Origin: Solirubrobacterales bacterium
GTDB lineage: Bacteria > Actinomycetota > Thermoleophilia > Solirubrobacterales > Solirubrobacteraceae
Assembly: GCA_019244745.1 (NCBI GenBank)
Contig: JAFASF010000385.1
Span: forward strand, 1-41,583
Direction: 5' to 3'
Length of the DNA: 41,583 bases
A model generated the notes under the pieces. The model saw only the letters and a list, made by a program, of their open reading frames with translations, was not told the DNA's origin and searched no databases. Of this stretch, positions 1 through 41,583 are shown one piece after another. Both the position numbers and the translations under genes were made by a program. The first letter of the stretch is position 1, and every line of letters begins with the position of its first letter.

Positions 1-1
1 G

Positions 2-565
2 AACAAGTTCGAACAGGAACGCAGCGCGCAGCTTTTCGGTCGCGCCTACGACACGCCGGCGATCGCTCTGCGGTTCTTCAACGTCTACGGCCGAAACCAG
101 GCCCTGTCCAATCCGTACACCGGCGTCCTGGCGATCTTCGCCTCGCGTCTGCTCAATGACCGGCCACCGATGATCTTCGAAGACGGCGAGCAGCGGCGCG
201 ATTTCGTCTCGGTGAACGATGTGGCCCGCGCGTGCGTGCTCGCACTCGAACGCCCTGCCCTCCAGACCGACGCGATCAACGTGGGCAGCGGCACCAGCGT
301 GACCGTGCGCGGCATCGCCGAGCGGCTGGCCCGGATCCTGGGCAAGGCGCACATCGAGCCCGAGGTCACCCACGAGTACCGGGTCGGCGACATCCGCAAC
401 TGCTTCGCCGACATAAGCAAGGCCCGGGAGGTCCTGTCGTTCGAGCCTAAAGTGGCACTCGATGACGGAATCCGCGACCTCGCCGAGTGGCTCGAAGGCC
501 AGGTTGCCGATGATCGGGTCGAGCAGGCTCGCCAGGAATTGACATCCAGGGGGCTCACCGTTTGA
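2..565 (+). CDS. NAD-dependent sugar epimerase/dehydratase (SDR), C-terminal part
   Basis: This is the 3' part of a gene cut by the window edge; the reading frame is open from base 2. Extended-SDR sugar epimerases act on nucleotide-activated sugars in the cytoplasm. The second residue visible, Lys in NKFEQER, sits where the catalytic Lys of the YxxxK motif is expected, so the Rossmann half and the Tyr lie outside the window. RFFNVYGRNQ, EDGEQRRDFVSVNDVA and NVGSGTSVTVR are typical of the substrate-binding half and resemble dTDP-L-rhamnose 4-epimerase-like enzymes. The stop overlaps the TTG start of the next gene (TTGA), so the two are probably translationally coupled. The family is clear; the exact sugar is not. 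Confidence 0.9.
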   Translation, partial: NKFEQERSAQLFGRAYDTPAIALRFFNVYGRNQALSNPYTGVLAIFASRLLNDRPPMIFEDGEQRRDFVSVNDVARACVLALERPALQTDAINVGSGTSVTVRGIAERLARILGKAHIEPEVTHEYRVGDIRNCFADISKAREVLSFEPKVALDDGIRDLAEWLEGQVADDRVEQARQELTSRGLTV

Positions 566-2640
566 GCCGGATCGTCGACACGATCCGGCGCGCGCCGGCG
601 CCCGAGCCTCGGCCGCGCGGCGGCGGTCCGCCGCGGGCGCGGAGAGGGGCCATGCCCGAGCTCGGCGTCGTCCAGTACTTCCACCTCGGCGACTACGACG
701 CCGCGGAGCGGGCGCTGGACGCGCTGTCGCAGCTGCCGATCAAGCAGCTGCGCACATCGATCTCCTGGTGCGACTGGCTGCGTGAGGGAGGCGAGGAGTG
801 GTACCGCTGGCTGCTGCCGAAGCTGACCTCGCGGATCTCCGTGCTGCCTTGCGTTCTCTACACGCCGCCTCACCTCGGCCTGCTGCCGAAGACCTCCTCG
901 CCCCCGAGGGACCCCCAGGCGTACGGGCAGTTCGTGGAGGCGGTGCTGCGGGAACACCTCGAGAGGTTCCCGTACGTAGAGCTCTGGAACGAGCCGAACA
1001 ACTACATCGAATGGGACTGGACGGTCGACCCCGAGTGGACGATCTTCGCCGAGATGATCGCGGGCGCGGCGTCGCGCGCGGCGAAGCTGGGCGTCAAGAC
1101 CGTGCTGGGTGGGATGAGTCCGTTCGACCCCAACTGGCTTGATCTGATGTTCACGCGCGGCGCGCTCGAGCACGTCGACGTGATCGGGGTGCACGGCTTT
1201 CCCGGCACCTGGGAGGCCGTGTGGGAGGGCTGGGACGCGCACGTCGCGCGGGTCCGCGAGGTGATCGGCCGCCGGGGCGGCGCCCAGCGGATCTGGGTTA
1301 CCGAGGCCGGCTACTCGACCTGGGCCAACAACGAGTTCGGGCAGCTCACGACGATGGACGAGTTGATCCACGCCCCGGCGGAGCGCGTCTACTGGTACTC
1401 ACTCGAGGATCTCGCGCCGGAGCGCGAGACGCTGGACGGCTTTCACTGCGACGAGCGCGCGTACCACTTCGGGCTGCGCCGTAACGGCGGGGAAGCGAAG
1501 CTGCTCGGACGGGTGCTCGCCGCCCGCGGCGTCCCCGGAGTCCGGGAGATGGTGCGGTTCTCCTCGCCGCGCGGAGCGCCGGCCCGCGGCAGCGTGCTGA
1601 TTACCGGCGGCGCCGGGTTCATCGGCACCAACCTCGCGGACCGGCTCGCTCGAGACGGGACACCCGTGACGATCCTCGACAGCCTGGCCCGTCCCGGCGT
1701 CGAGCAGAATCTGCGCTGGCTCAAGCGCAAGCACGGAAGGCTCGTCCGCGTCGAGGTGGGTGATGTCCGCGACACGTTCGCCCTGCGCCGCGCCATCAAA
1801 TCTTGCGAGCGGGTGTTCCACCTGGCCGCGCAGGTCGCCGTCACCACCAGCCTCGAGGACCCGCGCGCTGACCTCGGAGTGAATATCCAGGGCACGATCA
1901 ACGTCCTGGAGGAGGCGAGGCGGCTAACCGATCCGCCTGCGGTCGTGTTCACCTCGACGAACAAGGTCTACGGACGACTCGATCGACTGGAGCTCCGCCG
2001 GCGTGGCGAGCGCTACGAGCCGGTCGACGAGCTGATCCGGTCCCGGGGAATCGCCGAGCGCCAGGCGCTCGAGTTCTGCAGCCCCTACGGGTGCTCCAAG
2101 GGGGCAGCAGACCAGTACGTGCTCGACTATGCCCACAGCTACGGACTGCCCACGTGCGTGTTCCGGATGAGCTGCATCTACGGGCCGCATCAGCAGGGAA
2201 CCGAGGATCAGGGCTGGGTGGCTCATTTCGTCCTCAGCGCGCTGCGCGATGACCCGATCACCGTGTTCGGCGACGGCCATCAGGTCCGCGACCTGCTCTA
2301 CGTCGAGGACCTGGTCGACGCGCTGCTCGCCGCGTCCACCAACCGGCCGGCCCTGACGGGCCGGGCGTTCAACATGGGCGGGGGAGTCGCCAACGCGACC
2401 AGCGTCTCCGAGGTGATCGAGATGATTGGGACCCTTCACGGGGAGCAGCCAAAGACGATGGGCGCGGCCTGGCGCGTCGCTGACCAGCGCTACTTCGTCT
2501 CCGACACCTCCGCGTTCGGTGCGCTCACCGGATGGAAGCCGCGGGTGCCGCTCGCGAGCGGCCTGCGCGCGCTGTACGAGTGGCTCGCCGGCGAGCACGA
2601 GCAGCAGCGGCCGCTGCTGGTCGCCGCAGCGACGCAATAG
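562..2640 (+). CDS. Fusion of GH-A glycosidase-like TIM barrel and CDP-tyvelose/paratose 2-epimerase-like SDR
   Basis: This 692-residue protein has two enzyme domains. Residues about 31-325 look like a clan GH-A barrel: ELWNEPN carries a putative acid/base Glu144 and WVTEAGYST a putative nucleophile Glu248. Residues about 341-680 are an extended SDR with the NAD loop TGGAGFIG (348-355), TSTNKVYG, and YGCSKGAADQY with Tyr509 and Lys513. HLAAQVAVTTSLEDP and QGWVAHF resemble CDP-paratose 2-epimerase (tyvelose epimerase). The TTG start overlaps the upstream stop. An ATG at 652 would remove a basic, Pro-rich leader of 30 residues and is a plausible alternative. There is no signal peptide, so the glycosidase half is predicted to be cytoplasmic, which is odd for a polysaccharide hydrolase. 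It may act on an intermediate or bind sugar. Domain calls are firm; substrates are unknown. Confidence 0.88.
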   Translation: MSRIVDTIRRAPAPEPRPRGGGPPRARRGAMPELGVVQYFHLGDYDAAERALDALSQLPIKQLRTSISWCDWLREGGEEWYRWLLPKLTSRISVLPCVLYTPPHLGLLPKTSSPPRDPQAYGQFVEAVLREHLERFPYVELWNEPNNYIEWDWTVDPEWTIFAEMIAGAASRAAKLGVKTVLGGMSPFDPNWLDLMFTRGALEHVDVIGVHGFPGTWEAVWEGWDAHVARVREVIGRRGGAQRIWVTEAGYSTWANNEFGQLTTMDELIHAPAERVYWYSLEDLAPERETLDGFHCDERAYHFGLRRNGGEAKLLGRVLAARGVPGVREMVRFSSPRGAPARGSVLITGGAGFIGTNLADRLARDGTPVTILDSLARPGVEQNLRWLKRKHGRLVRVEVGDVRDTFALRRAIKSCERVFHLAAQVAVTTSLEDPRADLGVNIQGTINVLEEARRLTDPPAVVFTSTNKVYGRLDRLELRRRGERYEPVDELIRSRGIAERQALEFCSPYGCSKGAADQYVLDYAHSYGLPTCVFRMSCIYGPHQQGTEDQGWVAHFVLSALRDDPITVFGDGHQVRDLLYVEDLVDALLAASTNRPALTGRAFNMGGGVANATSVSEVIEMIGTLHGEQPKTMGAAWRVADQRYFVSDTSAFGALTGWKPRVPLASGLRALYEWLAGEHEQQRPLLVAAATQ

Positions 2641-2645
2641 AGGCC

Positions 2646-3581
2646 ATGCGCGCAGCGGTTCTGAGCGCCCCAAGGGAGCTGGTGCTCGCGGAGTGCCCGC
2701 CGCCCGACCCCGGACCGCGGGAGGTCAGGGTGAGGCTCGAAGGGGCCGGCATCTGCGCCTCCGAGCTGCCGCTGTGGGAGGGACGCGAGTGGTTTCGCTA
2801 CCCCCGGGATCCCGGCGAGCCTGGGCACGAGGGCTGGGGCAGGATCGACGCGGTGGGTGGACAGGTGGCGAACCTGCGGGCGGGACAGCGGGTTGCGGTC
2901 ATCTCCCACCGCGCCCATGCCGAGATGGACGTGGCCGAGGCCGCCCACGTCGTCTTGCTCCCGGACGCGCTCGGCCACGGCTCGCCGTTTCCCGGAGAGC
3001 CGTTCGCATGCGCGGTGAACGCCATGCGCCGCGTCGCCGTGCAGCCGGGGGAGCGCGTCGCGGTCGTCGGCTGCGGGTTCCTGGGACTGGTGTTGGTTCA
3101 GCTGTCCGCGGCATCCGGCTGCGAGGTGGCCGCGATCTCGCGCCGGACCACGGCGCTCGAGCTCGCGCGGGGGAGCGGGGCGGCGAGCGCATGGCGCCCC
3201 GGAGAGCGTTCGCTCGAACGACAGAGGCCGTTCGACGTCGTCTTCGAGGTGACCGGGCATCAGGAGCCGCTCGATCTCGCCGCCCGCCTCACCCGGGTGC
3301 GAGGACGGCTGGTGATCGCCGGCTACCACCAGGACGGGCGCCGCTCTGTGGATATGCAGCTGTGGAATTGGCGGGGCTTGGACGTCATCAACGCGCACGA
3401 GCGCGATCCCGCCGCGTACGTGGCCGGCCTTCGGGAGGCCGTCGCCGCGGTGGAGTCGGGGCGCCTGGATCCCGGGCCGCTCCTCACGCACCGGTATCGC
3501 CTCGAGGAGCTCGCCGAGGCGTATCGGATCTCCGCGGCGCGACCCGAGGGATTCATCAAGGCGGTGTGGTGCGATGCCTGA
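2646..3581 (+). CDS. Medium-chain (zinc-type) alcohol/polyol dehydrogenase
   Basis: This 311-residue protein belongs to the medium-chain dehydrogenase/reductase superfamily, which oxidises or reduces alcohols and sugars with NAD(P). The GroES-like half has GICASE (Cys37) and PGHEGWG (His61, Glu62), matching the catalytic zinc ligands. The Rossmann half has VVGCGFLGLVLVQ. It is shorter than the usual 340-380 residues, and the four-cysteine structural zinc lobe is missing. The ATG at 2646 is preferred because MRAAVLSAPRELVLAE is a typical family N-terminus; the frame stays open further upstream but there overlaps the preceding gene and is Ala/Arg-rich. It overlaps the next gene by 8 bases. In this locus it probably oxidises or reduces a sugar ring or side chain. 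Confidence 0.88.
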   Translation: MRAAVLSAPRELVLAECPPPDPGPREVRVRLEGAGICASELPLWEGREWFRYPRDPGEPGHEGWGRIDAVGGQVANLRAGQRVAVISHRAHAEMDVAEAAHVVLLPDALGHGSPFPGEPFACAVNAMRRVAVQPGERVAVVGCGFLGLVLVQLSAASGCEVAAISRRTTALELARGSGAASAWRPGERSLERQRPFDVVFEVTGHQEPLDLAARLTRVRGRLVIAGYHQDGRRSVDMQLWNWRGLDVINAHERDPAAYVAGLREAVAAVESGRLDPGPLLTHRYRLEELAEAYRISAARPEGFIKAVWCDA

Positions 3582-4572
3582 CCCGCGGCCGCGCCTGGGC
3601 TTCCTGGGGGTGGGATGGATCGGCAGGCATCGTATGCAGGCCGTCCAGCGCGCGGGCGCAGCCCACATCGCGGCGATCGCCGACATCGATCCCGAGGTGG
3701 CGCACGCTGCGGCCGCCACCGTGGGCTGCGCGGATGTCTGCCCCGATCTCGAGGAGCTGCTGTCGCGGGATCTGGACGGGGTGGTCATCGCCACACCAAC
3801 GGCGCTGCATGCACGCCATGTGAGTGCGGTGGTGGGGCACGGGATCCCGGCCTTCTGCCAGAAGCCGTTGGGGCGCACCGCCAGCGAGTGCCGCGAGCTG
3901 GTAGAGCTCGCGCGCAGCGCGGACGTGCGGCTCGGAGTGGACATGTCCTACCGGTACCTGGCCGCCGTGCGGGCGGCGCTGACGGCGCTTCGCGCGGGGA
4001 CCATCGGCGAGCCCCACGTCGCCGAGCTCGTGTTTCACAACGCGTACGGACCGGATCGAGAGTGGGCGCGAGATGCCGCGCTGGCCGGAGGCGGCGCCCT
4101 GGTCGACCTCGGCTGCCATCTGGTCGATCTCGCCCGTCTGTTCTTCGGAACCGTCGCCGCGGACCGCGTCCACGCGGACCTGTTTGCATCCGGCGCGCGG
4201 CTCGGCCCCGATCCCTCGCGGGTGGAGGACTTGGCGCTGGCCCAGGTGACGCTGACCGACGGACGGGTGCTGCGTATCGCCTGCTCGTGGTGGCTGCCCG
4301 CGGGTACCGATGCGCTGATCGAGGCGTCGTTCATCGGCCACGGACGCGCCCTCACGATCCGCAACGTCGGGGGGTCGTTCTACGACTTCGAGGCGCTGCT
4401 GGTGGAGGGCCGCCGCTACCGGCGGATCTGTGAGCCTCCCGACGATTGGGGCGGTCGGGCCCTGGTCGAGTGGGCGTCGCGGCTGTCCTGTGACCGCTCG
4501 TTCGATGCCGAGGTGGAGCAGCAGGTGGACGTCGCGCGGGTGATCGACCAGATCTACGGGAGGGCGGCGTGA
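3574..4572 (+). CDS. Gfo/Idh/MocA-family NAD(P) oxidoreductase
   Basis: This 332-residue protein is of typical length for glucose-fructose oxidoreductase/inositol dehydrogenase-type enzymes, which oxidise or reduce sugar hydroxyls. The N-terminal Rossmann motif is LGFLGVGWIGRH. The family's EKP motif appears as QKP (Gln96-Lys97-Pro98), with the catalytic-pocket Lys kept. DLGCHLVDLARLFFG matches the conserved GxHxxD region of the C-terminal domain. The ATG overlaps the end of the upstream dehydrogenase by 8 bases, and the stop overlaps the GTG of the next gene (GTGA). Two consecutive redox enzymes suggest a two-step or ring-oxidation modification of a sugar. The substrate is unknown. Confidence 0.92.
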   Translation: MPDPRPRLGFLGVGWIGRHRMQAVQRAGAAHIAAIADIDPEVAHAAAATVGCADVCPDLEELLSRDLDGVVIATPTALHARHVSAVVGHGIPAFCQKPLGRTASECRELVELARSADVRLGVDMSYRYLAAVRAALTALRAGTIGEPHVAELVFHNAYGPDREWARDAALAGGGALVDLGCHLVDLARLFFGTVAADRVHADLFASGARLGPDPSRVEDLALAQVTLTDGRVLRIACSWWLPAGTDALIEASFIGHGRALTIRNVGGSFYDFEALLVEGRRYRRICEPPDDWGGRALVEWASRLSCDRSFDAEVEQQVDVARVIDQIYGRAA

Positions 4573-5618
4573 GAGTTCTGCTGGTGGCGGACGTCGTCGG
4601 CGGAGCTGGCACGTTCGTCGGCGAGCTGACCCGCGCCCTGACCGTAGGCGAGACGGAGGTTCATCTAGCCCTGCTCGGCCCGCTGCGGCGCCGGAGTGAA
4701 TTCCAGCGGCTCCGCGCGAGCTCGTGCGAGCTGCGCGACCTGCGCCTGGAGTGGATGGAGGAGCCGTGGGCGGATGTCGAGGCGGTGGGCGAATGGGTGG
4801 AGGAGCTGCGCGAGCTGCACCGTCCCGACCTGATCCACATGAACACCTTCGCGCCGGTCCTCTCCCGCGCGGTGCCGGTGCTTCTCACAGTGCATTCATG
4901 CGTGCTGACGTGGTGGCGCGCCGTTCACGGGCGGCCGGCGCCCGCGGCGTGGGCGCGCTACGAGCGCCTTGCGCGGGCCGCGATCGAGCGAGCCGAACTG
5001 ACCGTGACGCCGACGCGGGCTCTGCTGTCCGATCTCGTGGCCGTCTACGAGCGCCTGCCTGGGGCCAGGGTGATCCCCAACGGCCGGTCGGTCCGGCAGA
5101 CCGACCGGCCGGGCGCAGACCGCCAGAGGCTGGTCGTTAGCGCAGGGCGCCTCTGGGACGAGGCGAAGAACGTCGATCTCCTCGCGCAGGCGGCCGGCGC
5201 GATTCACGGTCGCGTGGCCGTCATCGGCCCGGGGCGGGTCTCCGGCGTCGATGCGCTCGGGGCGCTCGACTCGAGCGCGGTGCTCAACTGGTTCTCGCGC
5301 GCCGCGGTGTTCGCCGAGCCCGCGCGCTACGAGCCGTTCGGGCTGGCGGCGCTCGAGGCCGCGCTATGCGGCTGCGCGCTGGTGCTCGGCGACATCCCGA
5401 GCCTCAGGGAGGTGTGGGGCGAGGCGGCGACGTTCGTCTCCCCCCACGACGCCGACGCTCTCGTGCATGCGGTCAACCGGCTGCTCGACGATCGGATTCT
5501 GCGGCAAGAGGCCGCGCGCCGGGCGCTCGCGGCCGCGGCGCGCTTCTCTCCGTCGGAAATGGCAAGCGCCTACTCGGATGCTTACAGGCAGCTGGTTGCG
5601 GCGGGGGCCCCGGCATGA
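4569..5618 (+). CDS. GT4-like glycosyltransferase
   Basis: This 349-residue GT-B glycosyltransferase starts at a GTG inside the previous stop. The N-terminal half begins MRVLLVADVVGGAGTFVGEL, a group-1 acceptor domain. The C-terminal half contains VVSAGRLWDEAKNVDLLAQAA and the EX7E nucleotide-sugar motif (Glu255 to Glu263, EPFGLAALE). Retaining GT4 enzymes transfer a sugar from a nucleotide donor to an acceptor at the cytoplasmic face. It is more canonical than the three CgeB-like enzymes that follow. The stop overlaps the ATG of the next gene (ATGA). Family assignment is solid; donor and acceptor are unknown. Confidence 0.92.
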   Translation: MRVLLVADVVGGAGTFVGELTRALTVGETEVHLALLGPLRRRSEFQRLRASSCELRDLRLEWMEEPWADVEAVGEWVEELRELHRPDLIHMNTFAPVLSRAVPVLLTVHSCVLTWWRAVHGRPAPAAWARYERLARAAIERAELTVTPTRALLSDLVAVYERLPGARVIPNGRSVRQTDRPGADRQRLVVSAGRLWDEAKNVDLLAQAAGAIHGRVAVIGPGRVSGVDALGALDSSAVLNWFSRAAVFAEPARYEPFGLAALEAALCGCALVLGDIPSLREVWGEAATFVSPHDADALVHAVNRLLDDRILRQEAARRALAAAARFSPSEMASAYSDAYRQLVAAGAPA

Positions 5619-6703
5619 ACGTGAAGCTCTTCTGCCACTCGATCGTCTCCGACTGGAATCACGGCAACGCGCACTTCCTGCGCGGGGTCGCGCGCGAGCT
5701 TCGCCGCCGGGGACACGACGTCACCGTGCTCGAGCCCGAGGGCGGCTGGAGCCGGCGGAACCTTCTGCGCGAGGCTGGTCCGGCCGCGATCGAGGAGTTC
5801 CGGGCGCTGTTTCCGGAGATTCCGAGCCGCACGTATCGGCTCGAGCGGCTCGACCTCGACCGCGAGCTGCGCGACGCTCACCTGGTCCTCGTGCACGACT
5901 GGAATGAGCCCGCGCTCGTCAACCGGATCGGAGCGCACCACCGGACCCACGGCAGCTACAGGCTGCTCTTCTACGACGCCCACCACCGCGCGGCGACCGC
6001 TCCCAAGCAGGTTGCCGCCTTCGATCTCCGTGGCTATGAGGCGGTGCTCGCGTTCGGCAGTCTGATCCGCGACCTGTACCTCGAGCATGGCTGGGCGCGC
6101 CGGGCGTACGCGTGGCACGAGGCGGCCGACGCGGCACTGTTCCGGCCGATCGACGGCCGTCCACGAGCCGGGGAGATGGTTTGGATCGGGAACTGGGGCG
6201 ACGGCGAGCGCACCGCGGAGCTGCGGGAGTTCCTGCTTGATCCGGTGCGAGCGCTCGAACTCGGCGGCCACGTGCACGGCGTGCGGTATCCCGCCTATGC
6301 GCGCCGGGCGCTCGACGCGGCCGGCCTCTCCTACGAGGGCTGGCTCCCCAACTACCGCGCGCCCGAGGCCTTCGCGCAGCACCGGGTCACCGTCCACGTT
6401 CCTCGAAGGGCCTACGTGCGGCGGCTTCCCGGCATTCCGACGATCCGGGTGTTCGAGGCGCTGGCGTGCGGAATCCCGCTCGTGTCGGCGCCCTGGGAGG
6501 ATCGCGATCGGCTGTTCACGCCCGGCGAGGACTACCTCGTGGCGCGCGACGGGAGGGAGATGACGGGGCATTTGCGCACCCTCCTGCGTGATCCGAGCGC
6601 GGCCGCGCAACTGGCCGCCAACGGGCTGGCCACGATCCGTGCGCGGCACACGTGCGCCCACCGGGTCGATGAGCTGTTGGCGATTGTCGAGGAGTTGCGC
6701 TGA
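5615..6703 (+). CDS. CgeB-like glycosyltransferase, copy 1
   Basis: This 362-residue GT-B-like protein resembles the spore-maturation CgeB and 'glycosyl transferases group 1' families. The start is the ATG overlapping the previous stop. The N-terminus MNVKLFCHSIVSDWNHGNAH is parallel to those of the next two genes, as is the C-terminal donor-site segment RVFEALACGIPLVSAPWED. A conserved LVHDWNEPALVNRIG lies in the N-terminal half. The three tandem genes look like diverged duplicates, each perhaps adding one residue to a glycan. The stop shares one base with the next ATG (TGATG). No membrane segment is evident. Confidence 0.87.
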   Translation: MNVKLFCHSIVSDWNHGNAHFLRGVARELRRRGHDVTVLEPEGGWSRRNLLREAGPAAIEEFRALFPEIPSRTYRLERLDLDRELRDAHLVLVHDWNEPALVNRIGAHHRTHGSYRLLFYDAHHRAATAPKQVAAFDLRGYEAVLAFGSLIRDLYLEHGWARRAYAWHEAADAALFRPIDGRPRAGEMVWIGNWGDGERTAELREFLLDPVRALELGGHVHGVRYPAYARRALDAAGLSYEGWLPNYRAPEAFAQHRVTVHVPRRAYVRRLPGIPTIRVFEALACGIPLVSAPWEDRDRLFTPGEDYLVARDGREMTGHLRTLLRDPSAAAQLAANGLATIRARHTCAHRVDELLAIVEELR

Positions 6704-7791
6704 TGCACATCGCGTTCTTCGGCTCGAGCCTCGTCTCCGCTTACTGGAACGGTGCGTGCACCTACTACCGCGGGATCGTCCGGGCGTTGGCGGGACGCGG
6801 GCACCGGGTGACGTTCTACGAGCCCGACGCGCTCGACCGCCAGCGCCACCGGGACATTCCCGATCCGACCTGGGCTCGGGTGGTCGTCTACGAGGCTCCG
6901 GAGGAGGCGGCGGTGCGGCGGGTGGTCGGCGTCGCGGCGAGCGCCGCGGACGTGGTCATCAAGTGCAGCGGCGTGGGAGTCTTCGATGACATCCTCGAGC
7001 GCGCGGTGCTCGACGCCCGCCGGCCGGGCGCGCTGGTCATCTTCTGGGACGTGGACGCCCCCGCCACGCTGACCCGGCTGGAGCTCGAGCCCGCCGATGG
7101 CCTGCGCGCGCTGGTGCCCGACTACGACCTCGTGCTCACCTACGGCGGCGGCGCCCGGGTCGTGAGCCGCTACGAGGCGCTCGGAGCGCGGCGATGCGTG
7201 CCGATCTACAACGCGCTCGACCCCGACACGCACCATCCGGTGCCCCCCCAGGATCGGTACCGCGCCGATCTGTCGGCCCTGGTCAACCGGCTGCCCGATC
7301 GCGAGGCCCGGGTGGAGGAGTTCTTCTTCTCCGTCCTGGAGGAGCTGCCGGACCGACACTTCGTGTTGGCCGGCGCCGGCTGGGAGGATCGCGCCGGCGC
7401 GGCCAACCTGCGGTATCTCGGACATCTTCCTCCGGCGAGTCACAACGCCTTCAACTGCTCACCGCGGGCGGTGCTCAACGTGACCCGTGACTCGATGGTG
7501 GTCAACGGCTGGTCGCCCGCCACCCGCGTTTTCGAGGCGGCGGGCGCGGGCGCGTGCGTGCTGAGCGATGCCTGGGAGGGACTCGATCATTTCCTGACCC
7601 CGGGCTCCGAGGTGATCGCGTGCGCCAGCGGCGCCGACGTCGTGGCCGCCCTCGAGGACCTGGACGCAGAAAGCGCCCGCCGGATCGGTGCCCGCGCCCG
7701 CGAGCGCATCCTCGAGGAGCACACCTATGCCCATCGGGCCGAGCAATTCGAGGACCTCCTGACCTCCAGCCAGGTGGGGACGCTCGGGTGA
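6703..7791 (+). CDS. CgeB-like glycosyltransferase, copy 2
   Basis: This 362-residue second member of the tandem set starts MHIAFFGSSLVSAYWNGACT, followed by YYRGIVRALAGRGH, in register with copies 1 and 3. The C-terminal donor-binding region is RVFEAAGAGACVLSDAWEG with LTPGSEV after it, equivalent to the EX7E region of GT-B enzymes but without the canonical second Glu. VIFWDVDAPATLTRLE is shared with copy 3 (FYDIDTPVTLAKL) and not with copy 1, so copies 2 and 3 are closer to each other. It overlaps its neighbours at both ends. The sugar substrate is unknown. Confidence 0.87.
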   Translation: MHIAFFGSSLVSAYWNGACTYYRGIVRALAGRGHRVTFYEPDALDRQRHRDIPDPTWARVVVYEAPEEAAVRRVVGVAASAADVVIKCSGVGVFDDILERAVLDARRPGALVIFWDVDAPATLTRLELEPADGLRALVPDYDLVLTYGGGARVVSRYEALGARRCVPIYNALDPDTHHPVPPQDRYRADLSALVNRLPDREARVEEFFFSVLEELPDRHFVLAGAGWEDRAGAANLRYLGHLPPASHNAFNCSPRAVLNVTRDSMVVNGWSPATRVFEAAGAGACVLSDAWEGLDHFLTPGSEVIACASGADVVAALEDLDAESARRIGARARERILEEHTYAHRAEQFEDLLTSSQVGTLG

Positions 7792-8861
7792 AAGTCACGA
7801 TCCTCGGCCTTTCGATCACCTCCTCGTGGGGGAACGGGCACGCCACCAACTACCGGGCGCTTGCCCGCGCGCTTCACGGCCGGGGCGACGAGGTGACGTT
7901 TCTCGAACGCGATCGCCGCTGGTACGCACAGCACCGCGATCTCCGTGATCCGCCCTGGTGCAGCGTGTTCCTGTATGAGTCGGTGCCCGCTTTGCGCTCC
8001 CGTTTCGCGGGGTTGATCGCCGAATCGGACGTCGTGATCATCGGCTCGTTCGTCCCCGACGGGGTCGAGGTCGCGCGGTGGGTGCTCGGCCGGGCGCACG
8101 GGCCGGTCGCGTTCTACGACATCGACACCCCGGTCACCCTCGCCAAGCTGCGCGGGGGCGATGATGAGTACCTGAGCGCCGAGCTCGTGAGCCACTTCGA
8201 TCTGTATCTGTCGTTCACCGCGGGGCCGGCGCTCGACGCGTTGCGCGAGCAATTTGGCGCGCGACGGGCGGAACCCTTCTACTGCTTCGTCGATCCCGAC
8301 GCGTACCGGCCGCTGGAGCTGGCATCACGGTGGGCGCTCGGCTACCTCGGCACATACTCCGCGGGTCGCCAGCGCGCGCTCGACGAGCTCCTGCTGGCGC
8401 CCGCGCGCCGCCTCCGCCACGCGCGCTTCGGGGTCGCCGGGCCCATGTACCCGCCGGAGATCGACTGGCCGGCGAACGTCGATCGCATCCAGCATCTGCC
8501 TCCGGGCGAGCACCCCCGGTTCTACTGCTCCGCCTCGTTCGCGCTGAACCTCACCCGGCCAGAGATGCGCGCGGTCGGCTACGCCCCCTCGGTCCGCCTG
8601 TTCGAGGCCGCCGCCTGCGGGGTGCCGATCATCTCCGACCGGTGGCCGGGCATCGAGACGATCCTCGAGCCCGGCGAGGAGATCTTCCTCGCCGACAGCT
8701 GCGAGGACGTGGTGCGGATCCTGCGCGAGACAGCGGTGGCTCAGCGGCGGGCGGTGGGGGCCGCGGCGCGGCGCCGGGTGCTCTGCGAGCACGCCGCCGA
8801 GCGCCGCGCCGAGCAGCTGCACGAGCTGGTGGGCGAGTTGGCGGGGGAGCCGGTGCAATGA
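7788..8861 (+). CDS. CgeB-like glycosyltransferase, copy 3
   Basis: This 357-residue protein starts at the GTG inside the previous stop (GTGA), giving the family-like N-terminus MKVTILGLSITSSWGNGHAT. An upstream extension of the frame is Arg/Gly-rich and overlaps copy 2, so it is rejected. FYDIDTPVTLAKL and RLFEAAACGVPIISDRWPG match the equivalent blocks of copy 2. It is predicted to be a cytoplasmic GT-B transferase working in sequence with its two paralogues. The stop overlaps the ATG of the methyltransferase gene (ATGA). Confidence 0.87.
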   Translation: MKVTILGLSITSSWGNGHATNYRALARALHGRGDEVTFLERDRRWYAQHRDLRDPPWCSVFLYESVPALRSRFAGLIAESDVVIIGSFVPDGVEVARWVLGRAHGPVAFYDIDTPVTLAKLRGGDDEYLSAELVSHFDLYLSFTAGPALDALREQFGARRAEPFYCFVDPDAYRPLELASRWALGYLGTYSAGRQRALDELLLAPARRLRHARFGVAGPMYPPEIDWPANVDRIQHLPPGEHPRFYCSASFALNLTRPEMRAVGYAPSVRLFEAAACGVPIISDRWPGIETILEPGEEIFLADSCEDVVRILRETAVAQRRAVGAAARRRVLCEHAAERRAEQLHELVGELAGEPVQ

Positions 8862-9646
8862 CGCTTCAGTCTCACGGCGGCGCGATCTCGGCTCGGGACG
8901 GGTTCGGGCGGGCGATCCGCGAGCTTGCTCCTTGGTTTCACAACCTCCACCTTCCCGACGGGCGGCAGACCGCGCCCGATCATCCGCTGGGCGACTTCCC
9001 GGCGTTCAAGTGGAACCAGCTCGAGGCTTCGCTGCCCGCTGACATGAAGGGCTTGCGGGTGCTCGACGTAGGCTGCAACGCCGGCTTCTACTCGATCGCG
9101 GTGGCCAGGCGCGGCGCAACTGTGCTCGGCATCGACTTCGACCGCCACTACCTCCGGCAGGCCGAGTGGGCGCGCGAGCAGTTCGGGCTGCCGGAGCGGC
9201 AGCTGGCCTTCCGGCAGATGCACGTGTACGAGCTCGCACGCCTCGAGGAGACCTTCGACGTCGTCCTGTTCCTAGGCGTCCTCTACCACCTGCGCTACCC
9301 GCTGCTCGCCCTCGACCTGGTCGCGCAGAAGGTCCGCGACCTGCTGGTCGTGCAGACGCTGACCATGCCGGGCGAGGAGTCGGTCGAGGCCCCGGAGGAC
9401 CTGTCGCTCAGCCAGCGCGAGGTGATGCTCGGTCGGGGATGGCCGAAGATGGCGTTCATCGAACGGCGGCTGGAAGGCGACCCCACGAACTGGTGGGCTC
9501 CGAACCGGGCATGTGTGCGGGCGATGCTGCGCTGCGCGGGGCTCGAGCCGATCGGATCGCCGGGGCACGAGATCGAGCTGGCGCGGCGGGTGATGGACCC
9601 TGCTTCTCCGCCAGAGTTGACGGCGCTCCTCGGCGCCGGCACTTAG
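8858..9646 (+). CDS. SAM-dependent methyltransferase (CmoB/DUF1698-like)
   Basis: This 262-residue class I methyltransferase carries motif I VLDVGCNAGFYS (from residue 68), then an acidic loop GIDFDRHYL for SAM binding. VVLFLGVLYHLRYPLLALD resembles the CmoB/DUF1698 group, but the protein is shorter than CmoB and sits in a glycan cluster, so O-methylation of a sugar or glycolipid is more likely than tRNA modification. It is the last gene of the coupled + strand run. Its TAG overlaps the TAA of the convergent beta-glucosidase gene in the four bases TTAG (9643-9646), leaving no spacer for a terminator. Confidence 0.88.
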   Translation: MTLQSHGGAISARDGFGRAIRELAPWFHNLHLPDGRQTAPDHPLGDFPAFKWNQLEASLPADMKGLRVLDVGCNAGFYSIAVARRGATVLGIDFDRHYLRQAEWAREQFGLPERQLAFRQMHVYELARLEETFDVVLFLGVLYHLRYPLLALDLVAQKVRDLLVVQTLTMPGEESVEAPEDLSLSQREVMLGRGWPKMAFIERRLEGDPTNWWAPNRACVRAMLRCAGLEPIGSPGHEIELARRVMDPASPPELTALLGAGT

Positions 9647-10815
9647 CGCGCCCCGGTGGGGGCCAGGGCAGCGAAGTGCCGCGCGCTCGGCTTGACCGTC
9701 CGCTCCTGCGAGTCACGGTCGACGGCGATCAGCCCGAACCGCTGCGCGTAGCCGTGATGCCACTCGAAGTTGTCCAGCGCCGACCAATGGATCAATCCGC
9801 GGACGTCGACCCCGTCGGCCATCGCGCCGCGCATCGCGGCGGTCGAGCGATCGATGTACTCGACGCGTCTGCGGTCATCATCGGTCGCGATCCCGCTTTC
9901 AGTGACGATCAACGGACGACCGCCGGTCACCTCCCAGGCGCGACGCAGGGTCGCGCCGATCGCTTCCGGCCAGAACTCATACCCCGCGGCGGTCACCTCA
10001 ACGCCCGCCTCGTTACCGACCCAGCCCTGGGGACCGATTCGATGGCGGGTGTAGGTGTTGACACCCACGAAGTCGTCGCCACCGGCGGCCTCGAGAAACA
10101 CGTCTTCACGGAGCCGGCGCACGCTCTCCACCTCGCCCTCTCCGCCCGGCAGCGCCTGCCACTCCGCCATCGCGAGCGCCAACCCGACGGGCAGGTCGGG
10201 ACGGACCTCGCGGATCGCCTCGACCGCGAGCCGGTGGCCCTCGATGAACATCTCGGTCACGCGCAGCCTCGCCTCGCGATCGCGCCTGCCCGGCGGAAAC
10301 ACGCCCTCTTCGTATCCGAGCAACGCGGGCATGTTCGGTTCGTTGATCGTGATTGCCACGGCAGCCAGGTCGCCCAGCCGTTCGGTCACCACGGCGCAGA
10401 AGCGCGCAAATCGCTCCGGGGTTTGCCGATGCTCCCAGCCGCCGCCTCGGGCGAGCCAGCGTGGATTGGTGAAGTGGTGCATGGTGATGACGGGCAGCAG
10501 CCGGTGATCTCGGCAGCACTCGGCCATCGCCCGGTAGTGGTCAAGCCAGCGCCGCGAGTAGGTGCTCGGCTCGGGCTCGATCCGCGACCACTCGACCGCG
10601 AACCGGTAGCAGTTCAAGCCCAGATCGGCCAACAGCGCGATGTCCTGGGGATACCGGTGAAGGTGATCACAGGCCGAGCCGGAGGGCTCGGCACATCCGG
10701 AGCCGGGCGCGAGCTCCCAGTCGTGCCAGTCGTTGAGGACGTTGCCGCCCTCCACCTGGTGCGCCGAAGTCGCGGCGCCCCACAGGAAGGGAAGCGGGGA
10801 GATCCGATCGCTCAC
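9643..10815 (-). CDS. GH1 family beta-glucosidase-like glycosidase
   Basis: This protein of about 390 residues is a retaining GH1 enzyme that hydrolyses beta-glycosides. Seen: FLWGAATSAHQVEGG at the N-terminus, TINEPNMPALLG with acid/base Glu159, VTESGIA with nucleophile Glu306, and the C-terminal SALDNFEW. It is slightly shorter than the usual 440-480 residues. The GTG at 10815 (MSDRISPLPFLWG) starts just before the barrel. An ATG at 10893 would add a Pro/Gly-rich 26-residue leader and would overlap the divergent gene's ATG, so the shorter form is preferred. No signal peptide is seen, so it is probably cytoplasmic. It faces the glycan cluster tail to tail. Confidence 0.9.
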   Translation of the reverse strand: MSDRISPLPFLWGAATSAHQVEGGNVLNDWHDWELAPGSGCAEPSGSACDHLHRYPQDIALLADLGLNCYRFAVEWSRIEPEPSTYSRRWLDHYRAMAECCRDHRLLPVITMHHFTNPRWLARGGGWEHRQTPERFARFCAVVTERLGDLAAVAITINEPNMPALLGYEEGVFPPGRRDREARLRVTEMFIEGHRLAVEAIREVRPDLPVGLALAMAEWQALPGGEGEVESVRRLREDVFLEAAGGDDFVGVNTYTRHRIGPQGWVGNEAGVEVTAAGYEFWPEAIGATLRRAWEVTGGRPLIVTESGIATDDDRRRVEYIDRSTAAMRGAMADGVDVRGLIHWSALDNFEWHHGYAQRFGLIAVDRDSQERTVKPSARHFAALAPTGAR

Positions 10816-10891
10816 CGTGCGCTGGTCGGGCTCGAGGTGACCCGGCCCGGGCAAGATACTCGACCGGCCCGGATGCGGGTATCTGACCGTC

Positions 10892-11362
10892 ATGCACGGC
10901 TACTCGCCAGACAAGAAACCGCTCGGCGGCTACGCCGCGCTGACCGCGGCGTTCAACGCCGGAGCCCTCGTCTACGTCGTGGCCCACCGCCGCTCGCGAC
11001 GAAAGCTGCCCGGTGACCTGCCGTTCGGTGATTTCGCCCTGATGGCGTTGGGGACGCAGAAGCTGAGCCGCCTGATAGCCAAGGACCGCGTGACCAGCTT
11101 CGCCCGCAGCCCGTTCACCCGTTACACCGGCGAGGCCGGCCCGGGCGAGGTCTCGGAGGAGCCGCGGGGCAGCGGGCTGCAGCGAGCAGTCGGCGAGCTG
11201 CTCGTATGTCCCCACTGCGTCGGGCAATGGGTGGCCGCCGGGATCGTCGGGTCCTACCTGATCAGCCCCGACGCGACGCGCATGTTCGCGGGTGTGTTCG
11301 CGATCGTCAGTACCTCCGACTTCCTGCAGCAGCTGTGGGTGGCGCTCGAGAGCCGGGCGTGA
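10892..11362 (+). CDS. DUF1360 family membrane-associated protein
   Basis: This 156-residue protein matches the DUF1360 pattern in its central block FGDFALMALGTQKLSRLIAKDRVTSF and the motif LLVCPHCVGQWVA, with a CxxC pair. A short N-terminal hydrophobic stretch (AALTAAFNAGALVYVVA) and a C-terminal one (WVAAGIVGSYLI) suggest membrane association. In Gram-positives, proteins of this family occur as small conserved membrane proteins of unknown role. It is divergent from the beta-glucosidase gene and is followed by the large inverted-repeat spacer. The function is not known. Confidence 0.8.
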   Translation: MHGYSPDKKPLGGYAALTAAFNAGALVYVVAHRRSRRKLPGDLPFGDFALMALGTQKLSRLIAKDRVTSFARSPFTRYTGEAGPGEVSEEPRGSGLQRAVGELLVCPHCVGQWVAAGIVGSYLISPDATRMFAGVFAIVSTSDFLQQLWVALESRA

Positions 11363-11365
11363 CCG

Positions 11366-11595
11366 CTTAGTGTTCGCTTTCGTAAGTACGACGACACAAA
11401 GAGGGGTCGCCGGCGGATGCATGGTGAGGACGCAGGATCCGACGTGTAGCAGCCCTACACGAGGATCCGAGGACGAAGCCAGGCGCCGCCGACCGGACGA
11501 CTCGTGGGCGGCCCGCCGTTTTGGCGAGGCTGGATGCCGAGCGGGCCGCCCACGAGCGCTCGACTGTCGTCGTATTGGCGAAAGCGGGCACTTAG
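11366..11595. repeat. Nested inverted repeat filling a convergent intergenic spacer
   Basis: The whole spacer between the DUF1360 gene and the MMPL gene is one palindromic element. The outer arms are 11366-11396 and 11565-11595: 25 of 31 positions are complementary, and four of the six mismatches would be G-U pairs if transcribed as +. Inside lie two further hairpins. One has arms GTGTAG/CTACAC (11444-11460) flanked by two GGATCC sites (11435 and 11463). The other has a perfect 16-bp stem (11501-11516 with 11541-11556) and a 24-base loop. No target-site duplication was recognised at the ends. It could be a bidirectional terminator, a MITE-like mobile remnant, or a structured RNA. Confidence 0.8.
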
Positions 11596-11599
11596 GGCA

Positions 11600-13816
11600 T
11601 TAGCTCTCCGGCCCGTGGACCGCGCCGGCGGGCACGGGTTCAGGCTCCGCTGCCGGTGAGGAGCCGGCGAAGTATCCGGCGCCCTCCACGTTGATGCGCG
11701 GCAGCACCCGGTCGAGCCAGCGCGGGATCCACCAGTTGATACGGCCCATCAGAATCATCAGCGCCGGGACGAGCAGGCAGCGAACGACTGTGGCGTCGAG
11801 GATCACGGCAACCGCAAGCCCCACCCCGAACTGCTTGACCGTGGGATCGCCGTTGAGCACGAAGCTCCCGAACACGAACACCATGATCAGCGCCGCGGCC
11901 GTGATGACGCGCGCGCTGGTCACCAGGCCGGAGACGACCGAGCTCGTGTTGTCCTCGCCTGCGTGGACGTGCTCCTCGATCTGGCTGACCAGGAACACCT
12001 CGTAGTCCATCGACAGGCCGAACAGGATCGCGAACATGAACAGGGGCACGTAGGAGACGATCGGCACCGGGCCGCTCAGGCCGATCAGCCCGCTGAGCCA
12101 GCCGTATTGGAAGATCGCCGTGAGCACGCCATACGACGCGCCGATCGACAGGAGGTTCATGACCGCGGCCTGGGCCGGGATCACGAGCGTGCGGAACGCC
12201 AGGATCAGCAGCACGAAGCTGAGCGCGATCACCACCACGATCTGGAGCGGCAGCTTGCTCGAGATCTTCGACGCCAGGTCGTCGTAGGCGGCGGTCATCC
12301 CGCCGACATACGCGCGCATGTTGGTGCCCTTCTCAGCCCCGGGGATCACGCTGGCGCGCAGCTTGTGCACGAGATCGGTGGTGGCCTGCTCGGCCGGACC
12401 GTTCTTGGAGATCGTGTTGAAGTACGCCGTGGTCCCCGCTTGGTCGATCTGGGTCGGCGTGACCGAGGCGACTCCCGAGGTGGAGGAGACGTCTTTCTGG
12501 AGCGTCGCGAGCCGCGGGTCGCTGGTGCCTTGGGCCGGCGAGCCGAGCGAGACCGCGATCAGCAGGGGCCCGTTGACGCCGGGTCCGAAGTACTTCGAGA
12601 TCAGGTCATAGGCGCGGCGGGCGGTGGTCGAGGTCGAGAATGCGGCCACGTCCTGTTGCCCCAGGGTGAGCGAGAACAACGGAATGGTCAGCGGAATCAG
12701 GATCGCGAGCGCCGCCAGCCCCGCGATCACCGGTCGCGCGGCGACGTCGTGTGCCCACCTGGCCCACAGCCCTCGTCTGGCCTGCTCGTCCGTCGGGGGC
12801 GTGCGGACCCTCAAGGAGTCGATGTGAGTCCCGGCGATCGCGAGCAGCGCCGGCAGCAGCGTCAGAGCGGCGATCACCGCGACCACGACCGCGATCCCGG
12901 CCATCAACCCCATCGTGGTGACCAGCGGAATCCCGGCCACAGCGAGCGAGACCAGGGCGATGGTCACCGTTCCCCCGGCAAAGAAAACAGCTCCGCCCGA
13001 CGTCGCGGATGCCCGCGCGATCGACTCGCGCAGATCGAGCCCGGCGCTCAGTCCGCGCAGGTGGCGCGTGACGATGAACAGCGCATAGTCGATCCCCACG
13101 CCGAGGCCGATCATCGTGGCCAGGGTCGGCGCCACTGTCGGGACGGTCGCCACGTGACCCAGCATCCGGATGATCGCCAGGGTCGTGGCGAGAGCGACGA
13201 TCGCCGTGAGTATCGGTAGCACCATGGCCACGACCGTCCCGAAGGTGAGCGTCAGGATCACCATCGCCGCGATGATTCCTATGAGCTCGCTGGACTCGGT
13301 GGACGGCTTGGACACCTTTTGGCCGAGCTGGCCCCCGGTCTCGACCTGTAGTCCGGCCGCCTTCGCGGGTTGCGCACGATCGATGATCGCCTGGGCATCG
13401 CCGACTGACAGCGAGCCAGGGGGGACCTTCAGCGTCACGGACAGGTACCCGGTCGACTGATCCTGGCTCAGCGCCGAGGCCCCCTGCGGAGTCAGGGGGT
13501 TGAGCACCGAGGCCACGTTCGGATCCTTCGCCACGTCCGCGGCGGCATCGTTGACCGCGCCTGAGTACTTGGAGTCGGTCAGCTTCCCGCTGGACGCGTG
13601 TAGAACGATTGGGCTGGTTCCGTTGGCCTGACTGGGAAACGACTTCGCCAGCGTGTCCGCCGCCTTCTGGCTGTCCGTGCCCGGCAGCGAGAGGTTGTCG
13701 TTGGTGTTGTCGCCCAGCTGGTGGGAGACCGCGACGAGCGCGAACGCGACGACGACCCAGACCGCGAGAACCAGGAAACGCTGCCGAACGCAGAACCGCG
13801 CCAGTCGATACAGCAC
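11600..13816 (-). CDS. MMPL/RND-superfamily membrane transporter
   Basis: This 738-residue protein is of normal length for actinobacterial MMPL transporters, which export lipids or other hydrophobic molecules using the proton gradient. The N-terminus MLYRLARFCVRQRFLVLAVW leads into the first membrane helix. A large extracytoplasmic loop (SLPGTDSQKAADTLAKSFPS onward) follows, then two clusters of membrane helices. The repeat-related motifs MIGLGVGIDYALFIVTRHLR and FGLSMDYEVFLVSQIEEH carry the Asp-Tyr pairs expected in the proton path. It is alone in its transcription unit. Its 3' end abuts the nested inverted repeat. Confidence 0.94.
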   Translation of the reverse strand: MLYRLARFCVRQRFLVLAVWVVVAFALVAVSHQLGDNTNDNLSLPGTDSQKAADTLAKSFPSQANGTSPIVLHASSGKLTDSKYSGAVNDAAADVAKDPNVASVLNPLTPQGASALSQDQSTGYLSVTLKVPPGSLSVGDAQAIIDRAQPAKAAGLQVETGGQLGQKVSKPSTESSELIGIIAAMVILTLTFGTVVAMVLPILTAIVALATTLAIIRMLGHVATVPTVAPTLATMIGLGVGIDYALFIVTRHLRGLSAGLDLRESIARASATSGGAVFFAGGTVTIALVSLAVAGIPLVTTMGLMAGIAVVVAVIAALTLLPALLAIAGTHIDSLRVRTPPTDEQARRGLWARWAHDVAARPVIAGLAALAILIPLTIPLFSLTLGQQDVAAFSTSTTARRAYDLISKYFGPGVNGPLLIAVSLGSPAQGTSDPRLATLQKDVSSTSGVASVTPTQIDQAGTTAYFNTISKNGPAEQATTDLVHKLRASVIPGAEKGTNMRAYVGGMTAAYDDLASKISSKLPLQIVVVIALSFVLLILAFRTLVIPAQAAVMNLLSIGASYGVLTAIFQYGWLSGLIGLSGPVPIVSYVPLFMFAILFGLSMDYEVFLVSQIEEHVHAGEDNTSSVVSGLVTSARVITAAALIMVFVFGSFVLNGDPTVKQFGVGLAVAVILDATVVRCLLVPALMILMGRINWWIPRWLDRVLPRINVEGAGYFAGSSPAAEPEPVPAGAVHGPES

Positions 13817-13913
13817 ACCGGTAATTGGCCCCGAAGCCCCTCTCTGCTCGCGTTACACCGGCGGCATCCTCGCGCCAGCGCTCCTAGGTGTCAAGCCGCG
13901 GACCCGGCCGGGT

Positions 13914-13941
13914 TTGCGTTTCGCCACGGCGGGAGTATGTT
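13914..13941 (+). promoter_or_regulatory. Candidate promoter of the propeller/amidohydrolase gene
   Basis: TTGCGT (13914-13919) and TATGTT (13936-13941) are separated by 16 bases, a reasonable sigma-70-type pair. It would give a 5' leader of about 95-100 bases before the ATG at 14046. No other clear signal is visible in the 229-bp divergent spacer 13817-14045 apart from a 12-bp palindrome ACCCGGCCGGGT just upstream, which could be an operator. Confidence 0.4.
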
Positions 13942-14045
13942 AACCCGCTGCAACGTGGAGCCAGCGCCACCTGGCCCATAGCCGGAAGGCGAGCCAGTCC
14001 GGCGCTCGTGGGATTCGTGCAACGCTCCGGGAGGAGGGGAGAGGT

Positions 14046-17000
14046 ATGCGTGCGACGACTCAGATGCGAGGCGCGGTTCTCGGCTCGCGACGCGGGATCC
14101 TGGTGCTGCTGGCCACTGTCACGGTGGCGGCAGCCGTCCTGGTCCCGACGGTCGCGGGCAACGCGGCGCATTCCGCCGCCGGAGCTCCGGTCACCGGCGG
14201 GGGGACCTCTGCCACGCTCAACCTCCACTCCGCGTCCGCGTTGACGCTGGCTCTCTCTCCCGATCACCAGACGATCGCGATGAACTTCCTCGGCAACGTC
14301 TGGACCTTGCCGACCCGCGGCGGTAAGGGCGGTAAGGCAACGCGCGTGACGAGCCTCCTGCAGGACACCGCGTATCCGGATTGGTCGCCCGACGGGAAGA
14401 CGATCGCGTTCCAGTCCTACAGGAGCGGGACTTTCCACATCTGGGCGATGAACCCGGACGGGTCGAACGTACGCGAGCTCACCTCGGGCTATTACGACGA
14501 TCGCGAGCCGCAATTCTCGCCCGACGGCACGCAGATCGCCTTCTCCTCCGACCGGCCGCCGATCGGATCTCCGCCCGGGATCGCGACGGGCTCTTACAAC
14601 ATCTGGGTACTGACCCTGGCTACCGGAGAGCTCACCGAGATCACGCACGCGTCCAGCGGTCCGAACGACTACTACCCGACCTGGTCGCCGGACAGCAAGC
14701 AGATCACGTTCGTGGACACCACCCACGCGATCGAGAGCGTGGCCGCGAGCGGACAGGGTCCCGTCACGACGCTGTACTCGAACTCGGCGGACACGTTCTA
14801 CTCGCCGACCTGGTCGCCGGATGGCAAGAGCCTTGCCTACACCGCGCTGGTCAACGGAGGAACGCTGACGCAGTTGTTCGTCAACGGCCAGCCGGTGTCG
14901 GGCAACGAAGACGTTTTCGCGTTCCCCGCTCGGTGGGCGTCGAACGATACGTTGATCTACGCCGCGAACGGCAAGATCCGGCAACGGAATCTCACCAGTG
15001 GTGCGGTCACCACGATCCCGTTCTCGGCCGCGGTGTCATTCAACCGGGCCTCCTACCCGCTGAAGCCCCACGACTTCGACTCAACCGCCAAGCAGCCTGT
15101 GACCGGGATCCTGACTCCGGAGCTCTCGCCGGACGGACGCCACGTCGTGTTCGTCGCCCTGAACCAGCTGTGGGAGATGACGATCGGCAAGAGGCCGCGC
15201 AGATTGACGGATGACCCGTTTGCCAAAGCGACTCCGGTGTGGTCTCCCGACGGTGAGTACCTGGCCTATTCGAGCGATCGGGACGGCCCCATGGCGATCT
15301 ACATCCGCAATATGGACACAGGCCATACCCGCAGGCTGACCGCCCCCTTCACGGGAGCACAAGTAAAGCTGGCGTGGTCACCGGACGGCAACCACATCGC
15401 GTTTGAAACGGCCCTCGACAACGAAGCAGGTAGCCAGGCGCTGTATGTGGCGGACTTCCCGAGCGGCCAGTTCCGCCAGATCTTCGGCCCTCAGAACGCG
15501 ACCGGCGCCGCTTACGAGATTGCCTTCGAGCCCGGAACTCCCACTTGGGGGCCCGACAGCAACACGATCGCGCTGGCGGTGCAACAGAGCTATTCCACTC
15601 GGTTCCGCGAGGGGACGAGCGAGATCCTAACGGTGAACGCGACCACGGGCGCCACGCAGATGTACGACCCGTACCCCTATCAGACACTCACCAACCGCGT
15701 CGAAGGAGACGGACCGGTGTGGTCACCGGACGGAAAGTACATGGCGTACGTCCTCGATGACGTGTTGTGGATACTGCCGGTGACTCCTAGCGGCGCACCG
15801 GCGGGGCCACCTCGGCAGCTCACCGACGAGGTGGCGGACCAGATCAGCTGGTCCGGCGACTCGCAGCACATCCTGTACGACTCGGCCGGCACGCTGCGGA
15901 TGATCTCCGTCGACGGAGGCTCGCCCACGGCCGTGCCCGTCCGCCTCTCCTGGAGGCCCCGGGCAACGCCCGCGGGAGAAAAGGTGATTCACGCCGGAAC
16001 GCTGTGGGCCGGCACCAGCGGCTCTCTCCAACGCAACGTCGACATCGTGGTCAGGGGCAACCGGATCCTCAGCGTCGGCCCGGCCAGGCCCCGCTCCTCC
16101 TACGGCCCGGACATTCGGTACATCGACGCGTCCAGTGAGACCGTGATCCCGGGCCTGTGGGATGCGCATGTGCACGAAGGCATGGATCAGCCCTTTGCCG
16201 GCGACCGGCAGGACCGCCTCGAGCTCGCGATGGGCGTCACGAGCGAGATGTCGATGGGTGACGAGCCCTACCGGGCCCTCACCCAGGTCGAGTCGCAGGA
16301 GTCTGGCGCAACGCTCGGCCCTCGCTACTTCTGGGCGGCCGAACCGATCGACGGCAGGCGCATCTTCTACAGCTGGATGCGTGCGGATCCCGATATGTCC
16401 GCGCTCGGCCGCGACCTGTCGCGGATCGCAGAGCTGAATCCCGACATTCTCAAGACGTACGTCCGGCTCCCGAACAGTTACGAGAACATCGCCATTGCCG
16501 CCGGTCACGAGCTCGGGCTTCCTTCCTTTTCCCACTACTTCTGGCCTGCGCTGGCGTTCGGGCAGGACGGGACGGCCCACTGGGCGACGCAGCGGCTGGG
16601 CTACCAGATCGCGGTCTCCAACAACACCGTCGCCTATAACGACACGATCCAGCTCTACGCGCGGTCTGGAATGTCGATCACGAACACGCCGTTCTTCGGC
16701 GTGCAGTATCTGACGACGGTGAACGGCCAGCCGATTCTCAGTGATCCGAGACTGAGGACGTTGCTGAGCCCGTGGCAGTATGCCGCGGCGGAACAGGAGT
16801 ACGCGGCCCCCCCGCTCAGCCCCGCGCTCGAGCAGACGCTCCGCGGTTGGACCGGAGCCGACGCGAAGATCCTCGCGGCGGGGGGAACGGTGCTCGGCGG
16901 CACCGACAACCCGATCGGCTTCGGCAACTTCGGAACGGTGGTCGCGGTCAGCGTCATGGCCCACACCGGGCTGAGCAACTACCAGGCGCTGCGCGCGTTC

Positions 17001-17348
17001 ACCGTCGAACCGGCCAAGATCATGGGGCTGTCCAACCAGCTCGGCACGATCCAGCCGGGAATGATCGCCGACATGGACATCATCAAAGGAAATCCACTGC
17101 AGAACATCGAGACGATCGCCAACGACGCATACGTAATGCAGAACGGCCGCCTGTTCACCGAGCAGGAGCTGCTCGGTCCATACGCGAACGTGCAATTGAA
17201 CACGCCGCCGAGTTCCGGCGCGACGGCTGCGGTCGCGCGGGCGGAGGCCAGCACGCTCTCATACGGGAGAGTGAAGTGGCTGGCGACCACCGCCGAGCTG
17301 GGCAGGCTGCAGCGGCTCGCCGCGCTGCTCTGTCATCTCCCGAACTGA
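14046..17348 (+). CDS. Secreted beta-propeller (PD40) / amidohydrolase fusion protein
   Basis: This 1100-residue protein has an N-terminal hydrophobic signal (about residues 18-40) and so is probably exported. Residues about 70-640 carry some eleven PD40/TolB-like blades, with motifs such as YPDWSPDGKTIAF, EPQFSPDGTQIAF and TPVWSPDGEYLAY. Residues about 650-1060 are an amidohydrolase: VIPGLWDAHVHEG contains the metal-binding His708-x-His710, GGTDNPIGFG is the late metal/active-site region, and PGMIADMDIIKGNP is the typical family end. Related fusions are annotated as metal-dependent hydrolases, often suspected peptidases or imidazolone-propionase-like enzymes; the substrate is unknown. A purine-rich ribosome site (GGAGGAGGGGAGAGG) precedes the ATG. 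Confidence 0.92.
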   Translation: MRATTQMRGAVLGSRRGILVLLATVTVAAAVLVPTVAGNAAHSAAGAPVTGGGTSATLNLHSASALTLALSPDHQTIAMNFLGNVWTLPTRGGKGGKATRVTSLLQDTAYPDWSPDGKTIAFQSYRSGTFHIWAMNPDGSNVRELTSGYYDDREPQFSPDGTQIAFSSDRPPIGSPPGIATGSYNIWVLTLATGELTEITHASSGPNDYYPTWSPDSKQITFVDTTHAIESVAASGQGPVTTLYSNSADTFYSPTWSPDGKSLAYTALVNGGTLTQLFVNGQPVSGNEDVFAFPARWASNDTLIYAANGKIRQRNLTSGAVTTIPFSAAVSFNRASYPLKPHDFDSTAKQPVTGILTPELSPDGRHVVFVALNQLWEMTIGKRPRRLTDDPFAKATPVWSPDGEYLAYSSDRDGPMAIYIRNMDTGHTRRLTAPFTGAQVKLAWSPDGNHIAFETALDNEAGSQALYVADFPSGQFRQIFGPQNATGAAYEIAFEPGTPTWGPDSNTIALAVQQSYSTRFREGTSEILTVNATTGATQMYDPYPYQTLTNRVEGDGPVWSPDGKYMAYVLDDVLWILPVTPSGAPAGPPRQLTDEVADQISWSGDSQHILYDSAGTLRMISVDGGSPTAVPVRLSWRPRATPAGEKVIHAGTLWAGTSGSLQRNVDIVVRGNRILSVGPARPRSSYGPDIRYIDASSETVIPGLWDAHVHEGMDQPFAGDRQDRLELAMGVTSEMSMGDEPYRALTQVESQESGATLGPRYFWAAEPIDGRRIFYSWMRADPDMSALGRDLSRIAELNPDILKTYVRLPNSYENIAIAAGHELGLPSFSHYFWPALAFGQDGTAHWATQRLGYQIAVSNNTVAYNDTIQLYARSGMSITNTPFFGVQYLTTVNGQPILSDPRLRTLLSPWQYAAAEQEYAAPPLSPALEQTLRGWTGADAKILAAGGTVLGGTDNPIGFGNFGTVVAVSVMAHTGLSNYQALRAFTVEPAKIMGLSNQLGTIQPGMIADMDIIKGNPLQNIETIANDAYVMQNGRLFTEQELLGPYANVQLNTPPSSGATAAVARAEASTLSYGRVKWLATTAELGRLQRLAALLCHLPN

Positions 17349-17357
17349 TCCCGCGCG

Positions 17358-18080
17358 TCAGTGGCGCGCGCGCATCTCGGCGAGTCGATCGGGATCGAAC
17401 TCGTCGGATCGCACCCACCGCAGCAGCGACTGCTCAGCCTCGATGACGCGATCGGCCGCGGCCGGAAGCTCCTCGGCGATCTCGAGCGGGATCTTCAGGA
17501 CCCCGTGCTGGTCGGCGTGCAGCAGGTCCCCGGGGGCGACCTCGAGGCCACCGAGCTCGATCGGCTCGCCGACGGTCTCGACCCGCACGTAGGCGTGGGA
17601 GACGGACGGTCCGGCGGCGAAGAAGTGAAAGCCGATCTCGCGCGCCTGGTCGAGGTCGCGCACGGCACCGTCGGTCACGCAGCCCAGGCAATCCAGGGCG
17701 GTGAAGATCGTCGCGTGAACCTCCCCCCAGAGAGATCCGTGCGCGGGCGGATCGTCGAGGTCCTTGACCACCGCGATTCGGGGCGCCCGGACCTCGCGGA
17801 CGTGCCTGTAGAGCCCCTCGTTGCCGGCGCCGGCCCAGTCGGGCCCTTGCGCGCCGCGGGCGATGATCGTCGCCGTGGCGGCGAAGCCCACCATCGGTCC
17901 GAGCTCAGGGAACATGCACCTGATGCGGCTGTTGGCAAAACCGACGTCGCGCGGCTGCACGTCGAACGTCTCGATGGCGTTGGCCAGTGTCGGAGAGTCG
18001 TAGCGCGCCAGCGCTTGGATTAGTGAGTCCACCGTCTCGGAGCCTACGTCATCCCGGCCCCCGTCCGGTTGCGCGGTCAC
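17358..18080 (-). CDS. RraA-like protein (4-hydroxy-4-methyl-2-oxoglutarate aldolase family)
   Basis: This 240-residue protein is of the RraA/HMG-aldolase fold. Family members include class II pyruvate aldolases and, in E. coli, the RNase E inhibitor RraA. GSLWGEVHAT (from 115) and TDGAVRDLDQ with Arg141-Asp142 match the metal/pyruvate-binding signature (G-x-x-W/LG and DGxxRD). LLHADQHGVLKIP matches the C-terminal DxxGV block. The GTG start at 18080 lies 21 bases after the radical SAM stop, so the two minus-strand genes are probably one operon. An aldolase, or a related lyase on a branched keto acid, is more likely than an RNase regulator, but this is inferred from the family. Confidence 0.87.
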   Translation of the reverse strand: MTAQPDGGRDDVGSETVDSLIQALARYDSPTLANAIETFDVQPRDVGFANSRIRCMFPELGPMVGFAATATIIARGAQGPDWAGAGNEGLYRHVREVRAPRIAVVKDLDDPPAHGSLWGEVHATIFTALDCLGCVTDGAVRDLDQAREIGFHFFAAGPSVSHAYVRVETVGEPIELGGLEVAPGDLLHADQHGVLKIPLEIAEELPAAADRVIEAEQSLLRWVRSDEFDPDRLAEMRARH

Positions 18081-18101
18081 GCCGGCCTGGGGGCGGCCAG
18101 G

Positions 18102-19046
18102 CTAGGCAACCCCGAGCGTCTGGCGGCGGCTGCGCTCGTCGAGCCGCCGCAGCCCAAGCTCGTCGGCGATCTCATACGCGCGCACCAGCTCCTCCGCGTG
18201 GGGGTGGCGGTCGATCTCCGGGTGGCGCTCGGTCTTGCCGGCCGGGTAATACTGGCCCATGAGGTTGACATAGGTGCCGGGACCGAGATGCTCGGCGACG
18301 AAGCGCAACACCGCTTCGGTTTCGTCGAGCAGCCCGGGCATCACGAGGTGACGAACGATCAGCCCTCGTTGGGCCAGCCCGCGCTCGTCGAGGATGAGGT
18401 CTCCGACCTGGCGTTGCATCTCGAGCACGTTGCGGCTGGCCACCTCGAAGTACTCGCGTTTGCCGAGGTATCGGCGCGTCCGCTCGCTCCCCACGAGCTT
18501 TAGGTCCGGCATGTACACGTCGACGATGCCGCCCATCAGCGAGAGGCTGTCCGGACTGTCGTAAGCGCTCGTGTTGTAGACGATCGGCAGCCGCAATCCA
18601 GCGTCGACCGCGATCGGCAGCGCCTCGAGGATCTGCGGCACCACGTGCTCGGGGGTTACCCAGTTGATGTTGTGGCAGCCGATCTCCTGGAGCTCGAGCA
18701 TCATCGCGGCCAGCCGCGCCGGCGGAGCCTCCCGGCCTTGGACCTTCCACGAAACATCGAAGTTCTGACAGAACACGCAGCGCAGATTGCAGCCCGCGAA
18801 GAAGATCGTCCCGGAGCCGTTCCAACCGCGGAGGCAGTTCTCCTCGCCGAAGTGCGGGAAGTGGGAGGCCACCAGGGCGTAGCGGCCGATCCGGCACAGC
18901 CCGGGCTCGTCCGCGAGGCGGTCGACCGAACACTCCCGGGGACAGACTCGACACGGGGCCGCCAGCAGCTCGAGCGCCCGCGCCGCCCGCTCCGCCAGCT
19001 CTCCCGAGCGGTACAGGGCGAGATAGGAAGGCGCGCCGGCGCTCAT
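18102..19046 (-). CDS. COG1313/PflX-like radical SAM protein
   Basis: This 314-residue radical SAM enzyme has the cluster motif AGCNLRCVFCQN, with Cys86, Cys90 and Cys93 for the 4Fe-4S cluster that cleaves SAM. An N-terminal cysteine set, PCRVCPRECS and GLC (Cys32, 35, 39, 51), is typical of the COG1313 group annotated as putative pyruvate formate-lyase activating-like proteins. No glycyl-radical partner is visible here. The ATG at 19046 is chosen because sequence upstream in the same frame is the antisense of the R2lox gene. It is transcribed divergently from R2lox across a 99-bp spacer and is followed by the RraA-like gene. The substrate is unknown. Confidence 0.9.
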   Translation of the reverse strand: MSAGAPSYLALYRSGELAERAARALELLAAPCRVCPRECSVDRLADEPGLCRIGRYALVASHFPHFGEENCLRGWNGSGTIFFAGCNLRCVFCQNFDVSWKVQGREAPPARLAAMMLELQEIGCHNINWVTPEHVVPQILEALPIAVDAGLRLPIVYNTSAYDSPDSLSLMGGIVDVYMPDLKLVGSERTRRYLGKREYFEVASRNVLEMQRQVGDLILDERGLAQRGLIVRHLVMPGLLDETEAVLRFVAEHLGPGTYVNLMGQYYPAGKTERHPEIDRHPHAEELVRAYEIADELGLRRLDERSRRQTLGVA

Positions 19047-19107
19047 CGCGACCGTGGAGCACTCTAGCGATGCGCTGGTTGCTTCGCGGGCGATCGTCGA
19101 CCGGGAG

Positions 19108-19113
19108 TACAGT
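19108..19113 (+). promoter_or_regulatory. Candidate -10 element upstream of R2lox
   Basis: TACAGT fits the TAnnnT pattern of actinobacterial -10 elements and lies 32 bases before the R2lox ATG. No -35 at normal spacing is convincing (TTGCTT at 19079 is too far). This is a weak call. Confidence 0.3.
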
Positions 19114-19145
19114 CGCATGACCCGATCCGCGAACGAGGGAGAGAG

Positions 19146-20048
19146 ATGGCGAGCCTGCTGGACCTGACCGTCCAGGGCGACGTCGGAACGATCAGCGACG
19201 AGTCCAAGCTGCCACAGATAAAGCTGATGACACCGCTCGAGCTGTACCGGCTGTGGGAGCGGCAGAACTGGGCCTCTCACCAGATCGACCTTGAGTCCGA
19301 CCGGCGCGACTGGGCGGCGCTCGGCGACCACGAACGCGAGCAGATGATGTACGGCCTGTCGGCGTTCTTCGTCGGAGAAGAGCGGGTCACCAACCAGTTC
19401 TCGGGGCTGGTACTGGCTGCCGAGGACAAGCACGAGGAGGCGTTCCTGCTCACCCAGCAGGTCGACGAGGCCCGCCACGCCCAGCACTTCAACCGCCTCT
19501 ACGAGGAGGTACTCGACTTCGACGGTCAGTTTGAGGATCGACTCGATCGGGCTCGGACGTACCTGACCGACTCCTACTTCCACCTGTTCGACGGCCACCT
19601 CGTCGAGGATCACCGGAGGCTCCTCTCCGATCCCAGCAGCGTCGAGGCCAAGCTCGACTTCATCACGACCTACCACATGGTGATCGAGGGCACGCTCGCG
19701 CTCACCGGGCAGCACTTCCAGACCATGCGGCTCGAGAGGCGCGGGATCCTCCCGGGCCACCTCGAGGCGTTCAAGAGGATCGCCCGGGACGAGCACCGTC
19801 ACGTCGCGTACGGCACCTGGTATCTGCAGAAGAAGGCGCGCGACCCGGAGCTCGCACGGCGCGTGCAGGACAAGCTCGTGCAGACGCTCCCGGCGGCGGC
19901 CGGGGTGATTGTTCCCCCCGGCTTCGACGCGGAGGACGAGTACGAGTACCTCGGTGCGACCGCGCAGGAGCGAAACGAGTTCGCCTACCGCGCCCTGTAC
20001 AGACGGTTGAAGGTGATCGGGATCGGACTCCCTGCCGTAACGGGCTGA
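19146..20048 (+). CDS. R2-like ligand-binding oxidase (R2lox)
   Basis: This 300-residue ferritin-like protein is of the ribonucleotide reductase R2 superfamily. The expected metal ligands are present: Glu78, Glu108/His111 (DEARH), Glu181, and Glu216/His219 (DEHRH). The two residues that form the tyrosine-valine ether cross-link in R2lox proteins are also there with the correct spacing: Val81 (E-x-x-V) and Tyr176 (five before Glu181). This favours R2lox, a Mn/Fe oxidase that binds a fatty-acid-like ligand, over a true ribonucleotide reductase subunit. No nrdA-type gene is adjacent. A strong ribosome site (GAGGGAGAG) precedes the ATG. The last 37 coding bases are duplicated just downstream. Confidence 0.92.
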   Translation: MASLLDLTVQGDVGTISDESKLPQIKLMTPLELYRLWERQNWASHQIDLESDRRDWAALGDHEREQMMYGLSAFFVGEERVTNQFSGLVLAAEDKHEEAFLLTQQVDEARHAQHFNRLYEEVLDFDGQFEDRLDRARTYLTDSYFHLFDGHLVEDHRRLLSDPSSVEAKLDFITTYHMVIEGTLALTGQHFQTMRLERRGILPGHLEAFKRIARDEHRHVAYGTWYLQKKARDPELARRVQDKLVQTLPAAAGVIVPPGFDAEDEYEYLGATAQERNEFAYRALYRRLKVIGIGLPAVTG

Positions 20049-20097
20049 GCGGGCGGTGATCGGGATCGGACTGCCCGCCGTAACCGGCTGAGCGGGA
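20012..20097. repeat. 43-bp tandem duplication of the R2lox gene end
   Basis: Bases 20012-20054 and 20055-20097 are head-to-tail copies, identical at 39 of 43 positions. The first copy encodes the final residues of R2lox and its TGA; the second copy repeats the coding tail and stop after the real stop. It lies immediately upstream of the thioredoxin gene. Confidence 0.9.
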
Positions 20098-20112
20098 GTA
20101 CCACGGGCGTTC

Positions 20113-20118
20113 TACCCT
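20113..20118 (+). promoter_or_regulatory. Candidate -10 for a leaderless thioredoxin mRNA
   Basis: TACCCT (TAnnnT) lies 7 bases before the GTG start, the spacing expected if transcription begins at the start codon. No clear Shine-Dalgarno is present, which is consistent. No good -35 is visible. Confidence 0.35.
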
Positions 20119-20125
20119 GGTCACT

Positions 20126-20545
20126 GTGGCAATCATCGCCTGCCCCAATTGCAATGCACGCAATCGCGTCGGCGCGATCCCGCGGGGCGCACCACGGTGC
20201 CCTCGCTGCAAGTCCACGCTCCCATGGGTCGTCGATGCCGACGCCGACACGTTTGCGGCCGAGACGACCGCGTCGGTGCCGGTGGTGGTGGATTTCTGGG
20301 CGGCCTGGTGCGGCCCGTGCAGGATGATCTCCCCAGTGCTCGAGGACCTCGCCAAGCATCACGCCGGACACCTCAAGGTGGTGAAGGTCGACGTCGACGC
20401 CAATCCCGCGCTGACCGCGCGGTTCGGCGCGCGATCCATTCCGCTGCTGGTCGTCATCCGCAACGGACAAGAGGTCGACCGCATCGTCGGCGCCTTGCCG
20501 CGTACTGCGCTCGAGCAGCGGTTGGCGCCGGCGCTCGCCGCCTGA
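20126..20545 (+). CDS. trxC: Thioredoxin with N-terminal zinc ribbon (Trx2/TrxC type)
   Basis: This 139-residue protein combines a zinc ribbon (Cys6, Cys9, Cys25, Cys28 in CPNCNARNR and PRCPRCKS) with a thioredoxin domain carrying FWAAWCGPCRM (active Cys62 and Cys65). This is the arrangement of thioredoxin 2, a cytoplasmic dithiol-disulfide oxidoreductase linked to oxidative stress. The GTG start gives the full zinc ribbon. Its position after R2lox might indicate shared redox function, but a separate promoter is likely. Identification is strong; the gene symbol is by domain architecture. Confidence 0.93.
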   Translation: MAIIACPNCNARNRVGAIPRGAPRCPRCKSTLPWVVDADADTFAAETTASVPVVVDFWAAWCGPCRMISPVLEDLAKHHAGHLKVVKVDVDANPALTARFGARSIPLLVVIRNGQEVDRIVGALPRTALEQRLAPALAA

Positions 20546-20615
20546 GACGCGCGTAGCCACGACGACCGCGAAAGCTCCGCGGCCGGTTTGGCCATCCGAC
20601 ATCAGGAACGCCGAA

Positions 20616-20646
20616 TTGCGTTTCCGTTTGAACGGAGTGATAGCGT
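20616..20646 (+). promoter_or_regulatory. Candidate promoter for the c-di-AMP riboswitch transcript
   Basis: TTGCGT (20616-20621) is followed after 19 bases by TAGCGT (20641-20646), which has an upstream TGA making an extended -10 (TGATAGCGT). Transcription would begin at about 20653, right at the 5' side of the riboswitch. The same TTGCGT hexamer is used in the candidate promoter at 13914. Confidence 0.4.
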
Positions 20647-20647
20647 G

Positions 20648-20795
20648 CCGCCGAACATAACGAGCCGAGTTGCCGGACCACCCGTGGCCGGTGAGCGGGG
20701 GACCCACAGCGATCGATGGTCGCCGGGGCGAATCGCCAAAGCTCTTCGGCGTAGCGCACAGCGCGAGCCCGTCAGCTAACCCCGCAGGCTTTCGA
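20648..20795 (+). ncRNA. c-di-AMP riboswitch (ydaO/yuaA class)
   Basis: The leader carries the conserved blocks of the ydaO/yuaA riboswitch in the right order: CGCCGAAC near 20650, GGGGGACCCA (20697-20706), GGGGCGAATCGCC (20725-20737), CTCTTCGGC (20742-20750), and CCGTCAGCTAACC followed by CGCAGGC (20769-20789). The class senses cyclic di-AMP and, in actinobacteria, often controls cell-wall hydrolase genes such as rpfA and NlpC/P60 or M23 proteins. The downstream gene is LytM-like, which fits. No intrinsic terminator with a U-tract is evident between aptamer and gene, so control may be at translation or by another mechanism. Confidence 0.88.
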
Positions 20796-20827
20796 GTCGT
20801 CCCCCAAGGGAGGAATTTCTGGACAGC

Positions 20828-22003
20828 GTGCGAGACCTGGGACGGGCTGAGCTGTGGCAGGAGTCGCTGGAGCGATCGCTCGCGCGCCGGGGGAAGTTGC
20901 CACGTGAGGCAACGGGGACCATCCCGCCGGGGCCGGCGAGCGAGCCCGTTGAGGCCACGCAGCCGCGGCCGGCGGGCGAGCCCGTTGAGGCCGTCCAGCC
21001 GCGGCCGGCGGGCGAACCCGTTGAGGCCGTCCAGCCGCGGCCGGCGGGGGAGCCCGTTGAGGCTCGGAGGGGCCGCCGGCAGTCCTTCCGGACGTCGGGG
21101 CGCGACCGCGCGGCCTCACGGCGGTCCTTCCGGACGTCGGGGCGCGACAGCGCGGACCGCCGACAGTCGGTTTTGATCGCGGGCACAATCGACCGCGACC
21201 GCGAGGCTCGCCGCCACTTCCGCCGGAAGACGAACGCTGCGAGGCGCTGGAAGACTCTGCTCATCGTCGCCGGGGGGCTCGGAACGCTGGCACTGCTCGC
21301 GGCTACGTTGCCGAGCCTCTTCGCCGGCGGCGGCGCCAGCGCGTCGGCGCCGGCGACGCAGGTGAACGCGCTCCGAGCTCCCGCGACCCCACTGCGCTCG
21401 GACGCTCCGCACCCGAATCCCGGCTTCGGGTTGGCGACCGGAATGGCTCGCAAGTGCCCGCTGGTCGTCCAGCCGTCCGAATATGTCAACCCGCTCGCAC
21501 GTGCGCACGTGATGCCGGAGCGGATCGATCAGGGTGTCGATTACGCGGGGTCGGGATCTGTTGCGGCAATCGGTCTTGCGAAGGTGACGTATGTGGCAAC
21601 GGACGGCACCGGATGGCCAGGAACGTTCATTGAGTACCGCCTGCTGGACGGCGCCGACAGCGGCTGTTACGTCTATTACGCCGAGGGCGTGACCCCGGCG
21701 CGGGGCCTCCATGTCGGCCAGAGGGTTCGCGCCGGCCAGGCGATTGCGACGATCATCCCGTTCTACGAGACCGGGATCGAGATCGGATGGGCAGCGGGCT
21801 CGAGCACCACGACCTACGCGGCCAAGGCAAAGCAGTGGACCCCCACGGACGACGCGGACAACATCCCTACCCCTGCTGGCGCGAGCTTCTCGGCGCTGAT
21901 CGCCGCCCTCGGCGGCCCGCCGGGAAAGACGGAAGGTGGACCACGCCCACCCGGGTCGGGCGGCCGGCGCTCCGGAACGCGGCGAGCGCGGCCATCACGG
22001 TGA
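20828..22003 (+). CDS. Membrane-anchored LytM/M23-like protein lacking zinc-ligand histidines
   Basis: This 391-residue protein has a charged N-terminal region of about 140 residues with two sets of repeats, one membrane helix (about 142-165), and an extracytoplasmic domain. That domain resembles the LytM/M23 fold (QGVDYAGSGSVAAIG, GQRVRAGQAIATI). The expected HxGxD is DQGVD (Asp234 in place of His, Asp238 kept), and the C-terminal HxH appears as GIEIG. It is therefore probably not an active endopeptidase and may bind peptidoglycan or regulate hydrolases. The GTG at 20828 follows GGGAGGA at a rather long spacing of 13 bases. The gene lies under a c-di-AMP riboswitch, consistent with a wall or turgor role. 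The C-terminal tail is Gly/Pro/Arg-rich. Confidence 0.75.
   Translation: MRDLGRAELWQESLERSLARRGKLPREATGTIPPGPASEPVEATQPRPAGEPVEAVQPRPAGEPVEAVQPRPAGEPVEARRGRRQSFRTSGRDRAASRRSFRTSGRDSADRRQSVLIAGTIDRDREARRHFRRKTNAARRWKTLLIVAGGLGTLALLAATLPSLFAGGGASASAPATQVNALRAPATPLRSDAPHPNPGFGLATGMARKCPLVVQPSEYVNPLARAHVMPERIDQGVDYAGSGSVAAIGLAKVTYVATDGTGWPGTFIEYRLLDGADSGCYVYYAEGVTPARGLHVGQRVRAGQAIATIIPFYETGIEIGWAAGSSTTTYAAKAKQWTPTDDADNIPTPAGASFSALIAALGGPPGKTEGGPRPPGSGGRRSGTRRARPSR
20932..21067 (+). repeat. 36-bp in-frame tandem repeat (four copies)
   Basis: Copies of a 36-bp unit encode PRPAGEPVEAVQ; the GAGCCCGTTGAGG core recurs at 20942, 20978, 21014 and 21050. The period is a multiple of three, so copy number can vary without breaking the frame. 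It lies in the cytoplasmic N-terminal region of the LytM-like protein. Confidence 0.93.
21082..21148 (+). repeat. 42-bp period direct repeat (two copies)
   Basis: A 25-bp perfect repeat occurs at 21082-21106 and 21124-21148, encoding SFRTSGRD twice. It is a second in-frame repeat family in the basic segment of the same protein, before the membrane helix. Confidence 0.9.
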
Positions 22004-22204
22004 GCTGACGGCCCGCCACGGGGAGCGCTCCCACGTCAGCTTTGGGCAGTCCGATGAGTCTGCCGTACGGGAACGAGCTCGACCGCGGAGGTAACTTTGC
22101 CGCCCTCGAGCAACCCGAACTGTTCGTCGACGAGCTGCGCGCCTCCTGCCGGCCTCCCGGCGCAGACCGGCCGCAAACGCTGACTCCCTGACGGGGCGTT
22201 GGGT

Positions 22205-22229
22205 TTTTGACGCGCCCGGCGCGTCAAAA
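22205..22229. terminator. Bidirectional intrinsic terminator
   Basis: A perfect 11-bp inverted repeat TTTTGACGCGC / GCGCGTCAAAA with a 3-base loop has T-runs on one side and A-runs on the other, so it can form a GC-rich hairpin with a U-tract in either direction. It lies between the LytM-like gene (+) and the CopCD gene (-), which are convergent. The rest of 22004-22279 shows no gene. Confidence 0.8.
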
Positions 22230-22279
22230 GCCGGTCAGTTCGAGGTGCCGGCTGCAGTGCGCGGAGTCGCATCTCTTCG

Positions 22280-23632
22280 TCACCGGGGCGGCGCGGATTG
22301 GCTGAGGGTGGCTGCAAGCGCCAGGGCGAGCAGGAGCAAGCCCACCTCGAGCGCGAGCGTGCGCCGAATGCTCGCGACCGGCGCCCCGGCCTCGATCCGG
22401 GGCACGACCGAACGCTGGTGATAGCCGCCGAGGGCGACGGCGCCCGTGAAAACGATGGCCTTGGCGAGCAACGTGATGCCGTAACCGCTCGTGAGCAGGG
22501 CCGACGGAGCCGGCAGCTCTCGAACAGCGATATAGGAACCGGCGAGCGCGAGTACGAGCACGCTCGGCACCGCAAGGTTCGAGAAGCGCAGCAAACACGC
22601 CCGGATGAGCGCCTCGCGGGCGGACCGGGAAAGGGGACGCACCACGCCGGCGAGGATGGCCAGCGCCACAACTCCGCCCACCCATAACGCACCGGCGACC
22701 AAATGCGCGTAGTCGGCCATGAGCGCGAGTGTGCCGCGGGAGGCGGGATGGCTCGCCCAGCTGATGCCGAACGCGATGCCAAGCGATGCGATGCCGGCGC
22801 TCGCGAGCAGCACCTCCCGTTTGCGTGGCGCGACCCACGCGCCCACGAGCAACGCCAGCACCCCTAGCCAGGCGAAGGTCATCAGCGTCCACGCCTGACC
22901 GAGGTGGGTCCCGACGCGGATGGGGATGATCTGCGTGTTGACCACGTTCAACAGCCCGCCGCCCACGATTGGGTAGGCGCCGACGAGGAACGCGAACAGC
23001 CCAGCGTGGAGCGCCAGCGTCGCGCCCGCCACCCCCACCCAGATCGCGAGCGGGGCGTCGCGTGCTCCCGAATCACCGAGCACCCGGGCCGCAGGCGCCG
23101 AGACCAGCGCTCGGAACGTCAGCGTGCCGCCGGCGAGCACCACACCGAGAAACTGAAGCCACGCCAGCAGCTCGGGTGCGACCGGGACGCCCACCCCGCT
23201 CGCCGCTGCGGGCGGGAGCGGCTTGGCCCGTACGCCAAAGCTGAACGCGCCCTCGGTCACGTGGCCGTCGTTGCTGGCGACCATCTTCCAGCGCACCGTG
23301 TAGCTGCCTGCCCGGCCCCGCCGCAATGGCACGACCACCAAATTTCCGGCCACGCGCACGGGGCCGGCCAGATCCTGGCCACCGGCGGTCACCACGGCGA
23401 CCCTCGCGTATTGCGGGACGACGTCCTCGTCGTACTCCAGCGTGATCTGACGCGGTGTCGCGCCGACCACTGCGCCCCATGGAGGGGTGGTCGTCTCGAG
23501 GACCGCGTGGGCGCCGGCAGACGACGGGACGGCCAGCAGCAGTACGAGTGCGCAGCTCACGACGAAAAGCGCGCGGGTCCGGCGGCGTCCCGGGGCGCCC
23601 GCCGTAACGACGCGGGAGGGGCCTAACCTCAT
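22280..23632 (-). CDS. CopC-CopD fusion copper resistance/import membrane protein
   Basis: This 450-residue protein joins a CopC domain to a CopD membrane domain (YcnJ-like). After the signal sequence (about 21-41), the mature protein would begin HAVLETTTPP, with His42 as the N-terminal copper ligand. SNDGHVTEGAF supplies Asp122 and His124, completing the Cu(II) site known for CopC. About eight membrane helices follow (FLGVVLAGGTL through LEVGLLLLALALA). Such proteins bind periplasmic/extracellular copper and are thought to carry it inwards. The ATG at 23632 overlaps the upstream gene's stop by four bases. Last gene of a three-gene minus operon. Confidence 0.93.
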   Translation of the reverse strand: MRLGPSRVVTAGAPGRRRTRALFVVSCALVLLLAVPSSAGAHAVLETTTPPWGAVVGATPRQITLEYDEDVVPQYARVAVVTAGGQDLAGPVRVAGNLVVVPLRRGRAGSYTVRWKMVASNDGHVTEGAFSFGVRAKPLPPAAASGVGVPVAPELLAWLQFLGVVLAGGTLTFRALVSAPAARVLGDSGARDAPLAIWVGVAGATLALHAGLFAFLVGAYPIVGGGLLNVVNTQIIPIRVGTHLGQAWTLMTFAWLGVLALLVGAWVAPRKREVLLASAGIASLGIAFGISWASHPASRGTLALMADYAHLVAGALWVGGVVALAILAGVVRPLSRSAREALIRACLLRFSNLAVPSVLVLALAGSYIAVRELPAPSALLTSGYGITLLAKAIVFTGAVALGGYHQRSVVPRIEAGAPVASIRRTLALEVGLLLLALALAATLSQSAPPR

Positions 23633-24168
23633 GACGCGGCCGCCACCGGGATCGCGATCAGCGCCAGCGCGAACCCCGCCAACGGCAGCAGGACGAGCGG
23701 AATCAGCGAAGCCCGGCGACGTCGTACGCGAACCAGGTCCAGGATTCCGGCCGCGATCAGCAGGAGTCCCATCGCCAGGTGCCAGTGCACTCCTTGTCCG
23801 GACGGGTCGATCAGCACGTGGATCATGAAAAGCACGCCGCAGCTCAGAAAGGTGAGCGGCAGCACGCCGTCCAGCCACGGCCGGTCGTACACGCCGCGGC
23901 GGCGCGCTAGCTCGAGCGAGCCCGCCGCGAACAGAACGTCCCCCCACAGGAAGTGCACGAGCATGTCGTGCACGACGTCGGCGAACACCACGGTGGCCCA
24001 CACGCCGCCGGCAGCCACGATCAGCGCCCACGGCACCACCAACGAGCGCGAGCGCGCCACGCGGCCGTCGCGCCCGATCAGCGGCACGTACTCCTCGAGA
24101 ACGATGGCCAGGAACAGCGCACCGAGGAGCCAGTGGGCGCGAGCGATCTGAATTTGGGGCAGGATCAC
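23629..24168 (-). CDS. Histidine-rich polytopic membrane protein of unknown function
   Basis: This 179-residue protein has about five hydrophobic helices (WLLGALFLAIVLEEY, VVPWALIVAAGGVWATVVF, and others). His67 and His72 (DVVHDMLVHFLWGD), His117 (LFMIHVLID), His128 and His130 (GVHWHLAMG) lie within or next to membrane segments and could bind a metal or heme. It overlaps both neighbours by four bases (ATGA-type), so it is co-translated with CopCD. A copper-related role is inferred from context only; I do not recognise the family. Confidence 0.75.
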   Translation of the reverse strand: MILPQIQIARAHWLLGALFLAIVLEEYVPLIGRDGRVARSRSLVVPWALIVAAGGVWATVVFADVVHDMLVHFLWGDVLFAAGSLELARRRGVYDRPWLDGVLPLTFLSCGVLFMIHVLIDPSGQGVHWHLAMGLLLIAAGILDLVRVRRRRASLIPLVLLPLAGFALALIAIPVAAAS

Positions 24169-25118
24169 CGACCGCGGCTCCGATACAAGAGCCAGCCGCC
24201 CACCAGCGCGAGCAGCAGCGGCGGCTGGTCGAGGTCGTAGACGATGTCAAACGGGTTCAGGCCGTAGGACTCAAGACCCCGCGCGACCGCCCACAGGACG
24301 CCCCCGAAGATCAGCGCAAGGCCAACGACCACGCGGGGCTGAACCACCCCCCCGGATGTCCCGAACACGAACGTGTCGAGCCCTCGCGCGTTCCGTGACA
24401 CCGCCGACCCGTCGTTGCGGCGCGATGGGGTGGGGCGGCCGTGTAGCGACCATTGCCTGCGACGAAGCGCGACGGGGACCGCTGCCGCGGCGACGGCCGC
24501 CAGTCCTAGGGCAACCAATACAAGCGACGTGGCCCCAGGACCGGTGCCGGCCGCCGATGCGTTCTGCCCCGCGCGTAACTGGTGGCCCGAGGCGGCCGCG
24601 AGTGCCGCGACGGCGCCGATGGCAGCGCGGGCCAGATCATTACTCTGGCTTCCCGCCGGCTTGGCGAGGGAAGCGGCGGCTGCGGCGGTGCCGGTCCCGA
24701 GGCCTTCGACTCCGTAGCCGTTTGGCATGACGACCAGCAGGGGCTGCCGCCCTTGAAAGCTGATCTCCTGGTCCAGGAAGTCGGCATACTGCTGCGGCCT
24801 GCCGAACAGGTTTGGGACCGCCCCCAGGTCCAGCGGCGAGTGGATCAGAGCGATCTTGATCGGGAAGTGCGTACGTACGGCGGCAATGGCCTCGCCGTTG
24901 AGCGCCTCTTGAAGGCTCCCCGAGACCGGCGGGCTGTACGGGTAGAAGACGTTCTGGCTGAGCAGTACGTCGCTCGCGGGATCCCCGTCAGCCCGGGCGG
25001 GCGCCGCGGCGAGCGCGAGTCCGGCCAGCGCCACCGCGACCGAACCCGCGACGGTCGCAATCAGCGCGAGCACCGGGATCGAGACGATGCTCGTGCGACA
25101 GACGCGAACCCGCCCCAT
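24165..25118 (-). CDS. Membrane-anchored TPM-like protein, function unknown
   Basis: This 317-residue protein has a signal or anchor helix (IVSIPVLALIATVAGSVAVA), an extracytoplasmic alpha/beta region with FPIKIALIHSPLDLG and LLVVMPNGYGVEG, an Ala-rich stretch, and two further hydrophobic segments (about 200-225 and near the C-terminus). The middle recalls TPM-domain or Rv1476-like proteins, but weakly. The ATG at 25118 (MGRVRVCRTSIVSIPVLAL) places the signal helix near the start; an ATG at 25196 would add 26 unlikely residues. It is the first gene of the operon with the His-rich protein and CopCD. The role is unknown. Confidence 0.65.
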   Translation of the reverse strand: MGRVRVCRTSIVSIPVLALIATVAGSVAVALAGLALAAAPARADGDPASDVLLSQNVFYPYSPPVSGSLQEALNGEAIAAVRTHFPIKIALIHSPLDLGAVPNLFGRPQQYADFLDQEISFQGRQPLLVVMPNGYGVEGLGTGTAAAAASLAKPAGSQSNDLARAAIGAVAALAAASGHQLRAGQNASAAGTGPGATSLVLVALGLAAVAAAAVPVALRRRQWSLHGRPTPSRRNDGSAVSRNARGLDTFVFGTSGGVVQPRVVVGLALIFGGVLWAVARGLESYGLNPFDIVYDLDQPPLLLALVGGWLLYRSRGR

Positions 25119-25272
25119 ACCAAAATTGTGCACCCTTGAGCCGATCGCGGACTCGTGCGGCAGGTGCGGGCGCAGCGAGGATTCGACCAGCGCCACGTTG
25201 CCGGCGTCGTGAATCGAGAGGTTCAGGCGAAGCTGTCGAGCACCTGGGGCTAGTGGTGGACCGCCCCGAGAG

Positions 25273-26679
25273 TCATGGAATCTCGCGCACCATGATCAGA
25301 TTGGTCGCTCCGGTGGTTCCGGTTCGCTGGCCCGCGGTGATGACAACTCGCGTGCCGGTTGCCAGGCCTGCGAACTCCCTCGCGGTTAGGAGCGCCCGAT
25401 CGACCAAGTCGTCGACGGTCCCGGTGACGTTCATGGTCTGTGGATACACACCCCACTCGAGCGCGAGTTGATTCGCGACCATCTGGCTGTCGGGAAGCGC
25501 GATGATCGGACGCGGCGGACGGTACTTCGCGCAGGCGCGGGGCGAGCCTCCGCGCGAGGTCGGCACCAGCAGCGCAGCCGCGTTTAGCTCATCCGCCAGC
25601 TCAACGGCGGCGTGCATCACCGCCGCGGCGGGAGTGTCCCGTATCTCCCGCGCCCGGCCGTGAATGTCGCGCGCCTCTTCAGCGGCCTCGGCAAGCTGCG
25701 ACATCGCCCGCACGGCCTCAATGGGGTATTCGCCCACGCTCGTCTCCGCGGAGAGCATCACAGCCGAGGTGCCGTCGATCACCGCGTTGGCCACGTCGGT
25801 CGCCTCCGCGCGGGTGGGCTCCGGCGCGTGGATCATCGATTCGAGCATCTGGGTCGCCGTGATGACCAGCTTCCCCGCCTGGGTGGCGCGGTAGATAGTG
25901 TCCTTCTGCATCAGCGGCACGCGCGCGACCCCGGCCTCGACCCCGTAGTCGCCGCGAGCGACCATCACGCCGTCGGCGACGGCGATGATCTCATCGAGGT
26001 GCTCGTAGGCCTCGATCTTCTCGATCTTCGCGATGGTCCGCCCGGGCGAGCCATGTTCGTCCAACCGCGCTCGGAGTTGCTCAATGTCGCTCCCAGACCG
26101 AACGAACGACAGCGCCACGTGATCGGCGCCGACGTCCGCCGCGAGCGCGAGGTCGCGCTGGTCCTTCTCGGTGATCGCCGGCAGCTCGGGTCGCGCGTAC
26201 GTGACGTTGATCCCCTTGCGCGGCGCAAGTTCACCCGACGAGAGGGCCCTGGCAACCACCTCGCCCGGACCCGAGGACTCGACCATCAGGCGCGGGACGC
26301 CGTCCCCGATCACGATCTCCGAACGCTCCGTCACAAGCCGCGGGAAATCGGGGAAGTCGACGAGCACGCGGCTGTCGCCGACTGCGTTGTCGGTGCTTGC
26401 GAAGGTGACGATCTCGCCCGCGCGCACAGCGCGCGGCACCGTGGTGGCCGACAGTCGCAGCTTTGGCCCCTGCAGGTCGACCAGCACGGCGACCGATCGC
26501 CCGGCGCGTCCGGCGGCCGATCGAACTTCCTCGACACGGCGACGCAGCTCCTCATGAGTCCCGTGTGAGCAATTCAGCCGTGCGCAGTCCATGCCGGCCG
26601 CGATCAGAGCGTCGAGCACGCCCGGCGGATCGGTGGCGGGCCCCAGCGTGGCAATAATCTTCGTGCGCCGGTCGAGCAT
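25273..26679 (-). CDS. pyk: Pyruvate kinase
   Basis: This 468-residue pyruvate kinase converts phosphoenolpyruvate and ADP to pyruvate and ATP in glycolysis. It is of typical bacterial length. RRTKIIATLGPA, ARLNCSHG, VLVDLQGPKLR, AKIEKIEAYEHLDEI with the catalytic Lys region, VMVARGDYGVE and ATQMLESMI are the family signatures. The C-terminal domain ends with the regulatory-site-like TAGQRTGTTGATNLI. The ATG at 26679 is preferred over one at 26694 because a GAGGA ribosome site lies at proper spacing and MLDRRTKIIATLGPA is the standard N-terminus. The 154-bp gap to the next minus gene suggests separate transcription. Confidence 0.97.
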   Translation of the reverse strand: MLDRRTKIIATLGPATDPPGVLDALIAAGMDCARLNCSHGTHEELRRRVEEVRSAAGRAGRSVAVLVDLQGPKLRLSATTVPRAVRAGEIVTFASTDNAVGDSRVLVDFPDFPRLVTERSEIVIGDGVPRLMVESSGPGEVVARALSSGELAPRKGINVTYARPELPAITEKDQRDLALAADVGADHVALSFVRSGSDIEQLRARLDEHGSPGRTIAKIEKIEAYEHLDEIIAVADGVMVARGDYGVEAGVARVPLMQKDTIYRATQAGKLVITATQMLESMIHAPEPTRAEATDVANAVIDGTSAVMLSAETSVGEYPIEAVRAMSQLAEAAEEARDIHGRAREIRDTPAAAVMHAAVELADELNAAALLVPTSRGGSPRACAKYRPPRPIIALPDSQMVANQLALEWGVYPQTMNVTGTVDDLVDRALLTAREFAGLATGTRVVITAGQRTGTTGATNLIMVREIP

Positions 26680-26720
26680 CGGGTCCTCGAGCATGCTAGC
26701 CGCGCCGCGGGGGGCGGCGG

Positions 26721-26801
26721 CCTGGTGGCGCGGCCGAGCGCCGCACCACCACCAGGAGCGGGGCCGCCGGTCCTGGTGGCGCGGCCGGGAGCCGCACCAC
26801 C
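26721..26801. repeat. Two tandem GC-rich hairpin repeats
   Basis: A 30-bp unit is repeated at 26721-26750 and 26772-26801 (period 51). Each unit folds on itself: GGTGGCGCGGC pairs with GCCGCACCACC over a 5-base loop. The pair fills the spacer between the SGNH hydrolase stop and the pyk start on the same strand. It may act as a terminator or transcript-stabilising structure; there is no U-tract. Confidence 0.75.
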
Positions 26802-26818
26802 CGACCGTCGAGCCGACC

Positions 26819-28135
26819 CTACTTCAGTAGCGCCAAGTTGATCGCGCTCGCCATCGCCTGGTACCCCGCGTCGTTGGGGTGCAGGTTGTCGCCGCTGTTG
26901 TATGCCGGATCGAAGTACTGCGGGTTGAACGGATCGGCCACTGCCTTGGCAAAGTCGATCACGCCATCGAAGGCGCGGCTAGTCTCGATCCAGTTGTTAA
27001 CCGCCTCGCGCTTGGCCTCGGCCATCCCCGACCAGTACCCGGCCCCGCGGAAGGGGGTCAGGGTACCGCCGAAGATCTTCAACCCGTGGGCGTGCGCCAT
27101 GGCGATGAGCTGCTCATACCCCTGCTCGATCTGCGCCGCCGTCACGTTCGTATTTGGCACCGAGCACCCGGTGTTCGGCGTCTGGCTGAAGCCAATGTCG
27201 TTGATCCCCTCGAGCACGATCACATCCTTTACTCCGGACTGGGAGAGCACGTCACGGTCGAAGCGGGCAAGCGCGCTCACCCCGAAGCAGGGCGAGTCGT
27301 TGAGGACGCGATTCCCGCTGATGCCCTCGTCGATCACGCTGGGAGCGGCGGCGCCGAGCGCGGCCTGCAGGCGTCGGAACAGGTAGTTTGGCCACCGGTC
27401 GTTCGCGCCCACCTGCGAGTTAGCGCCGTCCGTGATCGAGTCGCCGAAGGCGACGACCGATCCAGCTGCTCGGGCGTTGCGGACGTCGACGCCATCCAGG
27501 AGGTACCACGACGGGGCTGTCGTCGTGTACGTGGCAGGGCTCACATCAAAGGCATGATTGCCCGAGGCCACATAATTGGTCTGCTGGGCCGTGAGATGAT
27601 AGGTCGCCGGCCCGGTCGCGACGGGCACGTACACGCTGACCGCCAGATCCTCGTCGGGGGTGACCGCCATCGACACGGGATCGCTGGTGGCCTCCGCCCC
27701 GTCCGGGATCGTGACCGCGGCCCGTCCGCCGAACGTGACCGGGTGTACGGTGCCGGGCACGAGCTGGGCGGCGGTGAGCTCGATGCCAACGGTTACGCGG
27801 CCCACGTGCAGAGCTGTCGTGCCGAACGTATTGCTCAGGCGGATGCGGAGCTCATTGCCTCCGATACTCGTGAACACGATGTTCCTGATGGTCTGATCGT
27901 TGAAACCCGCATTGGCCGGGTTGGAGATCACGGTGGTCGGCGCTTGCGGGCTGGCCGTCCAGCTCGCATCCCACGGTGACCCCGACGCCGCTGCCGCCGC
28001 CGCAGGGCGCGCCGCCGCGGCGGAGCCGGTCCCGGCGAGGAGGGCTGCAGCCCCGCTTGCCGTGAGCAGCGCGGCGCACGTAAGGCCGAGCAGAAGCCAT
28101 CTGCGGGGTACCCCTGACCAACTCAAACATGTCAT
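26819..28135 (-). CDS. Secreted SGNH/GDSL hydrolase
   Basis: This 438-residue esterase/lipase-type protein has an N-terminal export signal (about 12-42) followed by an Ala-rich linker. Residues about 55-220 form a beta-rich accessory region. The SGNH catalytic domain starts at VVAFGDSITDGA with the nucleophile Ser233, continues through EGISGNRV and LEGINDIG (block III Asn), and ends with DNLHPNDAGYQ, giving Asp416 and His419. These enzymes deacylate lipids or polysaccharides outside the cell. The start is the ATG at 28135, with AGAAGG close in front. It is monocistronic, with the hairpin repeats following its stop. Confidence 0.93.
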   Translation of the reverse strand: MTCLSWSGVPRRWLLLGLTCAALLTASGAAALLAGTGSAAAARPAAAAAASGSPWDASWTASPQAPTTVISNPANAGFNDQTIRNIVFTSIGGNELRIRLSNTFGTTALHVGRVTVGIELTAAQLVPGTVHPVTFGGRAAVTIPDGAEATSDPVSMAVTPDEDLAVSVYVPVATGPATYHLTAQQTNYVASGNHAFDVSPATYTTTAPSWYLLDGVDVRNARAAGSVVAFGDSITDGANSQVGANDRWPNYLFRRLQAALGAAAPSVIDEGISGNRVLNDSPCFGVSALARFDRDVLSQSGVKDVIVLEGINDIGFSQTPNTGCSVPNTNVTAAQIEQGYEQLIAMAHAHGLKIFGGTLTPFRGAGYWSGMAEAKREAVNNWIETSRAFDGVIDFAKAVADPFNPQYFDPAYNSGDNLHPNDAGYQAMASAINLALLK

Positions 28136-28560
28136 CCTTCTGTGCCTCCACTAGTCGATTCACGTAATTCTCACAGCACCAGCGCGGTGACAACACACCG
28201 CGCGTGTGACGGGTGAGGCGAACGTAGACAAACTTGACTGGTACAGCGTCCAGCAGTCATACACCGGTATCTGTTTGTGCCTACCTCCTCCGCGATTCCA
28301 CCTACCTCACATGCGGCATTGCGCGTCTCCGATTCCCCGGCAGTCCGAACGCTAAACCAGACAAATCCAAATATCAGGTGACTGACGACAACTTGCGGTC
28401 ATAGCCGCGGCTGCAGTCACGGAGGTGTAGACCGGATTGGTTAGATGCGGGAAGCAATTGGAGGCCTCACCGCGCTGGCTTTCGCGCGTGCGCCCGGGAG
28501 ACCGTTAGGGCAGGCATCTCGTCCTCGAGCGGGCGAGGCCGATTTGCCGCTGGTTTGGAG
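28136..28560. other. Gene-free, comparatively AT-rich spacer
   Basis: No coding region is supported here. The segment 28200-28460 is visibly poorer in GC than the rest of the window. CACACCGCGCGTGTG (28194-28208) is a small palindrome. On the minus strand a TTGTCA (28188-28193) lies 17 bases from a poor -10 (28165-28170), a weak promoter candidate for the SGNH hydrolase. The remainder shows nothing I can name. Confidence 0.5.
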
Positions 28561-28633
28561 CGCGCCCGGCAGGATTTGAACCTGCGGCCTTTCGCTCCGG
28601 AGGCGAACGCTCTATCCCCTGAGCTACGGGCGC
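28561..28633 (-). tRNA. tRNA-Arg (anticodon CCG)
   Basis: The minus strand folds as a full cloverleaf. The acceptor stem is GCGCCCG with CGGGCGC, the D arm includes GCTCAGGGGATAGAGC, the anticodon stem TTCGC/GCGAA encloses CTCCGGA (anticodon CCG), and the T arm includes GGTTCAAATCC. The discriminator base is G. The CCA end is not encoded. It reads Arg CGG codons. It is divergent from the phosphoesterase gene. Confidence 0.95.
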
Positions 28634-28637
28634 GTAG

Positions 28638-28659
28638 CGTTCCGGCGAGATCCGGAACG
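28638..28659. repeat. Inverted repeat between tRNA-Arg and the phosphoesterase gene
   Basis: CGTTCCGG and CCGGAACG form an 8-bp stem around a 6-base loop. It sits in the 31-bp space between two divergent genes, where an operator or promoter element is expected. There is no T-run, so it is not an obvious terminator. Confidence 0.5.
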
Positions 28660-28664
28660 GTTCA

Positions 28665-29165
28665 ATGGAGCTTACCGTGGAGATCGCCATCATCTCGGAT
28701 ACCCACCTACCGCGAGGCGGGCGCCGGCTGCCGGCGAGCTGCGTCGAGCGTCTGATGAGTGCCGATCTGATCATCCACGCCGGTGATCTGATGCGCCGTT
28801 CGGTGTTGCGCGAGCTGGAGGGCTACGGACCGGTGGCGGCGGTGCACGGGAACGTCGATGACGCCCAGCTTAGGGCCATGCTGCCGGCCACGACCGTGGT
28901 ACGGGCCGGCGGCGCGCAGCTCGGTGTCGTCCACGACGCCGGGCCGGCGCGAGGACGGCTGGAGCGGCTTCGCGCCCGCTTCCCGTCCGCCGACGCGGTG
29001 GTGTTCGGACATTCTCATCTCCCGCTGCATGAGCGGTCCCGCGACGGCTTTCAGATCTTTAATCCCGGCAGCCCGACCGAGCGGCGCCGAGCGCCGCGGC
29101 ACACCATGGGTATCGCGCAGGTGGAGAACGGTAAGGCGAGCTTCGAGCTGGTCGTGCTCGGCTGA
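28665..29165 (+). CDS. YfcE/MJ0936-type metallophosphoesterase
   Basis: This 166-residue calcineurin-like phosphodiesterase has the metal motifs IISDTH (Asp12, His14), HAGDL, VHGNVDD, VVHD and GHSHLP, in the order and length of the small YfcE family. Such enzymes hydrolyse phosphodiesters, usually with Mn2+; the physiological substrate is unclear. The ATG at 28665 is used, but a GTG at 28677 has a better placed GGAG and would remove four residues. It is followed after 15 bases by RNase Z, so an operon with a nucleic-acid theme is plausible. Confidence 0.92.
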   Translation: MELTVEIAIISDTHLPRGGRRLPASCVERLMSADLIIHAGDLMRRSVLRELEGYGPVAAVHGNVDDAQLRAMLPATTVVRAGGAQLGVVHDAGPARGRLERLRARFPSADAVVFGHSHLPLHERSRDGFQIFNPGSPTERRRAPRHTMGIAQVENGKASFELVVLG

Positions 29166-29180
29166 CACACTGACGCGCCG

Positions 29181-30170
29181 ATGGACTTCTCGCTGTTCTT
29201 CGTCGGGACCGCCGGCTCGATCCCCACCGCCCGGCGCGGCCTGCCCGCCGTGCTGCTGCGCCGGGGCGGCGATCGGATCCTGTTCGACTGTGGGGAGGGC
29301 ACGCAGCGACAGCTCGTCAGCTCGGTCGGGCTGACCGAGCTGACCGAGGTGTTCCTGACGCATTTCCACGCGGACCACTGGCTGGGACTCCCCGGGCTGT
29401 TGAAGACCTTCGACCTTCGGGCGCGCGAACGGCCGCTCGCCATCTACGCCCCACCGGGTCTGCGCGAGCTGCTCACCACCGCGCTACGCGCCGCGGGACG
29501 TGTGCGCTTCGAGCTCGACATGGTCGAACTCGAGCCCGGCGACGTGCTCGAACGCGACGGCTATCGGATCGCTCCCGTGCCCGTCAACCATCGCGGACCG
29601 GCATTCGGCTACGTCATATACGAAGACGAGCGACCGGGACAGTTCGATCCGCACGAGGCAGTCCGCCTTGGCCTCACGCACGGGCCCGAATTCGGTCGCG
29701 TGCAGCGCGGCGAGACGGTCCGCGGAGTGAGGCCCGAGCAAGTGATGGGTCCACCCCGCCCCGGACGGAAGGTCGTGATCTCCGGCGATACCGCCCCGTG
29801 CGAGACGGTGCGGATCGCCGCGCACCGCTCCGACGTGCTGATCCACGAGGCGACATTCGCGCAGGACGAGCGCGACCGGGCCGCGGAGACGTTTCACTCC
29901 ACGGCGGCGCAGGCGGCCGCGCTCGCTCGCGAGGCGGAGGTCACGATGCTCGCGCTCACCCATTTCTCGACGCGCCACCCGGTCGCCTTGCTGCGAGACG
30001 AGGCACGTGCCATCTTCAGGGGCACGGTGCTCCCACGCGACTTCGACACGATCGAGATCCCGTTCCCGGAGCGCGGCGAGCCGCAGCTGGTCCGCTGGGG
30101 CGAGGGCCGTGGTCTCGACGTCGAGGATGGCGCGGCGGCTTCGGAACCGCTGAGGGGCCCCACTTCGTGA
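29181..30170 (+). CDS. rnz: Ribonuclease Z
   Basis: This 329-residue metallo-beta-lactamase-fold nuclease matures tRNA 3' ends by cutting after the discriminator base. LTHFHADHWLGLPGL contains the zinc signature HxHxDH (His61, His63, Asp65, His66). FVGTAGSIPTARRGLPAVLL and FDCGEGTQRQL are typical of the short-form enzyme. VISGDTAPCETV, HEATFAQDE and ALTHFSTR supply the later ligands. The tRNA-Arg nearby lacks an encoded CCA, so its 3' end would need such processing. The stop overlaps the GTG of the acetyltransferase gene. Confidence 0.95.
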   Translation: MDFSLFFVGTAGSIPTARRGLPAVLLRRGGDRILFDCGEGTQRQLVSSVGLTELTEVFLTHFHADHWLGLPGLLKTFDLRARERPLAIYAPPGLRELLTTALRAAGRVRFELDMVELEPGDVLERDGYRIAPVPVNHRGPAFGYVIYEDERPGQFDPHEAVRLGLTHGPEFGRVQRGETVRGVRPEQVMGPPRPGRKVVISGDTAPCETVRIAAHRSDVLIHEATFAQDERDRAAETFHSTAAQAAALAREAEVTMLALTHFSTRHPVALLRDEARAIFRGTVLPRDFDTIEIPFPERGEPQLVRWGEGRGLDVEDGAAASEPLRGPTS

Positions 30171-30724
30171 GTACCCGAGTGCTCGACAGGGTCGAGACGG
30201 AGCGGCTGGTTTGCGAGCGCATGCGACGCGACCACGCAGACGAGCTCTCGGTGCTGCTGCTGGACCCGCGCGTGGCCCGCACCCTGTTCCCGGCGTCCAC
30301 GCGGCTCACCGATGCGATGCTCCTGGCCAGCCTGGAGGAGAAGCTCGAGCACTGGGCGAGGTACGGGTTTGGCCTGTGGCTGCTTCGCGACCGGGCGACC
30401 GGGAAGATGGTCGGCCGAGGCGGGCTTCAGCACACCGCGGTCGAGGGAGAGGAAGCGGTGGAGGTGGCATGGGCGGTAGCGCCCGAGCGATGGCGGGAGG
30501 GGCTCGCGACGGAGCTCGCGCTCGCTGCCGTCGATGTCGCCTTCGGCGACCTTGGTCTCGAGGAGATCGTCGCGTTCACCCTCCCCGAGAACGTCGCGTC
30601 GAGGAGGGTGATGCAGAAGGCCGGCTTCGCGTACGACCGTGACGTAGAGCGCGCCGGCCTGCCGCACGTCCTGTATCGCCGCCGGCGCGCGGAGACCTAC
30701 CCGACACTCGAGGTTGCGTCTTAA
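30167..30724 (+). CDS. GNAT-family N-acetyltransferase (RimJ/RimL-like)
   Basis: This 185-residue acetyltransferase has a RimJ/RimL-like start (VLDRVETERLVCERMRRDHA), the acetyl-CoA region VEVAWAVAPERWREGLATE, in place of the usual RGxGxA loop, and the C-terminal TLPENVASRRVMQKAGF. Such enzymes acetylate protein N-termini, antibiotics or small amines. The GTG at 30167 overlaps the RNase Z stop (GTGA); the upstream part of the open frame is the RNase Z sequence out of frame and is not used. The substrate is unknown. Confidence 0.9.
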   Translation: MSTRVLDRVETERLVCERMRRDHADELSVLLLDPRVARTLFPASTRLTDAMLLASLEEKLEHWARYGFGLWLLRDRATGKMVGRGGLQHTAVEGEEAVEVAWAVAPERWREGLATELALAAVDVAFGDLGLEEIVAFTLPENVASRRVMQKAGFAYDRDVERAGLPHVLYRRRRAETYPTLEVAS

Positions 30725-30766
30725 ACGACGGCCCTCTTTGCGTTAGCGTCGCAACGTCCCGCGCGA

Positions 30767-30886
30767 GGGGCAGCCGCCGTTCGCGCGGGGGCAACCGCCG
30801 CCGGCGCTGGGGCGCAGCCGCCGCCCGCCCGCCGGCGCAGGGCCGCAGCCGCCGCCGGCGCACGGGCCGCAGCCGCCGCCGGCGCT
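30767..30886. repeat. Degenerate GC-rich tandem array upstream of pyrR
   Basis: About five diverged copies of a 20-30 bp unit built on GCAGCCGCCGCCGGCGC fill the space between the acetyltransferase gene and the pyrR promoter. The last two copies (30838-30860 and 30861-30884) are nearly identical. It could be read as an Ala-rich peptide but has no start context, so it is treated as non-coding. Confidence 0.7.
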
Positions 30887-30894
30887 GATACCCT
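30886..30894 (+). promoter_or_regulatory. Candidate extended -10 of the pyr operon
   Basis: TGATACCCT fits the extended -10 form TGnTAnnnT. Transcription would start at about 30901, giving a leader of roughly 45 bases that begins just before the PyrR-binding loop. There is no good -35, as is common with extended -10 promoters. Confidence 0.45.
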
Positions 30895-30906
30895 CATCGA
30901 CGTCGG

Positions 30907-30941
30907 CCCCTTTAACCCGGTCCCGTGAGGCCAGGAAGGAG
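30907..30941 (+). promoter_or_regulatory. PyrR-binding RNA hairpin overlapping the pyrR ribosome site
   Basis: GGTCCCGTGAGGCC (30919-30932) agrees at 12 of 14 positions with the PyrR loop consensus ARUCCNGNGAGGYU known from Bacillus. Flanking CCTTT and AAGG can close a stem that would include the AAGGAG Shine-Dalgarno (30936-30941). UMP-bound PyrR would therefore block translation of its own gene, the mechanism described for mycobacterial pyr genes. No terminator/antiterminator pair is seen. Confidence 0.75.
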
Positions 30942-30945
30942 CACG

Positions 30946-31503
30946 TTGCAAAGCCGCACGGTCGTACTCGACCACGATGACATGCGCCGCACGCTCGTGC
31001 GGGTCGCCCACGAGATCGTCGAGAAGAACCCAGACGGGCGGGTAGCGCTCGTGGGTATACACCGTCGGGGGGCAGTGCTCGCTCAGCGCCTCCACACCCT
31101 GACCAGCGAGCTCCTCGACTCCGAGGTGCCGCTCGGCTATGTCGACATCTCCTTCTATCGCGACGATCTTGCGCTCAGACAGGCGGCGCCGGTCGTCCAC
31201 GCCACCCAGCTCGACTTCCCGGTCGACGGGCGCACGATCGTGATCGTCGACGACGTGCTCTACACCGGGCGGACCGTCAGGGCGGCGATCGACGTGATCT
31301 TCGACTACGGCCGGCCGGCGCGCGTGCAGCTCGCGGTGCTCGTCGATCGCGGCCACCGGGAGCTTCCGATCCGGCCCGACTACATCGGCAAGAACCTCCC
31401 GACCTCGCAGGAGGAGCGCGTGAACGTCCGCGTGCACGAGGTCGACGGTCACGACGAGGTGACGATCGGCCCGGCGCCAGGGCCGCGGAGGGCAGCGGCG
31501 TGA
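30946..31503 (+). CDS. pyrR: Bifunctional pyr operon regulator / uracil phosphoribosyltransferase
   Basis: This 185-residue PyrR binds pyr mRNA in response to UMP and can make UMP from uracil and PRPP. The PRPP motif VIVDDVLYTGRTVRAAID starts at about residue 99. SRTVVLDHDDMRRTLVRVAH and VGIHRRGAVLAQRL are typical of the family. A TTG at 30946 is chosen as start because AAGGAG lies 4 bases upstream and the family N-terminus begins here. A GTG at 30925 would lie inside the PyrR RNA loop and lacks a ribosome site. The stop overlaps the pyrB GTG. Confidence 0.94.
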   Translation: MQSRTVVLDHDDMRRTLVRVAHEIVEKNPDGRVALVGIHRRGAVLAQRLHTLTSELLDSEVPLGYVDISFYRDDLALRQAAPVVHATQLDFPVDGRTIVIVDDVLYTGRTVRAAIDVIFDYGRPARVQLAVLVDRGHRELPIRPDYIGKNLPTSQEERVNVRVHEVDGHDEVTIGPAPGPRRAAA

Positions 31504-32420
31504 GCCGCCACCTGATCTCGATCGACGACCTCGACCGCGCCGCGATTGAGCGCGTGCTCGACCGCGCCGAATCCTTCGAGGAGGTCTCGGGCCGCGAGAT
31601 CAAAAAGGTGCCGGCGCTGCGCGGGCGCACGGTCGTGAACCTCTTCTATGAGGCCTCCACCCGCACCAGCTCGAGCTTCGAGCTCGCGGCCAAGCGGCTC
31701 TCCGCCGACGTGGTCTCGGTCCGGTCGACGGGCTCGAGCATCGATAAGGGCGAGTCGCTCAAGGACACCGTGCAGACGCTCTCGGCCTATGACCCGGCGG
31801 CGATCGTGATCCGCTCGCCGCATGCGGGCGCCGCCCAGCTTGTAGCGGGCTGGACGATCGCGTCGGTGATCAACGCCGGCGACGGGAAGCACGAGCACCC
31901 CACCCAGGCGCTGCTCGACGTGTTCACGCTGCGCCGCAGGCTCGGCTCGCTCGACGGGGCGCGGATCTGGATCGTCGGCGACGTCATGCACTCCCGCGTG
32001 GCGCGCTCGGACATTCTCGCCTTTAGGCGGATGGGCGCGAGGGTCACGGTCTGCGGGCCGCCGACGCTCATCCCACGGGACATCGAGGCGCTCGGATGCG
32101 ATGCCGAAGCGACGCTGAACAACCTCCACGAGGCCGACGTGGTCTACGTCCTGCGCATGCAGCATGAACGCATGCGCGACTCATTCGTGCCCTCCCTGCG
32201 CGAGTACGCCGCGCGCTACCAGATCACCAGCGCGCGCCTGAACCCCGGCCAGTTGCTCATGCACCCCGGGCCCGTCAACCGAGGGGTCGAGCTGTCGGGG
32301 GACGCGATCGACTCTCCCCAGGCGCTGATCGGCGAGCAGGTTAAGGCCGGCGTGGCCGTGCGGATGGCTGTCCTTTACGAGCTCCTCGTCGGCTCGCCGA
32401 TGCTGATGGCGGTGGCGTGA
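31500..32420 (+). CDS. pyrB: Aspartate carbamoyltransferase catalytic subunit
   Basis: This 306-residue enzyme condenses carbamoyl phosphate and aspartate, the committed step of pyrimidine synthesis. FYEASTRTSSSFE binds carbamoyl phosphate, GDGKHEHPTQALLD and MHPGPVNRGVE are the other active-site blocks, and the length is standard. No pyrI regulatory subunit gene follows, as usual outside enterobacteria. GTG start overlapping the pyrR stop (GTGA); the gene's own stop overlaps the pyrC GTG in the same way, so the operon is translationally chained and PyrR repression could pass downstream. Confidence 0.97.
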   Translation: MSRHLISIDDLDRAAIERVLDRAESFEEVSGREIKKVPALRGRTVVNLFYEASTRTSSSFELAAKRLSADVVSVRSTGSSIDKGESLKDTVQTLSAYDPAAIVIRSPHAGAAQLVAGWTIASVINAGDGKHEHPTQALLDVFTLRRRLGSLDGARIWIVGDVMHSRVARSDILAFRRMGARVTVCGPPTLIPRDIEALGCDAEATLNNLHEADVVYVLRMQHERMRDSFVPSLREYAARYQITSARLNPGQLLMHPGPVNRGVELSGDAIDSPQALIGEQVKAGVAVRMAVLYELLVGSPMLMAVA

Positions 32421-33772
32421 ACATGGACCAGCACCGCCTGTTTCACCGCACCGGGCCGTCGGCCGACCTCCTGGTCCGCGGCGCGCACGTCCTCGATCCC
32501 CGCTCGGATCTCGACGAGACCCACGATGTCCTGATCCGAGACGGGCACATCGCCGAGCTCGGCTCCCCTGGTTCGCTGCCGGGACCGGAGGACGGAGAGA
32601 CCATAGACGCCTCGGGCAAGCACGCGTTTCCCGCCTTCGTCGATCCGCACGTCCACCTTCGCACCCCCGGGCAGGAATACAAGGAGGACATCGAAACCGG
32701 AACCGCGGCCGCGGCGACGGGCGGGTTCTGCGCGGTGATCGCGATGCCGAACACCGCTCCGGTGGTCGACAACGCCGCCGTGCTGGGATCCCTGACCGCG
32801 ACGGCCCGTCGGGAGGCTCGCCTCCCGGTCGGCTTCCTGGCCTCGATCACCAGGGGCCTGAACGGCGAGGAGCTGACCGAGATGGCGGAGCTGGCCGAGG
32901 CCGGCGCACTCGGGTTCACGGACGACGGGAAGCCGGTGGTCGCCGCCGGGACGCTGCGCAAGGCCCTTCAGTACCAGCGCCTGTCGGGCGGGGTGATCGC
33001 CCTGCACGAGGAGGATCCCACCCTCTCGCGCGACGGCGCCATGCACGAGGGCGCGGTCTCGGCGCGGCTCGGCCTGGCCGGCATCCCATCCGTATCGGAA
33101 TCGACGATGATCGCCCGCGACGCGGCACTGACGCAGTACGAGGACGCCCGCGTACACTTCCAGCACCTCTCGTGCGCGGAATCGGTCCGCACGGTGGCGG
33201 AGGCCAAGCAGGCCGGCGCCCGGATCAGCGCCGAGGCGTGCCCGCACCACCTCACGCTCACCGACGACGTCGTGCGCACGCTCGACAGCCGCTTCAAGAT
33301 GAACCCGCCGCTTCGCACCGAGGCAGATCGGCGCGCGCTCATCCAAGGTCTTCGCAGCGGAGTGATCGACTGCGTGGCGACCGACCACGCCCCGCACGCC
33401 CGCCACGAGAAAGAAGTCCCGTTCGAGGAGGCGCCCATGGGAACCACCGGACTGGAGACGGCGTTCGCGGCGCTGTTCACCGAGCTGGTGCTGCCGGGCG
33501 AGCTCGAGCTCCAGACCATCGTGGAGCGGATGACCGCCGGCGCCGCGCTATATGGCCTGGCCACCCCGCGGATCACGGTGGGAGCGCCGGCGAACCTGTG
33601 CCTGATCGACCTCGAGGCGAGCTTCGAGGTCGGCGCCGATGGGTACGCGAGCCGGTCTGAGAACTGCTGTTTTCACGGACGCACGCTCCACGGCCGCGTG
33701 CTGCTGACCGTTGCCGCCGGGACCGTCGCGTTCCGGGAGCGGATGCTCGCTGAGGCCGGTGCCCTGACGTGA
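32417..33772 (+). CDS. pyrC: Dihydroorotase
   Basis: This 451-residue type I dihydroorotase cyclises carbamoyl aspartate to dihydroorotate. DPHVHLRTPGQEYKED has the HxH zinc pair, VIAMPNTAPVVDN binds substrate, ALHEEDP and ACPHHLTLTDD give further His ligands, and VATDHAPHA the catalytic Asp. The GTG at 32417 overlaps the pyrB stop; an ATG at 32423 would shorten it by two residues. A short gap of 19 bases separates it from carA, the longest spacing inside the operon. Confidence 0.96.
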   Translation: MNMDQHRLFHRTGPSADLLVRGAHVLDPRSDLDETHDVLIRDGHIAELGSPGSLPGPEDGETIDASGKHAFPAFVDPHVHLRTPGQEYKEDIETGTAAAATGGFCAVIAMPNTAPVVDNAAVLGSLTATARREARLPVGFLASITRGLNGEELTEMAELAEAGALGFTDDGKPVVAAGTLRKALQYQRLSGGVIALHEEDPTLSRDGAMHEGAVSARLGLAGIPSVSESTMIARDAALTQYEDARVHFQHLSCAESVRTVAEAKQAGARISAEACPHHLTLTDDVVRTLDSRFKMNPPLRTEADRRALIQGLRSGVIDCVATDHAPHARHEKEVPFEEAPMGTTGLETAFAALFTELVLPGELELQTIVERMTAGAALYGLATPRITVGAPANLCLIDLEASFEVGADGYASRSENCCFHGRTLHGRVLLTVAAGTVAFRERMLAEAGALT

Positions 33773-33791
33773 CCGACCCGAGTCAGTTCCC

Positions 33792-34914
33792 GTGACCGAT
33801 CCCACCGCGTACGTCCTGCTTGAGGACGGGACCCGTTTCGACGGCCACACGTGCGGCGCCGAAGCGGAAGCCGGCGTCGGAGAGATCGTATTCACCACCT
33901 CGATGTCGGGCTATCAGGAGGCGATGAGCGACCCCAGCTACGCCGGCCAGCTGATCACCTTCACGTATCCCCAGGTCGGCAACTACGGGGTCTCGGCCGA
34001 GGCCATGGAATCCGACCGCATCCACGCGCGCGCGGCGATCATGCGCGCCGCGGTCGACCGCGATGACGCCCCCCGCGCCGAGCGCGGGTGGCTGAGCTGG
34101 CTGCGCGAGCACCGCGTCGCCGCGATCACCGGCGTCGACACCCGGGCGCTCGTTCGCCACATTCGCGACCTGGGAGCGATGCGGGGGGGAGTGTTCCCGG
34201 CAAGCATCAGCGAAGCGCGGGCGCACTCGCTGATCGCCGCCGAGCCCGACATGAACGGCCGTGACCTGGCGCGCGAGGTGACTCCCAGACGGCCGAGCAT
34301 CCTCGGTGAGGACGACGGCCACGAGCGGCCGCGGATCGCGATGCTCGACACCGGCGTAAAGCGCTCGATCGTCCGCAATCTCCGTCAGCGCGGCGCGACG
34401 GTCGAGCTGCACCCCTGCACGGCCAGCGCCTCCGAGCTGCTCGCGAACGACCCGGACGCGATCTTCCTGGCAAACGGGCCTGGGGACCCCGCCGCGCTCG
34501 ACTACATCGTGAGCACCATTCGCCACGTCATCGGCCGGCGCCCCGTGTACGGGATCTGCCTCGGGCACCAGCTGCTGTGCCGCGCCATCGGCCTCGAAAC
34601 GTACAAGCTGCCGTTCGGTCACCACGGCGCAAACCACCCGGTCAAGGACCTCACGACCGGACGGATCGAGATCACGAGCCAGAACCACGGCTTCGCGGTG
34701 CTGGGGCCCGACGGTTCGCCGACGATCGAGCAGGACGAGGCCGTCCGCTGGCAGACCGCGTTTGGGCACGCCGAGCTGACGCACATCAACCTCTACGACC
34801 GCACGGTGGAGGGGCTTGTGCTCAGGGACGTCCCCGGCGCCACCGTCCAGTACCACCCCGAGGGCGGCCCGGGGCCGAACGACTCCCTCTACCTCTTCGA
34901 TCGGTTTCTGAGCC

Positions 34915-34925
<11 letters not shown>
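33792..34925 (+). CDS. carA: Carbamoyl-phosphate synthase small (glutaminase) subunit
   Basis: This 377-residue subunit releases ammonia from glutamine for CarB. The N-terminal CarA-specific domain includes [17 protein letters not shown] and [15 protein letters not shown]. The class I amidotransferase domain has [11 protein letters not shown] with nucleophile Cys256 and [12 protein letters not shown] with the catalytic His and Glu. GTG start 19 bases after pyrC. It overlaps carB by 11 bases, supporting equimolar synthesis of the two subunits. Confidence 0.97.
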
Positions 34926-38009
<3,084 letters not shown>

Positions 38010-38013
<4 letters not shown>

Positions 38014-38846
38014 CCGACGAGCGGACGCTGGCGCCGTTCGGAAGGCGCGCCGCCGCCGTCACCTGGCGGGCACGGTACGGTGCCTACGTGGTGCTTGGGT
38101 GCGCGGACACCGGCGGTCCGCGGCCACAGGCGGGACAGTTCTACATGCTGAGCGCAGCGGAGCGCTGGGGCGGGGGCGAGGGCGAGCGGCCGTTTCTACC
38201 CCGGGCGTTCAGCGTCTTACGGGCCCCCGCGGGGAGCCCGGAGCTGGAATTCCTGGTCGAGGACGTGGGTCCCGGAACGAAGCGCCTCGCCGAGCTCCGC
38301 GAAGGCGACGAGGTGCTGCTCACCGGGCCGCTCGGGGTCGGTTTCACACCCCCGCGAGAAACGCGCCGCCCCCTGCTGGTGGGCGGGGGCGTGGGGATCG
38401 CCCCGCTCGCGATCCTCCAGGACCAGCTGTTCCCGAATGCCGTCCCGCTGCTCGGCTTCCGCGACGGCGCCCACGCGGCCGGAGCGGAGCTCCTCATCGG
38501 CGCGCGGATCGCCACCGACGACGGCAGCGCCGGCCACCACGGACTCGTGAGCGAGCTGCTCGAAGCCGAGCTCGCGCGGGACTCCGACGTCGAGGTCTAC
38601 GCGTGCGGGCCGCCGGCGATGCTCGAGGCCGTGCGCCGGGAGTGCGAGCGGCGTGGCGTCCCGGCGCAGCTCGCACTCGAGTCGGGGATGGCGTGCGGCT
38701 TCGGAGCATGCTTCGGGTGCGTTGTGGCGACCCGCGGCGGATACCTGCGGCTGTGCCTCGAGGGCCCGGTGATCGACGCCAACCAGCTGGCCGAGGTTTC
38801 GGCGCCTGAGAAGCAACCGGCAGGAGCGACACCCGCCAACCGTTGA
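38010..38846 (+). CDS. pyrK: Dihydroorotate dehydrogenase electron-transfer subunit
   Basis: This 278-residue flavin and iron-sulfur protein passes electrons from class 1B dihydroorotate dehydrogenase to [13 protein letters not shown] is the FAD-binding RxxS-type block, [10 protein letters not shown] and [11 protein letters not shown] bind nucleotide, and the C-terminal [12 protein letters not shown] plus LRLCLEG gives Cys229, 234, 237 and 249 for a 2Fe-2S cluster in PyrK spacing. TTG start overlapping the carB stop. Its adjacency to a Cys-type pyrD confirms the 1B system. Confidence 0.94.
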
Positions 38847-39715
38847 TGCTCGACTTCTGCGGCATCGCGCTCGAGCACCCGATCATCAACGGCTCGGGCA
38901 CATTCGACGCGATCGCGGCCCGCCGGGCCTTCGGCGACGCCCTTCTCGAGAGCTTCCCGTTCGCGGCGTTCGTGACCAAGACCGTGACCGTCGCGCCCCG
39001 GGAGGGAAACCCCCCGCCGCGGCTGTGGGAGGTCGCGGGCGGGCTGATCAACTCGATCGGCCTCCCGAACAAGGGCCTCCACGGGTTCCTCGCCGAGGAC
39101 CTGCCCGAGCTCGCCGAGCTGCCCGTGCCGCTGATCGTCAACGTGATGGGGTTCAGCCGAGATGAGGTCGCAGAGCTCGTCGATGCGTTCACCGAGCGGG
39201 ACGAGGTGGCGGCGCTCGAGCTCAACGTCTCCTGTCCGAACGTGGAGACGGGGTTGGTGATGGGGGCCGACCCCGGGGAGGTCGCGGCCCTGCTCGAACG
39301 AGTGACGCCCCTGACCGGTAAGCCGCTGATCGTCAAGCTGACGCCCAACGCCGGCGACGTACCCGCGGTGGCCCGCGCGGCCGAAGCCGCCGGCGCGAGT
39401 GCGCTGTCGCTGATCAACACGCTGCGCGGGATGGCACTCGATCCCGGGACCGGACAGCCGTGGCTGGGAGCGACCACCGGCGGCGTGTCGGGGCCGGCCG
39501 TCCGCGCGATCGCGCTCGCGCAGGTCTACGCGGTCGCTCGGGCCGTGGAGATCCCGATCGTGGGAATGGGCGGAGTGCAGACCCCAACCGACGCGCTCAA
39601 TCTGCTCAGAGCGGGCGCAGATCTGGTGGCCGTGGGCACCGAAAGTTTTCGTGATCCTGCCGCCGGCCGGCGCGTCGCGGAGGGACTCGGGACCATCGTT
39701 GCTAACCGCACCTAA
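38846..39715 (+). CDS. pyrD: Dihydroorotate dehydrogenase, class 1B catalytic subunit
   Basis: This 289-residue FMN enzyme oxidises dihydroorotate to orotate. The catalytic base is Cys130 in ALELNVSCPNVETG, as in class 1 soluble enzymes, not the Ser of class 2. INGSGTFD, LINSIGLPNKG and IVGMGGVQTPTDALNLL complete the FMN barrel. The ATG at 38846 shares one base with the pyrK stop (TGATG); a TTG one codon earlier is also possible. This is the last gene of the pyr operon; no pyrF or pyrE follows. Confidence 0.96.
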   Translation: MLDFCGIALEHPIINGSGTFDAIAARRAFGDALLESFPFAAFVTKTVTVAPREGNPPPRLWEVAGGLINSIGLPNKGLHGFLAEDLPELAELPVPLIVNVMGFSRDEVAELVDAFTERDEVAALELNVSCPNVETGLVMGADPGEVAALLERVTPLTGKPLIVKLTPNAGDVPAVARAAEAAGASALSLINTLRGMALDPGTGQPWLGATTGGVSGPAVRAIALAQVYAVARAVEIPIVGMGGVQTPTDALNLLRAGADLVAVGTESFRDPAAGRRVAEGLGTIVANRT

Positions 39716-39761
39716 AACCTCCTGCAAACTCTGCCTATTCCCGCAACCATCCTCGACAATG

Positions 39762-39784
39762 CTCGACCTCAGCCTGAGGTCGAG
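39762..39784. repeat. 23-bp near-perfect palindrome between pyrD and mihF
   Basis: CTCGACCTCAG and CTGAGGTCGAG are perfect complements separated by one base. There is no T-run after it, so it may be an operator of the mihF promoter (20 bases further on) or a weak pyr terminator. It does not match the actinobacterial LexA box. Confidence 0.75.
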
Positions 39785-39804
39785 TCGAATTGCGAGCTTT
39801 GGCC

Positions 39805-39834
39805 TTGATCGCCCGGCTGCAGGGGATGTATAGT
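39805..39834 (+). promoter_or_regulatory. mihF promoter, leaderless
   Basis: TTGATC (39805-39810) and TATAGT (39829-39834) are 18 bases apart, the best promoter match in the window. The -10 ends 8 bases before the mihF ATG and no Shine-Dalgarno is present, so the transcript probably starts at the start codon. Confidence 0.7.
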
Positions 39835-39842
39835 CGCCGCCC

Positions 39843-40187
39843 ATGCCGCCGGTCAGTGACTCGCCCACCAAGACTATTGCTGCGCCGGAACGGTCTCTCG
39901 TCCAGCGGATGGAGGCGCTCCAGCGGGCAAACGACATTCGCAGCCGCCGGGCCCAGCTCAAGCGTGACCTGAAGGCCGGCCGCCAGCCGATTCACGAGCT
40001 GTTGCTCGAGCCCCCGGCGTATCTGGAGACCGCGAAGGTCTTCGACCTCCTGCTGGCCGTGCCTAAGTACGGGCGGGTGAAGGTCAACAAGATCCTCTCG
40101 CACTGCCGGATCTCGCCGAGCAAGACGATCGGCGGGCTCTCCGAGCGTCAGCGCCGCGAGCTCGTCGCGCTCATGCGTCGCCGCTGA
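39843..40187 (+). CDS. mihF: Actinobacterial integration host factor
   Basis: This 114-residue small basic DNA-binding protein is a nucleoid factor unrelated to the enterobacterial IHF. The diagnostic core includes RAQLKRDLKAGRQPI, LLAVPKYGRVKVNKILSHCRI and GGLSERQRRELVALM, in which helix-two-turns-helix DNA contacts are known. Gene order mihF-gmk-rpoZ-coaBC is conserved in actinobacteria. The leaderless promoter upstream suggests strong independent expression from the pyr operon. Confidence 0.95.
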   Translation: MPPVSDSPTKTIAAPERSLVQRMEALQRANDIRSRRAQLKRDLKAGRQPIHELLLEPPAYLETAKVFDLLLAVPKYGRVKVNKILSHCRISPSKTIGGLSERQRRELVALMRRR

Positions 40188-40245
40188 ACCGGCGGCGACG
40201 GCCCGACACCCTGGTGCACCATCCGGAGATCAGGGCGGCGCGCTA

Positions 40246-40854
40246 GTGGGCCAGGTCTTCGTGGTCACCGGACCGTCCGGGGTGGGGAAGGGAACGCTCA
40301 TACGCGGGCTGCTCGCGCGCCTGCCGGCGCTCGAGCTGTCGGTCTCCGCGACCACGCGCAGGCCTCGCCCCGGCGAACGCGACGGGGCCGACTACCACTT
40401 CATGACCCCCGAGGAGTTCCAGCGCCACGTGACCTCCGGGGACTTCGTCGAGCACGCCACGTACTCCGGCAACCGGTACGGAACGCTCCGGCGCGAGCTG
40501 GAACGGCGCACGCGCGCGGGCGTTCCGGTGGTGCTCGAGATCGAGGTCCAGGGCGCGCGGCAGGTCCGACGGTCGATTCCGAACGCGGTCGCCGTATTCA
40601 TTGCCCCGCCGTCGCTGGAGGCCCTGCGCGCGCGGCTCGTGGGCCGCGGGACCGACTCTTCTGAGCACATCGACGAGCGTCTGCGCACCGCCGAGCGGGA
40701 GCTCGAGGCCCAGCCCGAGTTCGCCCACGTCGTGGTCAACGACCGGCTCGAGGAGGCGACCGAGGAGCTCGCGGGGATCGTGGCGGGGGCGCTCGCAGCT
40801 TGCGGCGGGCCCGAGGCCGCTCACCTTCCTGATCCCACCGACGAAACGGACTGA
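40246..40854 (+). CDS. gmk: Guanylate kinase
   Basis: This 202-residue enzyme phosphorylates GMP to GDP. VVTGPSGVGKGT is the P-loop (from Gly9), SATTRRPRPGERDGADYHF binds GMP, and YSGNRYGT and LEIEVQGARQVR are further signatures. GTG start (MGQVFVVTGPSG) after a 58-base gap from mihF. The 3' end carries a 15-bp sequence that is repeated just before rpoZ. Confidence 0.96.
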   Translation: MGQVFVVTGPSGVGKGTLIRGLLARLPALELSVSATTRRPRPGERDGADYHFMTPEEFQRHVTSGDFVEHATYSGNRYGTLRRELERRTRAGVPVVLEIEVQGARQVRRSIPNAVAVFIAPPSLEALRARLVGRGTDSSEHIDERLRTAERELEAQPEFAHVVVNDRLEEATEELAGIVAGALAACGGPEAAHLPDPTDETD

Positions 40855-40884
40855 CCTCCGAGTCTCCGGCGACGAAACGGACTG
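40839..40884. repeat. 15-bp direct repeat across the gmk-rpoZ junction
   Basis: CGACGAAACGGACTG occurs at 40839-40853, where it encodes the end of Gmk, and again at 40870-40884, five bases before the rpoZ start. The period is 31. It looks like a short tandem duplication. Confidence 0.85.
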
Positions 40885-40888
40885 CCCC

Positions 40889-41116
40889 TTGATTTCACCA
40901 CGCATCGACAAGCTGCTCGATCACGTCGACTCCGATTACGCCAGCGTAATCGTGGCCGCCAAGCGCGCGCGCCAGATCAACTCTTACTACCACAACCTCG
41001 GCGAGGGCACCTTCGATGAGTTCCCTCCGCCGATGGTCGACACCCGCTCCAAGAATTACCTGACGATCGCCTTGGAGGAGGTCGCTCAGGGCAAGATCAA
41101 CTACCAGTACCGGTAG
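40889..41116 (+). CDS. rpoZ: RNA polymerase omega subunit
   Basis: This 75-residue small subunit helps assemble the beta' subunit of RNA polymerase. SDYASVIVAAKRARQINSYY and KNYLTIALEEVAQGKINYQY match the actinobacterial omega family. The TTG at 40889 is the only sensible start: it gives MISPRIDKLLDHVDS, and the upstream frame is gmk in another phase. No strong ribosome site is visible. It is placed between gmk and coaBC as expected. Confidence 0.93.
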   Translation: MISPRIDKLLDHVDSDYASVIVAAKRARQINSYYHNLGEGTFDEFPPPMVDTRSKNYLTIALEEVAQGKINYQYR

Positions 41117-41142
41117 GCCGGTAGGGGTTGAGGGGCGGTCCC

Positions 41143-41583
41143 GTGTCCCGGTTGCTCCTCGGCGTGAGCGGCGGGATCGCGGCCTACAAGGCGCTCGAGA
41201 CGGCACGCCTTGCCATCAAGGCCGGGCACGCGGTGAGGGTGATTCAGACGCCCACCAGCGAGCGGTTCATCGGCCGGGCGTCGTTTGAGGGCATCACCGG
41301 GGCGCCCGTGCTCATCAGCGAGTTCGAGCCCGACCCGGCGCGCGGGTCGTTCCCGGGCGACCCGGTGCCCGAGCGCGCGCCGATCAGCCACCTCGCGCTG
41401 GTGGAGGCGGCCGATGTTTACTTGATCGCGCCCGCCAGCGCCAACACGATCGCCAAGCTCGCCCACGGCCTCGCCGACAACCTCCTCACGGCCGCCGCGC
41501 TGGCCGCCACCTGCCCGGTGGCGGTGGCGCCGGCCATGAACAACCGGATGTACCTGAGCCCTGCGACCCAGGCCAATATCGAC
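41143..41583 (+). CDS. coaBC: Phosphopantothenoylcysteine decarboxylase/synthetase, N-terminal part
   Basis: The gene continues past the window; 147 codons are visible. CoaBC makes 4'-phosphopantetheine from phosphopantothenate and cysteine for coenzyme A. The visible part is the FMN-containing decarboxylase (CoaC): LLLGVSGGIAAYKALE at the N-terminus, active-site His83 in ISHLALVEAADV, IAPASANTIAKLAHG (PASANT from residue 97) and APAMNNRMY. GTG start with GAGGGG about 8 bases upstream. Gene order after rpoZ supports the call. Confidence 0.95.
   Translation, partial: MSRLLLGVSGGIAAYKALETARLAIKAGHAVRVIQTPTSERFIGRASFEGITGAPVLISEFEPDPARGSFPGDPVPERAPISHLALVEAADVYLIAPASANTIAKLAHGLADNLLTAAALAATCPVAVAPAMNNRMYLSPATQANID

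Follow-up and report, generated by a model that had tools for sequence, protein, structure and literature searches.

What does the run of nine co-oriented genes at the start of a 41,583-nucleotide stretch of Solirubrobacterales DNA (the window) make, and do these genes act together? All nine open frames are present on the forward strand between positions 2 and 9,646 (Table 1), and their arrangement is exactly that described in the initial annotation, made from the letters of the sequence. Seven of the eight junctions overlap, by 4 bases at g1/g2, g4/g5, g5/g6, g7/g8 and g8/g9, by 8 at g3/g4 and by 1 at g6/g7, while the g2/g3 junction is a 5-base gap. Third-codon-position GC, 0.84-0.90 across g1-g9, is coding-like. 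Pfam matches and predicted structure also agree with the gene content proposed there, the search returning SDR domains in g1 and the C-terminal half of g2, a zinc-binding alcohol dehydrogenase (ADH; g3), a Gfo/Idh/MocA oxidoreductase (g4), a GT4 glycosyltransferase (g5), PF13524 in each of the CgeB-like g6-g8 and a methyltransferase (g9).

Table 1. Features of the nine-gene locus and its downstream neighbour, with positions in the window
Gene	Feature	Position	Strand	Basis
g1	SDR1, C-terminal half, 187 aa, nucleotide-sugar 4-epimerase-like	2..565	+	Pfam PF01370
g2	Fusion of TIM-barrel glycosidase-like domain (~residues 31-330) and SDR2 (~340-690), CDP-tyvelose 2-epimerase family	562..2640	+	Model, PslG match, SDR2 bits
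g3	Zinc-binding dehydrogenase (ADH), half of redox module	2646..3581	+	PF08240, PF00107
g4	Gfo/Idh/MocA oxidoreductase, other half of redox module	3574..4572	+	PF01408, PF22725
g5	GT4-type glycosyltransferase	4569..5618	+	PF13439, PF13692
g6	CgeB-like glycosyltransferase A	5615..6703	+	PF13524, 131 bits
g7	CgeB-like glycosyltransferase B	6703..7791	+	PF13524, 138.8 bits
g8	CgeB-like glycosyltransferase C	7788..8861	+	PF13524, 130.7 bits
g9	SAM-dependent methyltransferase	8858..9646	+	TIGR04290, 319.4 bits vs cut-off 300
	GH1 beta-glycosidase, convergent to cassette	9643..10893	-	PF00232, 241.9 bits

Only the C-terminal half of SDR1 is found in g1 because the window starts at base 1 of its contig (C400); the N-terminal part lies on another contig of the same genome (C119), joined by a 147-base exact overlap of contig ends. 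The locus thus continues upstream, where the initial annotation had advised looking, and the 6.2 kb upstream contig of this genome carries another glycosyltransferase and a divergent sulfotransferase-like gene. It had also reported no flippase, polymerase or export gene, which holds for the cassette, as none of these, nor an initiating transferase, is among its Pfam matches; for the upstream contig this stands at the level of inspection by eye, in which no export gene was recognised. The coordinates of the convergent GH1 gene are those of the longest frame, the true start possibly lying further in. A GH1 gene also sits next to the cassette in four more loci, all actinobacterial (L009, L012, L013 and L125).

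Synteny counts indicate that these genes form a conserved cassette, beyond chance co-location. When genomes were selected by the TIGR04290 methyltransferase, the last gene, alone, 12 of 15 had, within the stretch read, five or more of the seven core genes, the misses being L131, G862 and L121; this sample excludes the window's genome and loci already chosen through the fusion (G000, G308, G304, G413 and G471) and includes G854 (L131), which falls below the TIGR04290 cut-off. The family was matched in 12 of the 13 genomes or records behind the loci, 11 of them over the cut-off, with no match in the Coleofasciculus genome G301. The genome samples overlap in part (G000 occurs in two), and L049, the same Sinorhizobium meliloti 1021 region as L050 but lacking a gene table, is excluded from the counts. 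By record titles the cassette spans about five phyla; it comprises roughly nine to fifteen genes, and many rhizobia carry it on plasmids, S. meliloti 1021 for example on pSymB, at about 242-256 kb by the coordinates for strains 1021 and 2011. Homologues of the fusion and of the CgeB-like genes therefore co-occur in other genomes, and the earlier proposal of a single dedicated sugar-modification line is supported.

Both SDRs resemble epimerases. The best PDB match of the SDR1 profile is the UDP-glucose 4-epimerase 4zrm (197 bits). SDR2 belongs to the CDP-tyvelose 2-epimerase family, scoring 369 and 368 bits to its members compared with 184.5 for the next family, and is predicted to epimerise an NDP-sugar at C2, in keeping with the '2-epimerised' sugar first suggested. 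An alignment (A3), compared with 9rl0 and 1orr, shows conservation of the catalytic Thr-Asn-Lys (TNK) segment and Tyr-x3-Lys, whose roles are described in PMC7851689 and PMC13098431. The DQGW loop over the substrate is likewise shared with the CDP-tyvelose/paratose 2-epimerases (TyvE, PDB 1orr; TaTyvE, 9rl0). By contrast, of the cytidine-binding Trp207, Trp210 and Phe211 of TyvE, the first and last positions are kept while Trp210 is replaced by His, and CDP is therefore not implied as the nucleotide; in addition, no 3,6-dideoxyhexose genes are recognised at this locus, and SDR2 shares its polypeptide with a glycosidase-like barrel. The fusion has the same N-terminal start in L009, L010, L012 and L013.

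The barrel half of g2 gave no Pfam match at 1e-3 and no credible match in a PDB search with the barrel alone. Its predicted structure is an eight-stranded (beta/alpha)8 barrel, the best fold match of which is PslG, the Psl polysaccharide glycosidase of Pseudomonas aeruginosa (E 1.1e-14, TM 0.69, 18% identity). It has the features of a clan GH-A glycosidase, namely a putative acid/base in Asn143-Glu144-Pro145 after strand 4 and a putative nucleophile, Glu248, after strand 7 that is invariant in alignment A1. Unlike PslG, g2 has no hydrophobic segment and is joined to an epimerase, and elsewhere the barrel is circularly permuted: the stand-alone counterpart of the fused domain, represented by 17 proteins, is a circular permutant, and a profile of these also matches PslG best (3.2e-6). 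The PslG/GH39-like family is a candidate assignment for the barrel. A fold search with the permuted model returned mixed TIM barrels (best E 4e-6) and was not used for family assignment, because permutation breaks order-dependent alignment. Two loci have both forms, and in each of them the fused copy has lost its catalytic Asn-Glu-Pro. The permuted barrel amounts to an experiment of nature on how TIM barrels evolve.

The slot between SDR2 and the GT4 gene is variable between cassettes. In the window it holds the ADH and Gfo genes in place of TIGR04295, the family to which the radical-SAM gene of L136 belongs ('B12_rSAM_oligo'; 715 bits vs cut-off 400). Across the stretches read from 36 loci, with presence scored by matches of more than 200 bits, ADH was present in 21, the radical-SAM gene in 11, both in none and neither in four; L015 has all seven core genes and neither module in the stretch read, and L138 has no Gfo in the stretch read. 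Similarly, the 136 ADH and nine radical-SAM records found on plasmids (E <=1e-60) have no genus in common. Parsimony gives six switches on the tree, at least three of them forced by starred branches, and the labels are weakly clustered (6 changes vs a shuffled mean of 8.4, with 23-27 of 500 shuffles as low). Because the redox pair acts like a single module and trades places with the radical-SAM gene, an oxidation-reduction (epimerisation) step fits better than an oxidised end product, and the 'oxidised' sugar of the initial annotation is probably wrong.

Mutual exclusion is no proof that the modules perform the same reaction, because 6wte, the structure that ranks first among matches of the radical-SAM profile, is a C-methyltransferase; the second, 6fd2, is an oxidoreductase of the apramycin pathway. 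The best PDB matches of the g4 Gfo are 6jw6, which we take to be KanD2 (a literature search gave no confirmation), and the glycoside oxidoreductase DgpA (7xr9), enzymes of the Gfo type being active in glycoside degradation. In the neomycin pathway, the Zn-dehydrogenase NeoA reportedly replaces the radical-SAM enzyme BtrN. Precedent for redox or epimerisation of cyclitols and pseudo-oligosaccharides by radical-SAM enzymes is provided by the dehydrogenase BtrN and the epimerase NeoN, according to PMC9012708 and PMC10991966, although TIGR04295 differs from the aminoglycoside enzymes in being B12-binding and no aminotransferase was recognised in the cassettes. TIGR04290 and TIGR04295 are both NCBIfam 'hypothetical equivalogs' with no assigned function, and the alternation offers a direct handle on that of the latter; g9 exceeds the cut-off for the former, which bears out the 'methylated' part of the original reading.

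A link to inositol, absent from both the window and the initial annotation, is seen in relatives. Genes for inositol-phosphate synthase (MIPS) and a histidine phosphatase accompany the cassette in six of ten named plasmid loci; MIPS is absent from the other four. Among 72,556 plasmids, 107 carry MIPS, and no fewer than 95 of these belong, at the level of genus rather than of individual records, to genera whose plasmids carry TIGR04290. In G952 and G897, PF01658 is separated from the methyltransferase by about 4 kb and about 18 kb, respectively. The MIPS query matched no fetched locus beyond the plasmid loci, and matches are found elsewhere in the window's genome. Genome-wide presence of MIPS was considered as a marker of the cassette and set aside, as the excess is modest (20/24 cassette genomes vs 116/199 and 66/118, p 0.016, uncorrected for relatedness and with a few cassette genomes in the background) and too weak alone; the link hence rests on the plasmid neighbourhoods, which suggest that the cassette product is probably inositol-linked.

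From the conserved gene set, the family of SDR2, the exclusion between modules, the permutation and the conserved catalytic residues, we tentatively infer a horizontally spread cassette whose product is a glycoside or short oligosaccharide that is O-methylated, epimerised, soluble and cytosolic, and probably carried on inositol. The order of steps might be as follows. SDR1 (C4-type) and SDR2 (C2-type) would generate a rare nucleotide sugar, and the GT4 and three CgeB-like transferases would add sugars in series to a small acceptor, probably inositol. The Zn-dehydrogenase and Gfo/Idh/MocA enzyme would oxidise and then re-reduce one carbinol carbon, inverting it, a job that a B12 radical-SAM enzyme may do in other cassettes, and the TIGR04290 methyltransferase would add a methyl group. 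Intracellular trimming, proofreading or turnover of the product could fall to GH1 and to the clan GH-A barrel, whether fused or stand-alone and permuted.

In plants, the route through ononitol to pinitol employs inositol-phosphate synthase, a phosphatase, a methyltransferase and two epimerising dehydrogenases, followed by glycosylation. The proposed pathway would be similar in logic to such O-methyl-inositol and galactosyl-cyclitol synthesis. A more specific, speculative and unlikely version of the proposal is that the cassette yields a bacterial equivalent of the galactosyl-cyclitols of plants: a pseudo-oligosaccharide of inositol, epimerised and O-methylated, that serves as a cytosolic protectant, with a two-enzyme redox relay and a lone B12 radical-SAM epimerase as interchangeable means of epimerising the cyclitol or sugar, and with two circularly permuted forms of an intracellular glycosidase.

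Four transferases alongside nucleotide-sugar enzymes are also typical of loci for cell-surface glycans or glycolipids, and assembly on, for instance, phosphatidylinositol or an undecaprenyl carrier, with flipping by genes elsewhere in the genome, is a serious if doubtful possibility. The closest fold to the barrel belongs to an exopolysaccharide glycosidase, some relatives include a polysaccharide pyruvyl transferase, and GTup (L009 copy) resembles the PEP-CTERM/XrtA transferase TIGR03087, albeit below cut-off (161.8 vs 316.65 bits). Against this, no clear membrane segment is predicted in any of g1-g9, and the annotation of ten plasmid loci, whose gene tables are incomplete, places no initiating phosphoglycosyl transferase, flippase, polymerase or exporter within the cassette. 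That the product is instead a secreted, antibiotic-like pseudo-oligosaccharide, made by aminoglycoside-like logic minus the amino groups, seems distinctly unlikely: proteins of known structure related to the redox and radical-SAM enzymes include some from glycoside or aminoglycoside pathways (DgpA and 6fd2), and the methyltransferase profile weakly matches EvdMO1 of everninomicin synthesis, but gene content stays the same from one distant phylum to another and no recurring resistance gene or exporter was noticed, in an uncounted survey, in annotated loci. Very unlikely is a catabolic or salvage operon in which GH1, the barrel, Gfo and ADH degrade a plant or environmental glycoside and the transferases are incidental, as the DgpA match of Gfo and a sugar ABC importer annotated near the S. 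meliloti cassette might suggest, since the conservation of four transferases, together with two nucleotide-sugar SDRs and MIPS, speaks for synthesis, and GH1 was matched in 5 of 36 loci. Co-linear genes with separate functions are scarcely credible: transcription is divided between two or three units in some relatives, but phyla far apart, and loci picked through a single gene, have this same complement of genes.

Returning to the favoured cytosolic glycoside, the initial annotation could not name a known product, and searches of an open-licence library yielded no paper on the cassette or what it makes, nor on TIGR04290, TIGR04295, the Rta tags or SMb20240-45, despite recurrence in about five phyla and on many rhizobial plasmids; for CgeB, nothing apparently relevant was among the matches listed. 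The tags SMb2023x-2025x appear to cover the S. meliloti cassette, and a paper on tags in this range names SMb20231, a sugar-binding protein. As a model root-nodule bacterium carrying the cassette, S. meliloti 1021 makes these ideas testable.

At most a hint of control by EcfG, and so by the general stress response, comes from ten proteobacterial loci scanned with what we take to be the motif consensus, relaxed at one base, which gave 0-5 matches each; compared with shuffled sequences, L137 has 5 vs a mean of 1.5, L050 2 vs 1.6 and L140 2 vs 2.1. A relaxed site is located about 150 bases before ADH in L050, and a strict site 75 bases before the first cassette gene in Bradyrhizobium L136.

The nine + strand genes of the cassette form the chain described in the initial annotation, with seven junctions overlapping by 1, 4 or 8 bases and one 5-base gap. 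The families proposed there are likewise borne out: these are an SDR (SDR1), a fusion of a barrel to a second SDR (SDR2), a Zn-ADH, a Gfo/Idh/MocA protein (Gfo), a GT4, three PF13524 (CgeB-like) transferases and a methyltransferase, which scores above the TIGR04290 cut-off. The window starts at base 1 of its contig, and the suggested inspection of the upstream region identified the N-terminal part of g1 on another contig of the same genome, C119. As the reverse-strand end of C119 has 147 bases in common with the start of the window, the two contigs are neighbours in the assembly. C119 also carries a GT4-type transferase (GTup), the frame of which stops inside the start of g1, so that the chain comprises at least ten genes, and a divergent sulfotransferase-like gene; relatives of both are present in loci L009, L010, L012 and L013. 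A GH1 gene adjoins the cassette in the window, L009, L012, L013 and L125; in the window, its true start is probably further in than that of its longest frame, as in L009.

The cassette is a real, conserved and biosynthetic locus that appears to be unstudied: its parts are of known families, and their combination is described nowhere in the main texts of the openly licensed PMC papers searched. TIGR04290 proteins are rare in the samples searched, which overlap in part, exceeding the cut-off in 5/299 genomes of the host's class, 4/396 of its phylum, and 6/297, 1/244 and 3/198 of those in further samples. When 15 genomes were picked independently from these samples by TIGR04290 alone, the stretches fetched for 12 of them contained at least five of the seven core genes (SDR1, SDR2, GT4, the three CgeB-like genes and the methyltransferase). 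The other three were a 5.2 kb contig (L121), a stretch with only the methyltransferase and a barrel (G862) and a locus below the cut-off (L131). With g7 or g9 as the query, ten plasmid loci were selected, each containing six or seven of the core genes. Searching genome contigs with the fusion protein retrieved ten loci, with titles naming Solirubrobacterales, other Actinomycetota, Coleofasciculus, a deltaproteobacterium, Thermoanaerobaculum, Bryobacteraceae and Acidobacteriaceae; once plasmids from Proteobacteria are added and the deltaproteobacterium is counted apart, record titles indicate a range of about five phyla. TIGR04290 relatives occur on 132 of 72,556 plasmid records (E <=1e-30), mostly from Sinorhizobium (66) and Rhizobium (34), and S. 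meliloti 1021 and 2011 are among the g7 matches.

In comparisons with solved structures, the SDR2 profile scores 369 and 368 bits against two CDP-tyvelose 2-epimerases, the next protein scoring 184.5, and SDR1 best matches the UDP-glucose 4-epimerase 4zrm, with MoeE5 also high. On the basis of these similarities, inversion at both C2 and C4 would be a sound guess for the pair. SDR2 retains both the Thr-Asn-Lys segment and Tyr-x3-Lys, together with the DQGW loop; the middle member of the cytidine-binding trio Trp207/Trp210/Phe211 is His; roles for these residues are described in passages of PMC7851689 and PMC13098431. In genome G1223, SDR1, barrel and SDR2 are apparently united in a three-domain fusion.

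Two redox modules alternate among the loci. At a threshold of 200 bits, 21 of 36 loci read have the ADH, 11 a TIGR04295-type B12 radical-SAM gene, none both and four neither (L015, the short contig L121 and the non-cassettes L131 and G862). Gfo accompanies the ADH except in L012, where the contig ends, and L138. The radical-SAM gene follows SDR2 in 10/11 loci, and SDR1 in G1402, where SDR2 is unmatched; it precedes the GT4 in the ten loci whose contig continues. ADH-Gfo occupies this position in the window and other one-strand cassettes; several alphaproteobacterial loci have ADH and Gfo as a unit of their own. The 29 loci sufficiently complete for a tree (quick method, LG+G4) comprise 18 with ADH, ten with radical-SAM and one with neither (Fisher 5e-7, kinship ignored). 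The tree requires six module changes, at least three forced by starred branches; shuffled labels gave a mean of 8.4, and as few as observed in 23-27 of 500 shuffles, so the module is only weakly clustered. Among plasmids (E <=1e-60), 136 ADH and nine radical-SAM records share no genera. Bradyrhizobium sp. 195 has TIGR04295 on two plasmids (NZ_CP082162.1 and NZ_CP082163.1; 86% identical).

Either module may be read as carrying out a single net transformation, for which the simplest candidate would be inversion at a carbinol carbon, via oxidation and reduction or via a radical. This is supported by the kinship of the proteins: the Gfo profile matches 6jw6, presumably KanD2, and the glycoside oxidoreductase DgpA, and the radical-SAM profile has four hits, the best being 6wte (tryptophan C2-methyltransferase), then 6fd2 (apramycin oxidoreductase 4), and including TokK. 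As methyltransferases are among these, C-methylation is also possible for the radical-SAM protein. Among radical-SAM enzymes, NeoN offers a precedent for epimerisation and BtrN one for cyclitol oxidation (PMC9012708 and PMC10991966).

Sequence comparison shows that the stand-alone barrel of many cassettes, frequently annotated as a beta-xylosidase, is circularly permuted relative to the fused one. For all nine compared, residues ~2-187 align significantly to ~134-314 of the fused profile, and ~191-296 to ~26-132. A profile search of the loci set found 17 permuted proteins, all containing Asn-Glu-Pro and 14 matching the nucleophile motif expression. Two AlphaFold models (pLDDT 74 and 72; 6 and 3 sequences) predict eight strands in two orders, and the best predicted fold match of the fused barrel is the Pseudomonas aeruginosa Psl glycosidase PslG (E 1.1e-14). 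Among the loci read, some on cut contigs, none combines the permutant with an intact standard-order barrel: in the two with both forms (L014, G1324), the fused copy lacks Asn-Glu-Pro.

An argument from absence suggests that the cassette product is soluble. The nine genes encode no clear membrane segment, 19-residue windows over 1.6 occurring only within the enzyme domains of g3 and g5, and no flippase, polymerase or exporter is annotated in the cassettes of ten annotated plasmid loci, the gene tables of which are incomplete. In G1024, CgeB-like C (g8) and the methyltransferase are possibly fused.

A link to inositol is suggested by inositol-3-phosphate synthase (MIPS) and a histidine phosphatase accompanying the cassette in six of ten named plasmid loci (L050, L052, L136, L137, L139, L140). 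MIPS is found on 107 of 72,556 plasmids (E <=1e-60), at least 95 from genera whose plasmids carry TIGR04290, and PF01658 is matched at distances of ~4 kb (G952) and ~18 kb (G897) from the methyltransferase gene in two genomes where the MIPS query is below threshold. Against this, Rhizobium accounts for only five of the 107, compared with 34 of the plasmids with TIGR04290, and MIPS is absent from the window. The window's genome has two MIPS pieces, each at the start of another contig; a match is also present in 19 of the 23 other genomes with the cassette that were tested, compared with backgrounds of 116/199 and 66/118.

Coordinates of additional features in the window and comparison loci
Locus	Position	Feature
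Window	10891-10894	Overlapping start regions of GH1 (-, to 10893) and the following gene (+, from 10892), each taken at its longest frame
Window	30925-39715	Far right of cassette; translations resemble pyrimidine-synthesis operon (recognised by eye)
G1223 (L135+L119, joined)	9361-12939	One 1192-codon frame matching SDR1, barrel and SDR2
G1223	20245-21645	Second standard-order barrel, downstream
L012	9827-13217	Extra barrel-SDR fusion adjoining GH1 gene, besides stand-alone SDR2; SDR half diverged (41-42% identity)
L013	10001-13076	As for L012
G1024 (L132+L116, joined)	19257-21164	One open frame matching CgeB-like C and TIGR04290 methyltransferase
L140	3149-4885	578-aa protein, unmatched in Pfam (1e-3) and NCBIfam (1e-10); found again near six further cassettes (L050, L052, G952, G935, G1324, G1402)
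L050 (S. meliloti RCAM1750)	5122-6225; 11790-13869	MIPS and GT4, each in two open frames
L050		Relaxed EcfG-like site upstream of ADH
L136 (Bradyrhizobium sp. 195)	11305	Strict GGAAC-N16-CGTT (EcfG-like) site 75 bases upstream of first cassette gene (MIPS)
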